In this document: positions 1-64,000 of the stretch, piece by piece
Position numbering within the stretch: position 1 is the first letter of the stretch
Layout of the letters: the number at the start of each line of letters is the position of its first letter
Origin: Halorubrum sp. CSM-61
GTDB taxonomy: Archaea > Halobacteriota > Halobacteria > Halobacteriales > Haloferacaceae
Direction: 5' to 3'
Assembly (NCBI RefSeq): GCF_003781945.1
Contig: NZ_RJJW01000001.1
Location: forward strand, 23,837 to 87,836
DNA length: 64,000 nucleotides
Made by a program: the position numbers and the translations under genes
The notes under the pieces: generated by a model
The model's database searches: none
The model's input: the letters and a program-made list of their open reading frames with translations, nothing else
What the model was told of the DNA's origin: nothing

Positions 1-150
1 CATCAATGAAGGTGTTAGCTATGAGTGAACGAAGCGTAGCTGCGAGACTTACAGAGTACTTGTTTGTGCTGACCGATTCAACAGCAGCGGTTCCTGCGCA
101 AAGAGGATGGGATCGCGCCGCTTGTGTGACTGGCTGATGGGATAGCTCAC
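1..150. other. Leader region of the IS4-type element
   Basis: No gene is supported here. The stretch directly precedes the transposase start and probably holds the left end of the insertion sequence. I could not match a terminal inverted repeat to the far side, so the element end may lie outside or at the window edge. Confidence 0.4.
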
Positions 151-1737
151 ATGACTTCTCAGGAGCACCGATTGACCGACGCCTACCTTGTCGGGTTGAC
201 ACTCACAGAGGCACTCAAAGCCGATCAGTCCCTCTGCACGGCTCTTCGAACTCTGGAGGGGCCGTTCGATTCGCTCAATGACGGCTACCCAGAGTGGCAT
301 CCAGCACCGCACTTGTTCGAGGGGATGGTACGCTTGTTACTCTACCGCGAACTCACTGGCGAAAGCTACCGTTCGCTCGCCCAGTATCCCGAACTCGCAG
401 TTGTCATCGACTTGGAGAAAATCCCCGACGAATCGGTGCTCTCGCGGACCTGGCGTAACCGGTTCGACGAGGCGACCCGGGAGTTCGTCACCACAGCCGC
501 CCACTACGTCATCAAGGAAGTCCATGATCGCGACATCTCAGCGCCAGAGGTGCGGCCTAAGGCAGAGATCGTCGACGATGAGCAAGAAGCTGCAGACCCA
601 GTAGAAGACAAATCCTTCTCACAGGAGGAGATCATCCAGACGACGCGCCTCGCGCGTGATCACGCCTTTGGTCACTTCGACTCTGGTCGGGCGTCGAACG
701 CCTCGTACGAGGACACACAATTCTTTGAGCTACAGACGTTCATGGGGATGGTCCACTGTGGAACTGCGCAGGGAGAGACTCGCTTCCAATATCGCCATGG
801 CGAAGAGTACAGCCCCCATGGTGATACCCACCTCCGCGCCGTCAAGCAGTTCGATCCCGAAGAACTCGTGAACGGATTCAACGAGACAACAGATCGCTTG
901 CTCTCCGTGATCGCCTCGGAAGCATCCTTTCGAAGGCCAGTCACCGCGGCAATCGATATCACAACTATTCCCTATTACGGAGAGGTCGAAGGAATGCCGA
1001 TGGTCAGCGGGACCAAGGATAGAGACGGTCGAGCGTTCAAATTTGCGACGCTCTCGATCATCGGGCAGAACATTCCGCTCGTTCTCGCGGTCGAACCAGT
1101 GCGAGAGAGTTCTGAGTGGGATGAGAACTCGTCGAATCAGATTCATCGCACTGTGCGACGGCTCGTTCAACGAGCGAAAGAACACGTTCCGATCGAGACA
1201 GTACTCTGTGACCGAGAGTTTGACTCGATACAAGTGTTCCAGACGCTCTCAAATCTCGATGTGAACTACCTCATTCCGAAGCGGGTCTCCAGCTCCGAAC
1301 GGGATGTACTTGAACAAATGGAGGAAGACGACCAAGAGGTGGCTGTTGAGTCGGCTTCTGTCCATGTGGAATCTGGATCGCATCCAATGCGGCTCCTGTA
1401 CGTGCCGTCGACGAGTGGTGAGGGGACGGCCGTCTTCGCGACGAATCTCCGAGTCGATCCGGAGGAAGCCGAGTCGTTCTGTCAGCGCTACAGCCGCCGG
1501 TGGCAGATCGAGAGTGAGTACAAATCGATCAAAGGTGACTTTCTCGCCAAGACCTCCTCGAAAGATTACCGTGTTCGATTGTTCTACTTCGTGTTCGCGG
1601 TCCTCTTGTACAATATCTGGCGGCTGACCGACTTCCTGCTGAAAGCAGGTGTCGACGGAGAGATGGACTATGCACCTGTGATTACTGCGGGTGAGTGTGT
1701 TGAGCTCGTTGTCTCGGCGTTGATTCCACACGACTAA
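151..1737 (+). CDS. IS4-type DDE transposase
   Basis: A 528-aa transposase that would catalyse cut-and-paste movement of its own insertion sequence. The DDE triad is readable: Asp in AIDITTIPYYG (about residue 269), Asp in VLCDREFD (about 354) and Glu in the RWQIESEYKSIK segment (454 or 456). The Y-x-x-x-x-K spacing around the last Glu (YKSIKGDF) fits the IS4 Y-(2)R-(3)E-(6)K type signature. A long acidic insert separates the N-terminal helical domain from the catalytic core, as in haloarchaeal members. The frame is intact and full length, so the copy may be active. The nearest downstream gene is on the opposite strand. The exact IS subgroup is not determined. Confidence 0.88.
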   Translation: MTSQEHRLTDAYLVGLTLTEALKADQSLCTALRTLEGPFDSLNDGYPEWHPAPHLFEGMVRLLLYRELTGESYRSLAQYPELAVVIDLEKIPDESVLSRTWRNRFDEATREFVTTAAHYVIKEVHDRDISAPEVRPKAEIVDDEQEAADPVEDKSFSQEEIIQTTRLARDHAFGHFDSGRASNASYEDTQFFELQTFMGMVHCGTAQGETRFQYRHGEEYSPHGDTHLRAVKQFDPEELVNGFNETTDRLLSVIASEASFRRPVTAAIDITTIPYYGEVEGMPMVSGTKDRDGRAFKFATLSIIGQNIPLVLAVEPVRESSEWDENSSNQIHRTVRRLVQRAKEHVPIETVLCDREFDSIQVFQTLSNLDVNYLIPKRVSSSERDVLEQMEEDDQEVAVESASVHVESGSHPMRLLYVPSTSGEGTAVFATNLRVDPEEAESFCQRYSRRWQIESEYKSIKGDFLAKTSSKDYRVRLFYFVFAVLLYNIWRLTDFLLKAGVDGEMDYAPVITAGECVELVVSALIPHD

Positions 1738-2063
1738 TCGGCTGAGCTCTCGCTGGGTCCGCCGCTCAAGAGTGACAACCGTATTCAGCAGCGCCAAAAT
1801 CCACGCAATTTCGTATGCTCGTCCGGCAGTTCGAGAGCAAGAATTCAAAACCGATGCCTGATCGGTGAGGATCACCACGACTTGATGGCGATTTGATCCG
1901 AAACTAGCCTATCCTCCGAAACTGTGAACTTCCACAATCTCGGAGGATGGAATTGATGCGTGCCTTCTATACAGAGATATAGAAAACGAATAGAAATTGG
2001 AAATTGATTTTTTTCTTAGTAATCCGTTTCAGCGAACACTAAGTGTGACTACGGGATTTCCCG
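1738..2063. other. Intergenic region with large dyad and T-tract
   Basis: No coding frame is supported. A 9-bp inverted repeat (atcctccga at 1911-1919, tcggaggat at 1940-1948) encloses a 20-nt loop that itself contains a partial dyad. A run of eight T/C-rich bases near 2009-2017 and a cgggatttcccg palindrome near 2053 lie between the transposase and the convergent regulator gene. The dyad could be a bidirectional terminator, or part of the right end of the insertion sequence. Confidence 0.4.
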
Positions 2064-2858
2064 TTACCGTATCCCTTTGGGACCTCCACGAAGGAAAATT
2101 TCCTCTGCATCTCGCTCAACCGAATCATACTGTTCTGTCGCCCACTCAACCGCAGTCTTAGTATCATTCAGCATACAGCCCTGAATTCCTTGTTCCGTGT
2201 AAACGACGACACCGACCTCCGTTTCATCCGCTATCCATAGCCCAAACGTCCACGGAATCGTCCCGCGAAACAACGTAACGCTCGGTTTGTCTAACGCATC
2301 TTTCGTCTCCTGTGGATTCAGTTCGTATAATCGGTCGAATACGTCTCCATCGAGCACCAACTCCAGTGTAGCAGAATCATCTGTGACTGCTGCCTCGTAG
2401 AACTCAGTCGCTGAGCCTGCGAGCGCCTTCGGGACTAGCCCTCGGACGACAGATGCTCCGCGGACTGAGCAAAGCATTACATCGAGGACTGCATCGGGAA
2501 CACTGCTCTCGGCAATATGCGCAGTTGATCCCGGAAGAAACGCTTCACCGATGGGGGTCTCGGTGGGGAGCGCAGCGAGGATCGGTGCTGCGTCGGCGAG
2601 GTCGGTGAGGAACGAGGCGTACTCGTCGTGTTTGCGATATGCACACACCCCGGCGGCGGTTGCGTGCCATTCACCGTCCTGGTACTCAACGAGGTATGCG
2701 TCAGCGAGCGAGCGTAACACTCGATCAATCGTCGAGCGCGAACAGTCGAACAATTCGGTAAGGTCGCGTTTTGAGCGTGGCGCCGCGGTGAGGACACGGA
2801 GAAAACCCGACCGGTCTGCGATGAGCGCTTCAAAATCGGCGGGATCGGGTTGTTTCAT
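2064..2858 (-). CDS. Winged-helix regulator, FilR1-like
   Basis: A 264-aa haloarchaeal transcription regulator. The N-terminus (about residues 20-75) reads as a winged helix: APRSKRDLTELFDCSRSTID is the helix-turn-helix with a recognition helix, followed by LADAYLVEYQDGEWHATAAG as the wing. The remaining 180 residues resemble the FilR1/methanogen output domain that typically follows such HTHs in archaea; that assignment is from memory of the family. No DNA target can be read. It stands alone, convergent with the upstream transposase, and its promoter side faces the short Tat ORF at 3037, so that ORF may be a target. Family confident, role unknown. Confidence 0.75.
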   Translation of the reverse strand: MKQPDPADFEALIADRSGFLRVLTAAPRSKRDLTELFDCSRSTIDRVLRSLADAYLVEYQDGEWHATAAGVCAYRKHDEYASFLTDLADAAPILAALPTETPIGEAFLPGSTAHIAESSVPDAVLDVMLCSVRGASVVRGLVPKALAGSATEFYEAAVTDDSATLELVLDGDVFDRLYELNPQETKDALDKPSVTLFRGTIPWTFGLWIADETEVGVVVYTEQGIQGCMLNDTKTAVEWATEQYDSVERDAEEIFLRGGPKGIR

Positions 2859-3036
2859 TAGCGGGTTCTAGTAGCGTGAGCGTATTCAGTTCTGGGGAGG
2901 TCAATTGGCTGTACTTGAACCATATTAGCGGTTTGTGTACAGCTTGAGGGGGACCCTCAGTAAGTGAGGGGGGTGGGAGTAGTCTGGGAGGGGTACTCAT
3001 CAATTAACATGAATACAAGCCGCGAAAGAATGGCAA

Positions 3037-3486
3037 GTGGTGTGTTACCATGGAAAACCAGACTCCGACCCAGACCAGTACCAAGCCGAACTGAACGACG
3101 CTGTCGATGATGGTGGTGGTTGTACCGAGACGTGGGAAAAATTGTCGGATATACGGAGTAGTCCCGATCCGCGCCCAGGTGTTGACCGCCGGACAGTTCT
3201 AAAGATTGGATCTCTGGGAATCGCTACAACGCTCGTGCCGGGAGTTGCCACTGCAGACAATAAAAAGGATCTTGGTGATGGAAGCGATAGCACTAACGGC
3301 GAACGAGAGGTTGTCATTCAACGACTGGCCGGGAAACGTCGTAGAGAAGCAGTTGACGACGCGCTGGGTAACAGCGATGTTCAGCAGCTCCTGAATGATG
3401 CCGCCTCTGGAGCCTGTCCGAAAAACATCCACTATCATGCTGCTCGAAGGCCTCTCCAGTTGAAACCTCTCCCAAATATTAACTAG
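3037..3486 (+). CDS. Short Tat-signal protein, probably broken at its 3' end
   Basis: A 149-aa frame starting at GTG. After an acidic 45-residue leader it has a twin-arginine motif and hydrophobic stretch (DRRTVLKIGSLGIATTLVPG, about residues 50-69) with an AxA-like cleavage site, so the protein is probably exported folded. The mature part, about 75 residues, is not recognised. The last 20 residues or so look unlike coding sequence and lie just before the IS1182-type transposase at 3519, so the original C-terminus has probably been replaced by insertion-sequence DNA. Long leader plus Tat signal also occurs in halocin-like precursors, but I see no specific similarity to one. Confidence 0.5.
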   Translation: MVCYHGKPDSDPDQYQAELNDAVDDGGGCTETWEKLSDIRSSPDPRPGVDRRTVLKIGSLGIATTLVPGVATADNKKDLGDGSDSTNGEREVVIQRLAGKRRREAVDDALGNSDVQQLLNDAASGACPKNIHYHAARRPLQLKPLPNIN

Positions 3487-3518
3487 GCAGAACCCGTCTA
3501 CTGCGTAAGATTCCACCC

Positions 3519-4883
3519 GTGACGTCCAACTTCATCCGATACGATCAAGACCAGCAACACTTGCTGCCAAAGGACCTCTCGGAGTGGGTCGCTGAGGATA
3601 GTCTCGAACGATTCGTCTCCGACACTATCGACTACCTCGACGAGCAGGACCGGCTGGAGCCATTTTACCCAGTGGAAACCGACGAGAACCGGGGCAGACC
3701 GCAGTTTCATCCAGTTATGCTGCTCAAAGTCCTGGTCTTCGCCTACGCTCAGGGTATTCGTAGCTCCCGGAAAATCGACCGCCTGCTCGAACGTGATGTC
3801 GCCTTCCGTTTTCTCGCCGCGAACCAACAGCCCGACTTTCGTACCATCAGCAACTTTCGCAAGGATCATCGCCAGGACTTCAAGCACCTCTTCGTCGAGA
3901 TTCTCCAGTTGTGTCGGCAGGCCGGGATGGCACAGATGGGCGAAGTCGCGCTTGATGGCCGCCGCGTCCAGGGTGACGCCGCCCTCGATCAGAACCGAAC
4001 GAGAGCCCAGATCGAAGCGGAGATTCAGGAAGTCCTCGACGAGGCTGCCGAAGTTGATGAAGAAGAGGACGAAGAGTACGGTCCAGAGAACCGCGGCGAC
4101 GAACTGCCCGAGGAACTTCAGGACAAAGAAAGTCGTCTGGAACGGCTGCGTGAGGCGAAAGCAAAACTCGACGACATAGAGCAGGAGCAGAAAGACGAAC
4201 AGGCCGAGAAGATTCGTCAGCGAGAACAGGAAGAAGCGGAGTCAGGCGAAACGTTGCGAGGCCGGAAGCCCACGCCACCTGAAGAGATCGAACTCGACGA
4301 GGATACCAAGGCGAACATGACCGACCCGGAGAGTCAGACGATGAAAAGTTCCGACGGCTGGAAGCAGGGCTACAACGGTCAGGCGATGGTGGATTGTAAC
4401 TCACAGGTGATCGTCGCTCAAGACGTCACGACCGACGCCAACGACACACAGCAACTCGAACCGATGCTAGATGAGTGCGAGGCGGTGATTGACGAGACTC
4501 CGTCGAAACTGCTGGCGGACGCGGGCTACTGGAGTGAAGCGAACGCTGCGCTCGAAGATGAGCAGACGGAGCTGTACATCGCCACAACGAAGGGCTGGAA
4601 ACGGCGCAAGGAACTGCGAGAGAACGGGCCACCACGTGGCCCGATTCCCGATTCAGCTGGGCCAAAGGAGCTGATGGAACGGAAATTGCGGACGAAACGG
4701 GGCAGAGACATCTATCGCAAACGCGGTCAAAGCGTGGAGCCGGTGTTTGGTCAGCACGTGAATCGTGGGTTGGATCGGTTCATGTTGCGTGGGAAAGACG
4801 GGGCAGCGGCGGAGTGGTCGCTGTTCTCGGCGACGCACAACCTCTTGAAGCTCTGGCGGACACGGTGGGAGTCGGCTGGCTGA
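3519..4883 (+). CDS. IS1182-type DDE transposase
   Basis: A 454-aa transposase with a GTG start. The N-terminal domain (FHPVMLLKVLVFAYAQGIRS, DFRTISNFRK) is typical of the IS1182/IS5-like group. Catalytic acids are Asp in VALDGRRVQGD (about 146), Asp in LLADAGYW (about 334) and Glu in QSVEPVFGQHV (about 407). A charged coiled-coil-like insert of about 100 residues (Glu/Lys/Arg rich, about 165-260) separates the first and second acids, which is normal for this group. The frame is complete. It lies between a truncated Tat ORF and a 5'-truncated surface-protein frame, which suggests this copy inserted into or rearranged this locus. Confidence 0.88.
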   Translation: MTSNFIRYDQDQQHLLPKDLSEWVAEDSLERFVSDTIDYLDEQDRLEPFYPVETDENRGRPQFHPVMLLKVLVFAYAQGIRSSRKIDRLLERDVAFRFLAANQQPDFRTISNFRKDHRQDFKHLFVEILQLCRQAGMAQMGEVALDGRRVQGDAALDQNRTRAQIEAEIQEVLDEAAEVDEEEDEEYGPENRGDELPEELQDKESRLERLREAKAKLDDIEQEQKDEQAEKIRQREQEEAESGETLRGRKPTPPEEIELDEDTKANMTDPESQTMKSSDGWKQGYNGQAMVDCNSQVIVAQDVTTDANDTQQLEPMLDECEAVIDETPSKLLADAGYWSEANAALEDEQTELYIATTKGWKRRKELRENGPPRGPIPDSAGPKELMERKLRTKRGRDIYRKRGQSVEPVFGQHVNRGLDRFMLRGKDGAAAEWSLFSATHNLLKLWRTRWESAG

Positions 4884-5078
4884 TCGATTCGGTACAATCG
4901 GTCGGGCGATTTGGAGAGAACTCCGTTTTCCTCAGAGATCCATTTCAAACGAGGCGATGAGTGATCTAATTAGAGTGGGCGAGATTCGGTTTTCTTAGAC
5001 GGGCTCGAAGGCTCGCTGGAATCCGGAGACCCCACCTCTGGATTTGAAGATGGTAAGGCGAGCGCCACGATCCCGTGG

Positions 5079-6167
5079 ATGGGTGACATCGATCCGGACG
5101 CCGTATCCGTAACGGCTCACTACCCGAGCCTCGGTATTAGTCAGCCGGTCCCAGATGAGTACATCTCGGTGAGCAAGCGTATCGGCCGCGGTGACGAGGT
5201 CGAGATCGCTGGATACCCAGTCCCAGAAGACGCTGCGAGTGTCAACTTCGGCGTCACCGTAAGTGGTGAGGACGGCGAAACAGTGGGTGACACGCGCGTT
5301 GGAGCGAGAAACCCCGACTTCACCGGGGACTTCCTGCATCTGAAATCCATGCGAGTGAGCACGCTCCGCCCAGGGGCGAGCGAGGAGGTAAAGATCACGC
5401 CCCGTGTCAGTGAACAGTCGGCACTGATCGATTCGATCAGCGCGAACGTCACCGGCCCGAGCGGACAGGACATCACTACGTACTCCACAGATAACGGTGA
5501 GGGGGTTTCCTTCACAACTGATGGCGTAGGCTCTCATCGCGTTCAGTTTGACATCACGGACCAGTCCGGTAACACTTGGAGCGAAACTCTCCGAGTGAAG
5601 GCCCATGATGAAGACGTGAACCAACCGCCGAGCGTTCGGATCCGAGAGGGCTTTACTGGAACGTTCGCAGTAGTGAGCGATGGGATGGACGACGGAAGTG
5701 TGAGAACTGATGAAGGTGCGGTCAGCATTTCCGGCGTTGCTGATTCGGAGGACATCCCGAACACTGTCCACTATTACGGAAGCGAGATCTCCAACAAACA
5801 CCCGTCGACCACGCTGAATGTGATGAAATCCTCGGATGGCGAGCCACAGTCGATCCGGAAGCACGTCACCGTGTTCTATCACACCGCCAGTCTTCCGTCC
5901 GGTACAATCGTTTACCGCAACGGAGATCAGCCGCTAAAGGTGGATGGAACAACCGCCTACGGGGATATCCGCTGCCCAGAGGAGAATGATGGTTGCACGG
6001 TCGAAACGTACACCGACGCGAGCGGGTCCGTTGACATGACCGTGAACACGAACCCCGACATCGTCGAACGAACCCTTTACTGGGTCCGTCTGAACACGCC
6101 GGTGGAGCTCCCGATTCTGACCATTACCCCGACCGCCGGGGGAGTGAAAGGGGGTGTCGCAGCATGA
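5079..6167 (+). CDS. Surface protein with Ig-like repeats, 5' end missing
   Basis: A 362-aa product from the first in-frame ATG, but the same frame is open back to 4974 without any start codon or signal peptide, and the upstream translation (GLEGSLESGDPTSGFEDGKA) reads as normal protein. I infer that the true N-terminus, with its export signal, was removed by the neighbouring insertion sequence. The visible part is beta-rich with repeated short modules (SVTAHYP..., VKITPRVS..., VSISGVADS) like cadherin- or Ig-like extracellular domains; one cysteine pair is near residue 297. Its stop overlaps the ATG of the protease gene (ATGA), so the two were co-translated. Function unknown; possibly a protease partner, inhibitor or substrate. 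Confidence 0.6.
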   Translation: MGDIDPDAVSVTAHYPSLGISQPVPDEYISVSKRIGRGDEVEIAGYPVPEDAASVNFGVTVSGEDGETVGDTRVGARNPDFTGDFLHLKSMRVSTLRPGASEEVKITPRVSEQSALIDSISANVTGPSGQDITTYSTDNGEGVSFTTDGVGSHRVQFDITDQSGNTWSETLRVKAHDEDVNQPPSVRIREGFTGTFAVVSDGMDDGSVRTDEGAVSISGVADSEDIPNTVHYYGSEISNKHPSTTLNVMKSSDGEPQSIRKHVTVFYHTASLPSGTIVYRNGDQPLKVDGTTAYGDIRCPEENDGCTVETYTDASGSVDMTVNTNPDIVERTLYWVRLNTPVELPILTITPTAGGVKGGVAA

Positions 6168-7825
6168 GAGGCCGCTTCCAGATGGCCTTCTCGGTTGTAT
6201 TCGCGGTCCTGATGGTGACGGCGGCTGTCGGTCCTGCTGTCGCACAATCCGGCAGTCCGGGCGATCGAGTGAGTCCCCGAGCCTCAGACGCGGTCGGAAC
6301 ATTCGGATACGATGTTCCGGATGAAGTGGTCAGCTATGGAGCAGGTGCGAACCCTGGAATGTTCGTCTCCGTGGAATCCAGCGAGGACTTAGAATCGCTT
6401 GAATCGTGGGCGGACGCGTCTCAGGAACGCACGGTGATAACGCGCTACAACTCATCAAACACCATTCTTCTCGCCGCACCGATGGACCACGTCGGACACA
6501 CGTTCGACAGTGTGGACCGATGGCTTCCTGGTGGGGAACCCACGCTGATGTCGCTCGGGTACGTCACTGGACTGTCCTTCGACTTGAACGTGGAGAACGC
6601 GAAGCCGATCCGAGATCTCCATAGCGCGGACTCGTTCACTGCTCCACGCGGCGCGTGGTGGGCAGAAGCAACCACGTCTGGGGAATACAACGCAGATCCT
6701 TTCGCGTGGAGTGAGGATGCGAACCAGACCGAGCTCGCTCGCGTGGGCGAGTTAGTCGGTGCTGATGACGTGTCGGCTACCGGTGCTGGAGTTGACGTGG
6801 CCGTAATCGACAGCGGCGTGAACTTCGCGAACGGCGAGTTGTTTGGAAATGGCACGTCAGGGTCGGATTTTCGCGTCGCGGACGCTCACGACTTCGTCGA
6901 GAACGAATCCACGAACCTGTCGTTCAGCCGCGAAAATCTGCCTGACGAGCTCGAGGCAGTAAACGACTCGAACGGGCACGGGTCGTGGGTTGCGAGCTCG
7001 ATTCTGAACGCGGAGTCCGGGATCGCGCCCGAAGCCGATCTGATGGCGTACCGGGCTCTGAACGCCGATGGTCAAGGCGAGACCTCGGACATTCGCAACG
7101 CCATTTCTCGAGCGGATCGCGAGGGCGCAGACATCATCGTGATGTCTCTCGGCTCTCCGGTCTACTCAGACGCGATGGCGAACGAGCTCCGCCGGGCGCT
7201 GTCAGCGGACGGAAACGTGACCGGCGCGTTTGTGGCTGTTGGAAACAGTTACACGACCACGCGATACGTTGCGAGTCCAGGCGACGTCGACCGTGTAATC
7301 GGTGTTAGTGCGACCAACGGTGCGAATGCGTCAGAGGCCAAGAAAGCCTACTTCGCGAACACCGGCCCGGATACAGGCGTCGACGGCTCTGGCTCCGGTG
7401 AACACGACACTCGCGGTGCGCAACCTGATACCGCTGCTCCCGGCATGAAAATCACTGCACCCGTGGCTGACACGGACGGGAACCTCAAGAACCGAACTCT
7501 GTCCGGGACGTCGATGGCCGCACCCATCGCGGGCGGTGTGGGCGCGCTTCTGTTGGACGCAGACTCCGGGCTGGTTGGAAAACCGATCGAGTTCCACACT
7601 CGGATCGTAGACTCGGGCGCTCACACGCCGAACATCGGCATCACGGAATCGCGCGGCGGAATGGTAAACGCAACTCGAGCAATCAACGGATGGAACAACA
7701 CTGACGCGCCGGATCGTGACCTGAACCCGGACACTCAGGGGCGAGATGACGCGAACCGGATCCTTGCCGGTGATATCGGGATGCAAATGGCCCGAATCAG
7801 CGAGTGGTCAGGGTGGATCGCCTAA
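6164..7825 (+). CDS. Secreted subtilisin-like (S8) serine protease
   Basis: A 553-aa peptidase. A Sec signal peptide is clear (MRGRFQMAFSVVFAVLMVTA followed by AVGPAVAQ). The catalytic triad of family S8 is visible: Asp in VAVIDSGVN (about 216), His in NGHGSWVAS (about 272) and Ser in SGTSMAAPIAGG (about 450), with the oxyanion Asn region around VAVGNS. About 180 residues between signal and catalytic domain could be a propeptide or a fused binding domain. It differs from classical halolysins, which use the Tat route and carry a C-terminal extension. Translation is coupled to the Ig-like frame upstream (ATGA) and to the Tat protein downstream (TAATG). This suggests a three-gene extracellular module rather than a nutritional protease. 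Confidence 0.85.
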   Translation: MRGRFQMAFSVVFAVLMVTAAVGPAVAQSGSPGDRVSPRASDAVGTFGYDVPDEVVSYGAGANPGMFVSVESSEDLESLESWADASQERTVITRYNSSNTILLAAPMDHVGHTFDSVDRWLPGGEPTLMSLGYVTGLSFDLNVENAKPIRDLHSADSFTAPRGAWWAEATTSGEYNADPFAWSEDANQTELARVGELVGADDVSATGAGVDVAVIDSGVNFANGELFGNGTSGSDFRVADAHDFVENESTNLSFSRENLPDELEAVNDSNGHGSWVASSILNAESGIAPEADLMAYRALNADGQGETSDIRNAISRADREGADIIVMSLGSPVYSDAMANELRRALSADGNVTGAFVAVGNSYTTTRYVASPGDVDRVIGVSATNGANASEAKKAYFANTGPDTGVDGSGSGEHDTRGAQPDTAAPGMKITAPVADTDGNLKNRTLSGTSMAAPIAGGVGALLLDADSGLVGKPIEFHTRIVDSGAHTPNIGITESRGGMVNATRAINGWNNTDAPDRDLNPDTQGRDDANRILAGDIGMQMARISEWSGWIA

Positions 7826-8661
7826 TGGCCTCGCCCGGGAGCCAGTCTGTTTCCAGTTCCAGCGAAACAGGCTCAAACCTCTTTGATGAGCGGCGCGTCA
7901 CACGGCGTGACGCGGTCGCGAAAGCTGGGAAGGCGCTCACGGGCGGCATGGGTATTCTCGCCGTGTCCGGCTCGGCGACGGCGTCTCACGGGGATACAAA
8001 ACCGGACCACGTAACGATCAGCGAAGACATCGGGTGGTTGAGTTATTACTCACCTATGTTGGACCTTCGGCACGTTCCTATCGAGAATCACCCGCAACTC
8101 CTCGGATGGCGGTTCAGTTCCCCCGAATACGAAACCGAAGTGGGCGTCTACATGGCCGAGTACGCGGTCCAAGATGACGTTCTGACGTTGACGTCGCACG
8201 CGGGCGACCACGAGTTCGTGTACGTATTTGTAGACCGGGAGACGGGCGAAGTCGACCACGTAGCGTACACTGCCTACCACTGGTTACAAGGTTACGTCAC
8301 GAACCCGAACGTAAACACCGAGGACGGCGGCGCTCACCCAACGCTGATGGTCGCACCGACGTACCACAACTACGTCCCACAGTCCAGCGCGACCTCGAGC
8401 TCGATCCTCCTGGACGTTGATTCGTTAGGAGACCCCGGCGAGAGAACAGGCCCGCTGTATCAGTGGCTCTCGAACGGCGGAGAGAGTTCTCTCGCAACGG
8501 GCGCAGTCCACGAGCCATGGAACCTATCTCGACATGGCACAATGACTGATTGGTGGTCTCGAGAGGGAATCAGTGCGGTGAATTACTGGATCGTACAGGC
8601 GTGGGCCACGATCGGAATTCGTGGCGCCGACTTTGCGGATCGAGGTGATCGAGATTTATGA
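7825..8661 (+). CDS. Tat-exported protein of the protease cassette
   Basis: About 278 aa, starting at the ATG that overlaps the protease stop codon (TAATG). The N-terminus has RRVTRRDAVAKAG followed by a hydrophobic stretch ending in ATASHG, a twin-arginine signal. The mature part is rich in aromatic and His residues (WLSYYSP, YTAYHWLQGY, YHNYVPQ) without a motif I recognise. Tight coupling to the protease suggests a substrate, an inhibitor, or a component processed by it. A secreted structural protein is equally possible. Confidence 0.65.
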   Translation: MASPGSQSVSSSSETGSNLFDERRVTRRDAVAKAGKALTGGMGILAVSGSATASHGDTKPDHVTISEDIGWLSYYSPMLDLRHVPIENHPQLLGWRFSSPEYETEVGVYMAEYAVQDDVLTLTSHAGDHEFVYVFVDRETGEVDHVAYTAYHWLQGYVTNPNVNTEDGGAHPTLMVAPTYHNYVPQSSATSSSILLDVDSLGDPGERTGPLYQWLSNGGESSLATGAVHEPWNLSRHGTMTDWWSREGISAVNYWIVQAWATIGIRGADFADRGDRDL

Positions 8662-8769
8662 CAAATCCAAAACCAATCTTGGAGGGAATACCATCTCTCA
8701 AATGGTGGCTGTCCGGTGGTATGCCTCCGCCTCTACACAACACGATAGAAATAGATGTATAGAAAGAGC

Positions 8770-8776
8770 TTATAAA
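8770..8776 (+). promoter_or_regulatory. TATA box of the methyltransferase gene
   Basis: ttataaa lies 26-32 nt before the ATG at 8802, the spacing that places the transcription start at the start codon in haloarchaea. No Shine-Dalgarno is present, so the transcript is probably leaderless. Confidence 0.55.
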
Positions 8777-8801
8777 GTAACAACTGATAGGTTTCCAGAA
8801 G

Positions 8802-9563
8802 ATGCTATCTGTAACGCAGAAAATCAACAGAATTAGAGAACTTTATCAAAAGGGTGGAGTCGGTGAAGTAAGTAGTGGGATACGGAGATTCATTGCGTAC
8901 CGCAAATATGTGGTTGCCACATGGTGGATCTTCAGAACGTCAGACGACAACACGGAGGCATACCGTCGATTGATGAAATACCGAATCGAGAACTTCGGTC
9001 CTGATGAATCAGTCGGTGGTTTTGAAGACGACATCGGGCAGCTGCAATTCGACTTCCTGAAGCGTCAAGGATTGTCCCCAAGTGATACTCTCCTCGATCT
9101 CGGGTGTGGTGTTCTTCGAGGAGGTCGATTCTACATCCCCTACCTCGAGCAAGGGAACTACATCGGGATGGACATCTCTCCAGATGCCATTGAAGAGGGG
9201 AAGAAGATCGTGGGCCATGAGATTGAGAAAAAGCAACCTCAATTCTACGTAAACGACGATCTCAAGTTCGCTGACGTTGCGGAAGAAGCGGACTACATCA
9301 TCGCCCAAAGCGTGTTTTCACACCTCCCAAAAGAAGATATCCGCGAATGCTTCACCCACCTACACCGCGTTCTCGATACTGATGGTGTGTTCTACGCCAC
9401 GTTCTCGGACGAAGAAGACGACCGAGACAAGAATTTCGCATATCCAAATGGCGAGCTCATCGATTTGGCCGAGGACTGTGGCCTGAACGCCACACTACTC
9501 ACACTCGAGGAATATCCTCATCCATACGGTCAACGGATGCTTGAGATCAGTCTTCAAAACTGA
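8802..9563 (+). CDS. Class I SAM-dependent methyltransferase
   Basis: A 253-aa protein. The SAM-binding motif I is LLDLGCGVLRGG (about residues 97-108), followed by IGMDISPDAIEEG as the acidic motif II loop and YIIAQSVFSHLP as motif III/IV, the pattern of small-molecule or sugar methyltransferases. The 90-residue N-terminal region is helical and unassigned. Base composition and codon use are less GC-rich than the element genes downstream, consistent with separate acquisition. The substrate cannot be deduced; cell-envelope glycan methylation is one possibility because a flippase occurs further along the window. Confidence 0.8.
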   Translation: MLSVTQKINRIRELYQKGGVGEVSSGIRRFIAYRKYVVATWWIFRTSDDNTEAYRRLMKYRIENFGPDESVGGFEDDIGQLQFDFLKRQGLSPSDTLLDLGCGVLRGGRFYIPYLEQGNYIGMDISPDAIEEGKKIVGHEIEKKQPQFYVNDDLKFADVAEEADYIIAQSVFSHLPKEDIRECFTHLHRVLDTDGVFYATFSDEEDDRDKNFAYPNGELIDLAEDCGLNATLLTLEEYPHPYGQRMLEISLQN

Positions 9564-9778
9564 TACGGTAAACCTGATCGGCTGACTGTTCGTAAGACCC
9601 ACCAACCGATTTCGATTCCTTCCCTGCGACCCGCAAACTACGGAGTAACCACCAATAGACCAATGTTCAGCATTAGCTATGGCGGGAGGGATAGACCACC
9701 GCCGCCCGTTCCACCCCCTTTCCCTTCTGACCAAACGACTGACGTATCGCTATCAAACAACCCGATTCCTGATTCAAC

Positions 9779-10804
9779 ATGTTCAACACCAAAACTAAGA
9801 GCGTCTTGCTCGCACTTGTGATGCTGGTTGCTGCCGTCAGCGGGGCCATGGCAGCCGCATCCTACGACAACGAAACGACATCGACTTCGACCACCAGCGA
9901 TCTCGTGGGCGGTGAGACTGTCACCGACCTCGATAACTCCAGCGTCAACAAGACGCTTGAAGTACAGAGCGATAACGCAACCAGCGGCGACGACTTCACG
10001 CTGAAGTTCGCAGTCAACGACGCCGACTCCGACCAGGACGGCGAGGTCATCTACGAGACCGGCGATTCTTGGACGGCGACGAACGAGACTGAGGGCTACT
10101 ACAACTACACCTTCGACCACGCGACCGTCTTCAAGAACCTCGAACGAGACGCCGGTGAGAACGTCACGCTCGACGTTCGGACGGTCGTCAACGAGTCCGA
10201 GACGAGCGAGGAGGTCGCGGAGATCCAGATCTACGCGCAGAACGATCAGAACAGCGCAGTCGGCGTTGTCGGTGATGGCGACTCCGGACTGTCGCTGGCT
10301 GACTCCGGATCTGCCTACTCGTTCAGCCTCCCGTTCACAAACAGCAGTGACGAGGCTGGTGCCGCACAGGCAAGCGAGGACGTCGGCGTCAACGCGACGA
10401 ACACGACGACAGTTCGACTCGAGCTCTCGAACGCGTCTGCGAGTGACGCGGGGAGTGCGGCAATCTCCGAGCTCGAGACCGGAGCCTACGCGGCGAGCAG
10501 CTACGGTCAGTTCGATGGTCAGTTTGTCCCGGTCTTCGTCGACTCGGCTGACGCCGAGTGGCTCGACACGGAGACGGACACCTACGCGACGATCGACTCC
10601 GAAGGCGACACGATCACCTACCACAACGTCAACGAGGCGGTGGATGAGGACGGTACGGTGACCGCCAAGGCCACGGTCAACGACAACGCTGGCTTCATCC
10701 AGGCGTGGAACACGCTGGGTAACTACGACATCGGGAGTGGCGAGCGTGTGAGCCTCGCGATCGATTCGCTCGACACGAACGGCACTCCGTTCGACGACGA
10801 ATAA
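9779..10804 (+). CDS. Secreted glycoprotein-like major envelope candidate
   Basis: A 341-aa protein at the head of the membrane-protein operon. It has a Sec signal peptide (MFNTKTKSVLLALVMLVAAV, cleavage near SGAMAA). The mature chain is very acidic and carries many N-glycosylation sequons (NET, NSS, NKT, NAT, NTT, NAS), the features of exposed haloarchaeal surface or virion proteins. There is no C-terminal membrane anchor or S-layer sorting motif, so the protein must be free or bound by partners. No Shine-Dalgarno precedes the ATG, consistent with first-gene leaderless translation. The next gene starts 3 nt after its stop. I infer a secreted structural or adhesion component; no homologue recognised. 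Confidence 0.6.
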   Translation: MFNTKTKSVLLALVMLVAAVSGAMAAASYDNETTSTSTTSDLVGGETVTDLDNSSVNKTLEVQSDNATSGDDFTLKFAVNDADSDQDGEVIYETGDSWTATNETEGYYNYTFDHATVFKNLERDAGENVTLDVRTVVNESETSEEVAEIQIYAQNDQNSAVGVVGDGDSGLSLADSGSAYSFSLPFTNSSDEAGAAQASEDVGVNATNTTTVRLELSNASASDAGSAAISELETGAYAASSYGQFDGQFVPVFVDSADAEWLDTETDTYATIDSEGDTITYHNVNEAVDEDGTVTAKATVNDNAGFIQAWNTLGNYDIGSGERVSLAIDSLDTNGTPFDDE

Positions 10805-10807
10805 CCC

Positions 10808-11074
10808 ATGAGCCAGCGCAAACAAGCACTGGAGCGCGTGTGGACGTTTCTCTGGCAGACTGTCGTCGGTTGGGTCATTCTGCTGGTCACGATGTTCATC
10901 GCGACGATCTGGGCGATCATCGACATCATCTGGCAATTCGTCTCGGGTCGAAATGACCTGAGCGAGAATTCAACGGCGGCAGTCTGGGTCTCGAGGGTCC
11001 TCAGTTGGAACACCGACCAGACCATCTTCGTCTTCACCGGCGGCGGTGACGGCGGCTGGCGTCCACTTCCGTAG
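10808..11074 (+). CDS. Small membrane protein
   Basis: An 88-aa protein three bases behind the secreted glycoprotein gene. One long or two short transmembrane helices span about residues 15-45 (WQTVVGWVILLVTMFIATIW and onward). The C-terminus is polar and Gly-rich. It is probably a membrane anchor or partner for the preceding secreted protein. No family recognised. Confidence 0.55.
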   Translation: MSQRKQALERVWTFLWQTVVGWVILLVTMFIATIWAIIDIIWQFVSGRNDLSENSTAAVWVSRVLSWNTDQTIFVFTGGGDGGWRPLP

Positions 11075-11136
11075 CATCTGACTCAGCGAAGGCATAGCTC
11101 TCGATCAACCACCCGTCTTGGAGCGTACAACATGTG

Positions 11137-11163
11137 CGACCGGGTTCGACTCCCGGTACGGGC
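11137..11163 (+). tRNA. tRNA 3'-end-like segment (T arm plus acceptor-like strand), incomplete
   Basis: ccggg at 11140-11144, ttcgact at 11145-11151 and cccgg at 11152-11156 form a textbook T arm with the conserved TTCGA loop, followed by a 7-nt acceptor-like strand tacgggc. I could not fold a convincing anticodon arm, D arm or 5' acceptor strand upstream. I therefore call it a tRNA fragment, possibly an attachment-site remnant or a chance resemblance, not a functional tRNA. Confidence 0.3.
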
Positions 11164-11167
11164 TTGC

Positions 11168-11189
11168 CCGCCTGCGGTCGCGCAGGCGG
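11168..11189 (+). terminator. GC-rich hairpin after the tRNA-like segment
   Basis: A perfect 9-bp stem (11168-11176 with 11181-11189) with a 4-nt loop. It lacks a following T-tract, so it may be an RNA-processing or attenuation structure rather than a simple terminator. It separates the first two genes of the cluster from the main operon that starts at 11308. Confidence 0.4.
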
Positions 11190-11294
11190 CTTACCCCTAC
11201 CCGCACCCTTCGTGACTATTCCACTGTTCAATTCTGTGGGTGGTCAATCCGGGCTTCATACACAATGACACAACACAATCACACCGCAGATAAC

Positions 11295-11300
11295 GGAGGT
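11295..11300 (+). promoter_or_regulatory. Strong Shine-Dalgarno ggaggt
   Basis: A full match to the 16S anti-SD placed 7 nt before the ATG at 11308. It fixes that start and shows that the gene is translated from a leadered, polycistronic mRNA. A 13-codon reading frame (11265-11306) ends just before it. Confidence 0.6.
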
Positions 11301-11307
11301 AGCTGAG

Positions 11308-11973
11308 ATGCGACGAACGATCGCGCTGCTGCTCGTTGGCGTCGTCATCATCGCCGGCGTCGCAGCGCCGGCCGCCGCCCAGAGCGACTCAACGGATGAT
11401 GGGCTCGTGAGCGAGCTCTTCGGCTCGACCGGGCAGTCAATCGTCGATCAGGTACGAGACGACCCGATCGGCTTCGCACAGAACGTGGTTGCGGCCGCCA
11501 GCGGTGCGGCGAGCTCTGCTAACCCGTTCGGAGGCGCGGATCGAACACCCGCCGAGTGTGCGGCAGACATCCAGACAGAGATCAACGACAACAACGCAGC
11601 GTACGCGACGTACCTCAACGACCGCGTCGAGGCGAACGCGTCGCGTGACGTCGTCGCGATCCACTGCTCGAAGGAGACACGCGATGGCTTCAGCACTGAC
11701 GTCATCACGGAGACGGTCTACCTCACGGCGACCGTCAACAACAGCACCGACCCGTACACGTACGAGAACCTCTCTGTCGTCAACGAGACCTCGATGACAG
11801 TCGACGAGGAGGTGACGCTTACGGACTCTGCGACGACCGACGGCCCGGACGATCTCGTCGAGTTCCGGAAGGAGTACGTGTCGAAAAACGAAACGCCGCC
11901 GCGTAACTACTTAGCCCGCATCGGCGGGAAGTACGGGAACGACGTGAGCGGCACGTTCGACTTCCTCCAATGA
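11308..11973 (+). CDS. Secreted protein of the membrane cluster
   Basis: A 221-aa protein with a clear Sec signal peptide (MRRTIALLLVGVVIIAGVAA, cleavage near PAAAQS). The mature chain contains an alpha-helical Ala/Ser-rich stretch, two Cys residues (about 87 and 116) able to form a disulfide, and several N-glycosylation sequons in its C-terminal beta-rich half. No membrane anchor. Its stop overlaps the next start (ATGA). No family recognised. Position and features suggest an extracellular component of the apparatus encoded downstream. Confidence 0.6.
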   Translation: MRRTIALLLVGVVIIAGVAAPAAAQSDSTDDGLVSELFGSTGQSIVDQVRDDPIGFAQNVVAAASGAASSANPFGGADRTPAECAADIQTEINDNNAAYATYLNDRVEANASRDVVAIHCSKETRDGFSTDVITETVYLTATVNNSTDPYTYENLSVVNETSMTVDEEVTLTDSATTDGPDDLVEFRKEYVSKNETPPRNYLARIGGKYGNDVSGTFDFLQ

Positions 11974-12281
11974 GTAGTCAGAAAGGTTGGCACGGCGAGC
12001 CCGAGCGCCACCGAGAGGCACAGCTCCGAGCGATGGAGCGCCGGGATCAGACGTACAGGCGAAACGCGTCGAAGGCGATGAAGGACGCCGCGGGTGAACT
12101 GAAAGACACACCACCGAACCCCCTCCGGATCCTCTGGGAGCTCGGCGTCGCGAGTGGCTACCTGCTTCTGAGCCTCGCGGCCGTGGTTTGGTATCTACTC
12201 GTGGCGCTCGCCGGGATCGTGACGGTCTCGCTCAAATGGATCGGCGACAAGCTGGCCCAAGCATGGGGTCGCCTCCGATGA
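11970..12281 (+). CDS. Small membrane protein with cationic N-terminus
   Basis: A 103-aa protein overlapping its upstream neighbour by 4 nt. The first 50 residues are hydrophilic and Arg/Lys rich. One long hydrophobic segment (LGVASGYLLLSLAAVVWYLL and onward, about 57-85) probably forms a single or hairpin transmembrane region, and the C-terminus is again basic. Topology suggests a cytoplasmic N-terminus. It overlaps the next gene by 4 nt. Confidence 0.55.
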   Translation: MSSQKGWHGEPERHREAQLRAMERRDQTYRRNASKAMKDAAGELKDTPPNPLRILWELGVASGYLLLSLAAVVWYLLVALAGIVTVSLKWIGDKLAQAWGRLR

Positions 12282-12895
12282 CGGGTGAGCCGGTCGATCC
12301 CGCGAACGCGGGCCGCCAGATGCGGCGAGAACACGGCTGGGCGAAGACGCAGGTGCTTCTCCTGCGTGCGTACCTCGGGATGCTCGTCCAGGCCGACTCG
12401 TGGGGCCAGCGTGCGAAGCTCCTGATCTGGTCGGTCCTCTACGGGACACTCGCCGTAATCGCGATCGGCGTGTGGGCGGCCGTCGCGACGGGGCGACTCG
12501 CGTGGCGCGTGACGAGGTGGACCTGGAAGCAGATATCCGGGCTTGCGAGGAGCACGTACAGATATTTCGCGGAATTCCAGTTCGACGACGTCCTGCCACC
12601 TTCGATCCGAGACCTGATCAACTTCGTCTTCCAGATGATCCCGAGGGCGTTCGGGCTTCGGAGTACGAGCCGTCGTGAACAGATCAACGCGAACGCTGTC
12701 CTGATCGGTGTCACGTTTCTCACCGGGTTCTTGACGGGAGGACTCGCGTGGACGTTCATCGCGGTCTGGGCGGCATTGCTCCTGTTCGCGTGGTTTTTCC
12801 GAGGGACGCCGGCGGGAGAGTCGTACTGGCGACGGCTCCGCAGTCGGTTCCCGGTCGCGGACGACTATGACATCCCGTTCTGGAGGTCCGAATAA
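12278..12895 (+). CDS. Polytopic membrane protein
   Basis: A 205-aa protein. The ATG at 12278 overlaps the previous stop (ATGA) and is preferred over any earlier frame start. Hydrophobic segments near residues 50-75 (LLIWSVLYGTLAVIAIGVWA) and 145-172 (VLIGVTFLTGFLTGGLAWTF, then LLLFAWFF) give about three to four transmembrane helices. The loops are rich in Arg/Trp, and an amphipathic region (PSIRDLINFVFQMIPRAFG) lies between. The stop overlaps the next ATG (TAATG). No family recognised. Confidence 0.55.
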   Translation: MTGEPVDPANAGRQMRREHGWAKTQVLLLRAYLGMLVQADSWGQRAKLLIWSVLYGTLAVIAIGVWAAVATGRLAWRVTRWTWKQISGLARSTYRYFAEFQFDDVLPPSIRDLINFVFQMIPRAFGLRSTSRREQINANAVLIGVTFLTGFLTGGLAWTFIAVWAALLLFAWFFRGTPAGESYWRRLRSRFPVADDYDIPFWRSE

Positions 12896-13200
12896 TGCTC
12901 GACGGAATGAAACTCAGACGGAAAGCACAGCAAGGTGAACGCGTGGGCTGGCGGATCGCCGCCAGACTCGTCTTCGTGGCGCTGGTGGTCGGGCTCGCAC
13001 TGATCGCTGCTGCCTCGAACTCGTTTTTAATCGCGATCTTCGCGGCGGTCATGCTCGGGCTACTCATCCGGTCGATCCTCCCCAGTAAACGGATACAGAC
13101 GTGGGCACGAGGCTACGCGACAGGAGAGGCCGGCGATCGCTGGCGACGCCGCTGGCAGAACACAATCGACTGGCTCGTCGGAGTGATACCATGGAAATAG
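12895..13200 (+). CDS. Small two-helix membrane protein
   Basis: A 101-aa protein, coupled to its upstream neighbour through TAATG. Two adjacent transmembrane helices (RLVFVALVVGLALIAAAS and FLIAIFAAVMLGLLIRSI, about residues 24-60) are flanked by highly basic segments, so both termini are probably cytoplasmic. It overlaps the next gene by 10 nt. Function unknown. Confidence 0.55.
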   Translation: MLDGMKLRRKAQQGERVGWRIAARLVFVALVVGLALIAAASNSFLIAIFAAVMLGLLIRSILPSKRIQTWARGYATGEAGDRWRRRWQNTIDWLVGVIPWK

Positions 13201-14135
13201 TCCCCTCGGTTGCAGTCGTTGGGATCATCGCCGTGCTGCTGATCTCGGCGACGGCCTCGGGAGCTCTCGCGGCCTCGACGACCGACGCCAACACGGCATC
13301 CCAGTACAGCGTAGAAGACACCTGCCAGACCGAAATCGCACACGACGCGTTTCGAGCTCACAACCAGACGGTTTCCAAGCTCCAAAACGAATCGAAAGCA
13401 CAGTCGACCGTAGACAACACGCGCGTCACGGTCGCAGAAACATCTGGTTTCTACCGCGTCACTGGAGAGAACCCGAACGGGTACTGTGTGGGGATAACAG
13501 TTCAGGTGAGCGAAGACGCGATGCCGGCGGCGAAGATCCCCGGCAGCATCGAGTCGAACGACGGAAACCACTCTGCGACGTGGGATGCGATCCACGACTT
13601 CAACACCTCGGAGACGTACACCGAGGTGACGTTCGTCCTACCGCCAGATACGACGGCCACGTTCGCGCCCTCGGAGGCGCGCGTCCTCTCGCTGTCGTGG
13701 GCATCGGAACGAACAGAAAAGGCTCAAAGCGTCGCTGATCGACTCACAGAACGGTTCTTCGATAAAGACCTCGAGCAACGGCAGTACACGCTCAGCCCAG
13801 ACAACGAACAGGAGGTAACTGTGCCGCTCAAGAACCCGAACACAGACGAACAGGTCGACGAGTGGCAGGCGATGTATACCACCGATGACGAACAATCGTG
13901 GAATACACTCACTCGTGAAAGCTCTGAGAAGGTCTACATCACGGAGTCGGACGAACAGCAGGTCACGTTCCGGTTTAACGATCCGGAGGCCGAGGTACGC
14001 TTTACCGCAAACCCGAACTTCAGAGAGAAGACGGAACACGAGGTTCGTGAATACCTCTCTGGCATTCCGGACCTGTTCTCTGACGGGTCAGAGCAGAGCT
14101 TCGACGCCCCGATCGCAGGGGTGACGGCGACATGA
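13191..14135 (+). CDS. Secreted protein with signal anchor or peptide
   Basis: A 314-aa protein starting at the ATG at 13191 inside the end of the previous gene. Residues 1-27 are a Sec signal (SVAVVGIIAVLLISATASGA, cleavage near LAAST). The rest is extracellular in character: acidic, with sequons (NQT, NES, NHS, NTS) and two Cys (about 44 and 100). The middle is beta-rich and a helical ERTEKAQSVADRLTERFF segment lies before a second beta-rich half. The stop overlaps the next ATG (ATGA). No family recognised. One of three secreted proteins of the cluster. Confidence 0.55.
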   Translation: MEIVPSVAVVGIIAVLLISATASGALAASTTDANTASQYSVEDTCQTEIAHDAFRAHNQTVSKLQNESKAQSTVDNTRVTVAETSGFYRVTGENPNGYCVGITVQVSEDAMPAAKIPGSIESNDGNHSATWDAIHDFNTSETYTEVTFVLPPDTTATFAPSEARVLSLSWASERTEKAQSVADRLTERFFDKDLEQRQYTLSPDNEQEVTVPLKNPNTDEQVDEWQAMYTTDDEQSWNTLTRESSEKVYITESDEQQVTFRFNDPEAEVRFTANPNFREKTEHEVREYLSGIPDLFSDGSEQSFDAPIAGVTAT

Positions 14136-14383
14136 GGCCGCTTTACGTGATCGGGCTCGGCTTGATCGGGCTCGTGATGCTGCCGGCACTTCTCGCCGGC
14201 GGCGGCTTCATCGTCGCGATCCTCCTGGTCGTAGCAATCGCGGCGATCTTCTTCGGCGGTCCTGCCGCGTACGACCTCTACAAGACGAAGAACCTCGGAG
14301 CAAACGGCGGGATGCAGGCCCGTGACCTGATCGCAGGCCGCGGTGATGGAGATACCAGCGACTTCGAGAGGGAGGACAACTGA
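14132..14383 (+). CDS. Small membrane protein
   Basis: An 83-aa protein. The first 50 residues form two hydrophobic helices (IGLGLIGLVMLPALLAGGGF and VAILLVVAIAAIFFGGPAA), the C-terminus is hydrophilic. Overlaps at both ends with its neighbours (ATGA upstream; 1 nt with the next ATG). Function unknown. Confidence 0.5.
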   Translation: MRPLYVIGLGLIGLVMLPALLAGGGFIVAILLVVAIAAIFFGGPAAYDLYKTKNLGANGGMQARDLIAGRGDGDTSDFEREDN

Positions 14384-14661
14384 TGAACGTACTACTCGGT
14401 CTTGTTGGCTTCCTTCTCGCGCTCTTCGTCGGAGAGCTGCTCTATCGCTGGCGTGAAGAACCCGCCCGATTTTGGGGCAACCTTTCACAGGCGTTCTACG
14501 CGCTTGTCGGGATCGTCCTCTTCGGGCTGATCCTGATGGGCACAGACGGGCCGATGTTCTATGCGGTACTCATTCTCATCGTGAGTTACATGTGGTTGTT
14601 CCGTGTGCGCTTCGCGGACGCCAGATACGACATTCGAGCGATGCTCGGTGATGCAGATTGA
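14383..14661 (+). CDS. Small membrane protein
   Basis: A 92-aa protein with an N-terminal transmembrane helix (VLLGLVGFLLALFVGELLY) and two further hydrophobic segments (YALVGIVLFGLILMG, AVLILIVSYMWLF), giving about three helices and a basic, polar C-terminus. The start overlaps the previous stop by one base and the stop overlaps a short frame at 14661. Function unknown. Confidence 0.5.
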   Translation: MNVLLGLVGFLLALFVGELLYRWREEPARFWGNLSQAFYALVGIVLFGLILMGTDGPMFYAVLILIVSYMWLFRVRFADARYDIRAMLGDAD

Positions 14662-14801
14662 TGGGAACCCAGACTGCTGAGGCCGAACTCGGCCCCACGG
14701 CGGGCGATTCTCTTAACGAGCGACGTTATAACGATGCTACAACTCTGCTACAACGGCCACTCAATCCCCCGAGAGGAGGACAGACAGATGAGTGGATGTG
14801 A
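14661..14801 (+). CDS. Possible 46-aa coupled peptide
   Basis: The ATG overlaps the preceding stop as TGATG and the frame runs 46 codons, overlapping the start of the next gene by 14 nt. The peptide is hydrophilic, with no motif. The two-sided overlap is typical of real genes in this operon, but the size makes it uncertain. Confidence 0.35.
   Translation: MGTQTAEAELGPTAGDSLNERRYNDATTLLQRPLNPPRGGQTDEWM
14775..14779 (+). promoter_or_regulatory. Shine-Dalgarno ggagg deciding the start at 14788
   Basis: ggagg lies 8 nt before ATG 14788, so this ATG is preferred over an in-frame ATG at 14734 that has no such signal. Confidence 0.5.
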
Positions 14802-15096
14802 GTTTCTGACCCCGACATCGAACCGTCGGGGGCTCCAACTCTACTTTCCGATTAGCATGGCGACGGACACGACGCTCGATATCGAGGCCGGAAGTGAGGT
14901 CCTCACGCAGATAACGCCCTCTGGCGGGCTCCTCTTGACCCCGTCGGACGCAATCGAGGATCAGTTCCCGCAGCGCGTGCCGGCGCCGTCGTCGACGGAG
15001 TACGACGCCGCCGTCGACGCTGCTGATATCACGACCCACTCAGTCCCGTCTCGAGACGAGCTCATCGACGAGACGCAACCTCAAACGAACCCGTAG
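14788..15096 (+). CDS. Hypothetical soluble protein
   Basis: A 102-aa acidic, cytoplasmic-looking protein chosen from the ATG behind a good Shine-Dalgarno. Residues 28-55 (TLDIEAGSEVLTQITPSGG) show a short beta-hairpin pattern faintly like swapped-hairpin AbrB folds, too weak to assign. The C-terminal half is low-complexity and acidic. No transmembrane segment, unlike most neighbours. Function unknown. Confidence 0.45.
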   Translation: MSGCEFLTPTSNRRGLQLYFPISMATDTTLDIEAGSEVLTQITPSGGLLLTPSDAIEDQFPQRVPAPSSTEYDAAVDAADITTHSVPSRDELIDETQPQTNP

Positions 15097-15105
15097 ACTC
15101 AACCA

Positions 15106-15183
15106 ATGAAACAGACAGAATCCACGACGAGCGACAGCTACCGACGAACCCGACACCAGACTGAGACTGACGGTGGTGACTGA
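15106..15183 (+). CDS. Possible 25-aa peptide
   Basis: A short frame, Thr/Arg/Asp rich, that ends 2 nt before the GTG start of the next gene. It fills the only gap in this part of the operon and could serve translational coupling. No other evidence. Confidence 0.2.
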   Translation: MKQTESTTSDSYRRTRHQTETDGGD

Positions 15184-15185
15184 CA

Positions 15186-15833
15186 GTGTCAGCGCCTTCC
15201 CCGTCCTACGGAGATGACTCCGGGACCGACCTCAGCTCTCGGCGACAGCAACTCGACTACATCCGTGAGGAGCTACTGAAGTACCGACCAGACATCCACG
15301 ACGAAGAACTCCGGGAGGCGGTCTCGGAGTGGTTGATCGACGCATCAGACGTGCCTACTGCTACCGCGCGGGAGTACATCTCTTCGGAGCTTACCTCACT
15401 GCGCCGCGATAACGCGATGCGGATTAAACCCGGCGTCCGATCGCCCGAAGAGGCGTTCCCCGAGGAGTGCTCGGACTGCGAGTATTACGGTAGTGCGTGT
15501 CCGGTGTTGACGGACACGACGGAGGTAGATCGTCGGAACCGTATCATGGACCAGACTCAAGATCCGGACACGCTTCGCTACCTTCTCCGCGAGTACGCAG
15601 TCGACAATTCGTGCGATGTCCTCCTCGATCGGCTCGAGGACCTGAGCCAAGACTACGGCCCGCTACTCCGACGCGGGCAACTCCTGTTGATGCGCGTCGA
15701 GAACATCATCCTCCACGATGACGAGAGCGAGGCCGTGAAGCGAGCCATCGCGAACGAGGAAGCACTGGCTGGCGCCGTCTCGAGAGAGGAGCTTGACCGT
15801 CTCAAGAACGGTCACGACGGAGGGGATGACTGA
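15186..15833 (+). CDS. Cytoplasmic protein with Cys cluster
   Basis: A 215-aa protein with a GTG start. It is largely helical and acidic. A CSDCEYYGSACPV cluster (about residues 96-108) plus a later Cys (about 140) could bind zinc or an iron-sulfur cluster. No transmembrane segment. Its stop overlaps the next ATG (TGATG). Its place between two blocks of membrane proteins suggests a cytoplasmic adaptor. No family recognised. Confidence 0.5.
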   Translation: MSAPSPSYGDDSGTDLSSRRQQLDYIREELLKYRPDIHDEELREAVSEWLIDASDVPTATAREYISSELTSLRRDNAMRIKPGVRSPEEAFPEECSDCEYYGSACPVLTDTTEVDRRNRIMDQTQDPDTLRYLLREYAVDNSCDVLLDRLEDLSQDYGPLLRRGQLLLMRVENIILHDDESEAVKRAIANEEALAGAVSREELDRLKNGHDGGDD

Positions 15834-16873
15834 TGGCAAGTATCGAACGGATCGCCCTCGCTGCGGCGATCGCGCTACTGTTCCTCGTCGTCATCGCCTA
15901 CTTCGCACGGCGCTATCTCAGTAAGGGAGAAACGAACCAGGAGAGCTCACGCGAGCGCGCAGAGCACGAAGCGGAGCAACAGGACTACTCGCTCCCACTT
16001 CGCTCAAAGTTCGGCCAGATGCAGCGGCCAACGCAGTTCATGCTGCTGGGGGCCTGTCTCGTCGGGTTCATCGTGACGTACGAGGTCTACTCGTTCGCGA
16101 AGACTGGTTCGCCGACGCAGATATGGTACGCTCAGCAGACGCAACTCATTCTCGCGGCCATGCTCACGTCTGTGGGAGCGATCGCGTACGAGCGGAAACG
16201 CAACCGTGGCGAGGGAGAGGCCCACATCAAGTTCGAGGACGACAAGGGCGAACTCCAGACGAAGAAGACGATCTACTTCAACACCGACGACATCGCCGAG
16301 ACGGAAGACGGGACGGTTATCCACGAGTACAGCCGAAACCGAATCTTCGGTCTCTACCGTCGTGCGAAGGCGATCGTCGAGGACCGTGAGCTACGACAGG
16401 CGGCAGTGTTCAGGCCCCCGGACGATAAGATCGGTCACCTCGTTCCCGAACACGCGACGTGGCTCGACGACCAGACTGTCGAGTGGCGGACGAAAGGCGA
16501 CCGAGTCCATAAGGCGGAGGGAAAACCCTTCGACTACCGATACAAGCCGCCGTTCACGCTGTCGAGGCGGGAGTATCGGCAGGTTCAGAACGATAACGAG
16601 ATGCTCCGCGACGAGCGGCGAATGCTCGAAACGCGGATCGCCAACCTCCAAGATCAACTCAAAACGATCGAGGGCGACCTCGAGCGTGCTCGCGAGCAGA
16701 ACTTCGAGGAGGTTCTTGCGCAGATCAAAGACATGAGCGATATCTTAGGAAACAGCCACGAGACACAAGTCGTTGAACAGCACGAAGACGTCGGGCGTTC
16801 CAGCCGTAGCAACGGCGAGACGCCGGAAGCACTCGCAGACGGAAGCAACTCCGGACCTGGAGGGAATCGATGA
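15833..16873 (+). CDS. Membrane protein with cytoplasmic coiled coil
   Basis: A 346-aa protein. An N-terminal helix (IALAAAIALLFLVVIAYFA) is followed by two more (FMLLGACLVGFIVTYEVYSF and ILAAMLTSVGAIAY, about 68-123). The remaining 220 residues are hydrophilic: a beta-rich domain, then a long heptad-like coiled coil (about 255-310, ERRMLETRIANLQDQLKTIE and onward) and a disordered tail. The arrangement fits a membrane scaffold that recruits a cytoplasmic motor. It overlaps the next gene by 4 nt. No family recognised. Confidence 0.55.
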   Translation: MASIERIALAAAIALLFLVVIAYFARRYLSKGETNQESSRERAEHEAEQQDYSLPLRSKFGQMQRPTQFMLLGACLVGFIVTYEVYSFAKTGSPTQIWYAQQTQLILAAMLTSVGAIAYERKRNRGEGEAHIKFEDDKGELQTKKTIYFNTDDIAETEDGTVIHEYSRNRIFGLYRRAKAIVEDRELRQAAVFRPPDDKIGHLVPEHATWLDDQTVEWRTKGDRVHKAEGKPFDYRYKPPFTLSRREYRQVQNDNEMLRDERRMLETRIANLQDQLKTIEGDLERAREQNFEEVLAQIKDMSDILGNSHETQVVEQHEDVGRSSRSNGETPEALADGSNSGPGGNR

Positions 16874-18297
16874 CTGACACCCGTGCCCGCAGCGTCACGC
16901 TCGTCGTGCTCGGCCTGCTGGTGCTGGCGTCCGTCACGATGGCAGCGCCGGCCGCGGCCGCGAGCTCTTCACCGGCGCCGTCGGCGGGAGCGGTCGATAC
17001 AGTTGCCGTGGAGAGCATCGAGACTGATGTCGCGATGCAGACCAACGAGACGAACAATACGACGGCAACAACGAACCCTGACCGGCCGAGTTTGGCCGAG
17101 CGATCGCGAATCGCACCTGTCGATATCGGCGCCGAATACGCATCCATCACCGCCAAACAGGAGGCTGACGGCTACAACGTGGTCGGCGAGTTCGCGATCT
17201 TCTCGGTGACCGAGGAGGTCGAAGCAGCTCGCATCCAGCAGCCGGGTGCGGAAGTGCGCGTGCTTGATGGTGGACAGACCATCCAGGTTGACTTCGCTGA
17301 GGACGCAGCACCGCCGGACGGCGAGAGCCTGTTCACGATCAAGCTCTTCTACACCGACGGCTCTGAGCGGTCGGTCAGCCTCTACGCGTCGGACACGAAC
17401 CAGATCGTCGCCTCGGCGGAACTACAAGAGATGTCGACGTTCCTCCGAAGCGTGCGCAGCGACGCGGAAGCCAACGGCTACGAAACGACGACCGAGGGCA
17501 TTCGCGCCTACTACGAGGACACGAAGGAGCAGGCAGAGATCTTCTCGAACCTACTCGGTCCCGAGCTCGCTGCCTTCTTCGCGGTGATCGTGACGGCCTC
17601 GCAGTCGTCACTGTTCATCGCGTTCGTCGGCGTCGTGATAATCCTCACCGCCCGCTACATCTACACCACGCACGGTCACAAGATCCGTGCCAAGAAGAAC
17701 GCCGGGAACGCGGCCAAGGACAAGCGCGAGAAGTACCAGCGGTTCTACGAAGAGCAGCGCGAAGCGGCGGCCGAGGAGCCGCTGTCCTCGATCGACGAGA
17801 TCGGCGGTCGCGATATCCTGTGGAACGACCGCTTCGGCGTGTCGACGGTCAAGCAACTTGCCGATCTTGCGGCTGTCGGCGACCCACAGCGTGACGAGAG
17901 TGGGAACATCATCATGGCCGATCCGGAGACTGATGATGTTGACCCGCTTACGGACGCGAATGGTGACGTACTCACTGACAAGAACGGAGATCCGATCGGT
18001 CCGCCGAAGCTCCGACACCACGGTGTCAGTGACCTCGTCGACGCCGAGGCGCTCACGAGTACGTGGCTCGAGCCGATCCTTCGGAGCGGCTATCTGACTG
18101 AAGACGAGGCGCTGGTTCACCTCAAGTACGTACTGAAGCGGATGAGCGCACACTACGGGCAGCGAGAGTACGATGACGCACTCGGACAGATACAGCAGCT
18201 CATCTCGGACCGGAACAGCGGCACCGACATCACCTACGCTGAGTCCGATCGTGGGAGTGGATACAGCGGCGGCACGGCGACTGGAGGGGACGACTGA
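16870..18297 (+). CDS. Large bitopic membrane protein
   Basis: A 475-aa protein with a Sec signal (VTLVVLGLLVLASVTMAAPA), an extracellular beta-rich domain of about 200 residues with NET and NNT sequons, one or two strong transmembrane helices (about 235-265: FFAVIVTASQSSLFIAFVGV and onward) and a 210-residue charged cytoplasmic tail. The tail contains helix-hairpin-like text (FGVSTVKQLADLAAVG) and a calcium-loop-like DANGDVLTDKNGD stretch. It is well suited to pass a signal or force across the membrane. Overlaps on both sides (ATGA; TGATG). No family recognised. Confidence 0.6.
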   Translation: MTDTRARSVTLVVLGLLVLASVTMAAPAAAASSSPAPSAGAVDTVAVESIETDVAMQTNETNNTTATTNPDRPSLAERSRIAPVDIGAEYASITAKQEADGYNVVGEFAIFSVTEEVEAARIQQPGAEVRVLDGGQTIQVDFAEDAAPPDGESLFTIKLFYTDGSERSVSLYASDTNQIVASAELQEMSTFLRSVRSDAEANGYETTTEGIRAYYEDTKEQAEIFSNLLGPELAAFFAVIVTASQSSLFIAFVGVVIILTARYIYTTHGHKIRAKKNAGNAAKDKREKYQRFYEEQREAAAEEPLSSIDEIGGRDILWNDRFGVSTVKQLADLAAVGDPQRDESGNIIMADPETDDVDPLTDANGDVLTDKNGDPIGPPKLRHHGVSDLVDAEALTSTWLEPILRSGYLTEDEALVHLKYVLKRMSAHYGQREYDDALGQIQQLISDRNSGTDITYAESDRGSGYSGGTATGGDD

Positions 18298-20282
18298 TGG
18301 ATAAACCCAAAGAGTACCTCGGCAGCGCACGCGAGTCCACAGCGGATAGACTCGGCAGCGCACGCGACTCGACGGCGGACACACTCGATTCGACGGCCGC
18401 ATACCTCGAATCCGCAACCCCGAGCGTGACCTTACGAGAGTGGGTCGAACGCGCGATCATGCGTCTCGGTGGAGGTAGCTACCGACTCCGGCTCCGACTC
18501 GCGGTGCTCCTCACGGCCGTTCTCGGAATGGTGTTCTTGGCGGCGATCGGCGCCTTCTTCTCGTCGAGCATGGAACTGGCGGCGGACTCCGAGCCCATGC
18601 TGACGTTCGTCGCGAGGTTGATGACGAACTTCTGGGCGTGGGGTATGCTGTTCCTGCTCGGTGCGCTCTTCTACGCGAAGATGACCGGGCGGATGATGGC
18701 TCGAGAAGCGGCTTCAGAAACGCGCTTTTCGGTCCGTACGGTGCGGCGGCTCGCCGCCGAGGCGCGGACGACGAACGGGACGATCCCGATCGACGGGACG
18801 ACCGACCACTCGAAAGACCAACTCAAGGCGAAGCTGCTCCGAGCGTTCAGCGGCGAGCTCGATCTCGACGGAGACACTGTCGCTGAAGAGTCGGTGATCG
18901 ACACCGAGAGTCGAAGCGTCGAGACGCCGGGGCTACCAGAACCGGACTTCGGCGGTGCGCTGGTGGAGGCTGGTGATGGCGATGTAGAGGACACAACCGA
19001 TGAGGATGACGATACCGCCACTCCAAAGGAGGAGTCGAAACATATCGATCGGGACGCCCTGTACGAAGCGGTCGGTGTCGATCCGCTGAACGCAAAACTC
19101 TCTGGATGGGGAGAAGAGGACGTCAACGACATCACCGAGGCGATGCTCTTTGACGGAGCGTGTAAGGGGTTCGATGTCGCAGAGGCGCTCTCCGCGGCTG
19201 ATACAGACGCCGAGGTTCCAGCACCACCGGACCCGAAGGATGCGGTCGTTCACGGCCTCACGCGTGACGAGGACGGCAACCTTGTCGCGGATACGGAGTC
19301 GGAACCCACCGAGTTGGTGCCGTACGAGGGTGAGGATGCGACCGATACTGATGAGACCGACGTCGACGAGCCGACGACGGTAAGCATCGCGACCCGGCTG
19401 AAGCGTGGGATCCAGACGCTACGGATGGACCTCGCGACGGGACTCAACGTTTCCGAGCTCGCATATCGGTTCGGGATCCCGGCTTCTCTCACTGCCATGC
19501 TGATCGTCGTGCTGAACCAGACGCTCTGGTTCAGCGTGTGGGTCTACCCGATCATCATCGCGGTCTCGACCCTCGTCGGCGGAGTCTACTACACTGGCTA
19601 CAAATGGCGGCAGCATCGGCGTCTCGAATCCCTCCGGCACGAGACCGAGGCCGCAAGCTGGAACACGGTTCGCGTCCTCGCGAAGCGTGTCGAAACAGAG
19701 GAGATTACCGTCTACATGGCGTGGATGTCTGGGAAGCGATACGCAGACTACGACAAGGCCCGCCTCGCGAACAAACTCGCCGGCCGCTGGCACCAGTTCC
19801 TCAACTCGGGCGAGTGTTACCCCGCGATTCAGGAGAAGTTCCACCGCGACATCCGGACGTACGACCCCGCGCTGTACTACACCGAGTACGGTGACGAGGA
19901 AGACGGCCGCGCGGCGATCTACGACGATATCGTTCGCGAAGTCAAGCAAGCGCGTGATCCTGCGGGCATCGTACCGAAGGATCAACTCGCCGAGCGGGTG
20001 ATGAATCGCGACTTCGGACTCGGGCACGACCCCGATCTGATCGCCGAGTGCTACGAAGATCTCTACCCTGAAGTGCTCGCCGAGCACGATGTCGACCTCG
20101 AGGACACCGATGGCAACGAGAAGACGGTGACCATCGTTCACCTTCGCTCGCGACGGATCGAGCCTGAGCTCGCGAAGCTCCGAACGCAGTTCGCTGCCTC
20201 CGTCTCCGCCGACGACGAGGGGGGCTACATGCTCCCGGATGCCGAACAGCCCCACATTCCGTGGGTCGACACCGGTGCGTAG
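18297..20282 (+). CDS. Large polytopic membrane protein with N-terminal repeats
   Basis: A 661-aa protein. Residues 8-40 carry a degenerate repeat (LGSARESTADR, LGSARDSTADT, LDSTAAYLES). Four transmembrane segments occur in two pairs (about 63-88 and 103-123; about 400-418 and 422-445), each pair flanked by basic residues. A long acidic linker (about 190-370) separates the pairs. The C-terminal 215 residues are soluble and probably cytoplasmic. It directly precedes the P-loop ATPase gene (24-nt gap), the position of the inner-membrane partner of secretion or conjugation ATPases. No family recognised. Confidence 0.55.
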   Translation: MDKPKEYLGSARESTADRLGSARDSTADTLDSTAAYLESATPSVTLREWVERAIMRLGGGSYRLRLRLAVLLTAVLGMVFLAAIGAFFSSSMELAADSEPMLTFVARLMTNFWAWGMLFLLGALFYAKMTGRMMAREAASETRFSVRTVRRLAAEARTTNGTIPIDGTTDHSKDQLKAKLLRAFSGELDLDGDTVAEESVIDTESRSVETPGLPEPDFGGALVEAGDGDVEDTTDEDDDTATPKEESKHIDRDALYEAVGVDPLNAKLSGWGEEDVNDITEAMLFDGACKGFDVAEALSAADTDAEVPAPPDPKDAVVHGLTRDEDGNLVADTESEPTELVPYEGEDATDTDETDVDEPTTVSIATRLKRGIQTLRMDLATGLNVSELAYRFGIPASLTAMLIVVLNQTLWFSVWVYPIIIAVSTLVGGVYYTGYKWRQHRRLESLRHETEAASWNTVRVLAKRVETEEITVYMAWMSGKRYADYDKARLANKLAGRWHQFLNSGECYPAIQEKFHRDIRTYDPALYYTEYGDEEDGRAAIYDDIVREVKQARDPAGIVPKDQLAERVMNRDFGLGHDPDLIAECYEDLYPEVLAEHDVDLEDTDGNEKTVTIVHLRSRRIEPELAKLRTQFAASVSADDEGGYMLPDAEQPHIPWVDTGA

Positions 20283-20306
20283 GCAGCACTACCACAATTA
20301 TCACAA

Positions 20307-22736
20307 ATGCAAGTATCCAGCGACAGCGTCGACATTCAGGCGCGCGATGACGGGAGTATCGACGATACAGTTGAGGGGCTCCTTCGAGAGAAGCGACGGA
20401 AACGACAGCAGAAAGAGGACCTCAACGTCGAGGCAGAAGTCCGAGATCACCTGACGATCGCGAAGGAGGTCCTCGCCGAAGACAGCGAAGCGGCAAGCGA
20501 GGTCCTCGGAGAACTTCACGAACTCCTTTGGGAGGACGACGATGTCGAGGTCGTGATCGACCGTCGGGAGTCACTCCTCGAAGACAACACGGAGCTATCG
20601 GCTCGGGAGGCGACGAGCATCCGCTCGCAGTTCCGGCGTCACACCCGGCTTCGAGAGACCGGGAACCGCTCTCCGGACCCCGAGACCGAGTACAAGGTAC
20701 TCTTGAACGTCGCGAAGGCGCTCAACTACTACTCGTCGGTCACGGAGATGACGCCGTACGCGCCGGTGACGATGGAGACGATCGACGAGCCGGGCTCGGA
20801 GAAGACGGAGAACCCGACGCCGGTCGGTCGGCGCCGGCTGAAGGCGGCGACGTCGCTTTCGACCGAGGACGCGGCCGTCGAGATCCCACACCAGTCGTGC
20901 GACCACATCCTGTGCGTCGCGCTCCCGCGCTCGGGCAAGGACTCGACGCTCGCGAGCATCGGGATGAACCTCTGGAACGAGCACGGCTACAAATACATCT
21001 CCATCTTCGACGACGGTCGGATGGAGACGCCGATGATCTCGATCCCGAACGACGACCCCGGCATCCGGTCGAACCTCGACCGGCTCGACCAAGACCCGAA
21101 GGCGTTCGACTCGGAGGTGTTCGTCCCGGCGATGCAGGGCGTCCCCGACACGCTCCCGAACAACTTTCGGGAGTTCACGATCGGCGTCGATAGCCTTACG
21201 CCCCACCTCATCTTGCGCCTCTCCGGCGTCAACACGAGTGACGAGACTGCGGAAGACCGCATCGAGCAGGCGCTCCAAGAGACGCTCGAGAACTCGGGCG
21301 GCATCCCTGAGCTCGTCGGACGGATCCAAGAGAAGGCCGGCAACCAGAACGCGACGATTGAGTGGACCGAGCAGGCCCAGAACGGCTCCCAAGAGACCTA
21401 CACCGCTCACTACGAAATGGAGCGGTCGAAGGCGCTCAACAAGGCGGCTGCCCGACTCTCGAAACTCGCAGGGGACGGTCTCATCGCGAGCGCTGCCGCC
21501 GAGACGAACATCTCGATGCGGGATGTCGTCGCCAACCAGGAGCAAGCCGCTGTCCTCTGCTGTAACTTTATCGCGGACGGTCAGGAGTCGATCAAGTACA
21601 CGATCATCGATCTGTGGCTCCGGCTCGTCTACAAGGTCAGGGACGAGTACCCGCGGCTCCCTCGGGTTGCGCTTGAGATTCGCGAGCTCAAGGACATCGC
21701 ACCCTCAAAGCTCGGCGACGCCCGGTACAAAGAGCAGGTCAAGTCACTCCGGCAGACGCTCTTCACGCTCTCGACTCGGGGCGGGTCGCGGCGTATCCTA
21801 CTGCTCGGGTCGACACAGAAGCTCAACGACGTTTACAAGCCAGTCCGGTCGAACATGGCGACGAAGATCCTTCTCCGACTCGGCGAGGAGGGGATCGAGA
21901 CGCTCGATAACTCCTACCACTTCGGCCACGAGCAGAAGCGGCAACTCTCGGAGTTCAGCGTCGGCTGGGGGATGCTGATCGCAGGCGGCGAGAAAAAGTG
22001 GCCGATCGAGTGGCGCGGAGCTCCCTGCGGCCTCGGCCTCGGAGACCAGCACTGGCTCGACCGGTTCGGAACGGCCCGCGGCGCCCGCGTCCGGCAGAGC
22101 GAGTCCGACCGGTGGACCGATCGGCACGCCGGCGAGGACTGGTGGGTACATGTCCCGGACGCGAGTGTTCATCCGGGCGATACCTCGCCTGAGATCGGCG
22201 ACACCTACAGCGAGTGGTATCTCCTCGAGTCAGACTTCCCCGACGAGATGGAACCAGACGACGTCGACGCAGAGGCCGTTGAGGAGGCGCTTGCGGAGCG
22301 CCGGGAGTATAACACTCCATCGGACATCGCACTCTCCGAAACGCTCTCCTCGGACAAGCGGCGCCGGTTGTCGATGCGCTCGGCCGATGGAGACGGCAGC
22401 GAAAACGTTGAGGCGGTACTCGACCGCCACGGACTGCCGCCGGAGCTCCGTCGCTGGGTCATCACGAAGGCGGGAGAGATACGTAAGGCGCCCACACGTC
22501 AGAAGCTCGCTGAGGCCGTCCATGTGATCGGTAGCTACGACGACCTTCACACGTACTCCGACATCGGCGAACACCTCTCGTACAGTGCGTCGACGTTTGC
22601 CAACTACATCTCGGAGGAAGACACGCCGCTCTCACCGTGCGTCACCAAAGACGGGAAGGCGTACGTCCTCACTGAGGTCGGTAAAGCCGCTCTCGACGCC
22701 GACTGGGACGTGATTATTGAGGCGATACAAGACTGA
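20307..22736 (+). CDS. VirD4/TraG-like P-loop ATPase (degenerate Walker A)
   Basis: An 809-aa soluble ATPase. The P-loop is ALPRSGKDST (Lys about 211), closest in form to the xPTRSGKGxx loop of VirD4/TraG coupling proteins, with Ala for the first Gly and Asp after Lys. A candidate Walker B is VALEIRELKDIAPSK (about 454-468, Glu457/Glu460). A 180-residue helical region precedes the motor. The C-terminal 120 residues look like a winged-helix module (LAEAVHVIGSYDDLHTYSDI and onward). It has no transmembrane segment, so it would rely on the membrane proteins upstream. The stop overlaps the MCM-like start (TGATG). Role inferred: DNA-pumping motor for transfer or packaging. A HerA/FtsK-type assignment is also possible. 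Confidence 0.55.
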   Translation: MQVSSDSVDIQARDDGSIDDTVEGLLREKRRKRQQKEDLNVEAEVRDHLTIAKEVLAEDSEAASEVLGELHELLWEDDDVEVVIDRRESLLEDNTELSAREATSIRSQFRRHTRLRETGNRSPDPETEYKVLLNVAKALNYYSSVTEMTPYAPVTMETIDEPGSEKTENPTPVGRRRLKAATSLSTEDAAVEIPHQSCDHILCVALPRSGKDSTLASIGMNLWNEHGYKYISIFDDGRMETPMISIPNDDPGIRSNLDRLDQDPKAFDSEVFVPAMQGVPDTLPNNFREFTIGVDSLTPHLILRLSGVNTSDETAEDRIEQALQETLENSGGIPELVGRIQEKAGNQNATIEWTEQAQNGSQETYTAHYEMERSKALNKAAARLSKLAGDGLIASAAAETNISMRDVVANQEQAAVLCCNFIADGQESIKYTIIDLWLRLVYKVRDEYPRLPRVALEIRELKDIAPSKLGDARYKEQVKSLRQTLFTLSTRGGSRRILLLGSTQKLNDVYKPVRSNMATKILLRLGEEGIETLDNSYHFGHEQKRQLSEFSVGWGMLIAGGEKKWPIEWRGAPCGLGLGDQHWLDRFGTARGARVRQSESDRWTDRHAGEDWWVHVPDASVHPGDTSPEIGDTYSEWYLLESDFPDEMEPDDVDAEAVEEALAERREYNTPSDIALSETLSSDKRRRLSMRSADGDGSENVEAVLDRHGLPPELRRWVITKAGEIRKAPTRQKLAEAVHVIGSYDDLHTYSDIGEHLSYSASTFANYISEEDTPLSPCVTKDGKAYVLTEVGKAALDADWDVIIEAIQD

Positions 22737-23686
22737 TGGTCAACGAAGAACAAATGAAATCGGCCTTCAACGCGCTGTATACTGGCGCGTACGAGGGCGA
22801 TTCTCAAGAAGCAGAACAGTCAGACGGGAACGTATCGATCCGGATCCAATGGTCCGATCTCGAGGCCGTCGACGAGGAGGTCGCGCAGTACACGCTGAAA
22901 AAACCCTCTGCCGTCAAAGAGTGCGCTGAGGATGTCCTCTCCAATTCGATCCAGAAAATCGAGAGCAACCTCCATGTCCGGTTCCACGATCTCCCGGACT
23001 CGCGCTCGCTTCGCGTCAGCGACTTGCGCGCATCGCACCTGGGCGAGCTCGTCTCGATCAGCGGGAAGGTCGTCGACGCCGAGAAGGTACAGCCGTTTCT
23101 GAAGAAGGGTGCGTTCAATTGCCAGCGGTGCGGAACACTGACGTATCTCCCGCAGACATACGGCGATATCAGGGAACCGGTTGAGTGTCCGGGGTGCGAA
23201 ACCTCTGGACCGTTCGGGGTCATCCAACGCCACTCTGACATCATCGACTTCAAGTGCGTCATCCTGAAGACGACGAACACGAATCTGGAAGACCCGCCAG
23301 TACTCCCGATCTACCTCCTCCATGATCTTGTCGAGACCGTCGGTGAGGGCGACGAAGTGAGTGTTGCCGGCTCGTACAACATCCACCCGATGAGCCGACA
23401 GAAAGAGACTGAATTGAATACGTACGTCGAAGCGGTCGACATCGAGGTCGAGGAGTACGCCGAAGTCGATTCGGTCAACGCAGAGGACCTCACTGCGTAC
23501 ATCTACGAGGGCGTCAACAAGATGATGGAGACCGAAACCTCGTTCGGGGCCTCCCGTGACGACGTCGTCGAGTGGATAGGTGAGAAGTACGGCGTCCGTG
23601 AAACGGAGATTGAGAACCGAATCGACGAGCTCGTCGATGAAGATGGCGAGGATCTCAGCCAGCAGGCCGGCCAACTCATCAAGTGA
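22736..23686 (+). CDS. MCM N-terminal-like protein lacking the AAA+ motor
   Basis: A 316-aa protein with the hallmarks of the MCM replicative-helicase N-terminus: the RVSDLRASHLGELVSISGKV OB-fold segment (about 95-114), KVQPFLKKGAFNCQRCGTL and ECPGCETSGPF giving a C2-C2 zinc site (Cys about 129, 132, 151, 154), then the second half of the OB barrel. It ends with a small helical module (FGASRDDVVEWIGEKYGV) like the MCM C-terminal winged helix. The AAA+ ATPase region, about 350 residues in real MCM, is absent and the frame shows no break. It is coupled to the ATPase gene. Inferred role: loader, clamp or DNA-binding ring for that ATPase, or a modulator of host MCM. Confidence 0.75.
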   Translation: MVNEEQMKSAFNALYTGAYEGDSQEAEQSDGNVSIRIQWSDLEAVDEEVAQYTLKKPSAVKECAEDVLSNSIQKIESNLHVRFHDLPDSRSLRVSDLRASHLGELVSISGKVVDAEKVQPFLKKGAFNCQRCGTLTYLPQTYGDIREPVECPGCETSGPFGVIQRHSDIIDFKCVILKTTNTNLEDPPVLPIYLLHDLVETVGEGDEVSVAGSYNIHPMSRQKETELNTYVEAVDIEVEEYAEVDSVNAEDLTAYIYEGVNKMMETETSFGASRDDVVEWIGEKYGVRETEIENRIDELVDEDGEDLSQQAGQLIK

Positions 23687-24062
23687 GTTTTTCCAGCCTG
23701 TTCTCATTGGTTCCTTTCCCAATAGAATCGGCACTGTGAGCCCGACACAGGCGAACCTATGATACTCTGAGGAACTGTAACCGCACGTTCCGATTATCCC
23801 TGGCCCGCGCGCTACGTACCGCGTACACGTTAGAGACTCCACGACAAAGAAGAAATGGGTCAGGTGGACCGACACCGTGGCGTCCGCAGCCTGCGCCCAT
23901 CTGTCCTTCACAGTACAACACAAAAGGTCGCCCACACCGGCGATACCGGTACCGATACCGTTACCGACATCGATATCGGAACCGGTACCCAAATCGATAC
24001 CGAAACCGATACCGGGCGAAATAGCGGGTTAAATCGTCTCTAACTTCTATTACTGTCTCAGA
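23687..24062. other. Convergent intergenic region
   Basis: A 376-nt gap between the plus-strand MCM-like gene and the minus-strand Toprim gene. Apart from the hexamer array annotated separately, I see no gene; weak frames here are low-complexity products of the repeat. Confidence 0.6.
23941..24012 (+). repeat. Hexanucleotide tandem repeat, consensus CGRTAC
   Basis: Twelve consecutive 6-bp units in perfect phase: cgatac, cggtac, cgatac, cgttac, cgacat, cgatat, cggaac, cggtac, ccaaat, cgatac, cgaaac, cgatac. Most keep cg at the start and ac at the end. The array contains several ggtacc and atcgat palindromes. It lies between convergent genes. It may be an iteron, a protein-binding array, a transfer-origin-like site or a slipped-strand repeat. 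Confidence 0.75.
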
Positions 24063-25532
24063 CTATTGTCCCTCTCGGTGGCGATCGATTCGTGCAACGT
24101 TCTCGACGTAGTCGCGATCCGTGTCGAAGAGTGGATCTTCGGGCAGTGACCCCTGCCCTTCCGGCGCCGAGACCTCGGGGAAGCACGTCTCCTCAACGGC
24201 TTGCGACGTCTCACGAAGCCACGAGCGAAACTCAGACTGATTTTTTAATTTGCGCAGTGACTCGAACGCCTCCGCCGCGGCCGTGTATTCCTCATTGAAT
24301 CGATCGAGCCACACCCGTAACTCGTCGAGGTTGTCCTCGACGCCTGCCTCGTCGATCGCGGCGACGATCGCGTCGTGCGCGTCATTCTTCCATTGCTGGA
24401 TCGCCTCGCGGTTCCGTTCGGGGAGCTCACGATCAACGTACGGTGTCACGCCGTCGCGGACGATTCGCTTGAAGTCTTCAGCCTTCTGCTCAAGCGCGTT
24501 CAACTCGCAGGCACCGGTTCCCTTTCGCTGCTCCCAGTCAGACACCAGGGTATCGTACGCGCGACCGCCAGTCCCCGTGTGACGAGACTCCTCGATCGGC
24601 TTTCGCGGTAGGCCGAGCTCGCGAATCTGCTCCGGCGTTACTGCGAGTTGTTCAACGACGACTCTGTGGGCGAGGTTACCGCGGATATCGAGCCACGATA
24701 GCTTCGAGCTCATGTTCGCTGCCATGTCGTCGCCCTTGGGGTCGTGGTCGGAGAGATAGAGCACGACGGCCGGCTTGTCCGCCTCGTTCACTCGCTGGAC
24801 GAACTGGTGCGCGATAGTGAGTGAGAGATCCCCCTCGCCCTCCACGACGACATTCACACCCAGATCCTTCGCGAGCGTGTGGATGTATCCTGGTAGCGTT
24901 TTCTCACACCACAGTTCCACGTGATACGGCGACTGCTTCTGCCGGTCAAACCGAATCTGACTCGCGAGGTCGTCGACGATCCGGTCGGCCACGTACTCAG
25001 CAAAATCGTCCGTCTCCGCGTCGAAATCGAGCATGGCCTCCGCGTCCGGATCCGGGATCGCCGGCGTCGAGACACCCATCGGAATGGACACCTCGGCTGG
25101 GTCGACGGTGTCTTGATGGCCACCATATCGTGTGACAATTGTCTGATCATGCTTGTCGTCACGGACACCGTCTAAAGGCACGTATCCGAGGATTCTCGCG
25201 AGTACGGAAGCTTCCTCCAAGTAGTCGTAACACCGCTGTGTGTTCTGGTATATTGCCCACGAACAGTCGGTCGGTGGCTCGACATCGAGGTCGTTCATCG
25301 TGACATAGTAGTGAACACCGCGGGGATGGATCTCTTTCTCGTCGCGCCCGTCAACCGCTTCTTTCCACAATTCTGCGAACCACTCAGCCTTCGCATGGTC
25401 AGCGTCTGTCCCTCTGTACATGGGATCCCGTCGACGACTCTGAATCAAGAGATCCTCGGGCTCGACGTCGTATTCGCCAGCCTGCGACTTTATCCACTGG
25501 CGGAGTGACGATGGCTCACCGTTTTTAGACAT
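24063..25532 (-). CDS. Spo11/Top6A-like protein with Toprim domain
   Basis: A 489-aa protein. A winged-helix-like region ends in RGVHYYVTMND (Tyr75/Tyr76), resembling the REIYY block that carries the catalytic tyrosine of Top6A/Spo11. It is followed by the conserved YQNTQRCYDYLEEASVLARI text and a LGYVPLDGVRDDKHD motif. The Toprim fold is shown by ELWCEK (Glu210) and LYLSDHDPKGDD (Asp262, Asp264), the metal-binding acids. A 200-residue helical tail follows. No Top6B partner is encoded nearby. Inferred activity: DNA nicking, cleavage or transesterification in element replication or transfer. A TATA-like gtgtataaac sits at 25595-25604 upstream. Confidence 0.6.
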   Translation of the reverse strand: MSKNGEPSSLRQWIKSQAGEYDVEPEDLLIQSRRRDPMYRGTDADHAKAEWFAELWKEAVDGRDEKEIHPRGVHYYVTMNDLDVEPPTDCSWAIYQNTQRCYDYLEEASVLARILGYVPLDGVRDDKHDQTIVTRYGGHQDTVDPAEVSIPMGVSTPAIPDPDAEAMLDFDAETDDFAEYVADRIVDDLASQIRFDRQKQSPYHVELWCEKTLPGYIHTLAKDLGVNVVVEGEGDLSLTIAHQFVQRVNEADKPAVVLYLSDHDPKGDDMAANMSSKLSWLDIRGNLAHRVVVEQLAVTPEQIRELGLPRKPIEESRHTGTGGRAYDTLVSDWEQRKGTGACELNALEQKAEDFKRIVRDGVTPYVDRELPERNREAIQQWKNDAHDAIVAAIDEAGVEDNLDELRVWLDRFNEEYTAAAEAFESLRKLKNQSEFRSWLRETSQAVEETCFPEVSAPEGQGSLPEDPLFDTDRDYVENVARIDRHREGQ

Positions 25533-25594
25533 AATCTACCCCTTTACGACATCTTTGAGATTCTCCTCGCATGTCTTGTAAAGGCCTTGAAGAT

Positions 25595-25604
25595 GTGTAT
25601 AAAC
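25595..25604 (-). promoter_or_regulatory. TATA-like box of the Toprim gene
   Basis: gtgtataaac, read as gtttatacac on the coding strand, about 63 nt before the start codon; this implies a leader of roughly 35 nt. Assigned on composition and position only. Confidence 0.35.
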
Positions 25605-25727
25605 CACCTATACCAACTAGGGACTCGCTTGTGTGAATCAAGAATGTTCGAGTGACAGCTACAGAACGGTGTGTTGAAGGCAACGCACTTTCTCGGTCAG
25701 GCTATCTACATCTGATACGGACCAAAT

Positions 25728-27197
25728 ATGTCCGAAAAGAGCAACCCAATAGACGTCAGTCTTGGTCAGGAGGCCCTTTCTGCAACAACAGCTAAAATAG
25801 CGTCAACAGTAGTCGGCTTCCTCGGGACTATCGTTTTTGCCAGAATCCTCGGCCCGACGGGATTTGGTGCCTTCTTTCTTCTCTTGACTATTTCGAATAT
25901 TGCTATCCGCCCGCTTGTTGGGTGGGCGACAGCGTCGAAAAAACGCTTCTCAGAACGCAAAACCGAGCAACAACGGTCCGAAATTGTTGGCACACAATTC
26001 ATTCTGACGGCGGTGTTCTCACTGGGTCTGCTAGGACTGTCTCTTGTAGGGGCAGAACGACTTATCGAATATACTGGCCTTGAGAATGCCCCGGTTTTGT
26101 TCGTGATGCTTGCAGCCACGAGTGGGCTGATGTCGATGCTAGAAGGGACGACCCAGGCACGTGGCAAAGTCGGTGTTACAACTTGGGCTGGAACACTTAG
26201 GGAAGGTATCGCGGTTCCAATCCAGATTGCGTTAGTTGTCTCTGGTCTCGGTGTCCTCGGGATGGTATTTGGACACGTATTTGCCTTACTGGCTACCATT
26301 CCTATCTTTCTCTATTACACGGATGCGGTCCCGTCTATGCCCTCCAGGGAGATCTTCGAGGACCTTTGGTCGTATGCAAGACATAGTATTCCGAACTCAT
26401 TTATTGGAAAGATATACAATGATTTTGATATTATCTTGCTTGGTTTCCTGCTTTCCCCTGACGCAGTCGGACTCTACCAAGCTGCATTCAGAGTAGCGGC
26501 GCCGGCGACGTTCGTGAGCAACGCGTCGGCTTCGACGTTGCTGCCCCGCGTGAGCAATATCGTAGCCAGAGGGGAAGACCCTCGAGTCGACATTCGGAAT
26601 ACGGTCGCATATGCGAGCATTTTTGGATTCCCGATCGTGTTTGGTTCTCTCGCGGTTTCCGATAAGTTGATCGTCACGATCTATGGAAGCGATTTTGCTG
26701 GCGCCGTGCCACTCCTCATCGGACTTGCCATTCACAGTCTGTTCAGGACTCAGACACAGGTGTTGGGGAGTGTCGCGCGCGGTTTTGATCGGCCAGATGT
26801 TCTGACGCGGCTATCCTTGTTCGCGCTGGTAGTGAATATCCTACTCGGTGTAATACTTACACTCAAATTTGGCGCAATCGGGGTAGTGGTCGCGACTATC
26901 GTGGCCGAACTCATTCGATATGTAGGATTGGTTCAATTTACAAGGCAGCACGTTTCCTGGGAGTCTCTGTACCCACGGCCGATGATCGAGCAATTCGGAG
27001 CGTCGCTAATCATGTTCGGCGTGGTCATCGGCCTAAAAGAGGTACTTACGGTTGGCTCCGTCATCCGACTTGGTGTCGTGATTCTTGCCGGAGCGGCGAT
27101 ATACTTCGGAATCCTATTCGCGATCAGCGGCGAGCACCGGACGACGTTTCTGTCCGCGCTTGAAGGGTTTCTTGGGAGGCCCCTGCCAATGACCTAA
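25728..27197 (+). CDS. Polysaccharide flippase (Wzx/MOP-type transporter)
   Basis: A 489-aa integral membrane protein with about 12-14 hydrophobic segments and the family's N-terminal pattern (SATTAKIASTVVGFLGTIVF ARILGPTGFGAF). It would flip lipid-linked oligosaccharides across the membrane for glycan or protein glycosylation. The middle PNSFIGKIYNDFDIILLGFL and the ARGFDRPD loop also fit Wzx-like proteins. It is flanked by element genes but has no glycosyltransferase neighbour, and its composition is more AT-rich than the element core, so it looks like cargo inserted between the Toprim gene and the origin. It could support glycosylation of the sequon-rich secreted proteins at 9.8-18 kb. Confidence 0.85.
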   Translation: MSEKSNPIDVSLGQEALSATTAKIASTVVGFLGTIVFARILGPTGFGAFFLLLTISNIAIRPLVGWATASKKRFSERKTEQQRSEIVGTQFILTAVFSLGLLGLSLVGAERLIEYTGLENAPVLFVMLAATSGLMSMLEGTTQARGKVGVTTWAGTLREGIAVPIQIALVVSGLGVLGMVFGHVFALLATIPIFLYYTDAVPSMPSREIFEDLWSYARHSIPNSFIGKIYNDFDIILLGFLLSPDAVGLYQAAFRVAAPATFVSNASASTLLPRVSNIVARGEDPRVDIRNTVAYASIFGFPIVFGSLAVSDKLIVTIYGSDFAGAVPLLIGLAIHSLFRTQTQVLGSVARGFDRPDVLTRLSLFALVVNILLGVILTLKFGAIGVVVATIVAELIRYVGLVQFTRQHVSWESLYPRPMIEQFGASLIMFGVVIGLKEVLTVGSVIRLGVVILAGAAIYFGILFAISGEHRTTFLSALEGFLGRPLPMT

Positions 27198-27359
27198 TAC
27201 ACACAATCGGGTAGGTTAGGAGTAGAAAGCATACCATAGCTATATCTGAGACTAAAACCGAAATCCTACGTTGTAGTAATCTACAGGTTCTCGCCCTACC
27301 CAACACGCCGTTTACTACCGTCTACACTCGCAAGCATCAGCGTTGTTGACGAGTTAGTC
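27198..27359. other. Intergenic, no feature seen
   Basis: AT-richer sequence after the flippase, possibly the right edge of the inserted cargo. No repeat matching the left side near 25.6 kb was found by eye. Confidence 0.4.
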
Positions 27360-27662
27360 TCAGAGCCGAAGGGATTCTGTTGACCGAAGAGCCTGTTTCG
27401 GAGGACAAGCGCCGGGAGCATACATCGACGGACAGAAAAGCGCCGCGACGCGCCGACTTTGCGCGAGCAGCTCGTCGACGGTCGTCTCCCGGCCCATCTC
27501 CCGCTCGGCGGCGGCGATCGATTTGAGCCGCTCTGCGACGCCGGGAAAATCGGAGCCGTCGCTTACCAGCTCCGAGAATCGCACGTCATCGAGTGTGTCA
27601 CGAGGATTATTCATTGGTGTTGTTACGTCGTCTCGAATACCGGTAAAATATGGCAGTGACAA
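27360..27662 (-). pseudogene. Remnant resembling the start of a second Toprim-type gene
   Basis: A 100-aa frame. Its RETTVDELLAQSRR segment matches in layout the EPEDLLIQSRR near the start of the Toprim protein at 24063-25532. The following residues (VAALFCPSMYAPG) lose the resemblance, as if frameshifted or cut. It lies upstream of, and on the same strand as, that gene with the flippase between. I infer a truncated paralogue or a duplicate left by rearrangement. It could also be an unrelated small gene. Confidence 0.35.
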
Positions 27663-28044
27663 CTCTCACGCGAGTAACCGAACTGGCCTTTCGTGTGACA
27701 CGAATGTCCAAAGTATTTATCATATAGAACCAGAAAAGCTTCGATGCGGCAACACAGCGTTGTCGCTCTGCCGGCACAACCCCCTTTACTGCCCTCATCT
27801 CGTGAGCGGCGCCGATCTCGATGAGTTCGCCGACCTCGGAGCCTCGGCTGTCGTCGGTGAAGCAAGACCAGTGCGGCGGACGTCGACGACGAGAAAAGCG
27901 CCGTCGACGCGTCGGCAGAAGCTTTGGGGGGTTGTGCCGGGAGCGACCCGTGGGCCGCGTGTCGATGTAGCCGTGTCGGGTAGTTAACCCTCAGCCTGAT
28001 CCACGCTGGAAGTGAAAGTGGACGGGTGGTCGTCCTGTTCGAGA

Positions 28045-28505
28045 CCCCACCCACCCCTCGTTCCTACTGTAAGCCGGCCTCGGTGTAGGGGCGAGAAAGA
28101 ATCCATGGAGACAGTTGCTGCGGTCGATTCCTGCGGGTAGCGTTCGCGGGACGGCCGTTCGCTGCCAAATCACTCGCCGAAAGCCGCCTCGGCTTACCAC
28201 TACACAGAAAGTGCGGTACGGTAGCAAACGACACATATTGTAATAAACATTGCGGGAAGAGTCGCGGTTCGGGATCGAGGCGGGTCCACCGCGATCGAGA
28301 TACAGTCGGAACGAGGGGTGGGTGGGGGACAACGACTCGCGCCGGTCCGGCCGAGATACACTCGGAGCGAGGGGGGTGCGAGACACCGACTACCGGCACG
28401 ATACAGTAGGAACGACGGGGGTGTACCCACGTTCCAACTGTACTCGTGTCCGGGATACGCCTACTGACGATACCTATTTCGTTAGGATACAGTTGGAGCG
28501 GGGTA
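28045..28505. other. Replication origin with ORB-like boxes
   Basis: Repeated boxes of the type gatacagtcggaacgagggg upstream of orc1/cdc6. Direct copies are at about 28298-28327, 28354-28378, 28399-28422 and 28486-28505; inverted copies at 28045-28072 and 28425-28444. They share the acagtNggaacg core followed by a G-run, the layout of haloarchaeal origin recognition boxes. The inverted and direct sets flank about 220 bp containing an A/T-rich spot (28229-28250) that could be the unwinding element. Orc1 binding is inferred from adjacency and family knowledge. Confidence 0.75.
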
Positions 28506-28513
28506 GATATATG
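28504..28513 (+). promoter_or_regulatory. TATA-like box of orc1, overlapping the last ORB
   Basis: gtagatatat overlaps the distal edge of the nearest ORB-like box and lies about 25-30 nt before ATG 28538. The overlap suggests that Orc1 represses its own promoter. This also favours ATG 28538 (or 28532) over the earlier GTG at 28517. Confidence 0.4.
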
Positions 28514-28537
28514 TAGGTGGACTTGAAAGGCATGGCT

Positions 28538-29797
28538 ATGCCAGACGACGATCGTCCCTTCGCGGACGACGATCGAGACACGTCCGGCGGTGGCGACCCG
28601 CTGTTCGCCGAGGCGGGCGTGTTTAATCAGACGGAGCTGATCCGTCGCCCCGAACTACTCGAAATCTCTACCGTGCCGGGTAGCGACCGGATCGCCGGCC
28701 GCACCGAGGAGATTCAGTACGTCGCCAGAAACATCGGCCCGCTGGTGACCAACTCGGAACCGACGTCCACGATGATCTACGGGAAGACCGGGACGGGGAA
28801 GTCCCTCGTGAGCAAACACACCTCCCAGCGCGTCGTTCGTGAGGCTGAATCGCGTGGCACGAACATTGAGATGGTGTACGTCGATTGCGCGCAACACAAC
28901 ACGGAAGCGCAGGTGACCTCGAAGATCGCCCGCGAGTTGAACGAGCTCGCCGGCGAACCCGAGTCGATCCCGGTCACCGGGCTCGGGCCGTCGCATTACT
29001 ACTCGTACATCTGGTCGCTACTGGACGAGCACGCAGATGGCGGGATCGTCATCCTCGACGAGATAGATCAGCTCTCTGACGACGGTGTCAACAACCTCCT
29101 GACGCAGTTTTCCCGAGCTGCGGAAAGCGGGAAGACGGATACGTATATCGGAGTCATCGGCATCTCGAACAAAGTCGAGTGGGGTAAAAAACTCAACTCT
29201 CGTGTCCTCTCGTCTCACGGAAACGAGGAGCACGTCTTTCCGCCGTACGACGCTGACCAACTCCGGAACATCCTCTACGCCCGCGAGGACGCGTTTCACG
29301 ACGGCGCGCTCGCCTCCGAGGTCATCCCCCGGACGGCAGCGCTTGCGGCTCGCGAACACGGCGACGCCCGCAAGGCCGTCCGAATCTTGAAGAACGCCGG
29401 GAAGATCGCCGAACGCGAGGGCGCCGAACAGGTGGGGGAACGCCACGTCAACGAAGCGCAGACGAAAGCCGAGGTCGATCGCCTGCGTGAGCTCCTCGCG
29501 ACCGACACACCGCACGCCCGGTACGTGCTCTTAGCACTCGCCGAACTGACGCAAAACACCGACGAGACGAAGTTTCGCACCACGCGTATCTACGACGCTT
29601 ACGGAGAGGTGTGTGATCAGGAGGGCGCCGATCATCTCAAGATCGACCGTGTTCGCGACCTCCTCCGTGAACACGCCTTCAACGACACTGTCGAATCCGC
29701 ACTGAAAAGCGGCGGCCGGGCCGGCGGGACGTACAAACAGCACCGGCTCCTGAAAGATCCGGAGGTCGTCGAGGAGTCGGTCAAACGGGAGATGTAG
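28538..29797 (+). CDS. orc1: Orc1/Cdc6 replication initiator
   Basis: An AAA+ origin-binding initiator of about 419 aa. Walker A is IYGKTGTGKS (about 85-94), Walker B is GIVILDEIDQLSD (about 168-180), sensor 1 is GVIGISNKVEW, and the AAA+ lid carries REHGDARKAVRIL (sensor 2 Arg). The C-terminal part has the winged-helix that contacts origin boxes (TKFRTTRIYDAYGEVCDQEG). I prefer the ATG at 28538 because a TATA-like box lies about 28 nt upstream; an in-frame GTG at 28517 would add seven residues. It sits beside ORB-like repeats, so it most likely drives replication of the element. Haloarchaea carry many plasmid-borne paralogues. Confidence 0.92.
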   Translation: MPDDDRPFADDDRDTSGGGDPLFAEAGVFNQTELIRRPELLEISTVPGSDRIAGRTEEIQYVARNIGPLVTNSEPTSTMIYGKTGTGKSLVSKHTSQRVVREAESRGTNIEMVYVDCAQHNTEAQVTSKIARELNELAGEPESIPVTGLGPSHYYSYIWSLLDEHADGGIVILDEIDQLSDDGVNNLLTQFSRAAESGKTDTYIGVIGISNKVEWGKKLNSRVLSSHGNEEHVFPPYDADQLRNILYAREDAFHDGALASEVIPRTAALAAREHGDARKAVRILKNAGKIAEREGAEQVGERHVNEAQTKAEVDRLRELLATDTPHARYVLLALAELTQNTDETKFRTTRIYDAYGEVCDQEGADHLKIDRVRDLLREHAFNDTVESALKSGGRAGGTYKQHRLLKDPEVVEESVKREM

Positions 29798-29901
29798 TCT
29801 CTCGGAGTTGTCGCGACCGGGCTTTTTGACCGCTGACCGGACAGTACCGGGTATGCGAGCACAACCCCCTACTCCGACCAGCGTCGCGAGCGGTGAGGCC
29901 G

Positions 29902-30591
29902 ATGGGCGTTGACCACCCGACAGGAGCGACCGAGTCGATCGCCGTCGACGACCCGACTCGCCACGTCACCGTTCGCGAGGCCGCCGGCGAGCGCGACGCG
30001 TTCTATCTCGCGCACGTCTGGTCGCGGTGGTTTGGCACCGAGTACGAACATGGCCACCGGTACTCCTCCGGGCGCCTGCCGTACGCGCTCTGTTCCGTCG
30101 CCGGCTGGGAAGTCGACGCCGAACCGGAGCATCTCCACGGGTACGGTGTGGTCGCCGAGCACGACCCGCCCGATCGCGATGGACGCGTGCATGTCGGCGG
30201 CGGCCTCGTGACGATCGACACGGCCGCGGAGACAATCGACAATCTCCCGGACGGCAGGTTCGACGCGGACGCGCTAGTGGGCGAGCGCAACGCGTGGCTC
30301 TGGTTCGGCATCGTCGACGCCGCGTGGCGCGGGCTCGGGCTCGGTCGCCGGTTGTTCGAGGACCGACTCCAGTGGGCTCGCGATCAGGGCGCCGACATGG
30401 CGTTCGCGTACGGGTGGGAACATGACGGTCGGACGAGCCGGCCGCTGTTCGAGGACTTCGGGTTCGTCCCCGTGGAGCGCTTCGAGCGCCTGTACGAGGA
30501 CGAGCGCGACGTGTGCCCTGCGTGCGGGGCGCTGCCCTCGAACGACCGGACGTGTACGTGCGCCGGCGTCGTGTGGGCGCGAGACCTGTAG
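29902..30591 (+). CDS. GNAT acetyltransferase with C-terminal zinc ribbon
   Basis: About 229 aa from ATG 29902 (a GTG at 29893 is in frame). The acetyl-CoA pyrophosphate loop is AWRGLGLGRRLFED (motif A, R-x-x-G-x-G), followed by AFAYGWEHDGR and LFEDFGFVPVERFE, the usual motif B. The last 25 residues hold CPACGALP and TCTCAG, a four-Cys zinc-ribbon-like pair that is unusual for a stand-alone GNAT. The N-terminal half contains an extended loop before the core. The substrate is unknown; a protein or nucleic-acid target is suggested by the zinc ribbon. It follows orc1 on the same strand after about 100 nt. Confidence 0.75.
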   Translation: MGVDHPTGATESIAVDDPTRHVTVREAAGERDAFYLAHVWSRWFGTEYEHGHRYSSGRLPYALCSVAGWEVDAEPEHLHGYGVVAEHDPPDRDGRVHVGGGLVTIDTAAETIDNLPDGRFDADALVGERNAWLWFGIVDAAWRGLGLGRRLFEDRLQWARDQGADMAFAYGWEHDGRTSRPLFEDFGFVPVERFERLYEDERDVCPACGALPSNDRTCTCAGVVWARDL

Positions 30592-30819
30592 CTACGCGTC
30601 GTCCTCTTTGTCCCCGGGCAGCCAGTACACCTCGTTGCGCTCGATGACGCGCCCCTCCTCGACGAGCTGATCGAGCGCGTCACTCAGGCCGCTCGTGTCC
30701 ATTTGCCGGTTCCCCAGATTGATGCCGATTGCCGACTTCGGCATCCCGTTGTGGTGTTCGAGCACCCCGATGATGATCTCCGTCAACGGCTTTTCTGACG
30801 CGGGCGTGTGATCGCTCAT
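30592..30819 (-). CDS. Small winged-helix protein
   Basis: A 75-aa protein with a compact winged-helix pattern: PLTEIIIGVLEHHNGMPKSA as helices 1-2, INLGNRQMDTSGLSDALDQL as the recognition region and VEEGRVIERNEVYWL as the wing. It is divergent from the gene at 30952, and a perfect palindrome lies in the shared promoter region, so autoregulation is plausible. Such short wHTHs are common on haloarchaeal plasmids. Confidence 0.65.
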   Translation of the reverse strand: MSDHTPASEKPLTEIIIGVLEHHNGMPKSAIGINLGNRQMDTSGLSDALDQLVEEGRVIERNEVYWLPGDKEDDA

Positions 30820-30888
30820 ATCGGGTTGTTTGGCTGGAGCAAAGAAAAACAGGTGGGCGACAACCTCTCGGCACCGGTATGCTTTTAC

Positions 30889-30907
30889 GTTACTATATTA
30901 TAGTAAC
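30889..30907. promoter_or_regulatory. 19-bp perfect palindrome in divergent promoter
   Basis: gttactata, one central t, then tatagtaac: a 9-1-9 perfect inverted repeat that also contains TATA-like sequence on both strands. It lies between the minus-strand wHTH gene (start 30819) and the plus-strand genes from 30952. Likely operator for the wHTH protein; inference from position and symmetry. Confidence 0.6.
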
Positions 30908-30951
30908 ATGCGAGCGCAGCGGGGAGACTCGCGGCGCGCAGGTGACCACAC

Positions 30952-31140
30952 ATGGACGAACCTACCGACGGCGGCGCCGTGACCAGTATTGCGGAACAAC
31001 GAACCGTGCCTGATCGCCGGACGACTGACTGCCCCAACTGCCGGGGGACTGTTCGCGAACCCCGATCGGGAGACGCGTGGCTCTGTGACGACTGCGCCCG
31101 GCGCTGGCAGGCGTCAGACCTGCCGGGGGTAGACGAGTAG
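30952..31140 (+). CDS. Small zinc-ribbon protein
   Basis: A 62-aa protein with CPNCRG and CDDCAR knuckles (C-x2-C, 15-residue spacer, C-x2-C), a classic zinc ribbon. The rest is hydrophilic. It ends exactly one base before the next ATG (31141), so the two are translated together. DNA or protein binding is inferred from the fold only. Confidence 0.6.
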   Translation: MDEPTDGGAVTSIAEQRTVPDRRTTDCPNCRGTVREPRSGDAWLCDDCARRWQASDLPGVDE

Positions 31141-31593
31141 ATGCCGAACCAACTGACCCACACCGGCGACGGGCTCGCCCTCCAAGTGACCAAACCCGTC
31201 CGGAGCGCCGGGCTCGTCGAGGAGGACGCCGACGGCGACACGACCCACCGCGCGTCGGTCGTCGCGTACGGCTTCGACGACGCGATCCTCGTGCTCGACC
31301 GCGACACCGACCGCGTCCCGATGGCCGACCGCGCCGAGCTGGTCGCGCTCGCAGCGCGCGAGACGGAGTCGATCCACCGCGGGATCGACACCCGGATTCA
31401 GTACTCCGGGAACGGCTACCGCGTGCAGGTGCCGGCCACGGGGACGGGGCTACAGTCCGGCGACGGGCTCCCGTGTCACGCCGCGCCCGGCCTCCTGGTC
31501 ATGGCGCCGCTCGACGCCGGCGTTGGAACGCGACACCTCCTAGAGGCGCGCCGGACGCAGGCGCTCGATACTGAGGCCAGTGCCGATGAGTGA
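31141..31593 (+). CDS. AbrB-like hypothetical protein
   Basis: A 150-aa protein adjacent to the zinc-ribbon gene. The segment YSGNGYRVQVPATGTGLQSG (about 83-102) followed by CHAAPGLLVM resembles an AbrB/MazE swapped-hairpin (R-V-x-V-P ... G-L-x-x-G-D ... G-x-L-x-x). An N-terminal TGDGLALQVTKPVRSAGLVE may be a second, weaker copy. If correct it would bind DNA as a regulator or antitoxin. The middle part is unassigned. Its stop overlaps the next gene. Confidence 0.45.
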   Translation: MPNQLTHTGDGLALQVTKPVRSAGLVEEDADGDTTHRASVVAYGFDDAILVLDRDTDRVPMADRAELVALAARETESIHRGIDTRIQYSGNGYRVQVPATGTGLQSGDGLPCHAAPGLLVMAPLDAGVGTRHLLEARRTQALDTEASADE

Positions 31594-32005
31594 GAACAAC
31601 ACTGTCCTCTCACTCGAAGCGCACGGCGACGTTGATAACGCGACCACTGACGACGAGCCACCGTTGATGAAATCGCCGGAAGTAACGCTCGCCCGGCCGT
31701 CCGAAGATGACCATGTTGCGATCGTTCGGACCAACGCGCCGGTGTCGTTCTTGGCGATTTACGACCACGATGACCGCAAGAGTTTCAGTAGCGATCTCCA
31801 CCCCTTGACGACCGGCGACGAACTACGCGAGTTCTGGCTTGACGCTGATCGGCTCACCACGGCAACCCACCTCCACGTCAACACTGACGACGGACGCAAG
31901 ATCCCGGCACCCGAGATACACGTCGAGTACCGTGGGTGGCGTGGCCGCGTCGTAAAGCTACTTCGCGACTGGAAACGACGACTCCTGCCAGATGCCGACG
32001 ACTGA
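31586..32005 (+). CDS. Hypothetical protein
   Basis: A 139-aa acidic protein from ATG 31586, which overlaps the previous stop by 8 nt (a GTG two codons earlier is possible). Text such as VAIVRTNAPVSFLAIYDHDD and LTTATHLHVNTDDGRKIPAP suggests a beta-sandwich; the C-terminal 30 residues are basic. No family recognised. It overlaps the next gene by 14 nt. Confidence 0.5.
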   Translation: MSENNTVLSLEAHGDVDNATTDDEPPLMKSPEVTLARPSEDDHVAIVRTNAPVSFLAIYDHDDRKSFSSDLHPLTTGDELREFWLDADRLTTATHLHVNTDDGRKIPAPEIHVEYRGWRGRVVKLLRDWKRRLLPDADD

Positions 32006-32249
32006 GTACGACGCGCTCCTCGACCTGCTTGCCGCGCACCCCGGCGCCGATCGCGACGAGCTTCGTGAGCTGGCCGACGCCGCCGATCGTCTCGACACCG
32101 ACGCCGTCGACGACCTCCTCGACAACGCGCTCGCTCGCGAGGACGCGCTCGAAGCGAACGAACACTACTGGGTCATGCGGACGGGGCGGTTCGCCCCGTC
32201 CGAGTACGACCACTCGCTAACGGGCGAGTGGCGGGACGACAGCCTGTAG
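31992..32249 (+). CDS. Small winged-helix protein
   Basis: An 85-aa protein with TEYDALLDLLAAHPGADRDE, a helical middle and LEANEHYWVMRTGRFAPSEY, which has the same layout as the wHTH at 30592-30819 (helices, then a wing ending in a W/Y-rich strand). It is probably a paralogue. It overlaps the upstream gene. Role unknown. Confidence 0.5.
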   Translation: MPTTEYDALLDLLAAHPGADRDELRELADAADRLDTDAVDDLLDNALAREDALEANEHYWVMRTGRFAPSEYDHSLTGEWRDDSL

Positions 32250-32289
32250 GGCGGGGAAGCGTTTTGAGTCCGGCTTCTGTGGGGCATGT

Positions 32290-32514
32290 ATGGGAGTCAT
32301 CGTCTACGAGACCCCTGACGGCACGAATCGCGTTTCAACCCCCCTCAAACACGACGACGACCGGTCGGCGTGGAAACTCGATGTTTCTGAGGGCGGCGTC
32401 TCCGACGTGAGTGAGAACGCCGAAGACCTCCTGATCCCCGACCACCGCGTGTACTCTGTCGAACTGACGGACGCGGACAAGCCGGACGTTCCGAGCGGTT
32501 CTGGTACCTTCTAA
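32290..32514 (+). CDS. Small hypothetical protein
   Basis: A 74-aa acidic beta-rich protein (GVIVYETPDGTNRVSTPLKH, HRVYSVELTDADKPD). Codon usage fits its neighbours. A small gap of 40 nt separates it from the wHTH gene. No family recognised. Confidence 0.45.
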   Translation: MGVIVYETPDGTNRVSTPLKHDDDRSAWKLDVSEGGVSDVSENAEDLLIPDHRVYSVELTDADKPDVPSGSGTF

Positions 32515-33284
32515 GAAGATTCTACGCGGTCGCTCTTCGTTTCTCAAACACCCGGCCCGACCGCACGGACCGCGACTGCCCACCATGTACGATCCCATCC
32601 GCACGAGCGCTGGCAACGGCGTCGTCGGAGTTGCACCGCGACGCTTTCTGCCGGGTAAGAGGGGCTCGCTGTAGATCGTGGATCGCCACTCGTGACAGCG
32701 TTCCGGGCGCGTCGCCGGCGCCGTCGACGGCGAGTTTTCCCTCGACGTTGTTCCGGTCGCCTCGGTCGCGCGTCACTGACGGTCGCGGTACCAAGCCGCG
32801 GCGTCTCGTCGCGACGACGGGATTTCGAGACTACTGAGCGATTCGTCTTCGGTACTCCCCCGCGGCCGACGTGACCGCCGAGCGCACCGGACTGCTGGCT
32901 GATTGTGGGTCGTGTTGGTCGTGCTGGCCTACTACGGGCGCGTTTATCCAGAGGCCATCTACGTAGGTAAAAGGGATCAGTGACAACTCTACGGCGCTCT
33001 CGATCGGCACCCACCCCTTCACTTTCACTCCGGTTAACCGGGGGTTAAGGGGCGCCGGGGCGTCGGTGTAACTAAGGCGGGAAGTCGGCCACGAGAGCAG
33101 GATACTGGTCTCAGAATGGCCGCGGGCGCAGGAACGCCCCCGACCTGCCGCGCAAACGGCATGTGTACGAATTACCCCTCCGGTAAAGACAGTTCGGGTC
33201 GCCACCGCAGCGGTGGGTCCCGGAAGGCACAGTTCACGATCAGCGACGCCTCGGCCCGCAGTGCCGCGCTCGCAGGTGGTTCCG
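32515..33284. other. Non-coding stretch with dyads
   Basis: No convincing gene in about 770 nt; the long frames here are Arg/Ser-rich and look like antisense artefacts. It contains a perfect ccggttaaccgg palindrome (33030-33041) and, at 33010-33031, a cactttcactcc motif whose inverted relative occurs at 28008-28029, on the other side of orc1. Confidence 0.45.
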
Positions 33285-33866
33285 ATGAGTGACGCCGAGC
33301 GCAGCGGCGGCGACGCGGACGGCGTCGACGACCAGCTCCCCAACCTCGACGAGCCGGGAAAGTACGAGCGATTCACCCGCATCGACAACGTCGAGTACGA
33401 CGTTGCCAACGAGTTCCTTCGCGAGCACACGACGATCACGGCTCGCGAGTGGGCGATCGCGTGTCTCTGCCGCGACTTCGAGACCGAGACGGGCGTCCGG
33501 ATGACGTTCATCGGCGAGAACCTTCCCGAATTGGTCCCGTTCATGACGGACACCTACTCGCCGCAGGCCGTGAATCAGGCGCGGTACTCGTACGACGAGA
33601 AAGCGCAGACGGCCGCCAATACGTTCTTCTACGCCGTCCTTTCGGGGCGGTATTCGATCGAGGAGATTGAAGCAATGGTCGAGGAAGCACGTGAGACGGC
33701 GGAGACACTGATTGAAGTCGAGACGGGCAACGCTCCGGAGGACAACCCGGAGGCCGACGACGCGGTCGCTGACGCTATGGCGAGCGTGTGGGAAGCGAGT
33801 CGCGCGCTCACCGAAGAGTTTGACGAGCCGACCGAACCCGAGGACGGAGGCGACCGTGCGGACTGA
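33285..33866 (+). CDS. DUF5806-like haloarchaeal protein
   Basis: A 193-aa protein from ATG 33285. The conserved core (KYERFTRIDNVEYDVANEFL, TAREWAIACLCRDFETETGV, MTFIGENLPELVPFMTDTYS and QAVNQAR) matches what I remember as DUF5806, a helical family found on chromosomes and plasmids of Halobacteria. The C-terminus is a long acidic helix. No catalytic residues stand out and the function is unknown. Its stop overlaps the GTG start of the HNH gene, so the two may act together. Confidence 0.6.
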   Translation: MSDAERSGGDADGVDDQLPNLDEPGKYERFTRIDNVEYDVANEFLREHTTITAREWAIACLCRDFETETGVRMTFIGENLPELVPFMTDTYSPQAVNQARYSYDEKAQTAANTFFYAVLSGRYSIEEIEAMVEEARETAETLIEVETGNAPEDNPEADDAVADAMASVWEASRALTEEFDEPTEPEDGGDRAD

Positions 33867-34476
33867 TCGCGACGTGCGGAACGGGATCGCGTGGGGCTCG
33901 CCGTTCGACAATACCTGCGGCGAGTGCGCCCACGAGTGGCGTTCGCGTGGCGAGCCGGCGGCCTGCCCCGAGTGCGGCTCCTCGATGGACGCCGGCGAGT
34001 CGATCGACCTCTTCGCCGGCCTGCGGGACGTGACCGACGACGACCCGATCGCCGGCCTTCGTCGGGAACTGGAGCGCCGACAAGCCGATCCGAGCGCGAA
34101 AGGTCTCCCCGAGTTTACCGAGCGCGTCGCCCCGTGGGATCGCGATCTGCCGGCCGGTCGCTCGTACCGGGGCGGCGGTCACACGGGCGAGACGCGGTTG
34201 TGGAAGCGGCGACGCGAGCAGGCCCTCGAACGCGATAATCACCGCTGTCAGGTCTGTAGCATCCGGAACGCGCACCACGTAGAGTTCACCGGACAATCGC
34301 TGGAAGTCCACCATATCATCCCGAGAGACCGGTTCTCCAACCCCGACGACCGTCACGCGCTCTCGAACCTGATCACGGTTTGCTTCCAGTGTCACGCCGA
34401 CGTGGAGGGGCTGTCTCGTGAGGAGCTTCGCGAGGTCGCCGAGCGAGAGGCGTGGCTCAAACCCTCGCGAGCCTAA
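33856..34476 (+). CDS. HNH endonuclease with zinc ribbons
   Basis: A 206-aa nuclease from GTG 33856, inside the end of the preceding gene. The N-terminus has CGECAHEW and ACPECGSS, a zinc ribbon of four Cys. The HNH core is CQVCSIRN, SLEVHHIIPRDRFSNPDDRH, LSNLITVCFQCHADVE: the His-His pair, the Asn and the structural Cys4 are all present. It would cut double- or single-stranded DNA in a metal-dependent manner. HNH proteins in such elements serve restriction, packaging or homing; with the T4CP-like ATPase a packaging or transfer role is conceivable. Confidence 0.8.
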   Translation: MRTDRDVRNGIAWGSPFDNTCGECAHEWRSRGEPAACPECGSSMDAGESIDLFAGLRDVTDDDPIAGLRRELERRQADPSAKGLPEFTERVAPWDRDLPAGRSYRGGGHTGETRLWKRRREQALERDNHRCQVCSIRNAHHVEFTGQSLEVHHIIPRDRFSNPDDRHALSNLITVCFQCHADVEGLSREELREVAEREAWLKPSRA

Positions 34477-34609
34477 GCGAGAGCGCCTGTATTCTATATT
34501 AGCGACATACGGTTTATGAGATTCTTGACCGGAGGTACGAACCGCCAGAACACCGAAATCGGGATTTCTGACGAAACAGTCCCGCAAATAGTCCCGAATA
34601 CGTTACACC

Positions 34610-34627
34610 GTCTTACCTGAGTAAGAC
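34610..34627. other. Hairpin upstream of integrase
   Basis: gtcttac, 4-nt loop, gtaagac: a perfect 7-bp inverted repeat, with a second hairpin (gcctc-aaac-gaggc) at 34658-34671 in the leader of the integrase gene. Candidate integrase arm-type or regulatory sites. Confidence 0.35.
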
Positions 34628-34683
34628 AGAGTAAGTTCTTAGTGACCCCCACCCGTGGCCTCAAACGAGGCAGATCCAGAACT

Positions 34684-34779
34684 ATGGCCGACGCTTCCCC
34701 ACACAGTCGCTCCAGCCGGAACGCCGCGTTCGCGGCGGTGTTCCGACGGCACAACCCCCACCCCTCGGAGGCTCAATGA
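34684..34779 (+). CDS. 31-aa leader peptide coupled to integrase
   Basis: A short frame, Arg/Ser/Ala-rich, whose TGA overlaps the integrase ATG as ATGA. A ggag Shine-Dalgarno for the integrase lies inside it. It may act as a translational coupler or simply be chance. Confidence 0.25.
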   Translation: MADASPHSRSSRNAAFAAVFRRHNPHPSEAQ

Positions 34780-36077
34780 CGGGTCGCCGCTCCGTCGAGA
34801 CGCCGATCGACGACACATTCACGAAGTACCTCACGGACAAGGGGAAGGGCGACGCCGGCGAGCAAGGCGCGTACCGAACTGACGCCGATCGCGAGCTGCA
34901 TCGATTCCGTCGCTGGTGTCTCGGCAACACGTCCGACCCGGCGAACGCCTCTCCCCCGGAGTCATGGTCGGGCGTCGTCGACGGCGACACCGTCCGGTTC
35001 GTGGATCTTGATACGACGGTGTTCTCGGACTACGCGCGGTACCTCTCGACTGCCGGATACGCCGCTGGGACCGTGCTCACCTACTACGCCCACGTCGCGT
35101 CGTGGTGCGGGTGGGCGCACGCGCAGGGGTACATTCCGCGGCACTACGCTCGCGAGTCGGACGCCGAAGACCCGCTTCCCGAGAACGACGGCCGCCGACC
35201 GGGCGACCAGCAGGCGTGGGAACCGATCCACCGCGACCTGATCACGCAGTTTGTCGACCGCCGCGTCTCCGAGGCGTTCGACGCGCTCGGCGCGATCGAG
35301 GTCTCCCACGCCGACCGGGGCGACCCGGAGAGCGAGACGTGGCAGGCCAAACAGAAAGCGCGGTTCGAGGCCTACCAGCGGTGTCGCGAACAGGCGCTCG
35401 TGTACGTCGTTGCGTATACGGGCCTGCGCGGGTCGGAGTTCCTCTCGGCGCCGAAGGAGGACCGCGAGGGCCGCAACGGGATCCGATGGCGTGACGTGTC
35501 GTTCGCGGACAGCAGCGTGACGGTGTTCCGGAAGAGTCGCGAGTGGAAGGAGGCGTCACTCCCCGAGCCCGTCATCGGCCCGTTGAAGCGGTACGCCGAG
35601 GTGCTGGACGTACCGGAGTCGTGGCCGGTGTTCACGACGCTGCACCGTCCGTCGCTCGCGTCGCACGTCACCGGGGGGTTGGGTGACGCCGGCCTCGACG
35701 ACGACGCGATCGAGCGCATCCGGGGTGGGGCGCCCGACCTGATCGTCGCCGCCGAGCACGACCTCGACGCGCCGAAGCCGCTCACCACTGATGGCGCCCG
35801 GTCCATCATGGAACGACTCTGGAACCATGACACGCTCGTCGACCGTCGCGACGAGCTGGACCTCTCACTCGACGGCGACTATCTCGAACTGCACGGCGGG
35901 CGTCGAGGCGTCGGGGAGGTGCTCGTTCGGCAGTTCGGCTACGCCGCAGCGGCGCGGTATCTCGACAACAGCGAGGAACAGGTGCGAGAGGCCTACCAGC
36001 ATATCGAGGCCGCGGAACGCGCCGACATGGCGACCGAGGCGTTCTCCCAGACGGACAACCGGGTGAACGAGAAATGA
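34776..36077 (+). CDS. Tyrosine recombinase (integrase)
   Basis: A 433-aa site-specific recombinase for integration or excision of the element. The N-terminal SAM-like core-binding domain (FSDYARYLSTAGYAAGTVLT and onward) is followed by the catalytic domain: Arg in AYTGLRGSEFL (about 218), HGGRRGVGE (His about 373, Arg376/377) and the nucleophile Tyr in VREAYQHIE (about 407). The expected H/W position corresponds to ARYLDNSE. It is longer than bacterial XerC/D, as is usual for haloarchaeal plasmid integrases. It is the last complete gene on the right of the element, so the attachment site should be close. No intact tRNA gene flanks it here. Confidence 0.88.
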   Translation: MTGRRSVETPIDDTFTKYLTDKGKGDAGEQGAYRTDADRELHRFRRWCLGNTSDPANASPPESWSGVVDGDTVRFVDLDTTVFSDYARYLSTAGYAAGTVLTYYAHVASWCGWAHAQGYIPRHYARESDAEDPLPENDGRRPGDQQAWEPIHRDLITQFVDRRVSEAFDALGAIEVSHADRGDPESETWQAKQKARFEAYQRCREQALVYVVAYTGLRGSEFLSAPKEDREGRNGIRWRDVSFADSSVTVFRKSREWKEASLPEPVIGPLKRYAEVLDVPESWPVFTTLHRPSLASHVTGGLGDAGLDDDAIERIRGGAPDLIVAAEHDLDAPKPLTTDGARSIMERLWNHDTLVDRRDELDLSLDGDYLELHGGRRGVGEVLVRQFGYAAAARYLDNSEEQVREAYQHIEAAERADMATEAFSQTDNRVNEK

Positions 36078-36153
36078 CCAATACAGTCCTCGATTCTGCG
36101 GGAGGGAGCGGGGTATTCAACACTACCGGCGACAATCCTCAGATGAATACTGA

Positions 36154-36474
36154 ATGAGACGGAACGCTGTTCTCTCCGTAATCTGGTGCGCCATCCTCCT
36201 CGGCGGGCTCGTTGCTGGGGCGGCCCCTGTTTCTGGAGCTACCCAGCAGCCGACTTCGACGACAGCTCAAGCCGACCAGTGTGCCCCGGCGTACGACCGA
36301 CTCAACGGCCGAACCGATCGTGACGGGCCGACTGTATCGATCGCCGCGACCGCGCCTTCCCCCGGTGTCGTCTCGTTAGAATACTCAGTCGATCACATCG
36401 ACAGCTGCGTAATCTCGTCTGATGGCGATGAATCAGATGGAACTGGTCATGGAGCGTCTTCGAAGCGCTGGTGA
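36154..36474 (+). CDS. Secreted protein, 3' end disrupted
   Basis: A 106-aa frame with a Sec signal peptide (AVLSVIWCAILLGGLVAGAA) and a mature part with two Cys (QCAPAYDRL, DSCVISSDG) that could form a disulfide. The frame changes character in the last 20 residues, next to the ISH3-type element, so I infer that the true C-terminus was removed. It follows the integrase by 76 nt. Function unknown. Confidence 0.5.
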   Translation: MRRNAVLSVIWCAILLGGLVAGAAPVSGATQQPTSTTAQADQCAPAYDRLNGRTDRDGPTVSIAATAPSPGVVSLEYSVDHIDSCVISSDGDESDGTGHGASSKRW

Positions 36475-36569
36475 GTGTGATCTTCAGGATGGACCGTCGC
36501 TGTCGGCGGCGCACTGCCGCCGACGCGACAGTGTCGCCACTCACGACCGCTATCTAAATCGGTGGACAG

Positions 36570-37715
36570 CTACCGGAAGAACCGGTTGTCGAGTGGCTGG
36601 TTCGCTGGAATGGACCTACGTACACCAAGCGCTGTCCAAGCGGCCCGCAGCACCATCTCACAGAACTCCGTGAACGACCACTGCCAGAGGCGGCGCCCCC
36701 CGTGGCGGGGCGCCGCCACGTACTTCCAGTGAAGATACCGCCAGCTGTTCTGGAGCAGCAGGCTCACCACAAACATCACCAGCCGTAGCCCAGCGTCCTG
36801 AGAACTGGTGAATGCGAGGCTCTGCTTGGCTAATCGGTAGCTCGACTCGATGCCGAAGCGCTTGCTGTAGTGTTCTCGGGCATCCCGTGGGGTGTCGATA
36901 AACGGCGCGTCAGCGGCGTAGCCGTGACGCGCCACCCCGTGTTCGTCGTATCGTCCCTGTTGGTAGACGCAGTCGATGAACACAGGGAACGTTACCTTGC
37001 CGGCGAGATCGTGTTCGATCTCGCGGCTCCAGCCGCTACTGAGTTCGTCTTGGATCGTTTCACCCCACTTGACGATCGGCATCACGTAGGCGTAGTTGTG
37101 CGTGGACAACAGCCCAAGACAGGTGCTGTTGTAGAATCCGCGATCGAGATAGACGGCCTTGACGCCGAGGTCAAGGCCGTCGAGGAGCTCGAGAAACTCA
37201 CCAAGGACGTCGCTGGTGGTGTCGCCAGCGACAAGCTGGCGCACCGCCAGCGTGTACCGCTTGTTGCGTACCCGCGCGTACAGCGTCGCGTACGCGTGAA
37301 ACGTCGTCGTTCCCCGTTTCGCCTGTGAGGAGTACAGCGCTTCCGTTTCGTCTTCATCGCCGTAGTAGGGGTCGAGGTGGAGGTCTGCACAGACCTCCAC
37401 CGGTCGATCTGGAAGCGTCTCAAGCGTATCTCGTTGAAGTAGCGTGTCGCCAACCGCCTCAACGGAGTCAAGTTCGAACTGCTCGGTGAGATGTCCTCGG
37501 ACGGTGTTGGCGTGTGGCGAGTCCTCGGTCGTTTCGCAGACGTGATTGATCGAGGTCCCGCCGGCGCTGGCGCCGGCGAGGACCTCGTACAACGTCTCTG
37601 TCGTGACCTTGACGTTCTCGTCGAGATCTATCGCAAGCTCTTCGTTGAGGCTGTTGACGACAAAATTAAGGAGGTGCTCTTCTTCTATCTCGCTGTCTGC
37701 TTCGGTAGCTTCCAC
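36570..37715 (-). CDS. ISH3-type DDE transposase
   Basis: A 381-aa transposase of the haloarchaeal ISH3 type. Acidic residues fitting the DDE triad: CADLHLDPYYGD (about 109-120), VYLDRGFYN (about 192-200) and GIESSYRLAKQS (about 298-309). The frame is complete. The element ends are near 36466 and 37749 judging from a weak tgagtg-containing inverted repeat, but I could not find a clean target duplication. The genes on both sides, a secreted protein on the left and an unknown minus-strand gene on the right, both break at the element. This suggests an insertion with adjacent deletion. Confidence 0.87.
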   Translation of the reverse strand: MEATEADSEIEEEHLLNFVVNSLNEELAIDLDENVKVTTETLYEVLAGASAGGTSINHVCETTEDSPHANTVRGHLTEQFELDSVEAVGDTLLQRDTLETLPDRPVEVCADLHLDPYYGDEDETEALYSSQAKRGTTTFHAYATLYARVRNKRYTLAVRQLVAGDTTSDVLGEFLELLDGLDLGVKAVYLDRGFYNSTCLGLLSTHNYAYVMPIVKWGETIQDELSSGWSREIEHDLAGKVTFPVFIDCVYQQGRYDEHGVARHGYAADAPFIDTPRDAREHYSKRFGIESSYRLAKQSLAFTSSQDAGLRLVMFVVSLLLQNSWRYLHWKYVAAPRHGGRRLWQWSFTEFCEMVLRAAWTALGVRRSIPANQPLDNRFFR

Positions 37716-37740
37716 ACCCTTCCCAAGCAGACACTTTCAC

Positions 37741-38067
37741 TCAAACCCGATGTGATCGACTGAAGTTACCATTCTTGGCAAGATGCCTCTCGACTGCCGG
37801 GTGAAGCTCATCAATGTAGTCGAAGTGCCATTGCTTGATACGGTCGTTGTCGCGGAAATCATTCCCAACTCTAAAATCCGGTAGAGTCGGTTCGATATAA
37901 TACTCGACACCGTACTCGTCCTTCAAATTCTGGAGTCTGGCGGGAACAGCCTTCGTCGCGTGAGCGACCATTTTGCCTGAAACCAGAAGAGAGTCAAATG
38001 ATTCAGCAGAGGTATCAAGGACCTCGTTGTCGCTGTAGTTATTGTACCGAACTGTCGCTTCTAACAT
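37741..38067 (-). CDS. Unknown protein, truncated by the IS
   Basis: A 108-aa N-terminal fragment. It has a strongly patterned sequence (DSLLVSGKMVAHATKAVPAR, YYIEPTLPDFRVGNDFRDND), as in a conserved enzyme, but stops within the right end of the ISH3-type element. The last residues (SRSHRV) are probably encoded by IS DNA. It overlaps the upstream PD-(D/E)XK-like gene by 29 nt, so it was the third gene of that operon. I do not recognise the family. Confidence 0.55.
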   Translation of the reverse strand: MLEATVRYNNYSDNEVLDTSAESFDSLLVSGKMVAHATKAVPARLQNLKDEYGVEYYIEPTLPDFRVGNDFRDNDRIKQWHFDYIDELHPAVERHLAKNGNFSRSHRV

Positions 38068-38524
38068 GATTCTTAACTGTACTTATCACATTCTCCTTGC
38101 TACATAATTGTTTCCCTGTTTTACATGGTAATGAAATAAGTTCAACAGAGTTGCCAATCCCCATGAGACCAATCGATAGGTTAGATACCTCTTCAACAAG
38201 GTCTGAATCGATATCCTCCTCCCATACAGCTAAGAACGAATGATCGACAAAGTCCGTATTGCGGCTTGCTTGTTCGATTCCACGAACTATCTTCCCCGAC
38301 TTTAGCTCAATGGCCATCGTTGAATCCCCGTTGATTGCAAGGATATCGATCGGATAACAGAAGATTCTCCCTTCAGTTACGTATTCAATATCCTGCTGAT
38401 CAAGAAAATGAGTGAGAATTCCGAGTTGATACTTTTCAGGTACGTAGTAGGAATGAGACTCCTCCAGTTGTTCCGCCCAGAGTGATTCGTATTCGTTTTG
38501 TGATTTGAAGGAACTCGTACCCAT
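38039..38524 (-). CDS. PD-(D/E)XK nuclease-like protein
   Basis: A 161-aa protein. A central motif, RIFCYPIDILAINGDSTMAI followed by ELKSGK, fits the PD-(D/E)XK core: Asp in PIDIL (about 68) and E-x-K (about 82-84) on the next strand. A helix with Gln (GIEQASRNTDF) follows. Such folds occur in restriction enzymes, CRISPR-linked nucleases and toxins. The gene starts 1 nt after the Panacea-like gene and overlaps the truncated gene downstream, so it acts in a three-gene operon. The activity is inferred from the motif alone. Confidence 0.55.
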   Translation of the reverse strand: MGTSSFKSQNEYESLWAEQLEESHSYYVPEKYQLGILTHFLDQQDIEYVTEGRIFCYPIDILAINGDSTMAIELKSGKIVRGIEQASRNTDFVDHSFLAVWEEDIDSDLVEEVSNLSIGLMGIGNSVELISLPCKTGKQLCSKENVISTVKNHVRSDSSVQ

Positions 38525-38525
38525 A

Positions 38526-39047
38526 CTATTGGCTCGTTGCTACGCTGCTATCTAATCCCAATTCAGTTAGGATTTCGGATTCAGCCGCAAATTCGGGATA
38601 AGTCCGGTAGACGTACTGCAGCAACTCACGCAGCGGCTGTTCGTTATACGTCTCTACGAGGTCCCGGAGTTCGTCATCGTATTCCGGCTCAAGCTGGTTC
38701 GACAGTTGAGCAGCGATCTTCTCACCCTTCGATGTGATCTGAAACGTCTTCTGACCGAGTTCGGAGTCTGCCATTGAAATTTCCGGCTCGTCCATGGGGT
38801 ATGACGTGATCGCACCCATACTTAGGAGAAACTCGAGCTCGGTGTAGACGTTCTTAGAGAAGGGACCCATCTTATATGGAGCAAAGTTGAACGCGATGTC
38901 TTCTTCGTACTCTTGGAAAAATTCGGTCTCCTGTTCAATGAGGAATAGCAGCTTCTGTACCTTTGTGACTCCGTGAATCTCCCTCGCATGGTGAAATAGC
39001 AGAAACACCACGTCGGTGCGACGGTCGATCTCGTCAATTGGGGGCAT
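38526..39047 (-). CDS. Panacea/SocA-like (DUF4065) protein
   Basis: A 173-aa protein whose N-terminal half (GVTKVQKLLFLIEQETEFFQ, AFNFAPYKMGPFSKNVYTEL) has the hallmark of the Panacea/SocA-like domain: VQKLLFLI and F-x-PYKxGPFS. In bacteria this domain forms hyperpromiscuous antitoxins or proteolytic adaptors. It is the first gene of a minus-strand operon with a nuclease-like protein, so a toxin-antitoxin pairing is plausible. The C-terminal half is helical. Confidence 0.65.
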   Translation of the reverse strand: MPPIDEIDRRTDVVFLLFHHAREIHGVTKVQKLLFLIEQETEFFQEYEEDIAFNFAPYKMGPFSKNVYTELEFLLSMGAITSYPMDEPEISMADSELGQKTFQITSKGEKIAAQLSNQLEPEYDDELRDLVETYNEQPLRELLQYVYRTYPEFAAESEILTELGLDSSVATSQ

Positions 39048-39153
39048 AAATTTGGCTAGCTCGATGTTTCATTTGGTCCCGTATTAACGTTAGTAGTAGA
39101 GCAAAAGAGATTGTGTAGTCCCTCCGCTTGACTATAATTGGCGGATAAATACG

Positions 39154-39630
39154 CTACTCAGTATGATCTGAGACACAGTATTTCAGAATTATGTCTGTTA
39201 GATATAGTGAGATAAAACCAACTGAGACGAAGAAGAGTATCTCTGGAAGCACCCAATCCTTAGAAAAGCGCTCAAGCAGAAAGTACATGCTTACAGCCAG
39301 TAATACAACCCAAGGCAGAAACAATAGTATTGAGGCTCCTCTTTGAGTAATTTGCAAGCTGTTATCTAATTGATCATCACGGGGATCATCCCATTCGTCC
39401 GATACTTCCTCTCCCGTTCCTTCAGTACCACTATCTTTGTTAGACGCCAGAGAGCGGAGATGGTTAAACAACGCAGCACTAATTATTGATGCAGCAAGTG
39501 TAAGCCAAAAAAACAAATTCAATCCGTCACCTGATGCAATGAGGAGAAAAACATAGTTGACACCGGGGAGAAACGCAGCAATCTCAATATCCTCATTAAG
39601 TGTCTGGACCGCATCGCCTAGTAACGACAT
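39154..39630 (-). CDS. Four-helix membrane protein of unknown function
   Basis: A 158-aa protein with hydrophobic segments near residues 19-34 and 39-56 (FFWLTLAASIISAALF), then an acidic 40-residue loop, then two more helices (SILLFLPWVVLLAVSMYFLL and ILFFVSVGFISLYLTDI). It is contiguous with the 312-aa gene upstream (stop and start adjoin), giving a three-gene operon 40821 to 39154. Membrane proteins in such small operons are often effectors of abortive infection; that is inference. Confidence 0.55.
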   Translation of the reverse strand: MSLLGDAVQTLNEDIEIAAFLPGVNYVFLLIASGDGLNLFFWLTLAASIISAALFNHLRSLASNKDSGTEGTGEEVSDEWDDPRDDQLDNSLQITQRGASILLFLPWVVLLAVSMYFLLERFSKDWVLPEILFFVSVGFISLYLTDIILKYCVSDHTE

Positions 39631-40569
39631 CTACAGGGTCTTATGCCAAACGCGTAGGAGGGACTGTCCATTTTCGTATTCCATCTTGATTTTTGCATTA
39701 TGGTACTCGTTGATATACTCCTTCACATCGTGTACAGTCCTCCGCGCTCGATCTCCTTTTCCACGAATATCGATATATTCCAATGGAGCCAGATATTCAT
39801 CAATATTAAGCGACTTACCCAGCATCTGGTCGTATATCTCTTTGTACGATGTCCCTGCTTCAACAAATACGACAAACGGTTTATTACAGACAAGTTCCTC
39901 AAAAGCATCCGCATATTCCGCATCCGACCAACCGTTGAGTTCAACTTGATTATGGTAGAGCTGCTGGAACAGACGATTGGTGTCAAAATATCCAGATGAA
40001 CATAGACTTGCGATATTATACGCCTCTGGCCGTGAATGACCACGTTTCTCGTGGGCTTTCGCTGTCTGGCGCTTCCGTTTTCTTACTTCCCACTGTTCCA
40101 TTGGGTTATTATCCTCCGCGACACGCAAGGCCATTCCCTGAATAAGTGGTTGACGAAACCGAGGCGGAATTTTTCCTTTATAAAAGCCAACAATTTTATT
40201 AACGCGTTCTTTACCAGATTTTCCCTTTACAGCCTCAGCAATGCCAGATACGGGAGATAGTGCGAATCCATTTGCCTCCTCCAGAAAATCATTCATCTTG
40301 TCATTCATTGCTACCCGTCTTTCGTAATCGATCTTCGCAGGGTCAACGACCAGACGAACTGTCCCATCTATTTTCCGGATTTCGGCCTCAGCGTCGCCTT
40401 CTACAGGACCCACATAAGGAGACTCATACGCTTCATCGTCAATAAGTTCCTCTAACGATCCACAGCGAGAAACTGGGCTCGATTTGCTACGATCAAGGCT
40501 CGGAATTTTGTCTCTTACACCCTTGACCGAATCGTCTATTAATCTTAAGAAGGGATCGTCATCATCCAT
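39631..40569 (-). CDS. Unknown 312-aa protein
   Basis: A soluble, mixed alpha/beta protein. There are no clear catalytic motifs. A basic helix (KIPPRFRQPLIQGMALRVAE, VRKRKRQTAKAHEKRGHSRP) in the middle could bind nucleic acid, and the C-terminal third reads as alternating helices and strands (CNKPFVVFVEAGTSYKEIYD). It lies between a small 83-aa gene and the membrane protein, with no gaps, in one operon. Codon use is more AT-rich than the surrounding genome. No family recognised. Confidence 0.55.
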   Translation of the reverse strand: MDDDDPFLRLIDDSVKGVRDKIPSLDRSKSSPVSRCGSLEELIDDEAYESPYVGPVEGDAEAEIRKIDGTVRLVVDPAKIDYERRVAMNDKMNDFLEEANGFALSPVSGIAEAVKGKSGKERVNKIVGFYKGKIPPRFRQPLIQGMALRVAEDNNPMEQWEVRKRKRQTAKAHEKRGHSRPEAYNIASLCSSGYFDTNRLFQQLYHNQVELNGWSDAEYADAFEELVCNKPFVVFVEAGTSYKEIYDQMLGKSLNIDEYLAPLEYIDIRGKGDRARRTVHDVKEYINEYHNAKIKMEYENGQSLLRVWHKTL

Positions 40570-40821
40570 TTATTTTCGGGGATCATCCCAACTTGAAGAA
40601 TCAGTAAGATAGTTCACAATGTCAGAGATATCGTCGCGAATTGGTTCGACAGAACCGTGTGCGAGATAGCCAACATCATCAGCTTTGATCTTCTCACCAG
40701 AGGGAGAGGTCGCGATTTCTCCGGTCTCAATGTCGACAATGTAGCCGTTTTCTATTTCTTTTCCCAGCATTGGAAGAAACTCTTCCAAGCGATCGGGATC
40801 AATTGCGAATTCAGTGGACAT
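40570..40821 (-). CDS. Small acidic protein
   Basis: An 83-aa acidic protein (MLGKEIENGYIVDIETGEIA, SSWDDPRK end), first gene of the operon that continues with the 312-aa and membrane proteins. No domain recognised; it could be an antitoxin or regulatory partner of the downstream genes. Confidence 0.5.
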   Translation of the reverse strand: MSTEFAIDPDRLEEFLPMLGKEIENGYIVDIETGEIATSPSGEKIKADDVGYLAHGSVEPIRDDISDIVNYLTDSSSWDDPRK

Positions 40822-40948
40822 TGGTGATTACCCCCATCCGAGTTTCCGGTTACACGTCATGATACGTCATACTGTTATAAACATGTTGTTGTATACAACA
40901 ATCTTGTGAGATTTGTACCTACTGAAGCCTGTACTAGCGGTCAGGGCG

Positions 40949-41203
40949 TTACAATTCCTCGGCATTAATCTCACCTGCGAGGTACTCCCGACCTCGATCA
41001 GTAATCTCGTAATAGCCGCGTTTTGGTCTTTCTACAAGCCCATAATCTGTGAGTTCAGATAATCGTCGGCTTACATGGGTACGAGATTTGTCGATATTTT
41101 CGGCGATCACTGCCGGCGTGAAGCGAAATCCGCTTTCGAGAACTTCAAGGATGCGGTCGTCAGTTGGCATTTGCATCCAATCCGCCGGCTTTCGCATGGC
41201 CAA
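40949..41203 (-). CDS. Winged-helix repressor, phiH1-repressor-like
   Basis: An 84-aa MarR/ArsR-type winged helix: DDRILEVLESGFRFTPAVIA (helices 1-2), NIDKSRTHVSRRLSELTDYG (recognition helix) and LVERPKRGYYEITDRGREYL (wing). This is the pattern of short haloarchaeal regulators related to the phiH1 virus repressor. It is encoded upstream of the unknown operon on the same strand with a 127-nt AT-rich gap that contains the operon's promoter, so it probably controls it or itself. Confidence 0.7.
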   Translation of the reverse strand: MAMRKPADWMQMPTDDRILEVLESGFRFTPAVIAENIDKSRTHVSRRLSELTDYGLVERPKRGYYEITDRGREYLAGEINAEEL

Positions 41204-41839
41204 CGTTCCTCAGAACAGCCGCATAGTCGTGTTGATACGATACTCTCCGGCCACTTATAAGTAGCATGAATGTAACTGATTAGTAGAAAATTTTAATACC
41301 CCCGAACCCACACCTGCCAGTCACGGACCCACTCGACCGTCGTCGACGACGCGCCGTGCCTGAAAAGGACGCGGGCCGCGTTGCTGGAACAGCCGGCCCG
41401 TATAGGGTTCCGTGCCCAAACACGAAATCCGTGCATATCGATTCATCACGAGAACCTGAAAATCCCTCCGAGAGGCGGCATCGACGCTGACTGACGACTA
41501 CCCGGCAGCGCTCGCGACGCTGATCCGCGCCGATCGAGCGATCCACGACGTGGCGCAGACGACTCCGCGAGTTCCGCGGCGAGGTCGATCGCTACCCCGA
41601 CGGCCGATGATCGACGCGACTGCCACCCCGTCCCGAACCACAGAAACCCGCACACGTCGTCGAGAGCGCGACCGACACCGCGCAACGACCCACCGACGAC
41701 GACTGAGCGATCTACGTTCACATATTCCTGACAGTCACTATCTCGTACCCGAAGTCGAGGGGGTTGCCGAGAGAGATCGACGGCTGAGTGATCGGGAAAC
41801 TCACCCAACGCTAAAGGTCCCGCCCGCTCCCCGTCTGGT
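41204..41839. other. Intergenic region before the nuclease-helicase pair
   Basis: About 640 nt without an intact gene. The left part (41204-41300) is AT-rich promoter-like sequence of the repressor. A frameshifted coding remnant near 41460-41610 is listed separately. The change from AT-rich to strongly GC-rich sequence near 41300 probably marks the right edge of the acquired island. Confidence 0.4.
41460..41610 (+). pseudogene. Frameshifted coding remnant
   Basis: Two frames join smoothly with a single-base shift near 41559: SLREAASTLTDDYPAALATL and then RLREFRGEVDRYPDGR before a stop. Both parts are helical, charged and have haloarchaeal codon bias, but no start codon exists (stop at 41457). 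Parent gene unknown. It could be the 3' end of a gene lost at the island boundary. Confidence 0.3.
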
Positions 41840-44440
41840 GTGTCACTTCGAACCGCCCGATCGCTCGACGAGGTGTACGAGGCCGTCGAGTCGTACGACC
41901 TCGTCGTCACCGACGACGGGCCGCTGTCGCTGGCGTTGGACAACCGGATTCGCAGACCGCGGCTCGGTCGGCTCGCGGCGACCCCGCGAAGCCACGCGAG
42001 CGGCGAGTTGGTGCCGGAGAACGGCCGAGAGCTCTTCGTCCAGTTCCTCGAGGAGACTGAGTTGCCCTGGAAGTCGGCGGCCCGCGCGCTCGAACTGTGT
42101 ACCGCGTGCTGGTCGGAGACGGGCGATCTCGAGCGGATTCTCGCGTATCCCGAGTTCGACACGGAGGCGATCCGCGAGGCGGTCGCGTTCCTCTCCGAGA
42201 CCGAGAGCAGCTACGCCGCGGTCGAGGCCTCGTCGCTCCCCGACCACCTCGACGTGGCCGTCGTCGACGAGGGGCAGCTCAACGCCCTCGACCGGAGCTA
42301 CCTCCCCGACGAGTACGACGCGGTGTCGTCGCTCGTCGACGAGGGGGAGGGGGAACCGCTCCCCACGCTCCACGTCTACCCGTCCGCGACGGCGATCGTC
42401 GACGCGGTCTTGGAGGCCATCGACGCGGAGAACGCCGCGGACGTCGGGGTCGTCGTCCCGACGGGGAGCCGGTACGCGTCGCTGATCGAGGCCGGGCTCG
42501 CGGCGCGGGGAATTCCGAAGCGGAGCGGAACGGAGTTCGCCGACGACCCGGCCGTCCGCGCGTTCTGCCGGCTCGTCGAGTCGGCGTTCGCCGGAACCGC
42601 TCAGCGGGTCGAAGAGCTCCGACCCGCGCTGTCGGCGGTCGGCGTTCACCCGCCGCGCTCGGTCGACGAACGACGGGTCGACGCGGTCTCCGGTGAGGAC
42701 CTCGGAGGGTACGACGAGTTCCGTCGAGCGGTCGCGGAGGGCACGTTCCGCGACGCGCTCCGGGCGTTCGAGTCGGTGAGCGGGTCGTCCCCGACGGGGA
42801 TGCGCGATCAGCTCGCGACGCTCGGCCTCCTCGACGACCCCCTCACGGAAGCCCGGTTCGCGGACGTCCGCTACTACCTGGAGGCGTTCGACGTTCCCGG
42901 GACCGGGGACGGCGCCGGAGACGGGGTCCTCCTCACCGGAGCGACGGAGACGGCGTACGTCGATCGACCGGTCGTGTTCTACCTCGGCGTCGGTCCGGAC
43001 TGGGCGCGGTCGCCGCCAGCGTACCCCTGGATCGATTCGGCGGAGTTCCTCCGGCGGGACGTCCGCCGGTTCGAGCGGTTGCTCGGCAACGGCCGACAGC
43101 GGTACGTTCTCGTACAGGAGACGCGCGCCGGGGAGGACGTGCAGCCCTGCGTCTATCTGCGCCGGCTGCTCGACCGGGAGTTCGACTCGTTCACCGACCT
43201 CGACCACGTTCGCCACCGCGGCGAACCGGGAACCGAGCCCGACCGCCCCTTCACCGGACCGACCTCGGCGATCGCCGACGCCGAAACGGTCGAGACCGTG
43301 AGTCAGTCGCACCTCAACGCGCTGGCCAACTCTCCCCGAGACGCGTACTTCGATCGGCTCGTGGAGACGCCCGCCTCGCTGCCCATGGAACGCGGGCGGG
43401 TGCTGCACGAGGCGGCCGAGATCCACGTCGCGGACCCGACCGTGATCCCGGAGCGTCGCGAGGCGGTGCTCGACGCGATGTGCGAGCTCCTCGACCCGTA
43501 TCTCGACGGGGCCCGACGCCCGGTTCAGCGGACGGAACTCGACGTCGGATTGGACGCGGTCGTCGAGACGCTCGATCGAGACCCGCCCGAAGAGGCCGCA
43601 TACGAGACCTACGACGTCCGCGAGCGGGAGAACGAACTCGCGGAGGCGCTTGGCGTGGAGGCGAACTCGCCGCTCGCGGAGCGCTGGTTCGAGTCGCCCG
43701 CGGTCGGGGTGCACGGGTACGTCGACCTGCTCGCCGGTCCGACCGCGGTCGTCGACTACAAGACCGGCGCGGCGAAGGACGCCGGGGACCACCTCGCGGC
43801 CGCGTCCGTCGACCCGGTCGCCGACCGGCCCGATTTCCAGGCGCTGGTGTACCTCGCGAAACACCGCGAGGAACGTCCCGGAGAACGCCTCTCCATCCGG
43901 TTCGTCTACCTGCTGGACGACGATCACGTCGCCGCAGCGATCGCCGGCGACCCCCCGGTCCCCGAGGAGCGCGTCACGACGATCACCTACGTGCCCGCCT
44001 CGTTCGGCGAGTTCGTCGCCGGGCGCGAGGCGTTCGAGTCGGTGACGGACTACGCCGACTCCAACCCCCGGGTGAAGGCGCTCTCGAAGCTCGGATACGA
44101 CGCGTACCGTCGGTTCTTCGAGGCGCACGAGCTGCCTCGCGAGGGCGTCGATCCGGAGCGCAGAGAGCGGGTGACCCGCGAGTTCGTCGCGTACGCCCAG
44201 GAGCGCGTCGGGGAGTACGCCTACGTCGAGGAGGGCTGTACGTCGGTGATCGACGACCTCGCGGACGCGCCCGAGGGGTACGTCCTCCGGAGCGACCTCG
44301 ACGCGGTCGAGGCGTTCGTCGAGGACCGGATCGCCGAGTTGAACGCGTACCGGACGAGCAGGTTCCCCGTGGCGTTCCGTAACGACGGCCCGACGTGGGA
44401 CCGCGTCGACCACCGCGACCTCATTCTCACGGACCGATGA
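41840..44440 (+). CDS. AddB-like PD-(D/E)XK nuclease
   Basis: An 866-aa protein with a GTG start. The N-terminal 480 residues resemble an inactivated helicase-like region (GVVVPTGSRYASLIEAGLAA). The C-terminal nuclease shows MERGRVLHEAAEIHV and GYVDLLAGPTAVVDYKTGAA (about 625-645), the G-x-x-D ... D-Y-K-T-G signature of RecB-family exonucleases. Its stop overlaps the helicase start (ATGA). Together they are expected to process double-strand-break ends for recombination, as bacterial AddAB/RecBCD do. The pair looks chromosomal rather than part of the mobile element because of its high GC content. Confidence 0.75.
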   Translation: MSLRTARSLDEVYEAVESYDLVVTDDGPLSLALDNRIRRPRLGRLAATPRSHASGELVPENGRELFVQFLEETELPWKSAARALELCTACWSETGDLERILAYPEFDTEAIREAVAFLSETESSYAAVEASSLPDHLDVAVVDEGQLNALDRSYLPDEYDAVSSLVDEGEGEPLPTLHVYPSATAIVDAVLEAIDAENAADVGVVVPTGSRYASLIEAGLAARGIPKRSGTEFADDPAVRAFCRLVESAFAGTAQRVEELRPALSAVGVHPPRSVDERRVDAVSGEDLGGYDEFRRAVAEGTFRDALRAFESVSGSSPTGMRDQLATLGLLDDPLTEARFADVRYYLEAFDVPGTGDGAGDGVLLTGATETAYVDRPVVFYLGVGPDWARSPPAYPWIDSAEFLRRDVRRFERLLGNGRQRYVLVQETRAGEDVQPCVYLRRLLDREFDSFTDLDHVRHRGEPGTEPDRPFTGPTSAIADAETVETVSQSHLNALANSPRDAYFDRLVETPASLPMERGRVLHEAAEIHVADPTVIPERREAVLDAMCELLDPYLDGARRPVQRTELDVGLDAVVETLDRDPPEEAAYETYDVRERENELAEALGVEANSPLAERWFESPAVGVHGYVDLLAGPTAVVDYKTGAAKDAGDHLAAASVDPVADRPDFQALVYLAKHREERPGERLSIRFVYLLDDDHVAAAIAGDPPVPEERVTTITYVPASFGEFVAGREAFESVTDYADSNPRVKALSKLGYDAYRRFFEAHELPREGVDPERRERVTREFVAYAQERVGEYAYVEEGCTSVIDDLADAPEGYVLRSDLDAVEAFVEDRIAELNAYRTSRFPVAFRNDGPTWDRVDHRDLILTDR

Positions 44441-47373
44441 CCGACCTCACACCCAATCCGGCGCAGCGGCGGCTGATCGAGAACACCGAGGGCACCTACG
44501 TCGTGGACGCCGGCGCGGGGACGGGGAAGACCTTCGCGATCACCCGGCGGTACGCGCGGATCCTCGAAGCCGACGACGTGACGCCGGAGGACGTGCTCCT
44601 CGTCACGTTCACCCGGAACGCGGCGGGCGAGATGGTCGACCGGATCGCCCGGCAGTCCCCGTACGATCCGGCCCGACTACAGGACGCTCCGATCGACACG
44701 TTCCACGGGTACTGCTTCCGGTTGCTCAAACGATACGGGCACGACGCGCCGACCCACCTCGGCATCGACGAACGCGTTCCCGCGTCCCTGGAGCTCGTCG
44801 AGGACGAGGTCCGCGAGGCGGATCTGTTCCGGACGTTCATCGGGCAGTTCGCGGACCGACACCCCGAACACGAGGAGCGGTTCGCGGCGATGCGAAACCC
44901 CGGCGCGTTGCGGTCCCTCATCGCCGAGCTCGCGGCCAAGGGCGTCATTCCCGCGGCCGACGGGTGGTACCGCGGCGGCGACGAGCCGTTGAGCGGCGAC
45001 CGCGAGGCGTTCTTCGAGGCGTTCGACGAGGCGAACGAGCCGAACGAGGGCGCGAACGGTCCGACCCAGTCCGACGCGCGAGCGGGGGTGAGCGACTGGG
45101 ACGCAGTCGGATACGAACCCGACGCCCCGACGTCCGACGAGCTCGTCGGCTATCCCGCGATCGAGCGCGGTCCCGTCGAACGGGCGTTCGACGAGCCACG
45201 GGAGGAGCTCTTCGAGTTCGTCCGCGACGTGTATCACGAGTACCTCCGGTTCGCGCTGCGGCGGAACTACCTCACGCAGGGGCTGATGCTCGCGCTCGCG
45301 TTCGTCACGCTCTGTGACGACGCCGGCGTTCGCGAGGCGGTGCGCCACGACTACGTGATGGTCGACGAGTTCCAGGACACGAACGAGCTCCAGTTCAAGC
45401 TCACGCTGCTGCTCGCGGGAACGGATAACATCGCGGTCGTCGGCGACTGGAAGCAGAGCATCTACGGGTTCCAGTACACCAGCGTCGACAACATCCTCGA
45501 GTTCGACGAGCGGATCGCCGCCTACCGGGACGCGCTGAACCGAGACGCGGCTCGCGTCCCGTACTCCGTCGACGAGGTCGAGTCGATCACGCTCGCGACG
45601 AACTACCGCTCGACCGAGTCCCTCTTGGAGTTCGCCCCACAGACGCTGACGACGCCGGCGACGGGGAGCGAGCGCGTCGACCTCGACCGCGACGTCGAGC
45701 CGTTGGAGACGGCGCTCCGCGTCGACAACTCGCGGATCGAGGCGTTCACGCCGGCGGGGGAATCCGACGAAGAAGCCGCGGAAGGGGACGCCGACGAACT
45801 CGATCTGGTCTTAGATCGGCTCCAACACGTCGTCGGGAACCCGTCGTACGCCGTCGAACGGGACGCGGAACCGGCACCGACTCCGGAGCTGTCGGCCGAA
45901 GAGCGAACCGCGGCCGAGCGCGAGCGGCTGGCTCCCCCGGAGTACGGCGATATCGCCGTGTTCACCCGGACGCGGTCGTTCGCGCGGGACCTCATCGAGC
46001 GGGCCGCGGAGCGCGGCGTCCCGCTCGCGTACGAGGGCGGGATCGAGCTGTTCGACACCGACCAGGCGAAGCTCCTGCTCGCGTGGCTCCGGATCGCGGA
46101 GTCGGACGCCAGACGCGGGTGGGCCGTCGTTCTGGAGGAGGCCGGCTACGCGCTTCCGGACGCGAAGGCGGTCCTCGACGACGAGCGGGAGACGCCGGCG
46201 GAGATGCTCCGGTTCCGCGATCGGCTCCGGAACGCGGAGACCGTCGGGTCGTTCGCGCGGGTCGCGCTCGACCGCTACGGGTACGCGGGCCCGTTCGCCG
46301 ACGCGCTCGTCGCGGAGCTCTCCGCCGCCCACGACGACTCGCTCGCGACGCGGTCCGACGCGATCGCGACGATCGAGTCGCACCTCGAGGCGGGGACGAC
46401 CGTCGACGTGGACACGAACCCCGGCGGCGACTCGGCGACCCTACAGACGATCCACGGGGCGAAGGGGCTGGAGTACCCGATCGTCCTCCTCGCGAACGTC
46501 AACTACCGGGCGTTCCCCTCGTTCGGGCGACCCGGGTCGGGGCCGATACGGTTCGACGAGACGATCGGGCTCCGCCAGCGCCGCGTCTGCGCCGAACCCG
46601 GAGGCCGGCCCTACGTCCGCCCGAACTGGCGGTACGACCTGCTCACCGGCGTCCTACCGAGCGACTACGACGAGGAGCGTCGACTCCTCTACGTGGCCGT
46701 CACCCGGGCGAAGCGACACCTCCTCTTCACGGCCGGGCGCTCGCCCAGTCCGTTCTTCACGGAGCTGTTCGACGAGCCGACCGCCGTCGAGCCGGCCGTC
46801 AGGTCTACCGAGGAGCCCGCCGACGAGGACGAGCGCCTGACTCTCCGCGTGCCCGCGTCGAGATCGCCGCGGCGGATCGGCGTCCACGATCTCATGGACG
46901 ACTCGGTCTACGACGAGGCCGAGGGGGGACGGGGCCCGGCGTTCGGGACCCGCGTCCACGACTTCGCGGAGGCGTACGTCGACGGCGAGGCCGTGACGCC
47001 GTCGAACGAGGACGAGCGGAACGTCCGCGACCTTCTCGACTCGCTTCCGGGCGAGCTCCGCGCGGAAGTCGACGCGTTCCTACCGATGGATCTCGGGGAC
47101 GACGCACCCGTCACGATCGCCGGCGTCGTCGACCTCCTCGCCGTCACGGACGAGGCCGTCCGGATCGTCGACTACAAGACCGATCTCGGCCGGCACGCCG
47201 AGGGCGAATACCGGAAACAGCTGAGCGTCTACGCACGGGTCGTCGGCGACGTCTACCCGGACAGGGAGGTCACGACGAGCGTGTTCTACACGGCCGACGA
47301 CGACCTCGTGGAGTTGGCACCGATCTCGATGGCGGAGGTCGGGGGGCTCGTTCGCGAGCGGCTTCGAGAGTGA
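44437..47373 (+). CDS. UvrD/AddA-type helicase-nuclease
   Basis: A 978-aa superfamily 1 helicase from ATG 44437, which overlaps the AddB-like stop. Motif I is VVDAGAGTGKTFAI (about 24-37), motif Ia VTFTRNAAGEM, motif II MVDEFQDTN (about 309-317), motif III VVGDWKQSIYGFQ, motif IV-V TIHGAKGLEYPIVL and motif VI LLYVAVTRAKRHLL. A C-terminal RecB-type nuclease follows (GTRVHDFAEAYV, GVVDLLAVTDEAVRIVDYKT). Thus each subunit carries a nuclease, as in AddAB. Inferred job: dsDNA end resection. Both partners are complete. Confidence 0.88.
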   Translation: MTDLTPNPAQRRLIENTEGTYVVDAGAGTGKTFAITRRYARILEADDVTPEDVLLVTFTRNAAGEMVDRIARQSPYDPARLQDAPIDTFHGYCFRLLKRYGHDAPTHLGIDERVPASLELVEDEVREADLFRTFIGQFADRHPEHEERFAAMRNPGALRSLIAELAAKGVIPAADGWYRGGDEPLSGDREAFFEAFDEANEPNEGANGPTQSDARAGVSDWDAVGYEPDAPTSDELVGYPAIERGPVERAFDEPREELFEFVRDVYHEYLRFALRRNYLTQGLMLALAFVTLCDDAGVREAVRHDYVMVDEFQDTNELQFKLTLLLAGTDNIAVVGDWKQSIYGFQYTSVDNILEFDERIAAYRDALNRDAARVPYSVDEVESITLATNYRSTESLLEFAPQTLTTPATGSERVDLDRDVEPLETALRVDNSRIEAFTPAGESDEEAAEGDADELDLVLDRLQHVVGNPSYAVERDAEPAPTPELSAEERTAAERERLAPPEYGDIAVFTRTRSFARDLIERAAERGVPLAYEGGIELFDTDQAKLLLAWLRIAESDARRGWAVVLEEAGYALPDAKAVLDDERETPAEMLRFRDRLRNAETVGSFARVALDRYGYAGPFADALVAELSAAHDDSLATRSDAIATIESHLEAGTTVDVDTNPGGDSATLQTIHGAKGLEYPIVLLANVNYRAFPSFGRPGSGPIRFDETIGLRQRRVCAEPGGRPYVRPNWRYDLLTGVLPSDYDEERRLLYVAVTRAKRHLLFTAGRSPSPFFTELFDEPTAVEPAVRSTEEPADEDERLTLRVPASRSPRRIGVHDLMDDSVYDEAEGGRGPAFGTRVHDFAEAYVDGEAVTPSNEDERNVRDLLDSLPGELRAEVDAFLPMDLGDDAPVTIAGVVDLLAVTDEAVRIVDYKTDLGRHAEGEYRKQLSVYARVVGDVYPDREVTTSVFYTADDDLVELAPISMAEVGGLVRERLRE

Positions 47374-49256
47374 GTGGTCGTTTGGGATCTTCGTACTCGA
47401 ACTTCTCACTAGACAGGACGGCAAATACCGATTCTGGACGGCGTAGTGCCTCCGAAATATGGCATTCTCTCCGAAATCGGGGGCGACGTACAGACGCGAA
47501 CCGCACTGAGAGCCCCGATCAGTCACACGCGCCCCGTCGTGTTCGAGGGGATCGGCGTCGTGTGACTCACCTCGCCACGGTCCCTCGACGCGGTTTACCC
47601 TTCGGCCTGCTGGCTTTCTTGGTACACCTGCCGCCGGAGAGGCTCTGTGAGCACTTCCTGCACTTCGTCGTCGTCCATGAACTCGACGCACAGCTCTCGG
47701 TTCTGGTCCATTCGATCTTCTACGCCAACGATGACGACCGTCGTGAGATCAACCCTCTCAGTAAATCGGGGCTCAAAGAGCCAGTCCGAACCCACAGAGA
47801 GTGATCTGTCTTGAGTGGCACTACAACCCCACTAGTGTTAACTAACAACATACCATTCTCTGGGGAACACACCTCCAGACGGAACGAACAACCTGTCTCT
47901 CAGGCGTAGTTTCGATCACCGCAACGGCGACACCGGTCGGATCGAGTTAGATTGTTGGAGCAAGAAGAAACGCAAGTCGTCGATGAAGCTCGATATCCAA
48001 CTCTATCCAAATATATCAAAATTATATACATTTATGAATATTGGAGTGTCTGGTGCCGATAGCTATCGAACTACCGCACCTCGGTGGATACAGCAGACCG
48101 ATCTGGAGCCGAAAGACCGTGCCAACCCGAATCACGCCACGGCCGATGAAACTGTGATTCGGCTACATTCTGATCGATCTTGGCTGTCGCCGCTGTGGGT
48201 TCAAAAATACAACTTTGGCCCTTATTCATCTGGATCTGGTTAGAAAATATCGCCATCTTTCGCTGTTTCTTTCAGAGATGCGCCAGAAACAGTAGGTCGA
48301 CGATGTCGATGATCTCGTCGACAGAGCCACGTGATTCAAGCTGGCTTCCCAGTGTCACGAGATCCGATCTTAACCGTCACACATCCGAATCGAAACAGGA
48401 TCGAAAACATAAGTAGTACTATAAAATGATAGAAAGGCCAGTTTGAATAAGTGATTAGCCATATCGACCCGAGACCCGTCGAAAATTAGTACGAGCGTTC
48501 GCCTTCACACGGAATCAGCTTATTTGACCACTACTGGATAGACAGACTAAGTCTGAAAGAAGAACTATAAGAGCTGGGTGGTGTGCTTTACAAAAGTATT
48601 GTTGTAATTGTATTCGAGATCATGGACAGATTGCGATCGACCCGGTTTCGTTCTGTCACCCTATTCAACTGTAGGATGGAACAGCAGCAGTTCCTATTGT
48701 TTTCCATAGAAAAACAGTGTATTGGCACTTTTGGCAATTACGTTGGCAAGTACGATATTACCCACAACGTCTGGCCATTTCCTTCATTTACTATGGTCCA
48801 CTGGTATCTCACGTCTCTACTGTAGTGATGCTGCTATCGAGATCACTCCGATTTGTTTCATAGTAGAGAACGATTATGACCCATAGTAGTTAATTCAGCT
48901 CTCAATTTCGCGTATGAATTACTATCATTTATTTAGACTATGTTCTGACCCATCGCAATTCGATTGTTTTCTTTAGAAGAACACCAGTTCCGAAATCCCT
49001 CCTCACGGTTACTATTTGAATATAAATGTATGTTATCTGATTAGTGCCGGTGATTTAATGATAGACCAAAATTGTGCTAGAACTAGATCCAGTACTCACC
49101 AAACAAAACCCGTGGATCCGAATCTTGCTGTTGAGTGACTATCTCTGATTCAGCCATCAGAACGCAAGGCAATCAGCGAGATTCGACAGGCGCGACAGGA
49201 TAACTTGCAAGATAACCCACGACCGCGAGACCACAGATCAGAGCATACAACCCGAC
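47374..49256. other. Long AT-rich intergenic region
   Basis: About 1.9 kb. A 66-codon minus-strand frame (47595-47795) with a polar, acidic product is the only piece with haloarchaeal character; I do not recognise it and would not call it a gene without comparison. From about 47.8 kb to 49.1 kb the sequence is clearly AT-rich with no frame longer than about 85 codons and no repeats visible by eye. It could hold decayed genes, an unseen RNA, or regulatory sequence for the catabolic locus that follows. Confidence 0.5.
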
Positions 49257-49910
49257 ATGACTTCACAAAATATGCCCCATTACGACACGCGTAGCGCTAT
49301 CTGCCAGTACGGACGGAGCCTGCTGGAAGATGACTTAACGACCGGGACGGGAGGAAATATTAGCGCTCGTCTCACCGATGACCGAATCGCGATTAGTCCG
49401 TCCGGAGTTCCGTATTCGGAGATCGAGCCGTCAGATGTGATCGTCGTCAAAACTGACGGCACCGTGATCGAAGGAGCCGTGGAGCCGTCTTCGGAACTCC
49501 CGATGCACCTCTCCGTCTACAATCAACGACCAGACGTGGGTGGCGTCGTTCATACTCACTCTCCGTACGCGACGACGTTCGCTTCGCTCGGAGAAGAAAT
49601 TCCAGCCTCCCACTACCTTCTCGCTTTCGCGGGCTCGAAGGTTCCCGTTGCCGAGTACGAAACACATGCGACGCAGGAGCTGGGTGATGCTGCAGTAGAC
49701 GCCCTCAGTGAATCGTTCAATGCGACTCTCCTCCGGAACCACGGCGTTCTGACGGCTGACGGATCTCTTGATGAAGCGTACACGGTTGCATTGATGGTCG
49801 AGTACTGTGCTCGGATTCACCATCAGGCCCGTGCCATAGGCGAACCGGAAATCCTTCCCGACGAAGAGGTGGACAAAATCAAAACGAAACTCGAGAGCTA
49901 TGGAGAGTAA
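49257..49910 (+). CDS. Class II aldolase, fuculose/rhamnulose-1-phosphate type
   Basis: A 217-aa zinc aldolase of the FucA/RhaD/AraD family. Visible motifs: GTGGNISAR (phosphate-binding loop, about 30-38), SGVPYSEIEPSDV, the catalytic Glu in SSELPMHLSVY (about 79), zinc ligands in GVVHTHSPYA (His about 98 and 100) and the third His in LLRNHGVL (about 161). It would cleave a ketose 1-phosphate to dihydroxyacetone phosphate and a lactaldehyde or glycolaldehyde. It overlaps or adjoins the sugar kinase gene, so the pair forms a phosphorylating deoxysugar branch. Length matches FucA (215). No Shine-Dalgarno is seen, so leaderless translation is likely. Confidence 0.82.
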   Translation: MTSQNMPHYDTRSAICQYGRSLLEDDLTTGTGGNISARLTDDRIAISPSGVPYSEIEPSDVIVVKTDGTVIEGAVEPSSELPMHLSVYNQRPDVGGVVHTHSPYATTFASLGEEIPASHYLLAFAGSKVPVAEYETHATQELGDAAVDALSESFNATLLRNHGVLTADGSLDEAYTVALMVEYCARIHHQARAIGEPEILPDEEVDKIKTKLESYGE

Positions 49911-49917
49911 CGATAGC

Positions 49918-51378
49918 ATGAACCACCTTGCTATCGATCTCGGCGCTAGTGGCGGGACAGTGAGCCTCGGAACGATAACGCCTTCAACGTTCGAGTTTCA
50001 AGAGGTCCACCGGTTCAACAACCGGCCAGTCGAGCAGGATGATCGATACGTCTGGGACGTTGATGCCCTCATCGATGGGATCGTCTCCGGAATTGAAGCT
50101 GCTACCGAGTTCGAATCGGAGATCGACACGGTCGGTATCGACACGTGGGGGCTTGATTTTGGACTCCTGGCTGACGGTGAGATGCTTCGAGATCCGATCT
50201 CGTATCGAGACCCCAAAGTAACGGAAACGCGTGAGTTACTGTTCGAACAGGTCGACCGAAAGCGGATATTCGAAGCGACTGGCATCTCCAATTGGGATAC
50301 CCCGAATACGCTCTGGCAGTTCCATACACTTGCGCACAACGAACCGGAGTTGCTCGGCGAAGCGGACCGGTTACTCATGATGCCCCAGTTGCTGGCGACT
50401 CTCCTCGGTGGAAAGGCAACTGGGGAATCGACCGTCGCTTCCACCACCCAGATGGTTGACCCGGCCGATCGGGAATGGGCGACTGACCTGCTCGAGGAGC
50501 TGTCGTTGCCGACCGATATCCTCCCGGATCTCGAGGAACCCGGACAACGACTCGGTCCGCTCGACGCCACTGAGATCGATGGGCTCTCTTCCACACCCGA
50601 GCTCATCATGCCCGCCAGCCACGACACCGCATCCGCCGTCGCCGGACTCCCGCTCTCGGAGGACGCCGCCTTCCTGAGTACCGGCTCGTGGTTTATAATC
50701 GGCTGTGAGCAACCCGAGCCCATTCGGACCGATGGGGCGTTTAATTCGTCCGTCTCGAACGAGCTCGGGGCCGATGGGACGATTCGACTACTCAAGAACA
50801 TCAACGGGTTCTTCTTGCTCGAGGAGTGCCGGGAGGCGTGGGCGGAGACGGACGTCTCAGCTGATTACGACGATCTCCTGTCCGCCGCCCGCGAAGCCCC
50901 CGCTCGATCGTCGCTCGTCGATCCCGACGCCGACGAATTCGGTATCGACGGGCAGATGCCGGAACAAATCCGCGCGTACTGTCGGAAAACGTCTCAGCCG
51001 ATTCCGGATGGTCCCGGAGAAATCGTCCGCTGTATTCTCGAGAGTCTCGCAACCAAGGCCGCGTATGCACTCGATGAGCTGGAGGCTGTAGCTGACGGGG
51101 ACTTTTCTTGTATCCACTTGGGAGGCGGCGGCGTGCGAAACGAGTTATTCTGCGAGCTGCTCGCGGATTCGACGGGCCTGCCGGTTATCGCCGGCCCAGT
51201 CGAGGCGACGGCGGTCGGAAATCTCCTCACGCAGGCCGTCGCAGTTGGAACTCTAGCAGATATCGAATCGGGGCGGAATCTGGTAGAAACGGAGTTCGGA
51301 GTGGTAACGTATGAACCCACCACGACAGACGGATGGGAACAAACGAAGCGCCGACTAGCCGAACTCACGGCCTCCTAG
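49918..51378 (+). CDS. Rhamnulokinase-like FGGY kinase
   Basis: A 486-aa sugar kinase from ATG 49918, which has a ggag Shine-Dalgarno; an in-frame ATG at 49900 overlaps the aldolase. It follows RhaB closely: HLAIDLGASGGTVSL (phosphate 1), NWDTPNTLWQFHTL, STVASTTQMVDP, PASHDTASAVAGLPL (catalytic Asp about 236), AFLSTGSWFIIG and VSNELGADGTIRLLKNINGF. It would phosphorylate a ketose such as L-rhamnulose or L-fuculose at O1, feeding the class II aldolase next door. Haloarchaea studied so far degrade rhamnose and fucose by non-phosphorylating routes, so this bacterial-type pair is notable. Confidence 0.82.
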   Translation: MNHLAIDLGASGGTVSLGTITPSTFEFQEVHRFNNRPVEQDDRYVWDVDALIDGIVSGIEAATEFESEIDTVGIDTWGLDFGLLADGEMLRDPISYRDPKVTETRELLFEQVDRKRIFEATGISNWDTPNTLWQFHTLAHNEPELLGEADRLLMMPQLLATLLGGKATGESTVASTTQMVDPADREWATDLLEELSLPTDILPDLEEPGQRLGPLDATEIDGLSSTPELIMPASHDTASAVAGLPLSEDAAFLSTGSWFIIGCEQPEPIRTDGAFNSSVSNELGADGTIRLLKNINGFFLLEECREAWAETDVSADYDDLLSAAREAPARSSLVDPDADEFGIDGQMPEQIRAYCRKTSQPIPDGPGEIVRCILESLATKAAYALDELEAVADGDFSCIHLGGGGVRNELFCELLADSTGLPVIAGPVEATAVGNLLTQAVAVGTLADIESGRNLVETEFGVVTYEPTTTDGWEQTKRRLAELTAS

Positions 51379-51405
51379 GTACATTCTCCACTTTCGGGTG
51401 TCGTC

Positions 51406-52179
51406 CTACCTGGATGTGTATCCTCCGTCCATCACGACCGTCGATCCGGTCATATACGACGATGCATTCGAAGCGAGATATCCGACCAGCTCACGAAGCT
51501 CTTCGGGACGGCCGAGCCGACCCATGGGCACGTTTTCCAGCCAGGTCTCCTCCATCTCCGGGTTCTCTTCGAGGACCTCGTCCACGAGCTCGGTCCGCAT
51601 GTACCCCGGTGCGATCGCGTTCACTCGAACTCCGCGATCCCCCCACTCAACGGCCAACGACTTAGTCAGCATGGAGACGCCGGCTTTTGTGGTGTTGTAG
51701 CTGGCCTGTTTCTGCGGAACGTTCACGTCTATCCCCGACATCGACGCGATATTGACGATTCGTCCCCCGTCGCGGTTTAACATTTGTTGACCGACATGCT
51801 TCGCGCAGAGGAAGACGCCGTCAAGGTTGACGGCGACGACCCGCTGCCACGAATCGAGCGTGGTCTCTTCCGCCGGCGAGTTCTCAACGATACCTGCGTT
51901 GTTGACCAACACGTCGATCGGTCCGAGAGCGTCGGTGACCTCCTCGACCATGTTCTCGACGGACGTCTCATCCGTCACGTCGACCTCAGTAGCAATTACG
52001 TCGGTCTCGCCGTCGAACTCCGCGGCGGTCCGTTCCGCCTTTTCGACGTTTAGATCGGCAATTGCGACGTCTGCCCCCAATTCAGCAAGCCCGCCCGCCA
52101 TCTCTTTACCGAGACCCTGTGCTGCACCCGTGACGATAGCCGTCTCTCCTTCCAGAGAGAATCGCTCTGGCAGACTCAT
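51406..52179 (-). CDS. Short-chain dehydrogenase/reductase (sugar-acid or polyol type)
   Basis: A 257-aa classical SDR. NAD(P) loop TGAAQGLGKEMA (about 18-29), D-L-N after the second strand (VAIADLNVEKAE) suggesting NAD preference, NNAG (about 92-95), catalytic Ser in IASMSGIDVN and YNTTKAG (Tyr about 163, Lys 167), then IAPGYMRTEL. It resembles gluconate 5-dehydrogenase, fructuronate/mannonate or deoxysugar dehydrogenases. It is divergent from the DgoD-like gene. A TATA box (52209-52215) sits about 30 nt before its ATG, so it is leaderless, with a palindrome just upstream. Confidence 0.82.
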   Translation of the reverse strand: MSLPERFSLEGETAIVTGAAQGLGKEMAGGLAELGADVAIADLNVEKAERTAAEFDGETDVIATEVDVTDETSVENMVEEVTDALGPIDVLVNNAGIVENSPAEETTLDSWQRVVAVNLDGVFLCAKHVGQQMLNRDGGRIVNIASMSGIDVNVPQKQASYNTTKAGVSMLTKSLAVEWGDRGVRVNAIAPGYMRTELVDEVLEENPEMEETWLENVPMGRLGRPEELRELVGYLASNASSYMTGSTVVMDGGYTSR

Positions 52180-52208
52180 GCGAACGCCGGGACAGTCTCA
52201 ATCATTGG

Positions 52209-52215
52209 TTATAAA
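52209..52215 (-). promoter_or_regulatory. TATA box of the SDR gene
   Basis: gttataaa on the plus strand reads tttataac on the coding strand, about 30 nt before the SDR ATG, giving a leaderless transcript. Confidence 0.5.
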
Positions 52216-52233
52216 TCTATGTCCTCACATAGA
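52216..52233. promoter_or_regulatory. 7-4-7 palindrome at the SDR promoter
   Basis: tctatgt, cctc, acataga directly beside the SDR TATA box, in the position of an activator or repressor site. The IclR-type regulator of the locus is the obvious candidate binder, but no second clear copy was found at the other promoters. Confidence 0.4.
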
Positions 52234-52281
52234 GACGGACTCTTTCTCGACACCTCCACTCTAAACGGCGGTCTAAACCCT

Positions 52282-52294
52282 GTATTTCAAATAC
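52282..52294 (+). promoter_or_regulatory. Palindromic TATA-like element of the dehydratase gene
   Basis: gtattt-c-aaatac, a perfect 6-1-6 dyad, about 22-34 nt before ATG 52316, so it can be both the core promoter element and an operator. Inference from position. Confidence 0.4.
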
Positions 52295-52315
52295 TATCGT
52301 ATATATGCAACAATC

Positions 52316-53467
52316 ATGAATATCGTTGACTACGAACTATTCGCTGTTCCCCCGCGGTGGTTGCTCTTGAGGTTAGAAACGGACGAGGGAATCGTCGGGT
52401 GGGGAGAGCCCATCGTCCAGGGGAGGCTGGAAACGGTTCGAACCGCGGTATCAGAACTCGTGGAGGGACACCTCCTCCAAGAAAATCCGCTTCGGACGGC
52501 GTACCACTGGCAGAAAATGTATCAAAGCGCCTACTTCCGCGGAGGACCCGTGTTAATGAGCGCGCTCTCCGGTATCGATCAGGCCCTTTGGGACATAAAA
52601 GGGCGATATCACGACGTGCCCGTCCACGAGCTTCTCGGCGGACACGTCCGCGACCGAATGCTCGTGTACAAATGGATCGGCGGCAACAACGCCAACGAGC
52701 TCGCGCAAGTGTCCATCCAATGCAGGGAGCAGGGTTACCGGGCGTTCAAAACGAACCTGCCGAACGAAGTCTATCCGATATCGGCGCCCGTGCAGACCGA
52801 TCAGATCGTCGATCAAGTCGCCGCGATCCGGAATACGGTCGGTGACGAAGCACTCGTCGGCTTCGACTTCCACGGCCGCGTCTCGAAGCCCACGGCGCTC
52901 AACCTCATACAGAAGCTCGAATCGTATAATCTAGCGTTCATCGATCAACCGTTGCCACCGGAACAGATAGACGGGTTCAAGACGCTCAGCGATCGCACCA
53001 CGATCCCCCTATCGACGGGCGAGCGGCTCTATTCTCGCTACGATTTCAAACCGCTGTTCACGAACGACGCGGTCTCGATAATCCAACCGGACGTTTCTCA
53101 CGTCGGTGGGATCACCGAGATGTCGAAACTCGCTTCGTTGGCCGAGGTCTTCGACGTGTCCGTCGTTCCGCACTGTCCGTTAGGTCCGGTCGCGCTCGCT
53201 GCGAGCCTTCAGGTCGGATTCAGCTCGCCGAGCGTCGTGCTCCAAGAGCAGGACCTCGAGGTTCACGATCCCGAATCGAGCCAGTGGCTCACCTACTTAG
53301 AGGATCCGACCGTGTTTGAGTTCGAAGACGGATACATTGAGCGGCTGACCGAGCCGGGTCTCGGCATCGAGGTCGATGAAGACGAGATTCGGAAGAAGGC
53401 CCAGACACACGTCAACTGGCACAGCCCGATTTGGCACCACGAGGACGGTAGCCTCGCCGAATGGTGA
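52316..53467 (+). CDS. DgoD-like sugar-acid dehydratase (enolase superfamily)
   Basis: A 383-aa protein that follows D-galactonate dehydratase closely along its length: PPRWLLLRLETDEGIVGWGE, RGGPVLMSALSGIDQALWDI, GFDFHGRVSKP (metal Asp plus catalytic His), STGERLYSRYDF (metal Glu), VVPHCPLGPVALAASLQ (catalytic His), VLQEQDLEVH and the C-terminal WHHEDGSLAEW. The middle metal-ligand motif usually read as FIEEP is FIDQP here, a Glu-to-Asp change plus a lost second Glu. It should dehydrate an aldonate to a 2-keto-3-deoxy acid. The substrate (galactonate, gluconate or a deoxy relative) is not determined. It is a single gene divergent from the SDR. Confidence 0.82.
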   Translation: MNIVDYELFAVPPRWLLLRLETDEGIVGWGEPIVQGRLETVRTAVSELVEGHLLQENPLRTAYHWQKMYQSAYFRGGPVLMSALSGIDQALWDIKGRYHDVPVHELLGGHVRDRMLVYKWIGGNNANELAQVSIQCREQGYRAFKTNLPNEVYPISAPVQTDQIVDQVAAIRNTVGDEALVGFDFHGRVSKPTALNLIQKLESYNLAFIDQPLPPEQIDGFKTLSDRTTIPLSTGERLYSRYDFKPLFTNDAVSIIQPDVSHVGGITEMSKLASLAEVFDVSVVPHCPLGPVALAASLQVGFSSPSVVLQEQDLEVHDPESSQWLTYLEDPTVFEFEDGYIERLTEPGLGIEVDEDEIRKKAQTHVNWHSPIWHHEDGSLAEW

Positions 53468-53518
53468 TCTGACACCACCTCACAAACTTATTACTATCCG
53501 TCCGGAATAGGGTGCACG

Positions 53519-54550
53519 ATGCGAACTGCAGTACTCACAGAGGCCCTTCAGTTCGAGCTAGAGAATCGTTCACAACCGTCACTCGGCGCGAACGATGTCT
53601 TGGTCGCGGTAAGAGACGTCGGGATTTGCGGGTCTGACGTCCACTATTACGAACACGGACGAATCGGTGACTACGTCGTCGAGAGCCCGATCGTGTTAGG
53701 CCACGAGAGCGCCGGTGAGGTCGTTGAAACGGGCGCGAACATATCCGGGCTCGAATCCGGGGATCGGGTCACTCTCGAACCCGGCGTGCCGTGCCGTCGG
53801 TGTGCGCACTGTAAACGCGGTGACTACCACCTCTGTGAGGAGGTCGAGTTTATGGCCACGCCCCCGCATGACGGGGCCTTTTCCGAGTTCGTCGCTTGGC
53901 CTGCGGATTACGTCTATGAGCTTCCAGAGACCGTCTCCACAAAGGAGGGGGCGCTCTGTGAGCCCCTTTCTGTCGGTATCCACGCTTGTCGCCGGGGTGA
54001 CGTCGGGACGGGCGATTCAGTGCTCATTGCCGGGGCCGGTCCGATCGGATTGCTGGCGATGGAGACGGCCCGAGCCGCGGGCGCCACCGACGTGATCGTG
54101 ACCGACGTCATCGATGCGAAGCTCGCATTTGCGGAAGAGCGCGGTGCGGATCGCACCGTTAACGTGGCGAACGAGTCGCTCCCTGAGGCCGTTGACGAGT
54201 ATACTGATGGGACGGGCGTCGACGTGGTCATCGAGGCGTCCGGTGCGAAGCCGTCCGTCGAATCTACCCTCGATGTCGTTCGGCGAGGTGGAACGATCGT
54301 CCTCGTCGGACTCGCCGACGAGGCCACCGTTCCATTCGACGTCCTCGACGTAATTGACAACGAGCTCGATATCCACGGCTCATTTCGGTATAAGAACACG
54401 TACCAAGCAGCCGTCGACCTGCTAAAGACGGAGGCGGTTGACGTGGAGGGAATCATCGATTTCGAGAGTCCCCTCGAGGACATCGACGACGCCTTCCAGC
54501 GTGCCACGGAACCGGAGGTAGTGAAAGGTATGATCTCTTTCGACGCGTAA
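53519..54550 (+). CDS. Zinc-dependent dehydrogenase, sorbitol/xylitol type
   Basis: A 343-aa MDR-family enzyme. Catalytic zinc ligands: Cys in GICGSDVHYYEHG (about 38), His-Glu in LGHESAGEV (about 62-63) and Glu in CEPLSVGIHA. The structural zinc is complete (CRRCAHCKRGDYHLCEE, four Cys). The cofactor loop is IAGAGPIGLLA and the acidic VIVTDVIDAKLA suggests NAD. It matches polyol or threonine dehydrogenase-like enzymes and would oxidise a polyol or sugar alcohol, or the C5 of an aldonate. A TATA-like ttattacta sits about 26 nt before the ATG, so it is leaderless. It is convergent with the IclR gene. Confidence 0.85.
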   Translation: MRTAVLTEALQFELENRSQPSLGANDVLVAVRDVGICGSDVHYYEHGRIGDYVVESPIVLGHESAGEVVETGANISGLESGDRVTLEPGVPCRRCAHCKRGDYHLCEEVEFMATPPHDGAFSEFVAWPADYVYELPETVSTKEGALCEPLSVGIHACRRGDVGTGDSVLIAGAGPIGLLAMETARAAGATDVIVTDVIDAKLAFAEERGADRTVNVANESLPEAVDEYTDGTGVDVVIEASGAKPSVESTLDVVRRGGTIVLVGLADEATVPFDVLDVIDNELDIHGSFRYKNTYQAAVDLLKTEAVDVEGIIDFESPLEDIDDAFQRATEPEVVKGMISFDA

Positions 54551-54625
54551 TATTCTATAGAAGTAGGTATCTCCTCCGTGTGAGCCGATCTGGGTTTTCG
54601 GGTTCGTCGAGTTCGGGGTATCCAG

Positions 54626-55390
54626 TCATCCCGATAACTCGATCTCGATGGACTTCGCAGTACTGATGACTTGGCCGGTGATGTCTTCTTCGAGATACCT
54701 CCCACTCAGTCTTCCACTCGGTCCGCAGACCCCGATAGCCATCCGCGGCCCGCGCTCGTTTTGCTCGATCGCTGTGGCGACTCCGATCATGTCCGAGAAT
54801 TGTTCGCCTCTGGAAAACGATATCCCGCTATCACGGATCGTCCGAAGTTCTGAATGGAGCGTTTCGGAGATCGTTATCGTTTCGTTGGTCAGCCGATTGA
54901 GCCCGTGTTCTTCGATGATATCGTCGACACGGTCCCTGTCCATGGAGGCGAGAATAGCCTTTCCGGGCGCATTGACGTGGAGTGGTATTTGGCTCCCACA
55001 GGTGTAATCGGGCATCCACGAATTCGTCCCCAACGCGATATAGACGCAGACGCCATGCCCGTTCTCCTCGATGAACAGCGTCGAAACTTCGCCAGTCACC
55101 CGGGCGAGGTTCTCCACGTGGTGTCTCACCTCCGTGAACTCGGTCAACCGTTTCCGCGCCCCTTCTCCGAGACTGAGTAATCCAAACGACGGTACGTATT
55201 TCCGGTCCTGTTTCTTCACGTAGCCCAGGTCAGAAAGCGTACTAAGGTGGGTGTACACGACTCCTTTCGATAGCCCAACTGCATCCGAAAGCTCGGTGAC
55301 GCCCATCGGGTGGTCGGCGTTCAGTAAGCGATCCAAGATCTGGAACGAGTTGATCGTCGCTTGAACCCTTTTCCCGTTGTCCCCAGACAT
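54626..55390 (-). CDS. IclR-family transcriptional regulator
   Basis: About 254 aa from the ATG at 55390 (an in-frame ATG at 55438 would add 16 residues). The N-terminal winged helix (QATINSFQILDRLLNADHPM, VTELSDAVGLSKGVVYTHLS) is followed by the effector domain with its typical text: YTCGSQIPLHVNAPGKAILA, GISFSRGEQFSDMIGVATAI and MAIGVCGPSGRLSG. It should sense an intermediate of the pathway and control the genes between 49 and 64 kb. Its promoter region is divergent from the zinc dehydrogenase at 55668. Confidence 0.87.
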   Translation of the reverse strand: MSGDNGKRVQATINSFQILDRLLNADHPMGVTELSDAVGLSKGVVYTHLSTLSDLGYVKKQDRKYVPSFGLLSLGEGARKRLTEFTEVRHHVENLARVTGEVSTLFIEENGHGVCVYIALGTNSWMPDYTCGSQIPLHVNAPGKAILASMDRDRVDDIIEEHGLNRLTNETITISETLHSELRTIRDSGISFSRGEQFSDMIGVATAIEQNERGPRMAIGVCGPSGRLSGRYLEEDITGQVISTAKSIEIELSG

Positions 55391-55627
55391 CTGTGCTTCG
55401 TGTGGACTAGTTACACACACATAGTTTTTGTTCTTCATCGCAAAACGCTGTCCTATTTTGAGATCTGTGATGGTCGTATAATTCCGTCATGAACGACCAA
55501 ACGCCCCGTGTATCTAACGAATAATTATGTGCGTATAGATCGTTTTTCTCTAGCGAACAATCCTTTCCCTTCGATATCGGGTGTTTGAACCCCTCTACCT
55601 CTATAGTAGCGTTCCCGAGCAGTACAT

Positions 55628-55637
55628 TTATATATGG
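55628..55637 (+). promoter_or_regulatory. TATA box of the second zinc dehydrogenase
   Basis: tttatatatg lies about 31-40 nt before ATG 55668, fixing that ATG rather than an upstream in-frame one as the start and giving a short leader. Assigned by position. Confidence 0.5.
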
Positions 55638-55667
55638 GATTGTTGTGTCACGGGATGTCGCAGATCG

Positions 55668-56690
55668 ATGAAAACTGCTACGCTAACTGACGCTCAAACG
55701 GTAACCATCGACGACGTGGAAAAGCCGGAACCCGATCCCGGCGAACTGCTCGTCGAAGTGCGCGTGTGCGGCGTCTGTACGACCGACTTGCACATGTACA
55801 GCGGCAACCTCACCGTCGATTATCCGCTGGTACCGGGCCACGAGAGCGCCGGTGAGGTCGTCGCGGTCGGTGGCGAAACGAACGACTTCCAGCCGGGAGA
55901 CCGAGTAGCGATCAATCCGTCGGTCCCGTGTAACGAATGTCGGGCCTGTAAGTCCGGCCGTGAGAACCTCTGTCACGACCTCACGTCGATCGGCGGGGCG
56001 GCCACGCACATCATCGACGGTGCATTCGCGGAATACGTGACCGTCCCCGTCGGTAATGCCGAGCGGATCGGCGAGCTCGACTACCGGACGGCGTCGTTCG
56101 CGGAACCGCTCGGCTGCGTTATCAACGGGATCGACCAGACCGGTCTGTCCAGCGGTGAAACGGCCGTCGTCATCGGCGGGGGGTTCATCGGCCAACTGCT
56201 CGTCCAGATGCTCCGGGCGAGCGGCGCCGGGACGATCGTCCTCTCGGAACCGATCGCGGAGCGGCGCGAGCTCGGTCTCGAGGTCGGCGCCGACTACGTC
56301 GTGGATCCAACGGATGAGGACCTGTCAGCGGCCGTTTCGGATCTCGTCGATACCGTCGACATCGCCATCGAGGCCGTTGGATTTCCGGAAACGATCGAAC
56401 AGGCCACGGACCTGGCGGGACCGGGAGGGCGCACACTCGTCTTCGGTATTCCACCCGAAGACGCCACCGTCGAAATCTCCCCGTCGAACCTCTTTTTCGA
56501 CGAAAGAGAGATCGTCGGGAGCTACTCCCTCACGCCGGATGCGTTTGCGAGGGCGGTGACACTCCTTCAAAACGACCGGATCGACGTCGACTCGCTCGTT
56601 ACCGACGAGTTCGAACTCGACGGGCTCGAGACGGCGTTCGAGGAGATGGAGTCCCGAGAGGGACTCAAAAAGGTAATATACCCGAACTAG
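55668..56690 (+). CDS. Zinc-dependent dehydrogenase (threonine/sugar dehydrogenase type)
   Basis: A 340-aa MDR enzyme from ATG 55668. Catalytic zinc: Cys in VCGVCTTDLHMYSG, His-Glu in PGHESAGEV and Glu in ASFAEPLGCVIN. Structural zinc: CNECRACKSGRENLC, four Cys. Cofactor loop VIGGGFIGQLL, with SEPIAERREL, where the residue after the strand is Glu, favouring NAD. Related to the enzyme at 53519 but clearly distinct. It lies 48 nt before the ABC solute-binding protein gene, so it belongs to that transport operon and probably oxidises the imported sugar. Confidence 0.85.
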   Translation: MKTATLTDAQTVTIDDVEKPEPDPGELLVEVRVCGVCTTDLHMYSGNLTVDYPLVPGHESAGEVVAVGGETNDFQPGDRVAINPSVPCNECRACKSGRENLCHDLTSIGGAATHIIDGAFAEYVTVPVGNAERIGELDYRTASFAEPLGCVINGIDQTGLSSGETAVVIGGGFIGQLLVQMLRASGAGTIVLSEPIAERRELGLEVGADYVVDPTDEDLSAAVSDLVDTVDIAIEAVGFPETIEQATDLAGPGGRTLVFGIPPEDATVEISPSNLFFDEREIVGSYSLTPDAFARAVTLLQNDRIDVDSLVTDEFELDGLETAFEEMESREGLKKVIYPN

Positions 56691-56738
56691 TAGTATCAGA
56701 CAGAACACAAACACACCGACGACACAACCACCACATCA

Positions 56739-58178
56739 ATGACAAAAAAACTTGATCGGCGGAAGTTCATCGAAACGGCTGCAGGCACCGCACTGGCGAC
56801 GAGCATTGCAGGCTGCACTCGCGGCGGCGAACAGGACAACAGCGGCGGAGATGGCAACAGCGGCGGAGATGGAAATTCGAGTGATGACGGGAGTGACGGC
56901 TCCGATGAACTCGCTATCCCGCTTGCGGAGTACGAGAACGCGGATATCGATTGGAGACAGTTCGAAGGCACGAAAGTCAACGTTAGCGCGGTCCAGCATC
57001 CGTGGGTTGATGCTATTCAGCCCGCGGTCCCCGTGTTTGAGGAGCTGACGGGAATCGATGTCGAGTGGAATATTCTTCCCGAACAGCAGTTCCGCACGCA
57101 GCGTCAGACAGACGTGAGTACTGGTGCTGGCCAGTTTGACGTCTTCTTCATGGACCAGGTTGTCAACCAGTTCCGGGAAGAGGGCTGGCTCCAGACGCTC
57201 GACGAGTTCTTCGATGACGAGAGCCTCTACGACGAGAGCTGGTGGAAACCGGACGATCTCTTCGAGTCCTCGCGACTGCAGGCTCACGGTGGCGGGTACA
57301 CCGATCAGTGGACCGGGATTCCGATCACCGTCGAGGTGCAGACGCAGTTCTACCGGACGGACTTGTACGAGAAACACGGGCTCTCGGTCGCGGAGGACCT
57401 CGAGACCTTCGTCGAGAACGCGAAAACGATCCACGAAAACGAGTCCGAGGTCGTCGGTACCGTCGGTCGCGGCCAACAGGGGTACGGGATGAACATCTAC
57501 ATCCTCAACACCTTCCTTCGCCAGAACGGTGCCGAACTCTGGACCGACTTCCCAGACGATTCCGGCCTCGACACGGACGGAGTCATCAACGCGGCGGAGT
57601 GGTACACCGATCTGCTCCAGAGTTACGGTCCGGACGGAGCCTCCACGCAGAACTGGTCAGAGGTCCTGTCGACGATGCAGGAGGGGCGAGCCGGCCACAT
57701 CGTCGCCGACGCGAACCTGTTCTGGCCCGACCTGACTGGCGAGGACTCGGACATGGGCGACTCGATCGGCATCGCGAAGGTCCCATCACCGGCCGACGGC
57801 GAGTTCGGACCGAACGCCTACAACTGGCAGATCTCGACGTCGAAGAACGCCGAGAACTCGGAACAGGGCTTCCTGTTCATGCTTTGGGCCTCCTCGCAGC
57901 CGACGAACACGTGGATGCACCTCGAGAACGAGGCCGCGTTTTCGGTGCGTCAGTCGGTCTGGGAGAACGACGAGTTCCGGTCCCGCGTCGGCGAAGACTT
58001 CGCACAGGTCACCCTCGAATCGCTCCAAGAGGCGAAGCCGGACCCGTTCGACCGCAAGTATCCCGAGTGGGGACAGCGCTACTCCGAAGAGCTCCAGCGA
58101 GCGATCAACGGCCAGATCTCGGCCGAAGAGGCGATGGTCCAGGCCGCGGAGAACGCCGAAGCCATCTACGACGAGTGA
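56739..58178 (+). CDS. ABC sugar transporter, solute-binding lipoprotein
   Basis: A 479-aa family 1 extracellular binding protein. The N-terminus has a twin-arginine signal with lipobox (DRRKFIETAAGTALATSIAGC, Cys about 26), so it is exported folded and lipid-anchored, as usual in haloarchaea. A Gly/Ser/Asp linker follows. The binding domain shows the typical sequence for sugars and oligosaccharides: VNVSAVQHPWVDAIQPAVPV, DVFFMDQVVNQF, GIPITVEVQTQFYRTDLYEK and a bilobal alpha/beta layout. Followed after 45 nt by two permeases and, further on, an ATPase. The substrate is unknown but the neighbouring enzymes point to deoxysugars or uronates. Confidence 0.88.
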   Translation: MTKKLDRRKFIETAAGTALATSIAGCTRGGEQDNSGGDGNSGGDGNSSDDGSDGSDELAIPLAEYENADIDWRQFEGTKVNVSAVQHPWVDAIQPAVPVFEELTGIDVEWNILPEQQFRTQRQTDVSTGAGQFDVFFMDQVVNQFREEGWLQTLDEFFDDESLYDESWWKPDDLFESSRLQAHGGGYTDQWTGIPITVEVQTQFYRTDLYEKHGLSVAEDLETFVENAKTIHENESEVVGTVGRGQQGYGMNIYILNTFLRQNGAELWTDFPDDSGLDTDGVINAAEWYTDLLQSYGPDGASTQNWSEVLSTMQEGRAGHIVADANLFWPDLTGEDSDMGDSIGIAKVPSPADGEFGPNAYNWQISTSKNAENSEQGFLFMLWASSQPTNTWMHLENEAAFSVRQSVWENDEFRSRVGEDFAQVTLESLQEAKPDPFDRKYPEWGQRYSEELQRAINGQISAEEAMVQAAENAEAIYDE

Positions 58179-58223
58179 CGTAGCCATGTCTGGTACCGCA
58201 TACAAAAATTCGGTCACAGGCCA

Positions 58224-59168
58224 ATGAGCACACCTGAACAAACCCAAAAAAAAACTGAGCCAACGCGGGAGGCGAGCAACGGTAGGCTGAGCCAGCTGTG
58301 GAACGACTACCTCCCGTACTGGTTCGTCGCACCGATGGTAGTGGTGATGGTGCTGATCACCTTCTTCCCCGGTGCGTACGACCTCTATCTCAGCGTCATC
58401 GCTGAGCCCACGGTGAACATCTTCGAGGCCGAATTCGTCGGCCTGAGTAACTACCGAACCGCGTTCTCGCGCGGCGGCGTGATCCACTCGTTCGGCATTA
58501 CGATCACCGTGGTCGCGAGCGCCCTGTTGCTCGAGAGCCTCCTCGGGTTCTTCCTCGCGGCGCTCGTTAGCGGCGTGGATTCCTCCCGGATGAAGTCGTT
58601 CTACCGGGTCTTGTTCATCGTCCCGATGGCGGTCGCGCCCGTCTCGCTCGCGACGATCGGCCGCATTATGCTCAACAACGAGATCGGCGTCATTCCGTAT
58701 CTGATAGAGGCGGCTACGCCGTTCTCCGCACCGGTGTTCCTCTCGGAGATCCCGCTGTTAACCGTGATTCTGCTGGACACGTGGAACTGGACGCCGTTCA
58801 TGTTCATCATCTTCTACGCCGGCCTCTCCTCGGTTCCGAAAACGCTGATCGAGGCGTCGAAAGTTGACGGAGCGCCGCTGTGGCGGCGCTATATCCACAT
58901 CATCATCCCGTACATGAAGCCGGTCGTCTTCGTCGCCGTCCTCATCCGGATGATCGACTTATTCCGCACCTTCGGCGTCGTCTACGGCCTGACCCAGGGC
59001 GGGCCGGGGACGGCGACGCAGCTCGTGAGCATCAACATCTACGAGCAGATGTTCATCAACAACGCACCGGGAGTCGCAGCGGCCATCGCGATCATCTACC
59101 TCGTCTTCGTGGTGGCGATCGCGAACATCGTCATCGCGAAGGTCGGCTTCGAGGGGGTGTGGGACTGA
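58224..59168 (+). CDS. ABC sugar transporter permease (MalF/UgpA type)
   Basis: A 314-aa membrane protein with six transmembrane helices and the EAA loop EASKVDGAPLWRRYIHIIIP in the last cytoplasmic loop, which contacts the ATPase. The N-terminus is polar, about 30 residues. It forms a heterodimer with the next permease, whose ATG overlaps its stop by one base (TGATGG). Confidence 0.88.
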   Translation: MSTPEQTQKKTEPTREASNGRLSQLWNDYLPYWFVAPMVVVMVLITFFPGAYDLYLSVIAEPTVNIFEAEFVGLSNYRTAFSRGGVIHSFGITITVVASALLLESLLGFFLAALVSGVDSSRMKSFYRVLFIVPMAVAPVSLATIGRIMLNNEIGVIPYLIEAATPFSAPVFLSEIPLLTVILLDTWNWTPFMFIIFYAGLSSVPKTLIEASKVDGAPLWRRYIHIIIPYMKPVVFVAVLIRMIDLFRTFGVVYGLTQGGPGTATQLVSINIYEQMFINNAPGVAAAIAIIYLVFVVAIANIVIAKVGFEGVWD

Positions 59169-60052
59169 TGGCGGCAGACGACGCGTCCTTCGACGCGGAG
59201 AACGGCTCCCAGCGGTTGGACAAGGACACGAAGGAGTCGCTCGTTCGAGTCGTTCGCCACGGCGTCCTCTTAGGCTGGTCGTTTGTCGTTCTGTTCCCGC
59301 TCTACTGGCTGGCGTCGATGTCGCTGAAACCGCCGGGAGTGGCGAACCAGCTTCCCCCCGAGTGGGTCTTCCTCCCGACGGTGTACAACTACATACAGCT
59401 TGTCCAAGACGGGGAGTTCCTCGCGGCGTTCGCCAACAGCCTCATCATGGTCGGAGCGTCGGTGATTCTCGTTCTGATCATCGGCGTGCCCGCCGCGTAC
59501 GTCCTCTCGCGGTACGATCTCCCGATGGAGCGGGACATCCTCGTGTGGATCCTCTCCTCACGGATGCTCCCGCCGATCGCGGTCGTTCTCCCCTTCTTCG
59601 TCATCTTCCGGGCCCTGAACCTGTTCGACACCCGGATCGGCATGGTGTTCATGTACGTGAGCATCAACATCTCTCTGGTCGTGTGGGTGATGAAGGCGTT
59701 CTTCGACGGGATTCCCGAGACGCTCGAGGAGGCTGCTCGCGTCGACGGCGCGACGCAGTTCCAAGGGTTCACCAAGGTCGTTCTTCCGGCGGCGAAGCCG
59801 GGGATATTCTCGGTCGCCATTATCAGCTTCATCTTCGCGTGGATCGAGCTGCTCTTCGGCTTAGTGCTCACGAGCTTCGAGTCCGTCCCGGTGACGCTGT
59901 TCGTGTACTCGTTCATCGGGTCTCGATCCATCGAATGGGGGATGCTCGCGGCCGCCTCGATGGCGATGATCCTCCCCGTCGTCGTCTTCCTGATAGTGGT
60001 GAACAAGTACCTGGCGGCCGGCCTCAGCTTCGGTGTGGTGATCAAGGAATGA
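59168..60052 (+). CDS. ABC sugar transporter permease (MalG/UgpE type)
   Basis: A 294-aa permease from ATG 59168, which overlaps the previous stop. Six transmembrane helices, the EAA loop EEAARVDGATQFQGFTKVVL and the RDILVWILSSRMLPPIAVVL segment are typical of the MalG partner subunit. It overlaps the 33-codon frame that follows by 4 nt (ATGA). Confidence 0.88.
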   Translation: MAADDASFDAENGSQRLDKDTKESLVRVVRHGVLLGWSFVVLFPLYWLASMSLKPPGVANQLPPEWVFLPTVYNYIQLVQDGEFLAAFANSLIMVGASVILVLIIGVPAAYVLSRYDLPMERDILVWILSSRMLPPIAVVLPFFVIFRALNLFDTRIGMVFMYVSINISLVVWVMKAFFDGIPETLEEAARVDGATQFQGFTKVVLPAAKPGIFSVAIISFIFAWIELLFGLVLTSFESVPVTLFVYSFIGSRSIEWGMLAAASMAMILPVVVFLIVVNKYLAAGLSFGVVIKE

Positions 60053-60150
60053 ACACGCTTTCAACCGAGAACTCGGAACGCAACGGCGTACAGCCCGCTA
60101 ACGAACCCCTTGCGGCGGGGATCAACGGCCGCACTACGGAGGGACACTAA
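60049..60150 (+). CDS. 33-aa coupled peptide between permease and ATPase
   Basis: A short frame that starts inside the permease stop (ATGA) and ends on the first base of the ATPase start (TAATG). The peptide is hydrophilic, Asn/Glu/Gly rich. The exact fit on both sides makes it a likely real small gene or a dedicated coupling device, although no homologue is known to me. Confidence 0.45.
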   Translation: MNTLSTENSERNGVQPANEPLAAGINGRTTEGH

Positions 60151-61325
60151 TGGCCCGAATTACGCTAGACGACGTGACGAAACGGTTCGGAGACGAAGGC
60201 GAGTCGATCATCGCCGTCGACGACGTCTCACTGGAGATGAAAGACGGCGAATTCATGGTCTTCGTCGGACCGTCGGGGAGCGGGAAATCGACGCTCATGC
60301 GGATCGTCGCCGGACTCGAAACGCAGAGCGAGGGCGACGTCCTCATCGATGACACGGTAGTCAACCAACTCGGGCCGCGTGCGCGGGACATCGCGATGGT
60401 GTTCCAGAACTACGCGCTGTACCCGAACATGACCGTCGAGGAGAACATGTCGTTCGGACTGAAGATGTCGACGGAGATGCCCGAAGACGAGATCGAAGAG
60501 ACGGTTACGTCGACCGCGGAGATGATGGGCATCTCGGACTTGCTGGACAATAAACCGGGAGAGCTCTCGGGCGGCCAGCAACAGCGCGTCGCGCTCGGCC
60601 GCGCGATCGTCCGCGATCCGAACGTGTTCCTCATGGACGAGCCCCTGTCGAACCTCGACGCGAAGCTCCGAACGGAGATGCGGACGGAGATCAACCGCCT
60701 CCAACACGACCTCGGGGTGACCACGCTGTACGTCACACACGATCAGACCGAAGCGATGACGATGGGGGACCGTCTCGTCGTCCTGAACTACGGCGAACTC
60801 CAGCAGGTCGGAACCCCGCTCGAGTGTTTCTACCGGCCCGCCAACCGGTTCGTCGCGGGCTTTATCGGATCGCCGTCGATGAACTTTTTCGGCAGGAAGG
60901 TCGAGGATGACACGTTGCAGTGTGACGGCTTCGAGTACGAACTCACGGAGCCGATGCGCGAGAGCGTTGGCGATCACAAGCGAGTGGAGCTCGGTATTCG
61001 GCCGGAAGACGTGGAACTCCACGACTCGCCGGTCGACGGGAACGATTTCGAGGTCGTCGTCGACGTCGTCGAGCCGATGGGCAGTATCGCGTACGTGTAT
61101 TGCCGGGCCGCCGGACAGGAATCGGACGAGACGTTCGTCGTCGAAGCGGACGGCAAGCGCGCGATCAGCGAAGATCAGTCGTTCTACGCACACATCCCCC
61201 CGATGGACGCCCACCTCTTCGACGTCGTCACCGGCGAAACGATCCATCAACGCGAGCTCGACGGGGACCTCGGGGTCACCGCCGACGAACGCGAACAGAG
61301 CGCCGACGTGAGCCCGAACTCGTAG
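60150..61325 (+). CDS. ABC transporter ATPase (MsmK/UgpC type)
   Basis: A 391-aa ATP-binding subunit that energises the importer. Walker A GPSGSGKST (about 37-45), Q-loop MVFQNYALYPNMTV, signature LSGGQQQRVALGRA (about 139-152), Walker B VFLMDEPLSNLD, H-loop LYVTHDQTEAMTMGD. A C-terminal TOBE/OB regulatory domain (residues about 240-375) is present, as in MalK. It closes the transport operon. Confidence 0.92.
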   Translation: MARITLDDVTKRFGDEGESIIAVDDVSLEMKDGEFMVFVGPSGSGKSTLMRIVAGLETQSEGDVLIDDTVVNQLGPRARDIAMVFQNYALYPNMTVEENMSFGLKMSTEMPEDEIEETVTSTAEMMGISDLLDNKPGELSGGQQQRVALGRAIVRDPNVFLMDEPLSNLDAKLRTEMRTEINRLQHDLGVTTLYVTHDQTEAMTMGDRLVVLNYGELQQVGTPLECFYRPANRFVAGFIGSPSMNFFGRKVEDDTLQCDGFEYELTEPMRESVGDHKRVELGIRPEDVELHDSPVDGNDFEVVVDVVEPMGSIAYVYCRAAGQESDETFVVEADGKRAISEDQSFYAHIPPMDAHLFDVVTGETIHQRELDGDLGVTADEREQSADVSPNS

Positions 61326-61336
61326 CGTCAGTCACC

Positions 61337-62602
61337 ATGAGCGATTTTACCGCGGCGAGCCACCGGGGCCGACTGCTCGCTACGCTCCGGGTACAGTACC
61401 CGGACGTGCTCGCTAGCAACGGGTTCCGGCTGCTCCATCCGACGTCGGGGGACCACTACACGGGGCGCCAGCGGCATCTGGTCGCGACGTGTCGGTCGAT
61501 CTCGAACTTCGCCGTCGGATCCCTCGCAGACGGCCCGGAGTGGTGTCTCGACGCCGCGAAACACGGGATATCGTTCCTTCGACGGGCGCATCACGCGGCC
61601 GACGGAGAGGGGTACCATCTCGTCGCCGACGCGGACGGCGAGCCGGTCGACCGGACGCGATCGGCGTACGGTCACGCGTTCGTGCTCCTCGCGTACGCCC
61701 GCGCGACCGAGGCCGGAATCGACGGGGCCGAAGACCGCCTCGCGGCGGTCCACGAGTTGATCGAGGACCGGTTCCGCGACGAGGCCGGCATGCTCAGGAG
61801 CGACTGCTCGCCCGAGTGGGCCGAACGGGAGCCGTACCGCGGTCAAAACGCGAACATGCACGCCTGTGAAGCGTATCTCGCCGCCTACGAGGCCACTCGA
61901 GACGAAGCGTATCTCGATCGCGCACGCCACCTCGCACGCACGATCACGGTGGATCTCGCTGCCGAGACGGAGGGGTTGTTGTGGGAACACTACACCGCCG
62001 ACTGGGACCACGACTTCGCGTACAACGCGGACGAACCACGGCACCAGTTCCGTCCGCCGGGATACCAGCCCGGTCACCACGCCGAGTGGGCGAAGTTCCT
62101 TGCACTGCTCGATCGGTACGACGACGGGACCACCGACGGTTCGGACGGGGACGCCTCCGCCTCTGCGGGGAGCTGGTACGCCCGCGCGTTGGAACTGTTC
62201 GAGGCCGCCGTTGACAACGGCTGGACCGACGGGGGGTTCGTGTACACTCACGACGAAGACGGGGAACCGATCGTGTCCGATCAATACGGCTGGACGCTGG
62301 CGGAGGCGATCGGGGCTTCGGCCGCGCTCACCGAACGGGCGCTCGCTCACGGCGACACCGACGCGGCCGAGTGGCTCCGCGATCGAAACCGAGAGTTCAT
62401 CGAGTGCACCGACAGCTACCGAGGGCCTGCAGGGGTTTGGTACGAAAAGCGACTCCCGGCCGACGAGGGCGGGGAACCCGTCGCTCCGGACCCGCCGGGC
62501 GTCGAACCCGACTACCACCCTGTAAGCGCGTTCTACGAGTGCTGGCGCTCTACGCGGGACGTACAGTCTGACCAAACGGCTTATCCACACGGAAACAAAT
62601 GA
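61337..62602 (+). CDS. AGE-family epimerase/isomerase
   Basis: A 421-aa alpha/alpha-barrel enzyme of the N-acylglucosamine 2-epimerase / YihS / mannose isomerase family. Family landmarks are PYRGQNANMHACEAYLAAYE, YQPGHHAEWAKFLALLDR, a WTDGGFVYTHDEDGEP strand and the final DYHPVSAFYECWRS with its catalytic His. These enzymes interconvert aldoses and ketoses or epimerise C2. It lies 11 nt after the ATPase and overlaps the mannonate dehydratase gene by 4 nt, so it belongs to one transcript. It may supply the ketose for the kinase/aldolase branch. Could also be an unsaturated-uronyl-type hydrolase, but the NxxMH signature argues for AGE. Confidence 0.72.
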   Translation: MSDFTAASHRGRLLATLRVQYPDVLASNGFRLLHPTSGDHYTGRQRHLVATCRSISNFAVGSLADGPEWCLDAAKHGISFLRRAHHAADGEGYHLVADADGEPVDRTRSAYGHAFVLLAYARATEAGIDGAEDRLAAVHELIEDRFRDEAGMLRSDCSPEWAEREPYRGQNANMHACEAYLAAYEATRDEAYLDRARHLARTITVDLAAETEGLLWEHYTADWDHDFAYNADEPRHQFRPPGYQPGHHAEWAKFLALLDRYDDGTTDGSDGDASASAGSWYARALELFEAAVDNGWTDGGFVYTHDEDGEPIVSDQYGWTLAEAIGASAALTERALAHGDTDAAEWLRDRNREFIECTDSYRGPAGVWYEKRLPADEGGEPVAPDPPGVEPDYHPVSAFYECWRSTRDVQSDQTAYPHGNK

Positions 62603-63561
62603 CGAACCAGTCTGACATGGATCCGACCGTAATGCTCCCGCCGAAGCCGGACCGGCGGTGGACGATCGCAAAACAGCTCGGCTTAGACACCGCCGTCGTT
62701 CGGTTCTGGGGCGTCGACGACTGGTGGGAGTACGACACCCTCCAGCGAACGGTCACCCGCTTTTCTGACCACGGCCTCTCGCTGGACGTCGTCGAGGATC
62801 GTCCCCCGATGACGAAGACCGTGCTCGGGGAGGACGGTCGCGACGCGGAGATAGAGACCGTCAAAACGCTGATCGAGAACATGGGGCGGCTCGGGATCGA
62901 CACCTACTGCTGGGTGTGGACGGAGAACCCGCTCGGCGTCATCCGCACGTCCGATTCGCTGCCCGGACGCGGGGACTCACAGCGCATCGGTTACGACCAC
63001 GAGTGGATGGAGCGAGCTCCCGACCACGAGGCCGCCGACATCTCCGAAGCCGAACTGTGGGAGAACCTGGAGTACTTCCTCGACGAGGTCGTCCCCGTGG
63101 CCGAGGAGTACGGGGTCAACCTCGCACTCCACCCCGATGACCCGCCGACCTCGCCGGTCCGCGGGGTCCCGCGGATCGTCCAATCGGTCGACGATTACCG
63201 CCGGATCCTCGATCTCCACGACAGCGAGCGTCACGGGGTCACCTTCTGTCAGGGGAACTTCTCGGCGATGGCCGGCGACACGATCGAGGCGATCCGCGAG
63301 TTCGGCGACCGGATCCACTTCGTCCACTTCCGCGACGTCGAGGGCGACGAGCGAAACTTCGTCGAGACCTGGCACGACGAGGGGCCGACCGACATGAAGG
63401 CCGCCATCGAGGCGTACCGAGAGGTCGGCGTCGATGGACCGATCCGCCCGGACCACGTCCCGCGGATGGTCGGGGAACAGGACCGCGACGACGCCATGGC
63501 CGGCTACACGGACATGGGGCGGCTGTTCGCTATCGGGTACCTCAAGGGACTGCTGGAGTAG
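62599..63561 (+). CDS. uxuA: Mannonate dehydratase
   Basis: A 320-aa TIM-barrel enzyme that converts D-mannonate to 2-keto-3-deoxy-D-gluconate. Characteristic UxuA segments: VRFWGVDDWW, NLALHPDDPPTSPVRGVPRI (metal-binding His/Asp), VTFCQGNFSAM, IHFVHFRDVEGDERNFVETW, HDEGPTDMKAAIEAYREVGV and DGPIRPDHVPRM, then GRLFAIGYLKGLL. Slightly shorter than the 350-390 aa of bacterial members. Its ATG overlaps the previous stop. It places glucuronate- or mannonate-type acid breakdown in this locus. Confidence 0.88.
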   Translation: MTNQSDMDPTVMLPPKPDRRWTIAKQLGLDTAVVRFWGVDDWWEYDTLQRTVTRFSDHGLSLDVVEDRPPMTKTVLGEDGRDAEIETVKTLIENMGRLGIDTYCWVWTENPLGVIRTSDSLPGRGDSQRIGYDHEWMERAPDHEAADISEAELWENLEYFLDEVVPVAEEYGVNLALHPDDPPTSPVRGVPRIVQSVDDYRRILDLHDSERHGVTFCQGNFSAMAGDTIEAIREFGDRIHFVHFRDVEGDERNFVETWHDEGPTDMKAAIEAYREVGVDGPIRPDHVPRMVGEQDRDDAMAGYTDMGRLFAIGYLKGLLE

Positions 63562-63600
63562 CACCGACTCGACGACCGCGAAATACGAACGACACAACCG

Positions 63601-64000
63601 ATGACTCTCGACACGATCGCCGTCACGGGCGGTAACGGAAAAATCGGCGAAGCGATCCTCAACCACCTCTCCGATCACGGCTACGAGACGGCGAACATCT
63701 CTCGCGGGAAGCGACGCGAGGAGGTCTCGGACACCTACGTCACCACCGATTTACTCGACGCGGGCGAGACGTACGGCGCCGTCGCGAAGACGGACGCAGA
63801 CGCCGTGATCCACATGGGGACGATACCGGACCCCTATCGCACACCGGACTTCCGCACCTACGAGAGCAGCGTGATGTCCGCAGCGCACGTGCTCGAAGCG
63901 GCCGACTCGCTCGACGTCGAGTCCGTCGTGCTCCCCTCCAGTATCAACGCGCTGGGGAGCGAACACCAGGCTCGGCCGGCGGACGTACGGTACCTCCCGA
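63601..64000 (+). CDS. NAD-dependent epimerase/dehydratase (extended SDR), cut by window end
   Basis: The first 133 residues of an extended SDR. The cofactor loop TVTGGNGKIGEAIL type text (ITVTGGxGxxG, here TIAVTGGNGKIGEAI) is followed by DTYVTTDLLDAGETYGAVAK, VIHMGTIPDPYR and ESVVLPSSINALGSEHQ, with the Ser of the active site. The sequence resembles uronate or sugar-acid dehydrogenases, which would fit the neighbouring mannonate dehydratase. The catalytic Tyr-Lys lies beyond the window. It follows uxuA after 39 nt. Confidence 0.72.
   Translation, partial: MTLDTIAVTGGNGKIGEAILNHLSDHGYETANISRGKRREEVSDTYVTTDLLDAGETYGAVAKTDADAVIHMGTIPDPYRTPDFRTYESSVMSAAHVLEAADSLDVESVVLPSSINALGSEHQARPADVRYLP

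Follow-up and report, generated by a model that had tools for sequence, protein, structure and literature searches.

The window, i.e. the whole stretch of 64,000 nt analysed here, carries a run of + strand genes between positions 9779 and 23686, as confirmed by ORF calls. Overlaps of 1–10 nt are found at most junctions: 4 nt at 11973/11970, 1 nt at 12895, 10 nt at 13191–13200 (taking the ATG at 13191 as the start of ORF17), 4 nt at 14132–14135 and 1 nt at 14383, and in the downstream part 1 nt at 15833, 4 nt at 16870–16873, and 1 nt each at 18297 and 22736. Small intergenic gaps are present at 14661/14734, 15096/15186 and 20282/20307. The genes starting at 9779, 11308, 13191 and 16870 encode signal-peptide-like N-termini, and a coiled-coil-like region is found in the product of the gene at 15833. 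An earlier note on this DNA had described a one-strand operon with overlaps of this size, encoding secreted and small membrane proteins, a coiled coil and two soluble proteins at its end, and the ORF calls and these features agree with that description. The same note placed the start of the operon at 9779, which has to be revised as the system begins earlier, with the 3′ part of ORF6.

The individual genes were assigned by comparison with pR1SE, a plasmid of the haloarchaeon Halorubrum lacusprofundi that is passed from cell to cell in membrane vesicles containing its own proteins (PMC10818511), and its relatives. For this comparison, 27 further copies of the element were taken from plasmids and genomes (28 rows including the window; pR1SE and pR1SE2 are near-identical), and their ORFs were searched with iterated profiles whose seeds came from the window. 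All genes in this paragraph lie on the + strand. Upstream of 9779, the conserved C-terminal part of ORF6 (4993–6167, with a 362-aa ORF at 5079–6167) was located by tblastn with ORF6 of relatives and by an own-genome search. It is followed by ORF7 (6164–7825), a secreted subtilisin-like protease (Peptidase_S8, 3.4e-30; pR1SE, 30.8%, 4e-33), and by ORF8 (7804–8661), a secreted protein with a Tat signal (profile and blastp matches; pR1SE, 1.8e-6) for which a NEP1-like fold has been published (PMC10818511). A SAM-dependent methyltransferase gene (8802–9563; Methyltransf_12, 4.8e-14) occurs in one of the 28 copies, i.e. in this element alone, and is regarded as cargo. The next gene (9779–10804) encodes an ORF9-like secreted acidic protein with a signal peptide and 13 sequons, detected by iterated profile in 26 of 28 rows and by plain blastp in only four copies. 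B88 (10808–11074), a small membrane protein, has a 61% identical homologue in Natronosalvus amylolyticus. The secreted protein C221 (11308–11973; blastp, 21 copies) is followed by the small membrane protein D103 (11970–12281; profile, 8 copies), the membrane protein E235 (12188–12895; blastp, 13 copies), the true start of which is probably slightly downstream, and the small two-TM protein F101 (12895–13200; blastp, 11 copies). For ORF9, C221 and E235 the assignment depends more on iterated profiles and position and is less certain. ORF17 (13191–14135) is a secreted protein found by blastp in 25 copies (pR1SE, 33.9%, 3e-41). The small membrane proteins ORF18 (14132–14383) and ORF19 (14383–14661) and the small soluble protein ORF20 (14734–15096; same position throughout, start uncertain) were each recovered by profile in 26 of 28 rows. 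The remaining core proteins were found by blastp in all 27 copies: the cytoplasmic ORF21 (15186–15833), the bitopic ORF22 with a cytoplasmic coiled coil (15833–16873; coiled-coil matches), ORF23 with a signal peptide and a TM segment (16870–18297), the large polytopic membrane protein ORF24 (18297–20282; supported by alignment) and the HerA-like ATPase ORF25 (20307–22736; model and fold search), a proposed dsDNA pump. The run ends with MCM-short (22736–23686; MCM_OB, 1.1e-18; alignment and tree), which consists of an MCM OB/zinc region and a C-terminal helical domain and contains no AAA+ domain. Searches of single proteins against Pfam and PHROGs gave almost no matches; nearly all of the proteins have pR1SE homologues, and the earlier note was wrong in seeing hints of a known family in the last two proteins only.

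Downstream, a stand-alone Topo VI-A/Spo11-like protein with a TOPRIM region is encoded on the − strand (24063–25532), followed by a polysaccharide flippase-like cargo gene on the + strand (25728–27197; Polysacc_synt_3, 2.4e-21). Both the flippase and the methyltransferase gene, located in the element or next to it, resemble cargo or genes for surface modification. At 27426–27662 (− strand) lies a remnant of a pR1SE-type Topo VI-A-like gene, reduced to its first ~80 codons and 74–83% identical to the copies of Hrr. saccharovorum and pR1SE. A putative origin, consisting of inverted repeats beside cdc6 (28045–28424; inverted-repeat search), precedes the + strand genes for a Cdc6/Orc1 replication initiator (28517–29797; Cdc6_lid, 9.8e-21; pR1SE, 44.9%), a GNAT acetyltransferase of the pR1SE backbone (29893–30591; 73–82% identical, with a DNA match) and a tyrosine-recombinase-like integrase (34776–36077; Phage_int_SAM_5, 0.0047; 33% to an annotated integrase of Halorussus vallis). 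The proposal that the element has its own origin and integrase is consistent with these genes. A comparison of the element's two flanks revealed no att repeat, and a tRNA was likewise not detected.

The apparatus is real and conserved; at the same time it is already known as the plasmid-vesicle (PV) system of pR1SE and its relatives. Forty such relatives, named apHPVs, have been published (PMC10818511), and the suggestion of an undescribed machine is not upheld: a match to an apparatus already characterised is what the earlier note itself had named as its refutation. An apHPV is recognized by at least five of ORF6, 8, 17, 21, 23 and 24 on one contig, proteins which are among the PV proteins of pR1SE (PMC10818511). 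Judged with our own profiles, not the published HMMs, all six are present here, with ORF6 in two pieces. Clusters 1 and 2 have the conserved order, apart from the displaced 5′ half of ORF6, and all defining core genes follow the same order as in pR1SE, pR1SE2 and the apHPVs. The ATPase gene at 20307–22736 was detected by tblastn in 15 haloarchaeal plasmids including pR1SE (KX687704; 37.7% over 98% of the length) and pR1SE2 (KX906370; 41.8%). The earlier note was right to take pR1SE as its lead, as homology and synteny confirm, and mistaken in seeing no direct identity to it; its layout of exported subunits, membrane scaffold and motor is borne out. Gene-neighbourhood conservation, which it had proposed as a check, is evident from the same order in the 27 other copies. 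Specifically, ORF21–25 were found by iterated profiles in 28 of 28 rows and ORF17–20 in 26 of 28, in identical order; plain blastp without iteration recovered ORF17 and ORF21–25 in 25 to 27 of these 27, the E-values against pR1SE lying between 1e-16 and 0. This recurring order is far beyond chance. The family occurs in 27 of 391 Halobacteria genomes and, within the searched data, was seen in Halobacteria only; a phylum-wide draw of 393 genomes contained four carriers, all of the window's taxonomic order. A scan of IMG/VR with the ORF25 profile gave no relative, and neither phage records nor a single-sequence scan of genome contigs gave a match.

Homology, synteny, folds and the missing AAA+ domain are established by this analysis. 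In our judgement, the cluster is probably the region that serves transfer of a pR1SE-like plasmid (apHPV) integrated in a Halorubrum genome, providing a vesicle coat and a HerA-type pump that would load plasmid dsDNA into vesicles. Vesicle transfer has been demonstrated for pR1SE alone (PMC10818511), by analogy with which vesicle formation and transfer would be expected of this element, itself known from its genes. To the known system this analysis adds the present copy with its probable exchange of the transfer module and its divided ORF6, as well as the MCM without a motor and the adjoining Topo VI-A-like protein; the strain may already be among the 40 published.

Module exchange is suggested by the uneven similarity to pR1SE. 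Backbone of the pR1SE type is found on both sides of the transfer operon, at the DNA or protein level; matches to pR1SE2 and pR1SE (79% and 75% in DNA over parts) were obtained downstream for Cdc6/Orc1 with its inverted repeats, for the GNAT gene and for small genes, and Cdc6, GNAT and flanking backbone genes are 73–91% identical. In contrast, the transfer proteins are only 25–39% identical to those of pR1SE. Among plasmids, no near DNA match to the operon was found; the element nearest to it is that of Haloferax sulfurifontis. Most simply, these sequence comparisons would be explained by a pR1SE-type plasmid in which a divergent transfer module has taken the place of the original one. The presence of such an operon on a Halorubrum replicon of the pR1SE type suggests movement of the transfer module between backbones.

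Unlike in pR1SE, ORF6 is split by an insertion sequence of 1597 bp (3410–5006, + strand; transposase at 3519–4883, DUF772/DDE_Tnp_1), recognized from an identical inverted copy and from comparison of the flanks. This second copy is located at 452216–453813 of the same 593,834-bp contig (C11) as the window. The N-terminal part of ORF6 adjoins it outside the window (C11:453736–456366, − strand), ~425 kb from the C-terminal part, which begins directly after the window copy. When the genome was searched with ORF6 of a relative, query residues 344–764 matched the distant piece and 760–1136 the window piece. Because the halves meet at one point of the relative's ORF6 (residues 760–764) beside identical inverted IS copies, the outer flanks of which have the triplet GAA in common, we conclude that the IS entered ORF6 and that the halves were parted either by a 425-kb inversion between the IS copies or by an assembly misjoin. 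To the left of the IS, a stretch of coding sequence (window 3048–3408) is apparently cut at the IS end, and its continuation may lie near C11:452215. Beyond the N-terminal part of ORF6 follow, in pR1SE order, homologues of ORF5 (87%) and of the RepH-like ORF1 and a 77% identical gene. The ORF1 homologue is a 992-aa ORF at C11:461069–464047, 24% identical to pR1SE ORF1. According to PMC10818511, no other apHPV has an ORF1 homologue; contrary to this, the present element appears to encode one. A second ORF6 homologue of 1021 aa lies at C11:485165–488230, where no ORF7 or ORF8 was detected beside it; it possibly belongs to a partial second element.

With its ORF6 disrupted, the copy in this strain may be inactive. 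We give only slightly less than an even chance to the reading that the cluster is a dead remnant, in which the IS and the rearrangement in ORF6 have put an end to vesicle formation in this strain. The position of the two halves, 425 kb apart beside the inverted IS copies, speaks for it. All other core frames are open, however, which argues for a recent event or an assembly misjoin, and the existence of the second ORF6 homologue likewise counts against a remnant.

MCM-short, the last protein of the run, combines an MCM OB domain (1e-18) and four invariant cysteines with a conserved C-terminal domain. The label “MCM-like” therefore holds for the OB/zinc regions, which are common to archaeal MCM helicases, and fails for the AAA+ motor: PF00493 was detected in none of seven short proteins and only in the 704-aa Halorussus MCM. 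A role as helicase is ruled out by the missing motor, and an identity of the C-terminal domain with the winged helix of host MCM is unsupported by sequence. In a phylogeny built from N-terminal regions, the short forms fall together in 98% of bootstrap replicates and are separated from the full MCMs, those of hosts as well as others (support 97/76, with some long branches). A recent capture from the host was rejected as MCM-short does not nest among host MCMs. The gene lies directly 3′ of ORF25 in 15 of 28 rows, with an overlap or a short gap wherever it is present. It is absent from pR1SE, and MCM-short is therefore not essential. MCM has been counted as a replication gene of 20 elements, with a host origin suggested (PMC10818511). 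For the MCM gene adjacent to ORF25 both points are doubtful, because MCM-short lacks the motor and is not nested among host MCMs; the published reading of this gene as a host-derived replication helicase is thus corrected.

The Topo VI-A/Spo11-like protein was identified by its fold. The model is of middling confidence (pLDDT 66) and matches the A subunit of Topo VI (1d3y, Z 11.2 over 228 residues; Foldseek 6.7e-5), then JetD and Spo11, while unrelated TOPRIM-only rows reach ~9. In the alignment, invariant RxxHY (Y75), E210, D262 and D264 (E...DxDxxG) would fit the motif pattern of a cleavage tyrosine and a TOPRIM domain, as in Topo VI subunit A and Spo11. In contrast to Topo VI subunit A, the family has no match among Pfam profiles; PDB profile searches gave nothing credible, and hhalign against host Topo VI-A gave a weak match. 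Of the 28 rows, 19 contain a member of the family, pR1SE among them, and it occurs in 22 of 292 genomes, where most full-length copies lie near an ORF25 gene, with one genome (G154) as exception. A group of Topo VI-A proteins borne by mobile genetic elements has been named Mini-A (PMC8185306). The apHPV paper makes no mention of a topoisomerase, and both the stand-alone Topo VI-A/Spo11-like protein and the motor-less MCM-short are undescribed in this survey (PMC10818511).

The roles of the two proteins in packaging are proposals, and both could also serve replication. That they act in plasmid replication or segregation, and that modular assembly merely happened to place them next to the transfer operon, is a serious alternative to which we assign somewhat lower odds than evens. 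MCM OB domains bind DNA in replication, the published assignment of MCM to replication points the same way, and in several elements the Topo VI-A-like gene lies on the opposite strand. Against this, MCM-short lacks a motor and consistently follows ORF25, and Halorussus vallis has a separate full MCM besides the short form.

The ATPase itself, ORF25, gave an AlphaFold model of middling confidence (pLDDT 73) with HerA as best match (Foldseek 7e-11; Z 22.3 over 369 residues), followed by VirB4 (Z 19.0), TcpA (17.1), the STIV2 packaging ATPase B204 (15.9) and TrwB (15.8). The ATPase fold common to these proteins extends over ORF25 residues ~157–587, and the assignment to the HerA/FtsK superfamily is reflected in 94 PDB chains matched at E below 0.001. 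VirB4, TrwB, HerA and STIV2 had already been listed for ORF25 (PMC10818511). ORF25 differs from HerA in its helical N-terminal region, in an apparently unusual P-loop, PRxGKD, with an R-E pair at the Walker B position (read from the alignment), and in the lack of a detectable sequence family match: a PDB profile search returned just a weak HerA match (E 0.15), and Pfam gave no family match, with no coupling-protein match in any of 23 family members at E up to 1. Sequence analysis revealed no TM or hydrophobic segment, and thus no N-terminal membrane anchor of the coupling-protein type, which some coupling proteins lack as well. The earlier description as “VirD4/TraG-like” holds loosely, for the shared fold; that ORF25 is a VirD4 is not supported, as the closest fold is HerA and both the TM segment and a Pfam coupling-protein match are missing. 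That ORF25 would work like a dsDNA pump is well supported; DNA pumping itself is inferred.

Conjugation, with ORF25 as VirD4/TraG coupling protein and the membrane proteins as a mating channel for contact-dependent transfer, is very unlikely: TrwB, VirB4 and TcpA do have the same fold and the P-loop resembles that of coupling proteins, but HerA fits better, pR1SE homologues transfer without cell contact (PMC10818511), transfer in cell-free, DNase-treated supernatant has been reported for pR1SE, and no relaxase was found among the scanned proteins, as the earlier note had remarked, with all 15 plasmid records holding ORF25 typed as non-mobilizable by a scheme tuned to bacteria.

For the favoured reading of a plasmid-vesicle system, the following mechanism is the most likely. 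The exported proteins for coat, proteolysis and attachment, which coat and release the vesicle, would come from cluster 1 (ORF6–9) and ORF17, and a platform in the membrane would be built from the remaining membrane proteins up to ORF24. A ring motor of the HerA type in the cytoplasm would be provided by ORF25, pumping double-stranded plasmid DNA through the platform into the budding vesicle, with MCM-short as a putative DNA-binding collar or adaptor of the motor, not a helicase. The Topo VI-A/Spo11-like neighbour might cut or untangle the packaged DNA. Taken at its full extent, i.e. that apHPVs encode a capsid-less dsDNA packaging machine of HerA-type pump, motor-less MCM collar and Spo11/Topo VI-A-like cutting enzyme, the proposal is speculative and rather unlikely to hold in every part. 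To our knowledge, such a combination is known from neither viruses nor conjugation. Elements like pR1SE, spreading in vesicles that carry their own proteins, blur the distinction between plasmid and virus, and two neglected DNA-handling proteins beside the motor make the entry of DNA into plasmid vesicles directly addressable.

Finally, the motor gene is found twice in two relatives. In Natronorubrum daqingense (19686–23910), the full ORF25 is succeeded by another copy, shortened to 555 aa, and then by MCM-short, a tandem motor duplication. In the Halorussus vallis plasmid, ORF25 matches with identical scores at two places of a single 130-kb contig (C5:17433–19787 and 119912–122266), attributable to a core duplication or an assembly repeat.

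Follow-up and report, generated by a model that had tools for sequence, protein, structure and literature searches.

The gene at positions 24063–25532 (minus strand) of the window, by which we mean the whole stretch of 64,000 nucleotides that was analysed, encodes a Top6A/Spo11-like protein of 489 aa which almost certainly has the Top6A/Spo11 fold and belongs to a Mini-A-like family. Judged from its gene content, the window carries a pR1SE-like plasmid element (apHPV), with the core genes in the left 30 kb. The preferred reading, to which a probability of about 40% is given, is that the protein is a stand-alone Mini-A-like type IIB transesterase of the apHPV that would act site-specifically at box A, a 14-bp palindrome beside its gene, in DNA processing or packaging. 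Within this reading, the identification as a Mini-A-like enzyme that looks active is strong, and the protein is probably an active transesterase.

The open reading frame has exactly the coordinates of the gene and begins with ATG. The protein consists of an N-terminal conserved stretch (residues ~25–60), a winged-helix domain (~65–130), a Toprim domain (~200–345) and a helical C-terminal tail. Since full-length homologues with 52–55% identity are encoded on several haloarchaeal plasmids (of Halopiger, Halomontanus, Haloterrigena, Natronorubrum, Natrinema and Haloarcula), the 489-aa frame is a conserved gene and not a chance frame. Homologues with about 27% identity are found on pR1SE and pR1SE2 of Halorubrum lacusprofundi, the one on pR1SE at 28254–29834, and the N-terminal stretch, QSRRxDPxYxGTxAD..KAEWFAxLW, is common to the protein and its relatives in Chloroflexota and other bacteria. 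In G008, G015, G187, G194 and G240, of the same genus or family, distant frames of 335–434 aa match the Toprim part (E ~1e-8) and are perhaps another Mini-A type.

Single-sequence searches of Pfam, NCBIfam and PDB with the 489-aa protein gave no match, which includes the relaxase (MOB) families of Pfam, and the profile search of PDB sequences returned only chance coiled-coil matches in the C-terminal tail. The curated Top6A profiles of Pfam and NCBIfam did not match either: none of the Pfam domains TP6A_N, Topo_VI_alpha and Toprim was found, whereas the host's own Top6A matches all three. On the other hand, the protein matched PHROG 6247 'DNA topoisomerase' (phrog_6247) with an E of 3.6e-22. 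Profile comparison with five phage/plasmid relatives of the named Mini-A group gave a Mini-A match at 99.4% probability. This group was taken as Mini-A because Pseudomonas phage NP1, the Mini-A exemplar (PMC7614492), is 52% identical to one of its five members. Against true Top6A, the sequence profile reached 2% probability, yet in register; because this link is weak, the tie to true Top6A rests on structure.

Catalytic residues were followed in a core alignment of 47 sequences from haloarchaea, bacteria and phages. R71, Y75, E210, G234, S237, D262, D264, G267, P309 and P312 are invariant in it, the core outside the invariant catalytic residues being 20–30% identical, and E210 with D262-x-D264 is also invariant in 9 haloarchaeal sequences and in 17 sequences including bacteria. 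The Toprim glutamate (Glu210, codon at 24903–24905) and the DxD motif (Asp262-His-Asp264, 24741–24749), both on the minus strand, had already been pointed out in the sequence-only reading, and their invariance bears it out. The same reading had a Tyr-Tyr at 75/76 as the catalytic position. Both tyrosines are present, but the relatives have Y, H, F, R or T at position 76, so that Tyr76 is not conserved and the predicted catalytic tyrosine is the invariant Tyr75 (25308–25310, minus strand). Tyr75 lies four residues after Arg71, in the same register as the second Tyr in R-E-L-Y-Y of the host Top6A, and both residues align with the R and the second Y of R-Q-L-Y-Y (RxxYY) in phage Mini-A.

When the full length was modelled first, the match to Topo VI was weaker (Foldseek E 0.012, Z 10.1), and a viral structure library returned nothing useful. 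A core-only model (residues 40–372), built with the 47 relatives in a deeper alignment, reached a pLDDT of 82.8 and a pTM of 0.77. With this model, Foldseek gave four matches at E < 1e-3, every one a Topo VI-A chain, and in a second structural comparison the top six rows were all Topo VI-A, with Z of 10.1–11.6 over both domains. Spo11 matched with Z of 9.2–9.5 over 204–205 residues, also in both domains, and JetD and MksG chains with Z of 9.7–9.9 in the Toprim part only. The Spo11/Top6A-like fold proposed from the letters alone was thus upheld by structure prediction, Topo VI-A being the best match over winged-helix and Toprim, with no better non-topoisomerase Toprim family.

The protein shares with Mini-A the winged-helix and Toprim core, the RxxxY tyrosine, the Toprim E and DxD, the absence of a fused or adjacent B subunit and the carriage on a mobile element. 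It differs in its extra N-terminal stretch and helical C-terminal tail, and in lying beside a vesicle-plasmid packaging ATPase instead of in a phage replication block. The name Mini-A refers to small size, about 300 aa; because the present protein has 489 aa with extra N- and C-terminal parts, it is called Mini-A-like here and is regarded as a long variant of the group. With topoisomerase VI subunit A it has in common the two-domain fold (Z up to 11.6) and the catalytic register, but neither a Pfam Top6A-domain match nor a Top6B on the element. Spo11, the enzyme with which meiotic recombination starts, is the second-best family matching over both domains (Z 9.5). It needs no strand passage to act, as would be the case for a stand-alone enzyme, but it is eukaryotic, has a meiotic B-like partner and shows no close sequence similarity to the 489-aa protein.

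The mobile element noticed in the sequence-only reading can be specified as a pR1SE-like apHPV. pR1SE is a plasmid reported to spread in self-encoded vesicles without cell contact, and 40 relatives (apHPVs) have been described, vesicle spread having been shown for pR1SE only (PMC10818511). Homologues of its genes, found by blastp against pR1SE and numbered by their order on that plasmid, lie in the same order and on the plus strand at 5–22.7 kb of the window: cluster 1 with ORF6 (C-terminal part only), ORF7 (S8 peptidase) and ORF8 at 5079–8661, ORF17 at 13101–14135, ORF21 and ORF22 at 15186–16873, ORF23 at 16870–18297, ORF24 at 18297–20282 and ORF25 at 20307–22736. For an apHPV, a minimum of five matches among six search proteins (ORF6, 8, 17, 21, 23 and 24) was asked for, and all six were matched at E 8e-8 or better, ORF6 partially. 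The truncation of ORF6 distinguishes this element from pR1SE, and the vesicle-forming cluster 1 may be broken in it.

The ORF25 homologue, 39% identical to that of pR1SE, is a VirB4/HerA-like packaging ATPase, and ORF25 is regarded as the VirB4/TrwB-like ATPase that recruits the plasmid into vesicles (PMC10818511). The next gene (22736–23686, plus strand) encodes, according to Pfam and NCBIfam, an MCM N-terminal/OB-domain-only protein without the AAA+ ATPase. MCM proteins were counted among the apHPV replication genes in the published work, and at least some of these apHPV 'MCM' proteins may be of the same motor-less form; in the core-gene analysis of its main text, a topoisomerase or Toprim is not mentioned (PMC10818511).

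Among 391 Halobacteria genomes, 15 intact Top6A-like genes were found, all of them (15/15) within about 3.2 kb of ORF25. Because ORF25 also occurs alone, the Top6A-like gene is a frequent but not universal partner of it. At ORF25 loci without the gene, no trace of it was detected in 10/10 by tblastn and in 8/10 also by profile searches, and no common enzyme was found in its place. On the ORF25 tree, presence and absence of the gene are explained by three changes. One Haloarcula plasmid has the Top6A-like gene with both ORF25 and box A absent.

In the window, box A (GACACC-GT-GGCGTC, 23871–23884) is the candidate cleavage site. It is conserved, with the consensus GACRCC-NN-GGYGTC, in the gaps that separate the Top6A-like gene from ORF25 or from the MCM-like gene following ORF25, and as a palindrome beside this gene it is newly described here. 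A second conserved cis element, box B (TACGTACCGCGTACACGTTAGAGACT, 23813–23838; consensus GTACGCGCGTAC...TAGAGTC), lies on the MCM-like side, about 45 bp from box A and at a nearly constant spacing. The order MCM-like gene, box B, box A, Top6A-like gene is retained whether the last points towards or away from ORF25, and since it is constant in both orientations, box A cannot be the promoter of the gene in convergent loci.

Of the 19 non-redundant gaps (15.8 kb in all), 13 hold an exact box A, versus three sites in the 269 kb of these loci that lie outside the gaps, and two further gaps have GTTCACC-NN-GGYGAAC with its centre as in box A. Box A or its symmetric variant is therefore present in 15/19 ORF25-gene gaps against 0/10 gene-less ORF25 loci (Fisher p 5e-5, the counts being uncorrected for shared descent). 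Among the diverged copies, those of pR1SE (27910–27923), pR1SE2 and G009 have one mismatch and that of G097 has two, and half a site is kept in G383. Perfect palindromes with a two-base centre were found in 13/19 gaps, compared with 4.0 in shuffles, and those with other centre sizes in 5 to 9. A nucleotide profile trained on the convergent loci recovered every held-out tandem locus in the correct position and none of the gene-less loci. The reverse-trained profile was weaker: among the held-out loci from outside the group used for training, it matched the window best (E 0.0066), and its last row was one gene-less locus at chance level (E 0.7). There are nine 14-mers of the box A type in the whole host genome of 3.7 Mb, and exactly one on each of three relatives' plasmids, at the gap beside the gene.

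A locus nested among the carriers, L100 (G085:C2), has kept the MCM-like gene and box B and lacks both the Top6A-like gene and box A, and the pR1SE, G009 and G046 elements keep a box in the absence of the MCM-like gene. These two patterns indicate that box A follows the Top6A-like gene and not the MCM-like gene, and they make it less likely that the MCM-like protein acts at box A. The co-occurrence of box and gene could also be explained by their closeness on the DNA, since one deletion can remove two adjacent features. A function as RNA terminator is disfavoured by the two-base loop and the frequent A-C mismatches between the arms; with such mismatches and too tight a loop, we infer recognition as DNA and not as an RNA hairpin. 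Box A as an Orc1 origin is disfavoured by the separate repeats beside orc1.

Some further sites were recorded. L100 still has half of the site, GGTGTC, close to where box A would be expected. The window has a second exact box A (18014–18027) within the coding sequence of the ORF23 homologue. In pR1SE (L005), a perfect, exact copy is found at 6530–6543, upstream of ORF6 and thus across the core region from the gene, the gene-side copy having the one mismatch.

Type IIB enzymes leave 2-nt 5' overhangs (PMC8084294), and a homodimer would therefore need a two-fold site with a two-base centre, like box A. In the proposed mechanism, a homodimer of the 489-aa protein would act on the element's own DNA, each protomer attacking one strand through Tyr75 with a metal ion held by E210, D262 and D264. 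The break would fall at the two-base centre of box A, at 23877/23878 of the window, giving 2-nt 5' overhangs, and the protein would be joined to the 5' ends. Such a reversible or protein-capped break might serve the element in recombination, in multimer resolution or in readying DNA for vesicle loading by ORF25. From its sequence and position, box A is put forward tentatively as the target. The full version, in which a site-specific double-strand-break enzyme cuts its own box A at the central dinucleotide, stays on the ends and so links cleavage to vesicle loading, is the more doubtful of the two proposals.

Mini-A proteins are widespread in phages. The present finding joins the question of their role with that of how apHPV DNA is prepared and loaded into vesicles, and naming a 14-bp site makes both testable. 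If the proposal is true, a target would be known for a Mini-A-like protein, and a defined site for a type IIB enzyme, for the first time, and DNA cleavage would be tied to the loading of a plasmid into membrane vesicles, much as happens with terminases and relaxases elsewhere. Potentially, it would also offer a simple, ATPase-free model of DNA cutting by Spo11-type enzymes.

Several observations count against box A as the target. A palindrome with a two-base centre could bind any dimeric protein, such as a regulator or a partition or replication protein, and box A is diverged in the pR1SE clade, reduced to a half in G383 and absent from the Haloarcula plasmid, and no match to it was seen next to the phage and bacterial genes. 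A possible, if doubtful, alternative is that a Mini-A-like enzyme without site specificity aids the element's replication or recombination through DNA relaxation or scattered breaks, box A being an unrelated site, for instance an operator, partition or replication site. The Mini-A gene of phage NP1 is in keeping with it, since it lies in a replication/recombination block with a ligase, a Sak4-like protein, a Cas4-domain exonuclease and a helicase, and so are the phage copies, which have no shared palindrome alongside. As for what Mini-A does, a part in the maintenance of plasmids has been proposed (PMC8084294). Against this, box A tracks the Top6A-like gene and not the MCM-like gene, and the likely Orc1 origin has its own repeats elsewhere (28045–28442). 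Site-specific action at box A is thus favoured over a non-specific role in recombination or topology. An association of phage Mini-A with terminase was also considered: it is true for Phobos, but blast with the Phobos terminase found it in only 2 of 80 phage loci, divergence limiting this test.

Since type IIB cleavage normally requires ATP binding by the B subunit (PMC8084294), an unlikely alternative is that the protein borrows the host Top6B to form a hybrid topoisomerase VI with strand passage driven by the host ATPase. The host does have an intact chromosomal Top6A and a Top6B frame, neighbours on contig C4. The Top6B search of its genome found this gene, a marginal match on C16 and none on C11, the contig of the window, in agreement with the lack of a Top6B partner stated in the sequence-only reading. 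However, the N-terminal 40–60 residues of the 489-aa protein have no detected similarity to Top6A, and bacterial relatives exist with no Top6B among the tested neighbours (0/9 neighbour genes matched Top6B families). Top6B is absent from most bacteria. Within one open frame of 1415 aa, the host Top6B match (G000:C4:80055-83846) is split in two, suggesting an intein.

It is improbable that the protein binds DNA in a purely structural role and is catalytically dead. In the literature consulted (PMC8084294), no Mini-A is credited with an activity, but the catalytic residues are all invariant across very large distances, in a core that has otherwise diverged as given above.

About as improbable, or slightly more so, is a stand-in for a relaxase, an enzyme nicking a single strand at an origin of transfer such as the hexamer array in a conjugation-like process. 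The role of missing relaxase, with the array as target, had been proposed from the sequence. Formation of a 5'-phosphotyrosine is to be expected of the 489-aa protein, and the gene adjoins a VirB4/TrwB-like ATPase (PMC10818511). Nevertheless, there is no sign of a missing relaxase, because pR1SE reportedly travels in vesicles and needs no contact between cells (PMC10818511) and 29 of 33 matching plasmid records are typed non-mobilizable. Moreover, Topo VI-type dimers make double-strand breaks (PMC8084294), so that a Top6A-type dimer would be expected to cut both strands, contrary to a relaxase role. The hexamer/12-mer array (CGATACCG-like, 23941–24014) is real, but it was rejected as the general target since among the elements compared it is confined to those of Halorubrum: it is common to the window, pR1SE, pR1SE2, H. 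saccharovorum and G009 and missing from the others. Box A is the better target candidate, being present at nearly all ORF25-linked copies of the gene.

Slightly less probable still is a Toprim nuclease of the JetD/MksG type, a Wadjet-like plasmid-defence effector against rival DNA, for although the Toprim fold is shared, only 137–140 residues are matched versus 218–235 for Topo VI-A, PADLOC gave no JetD model match, the Tyr of the winged-helix domain never varies and SMC genes were not seen alongside.

Returning to the element itself, positions 27451–32249 of the window show 77–90% DNA identity to the pR1SE2/H. saccharovorum side and at their start what is left of another Top6A-like gene, a second copy of the pR1SE type (27360–27662, minus strand; N-terminal part, 83% identical to the protein of pR1SE along 64 aa, E 3.3e-5). 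By sequence comparison, the element is a recombinant mosaic of two apHPV types with the switch point beside the Top6A-like gene, which fits DNA breakage there and is no proof of it. Direct and inverted repeats (GATACAGT..GGAACGA) at 28045–28442, upstream of orc1/cdc6, are likely the replication origin of the element. GATACC arrays with a 12-bp period are found in different Halorubrum elements, at 23941–24014 of the window, at 27767–28254 of L005 and at 10500–11055 of L062. At the left end of the core region, a transposase gene (3519–4883) lies directly upstream of the shortened ORF6 (5079–6167).
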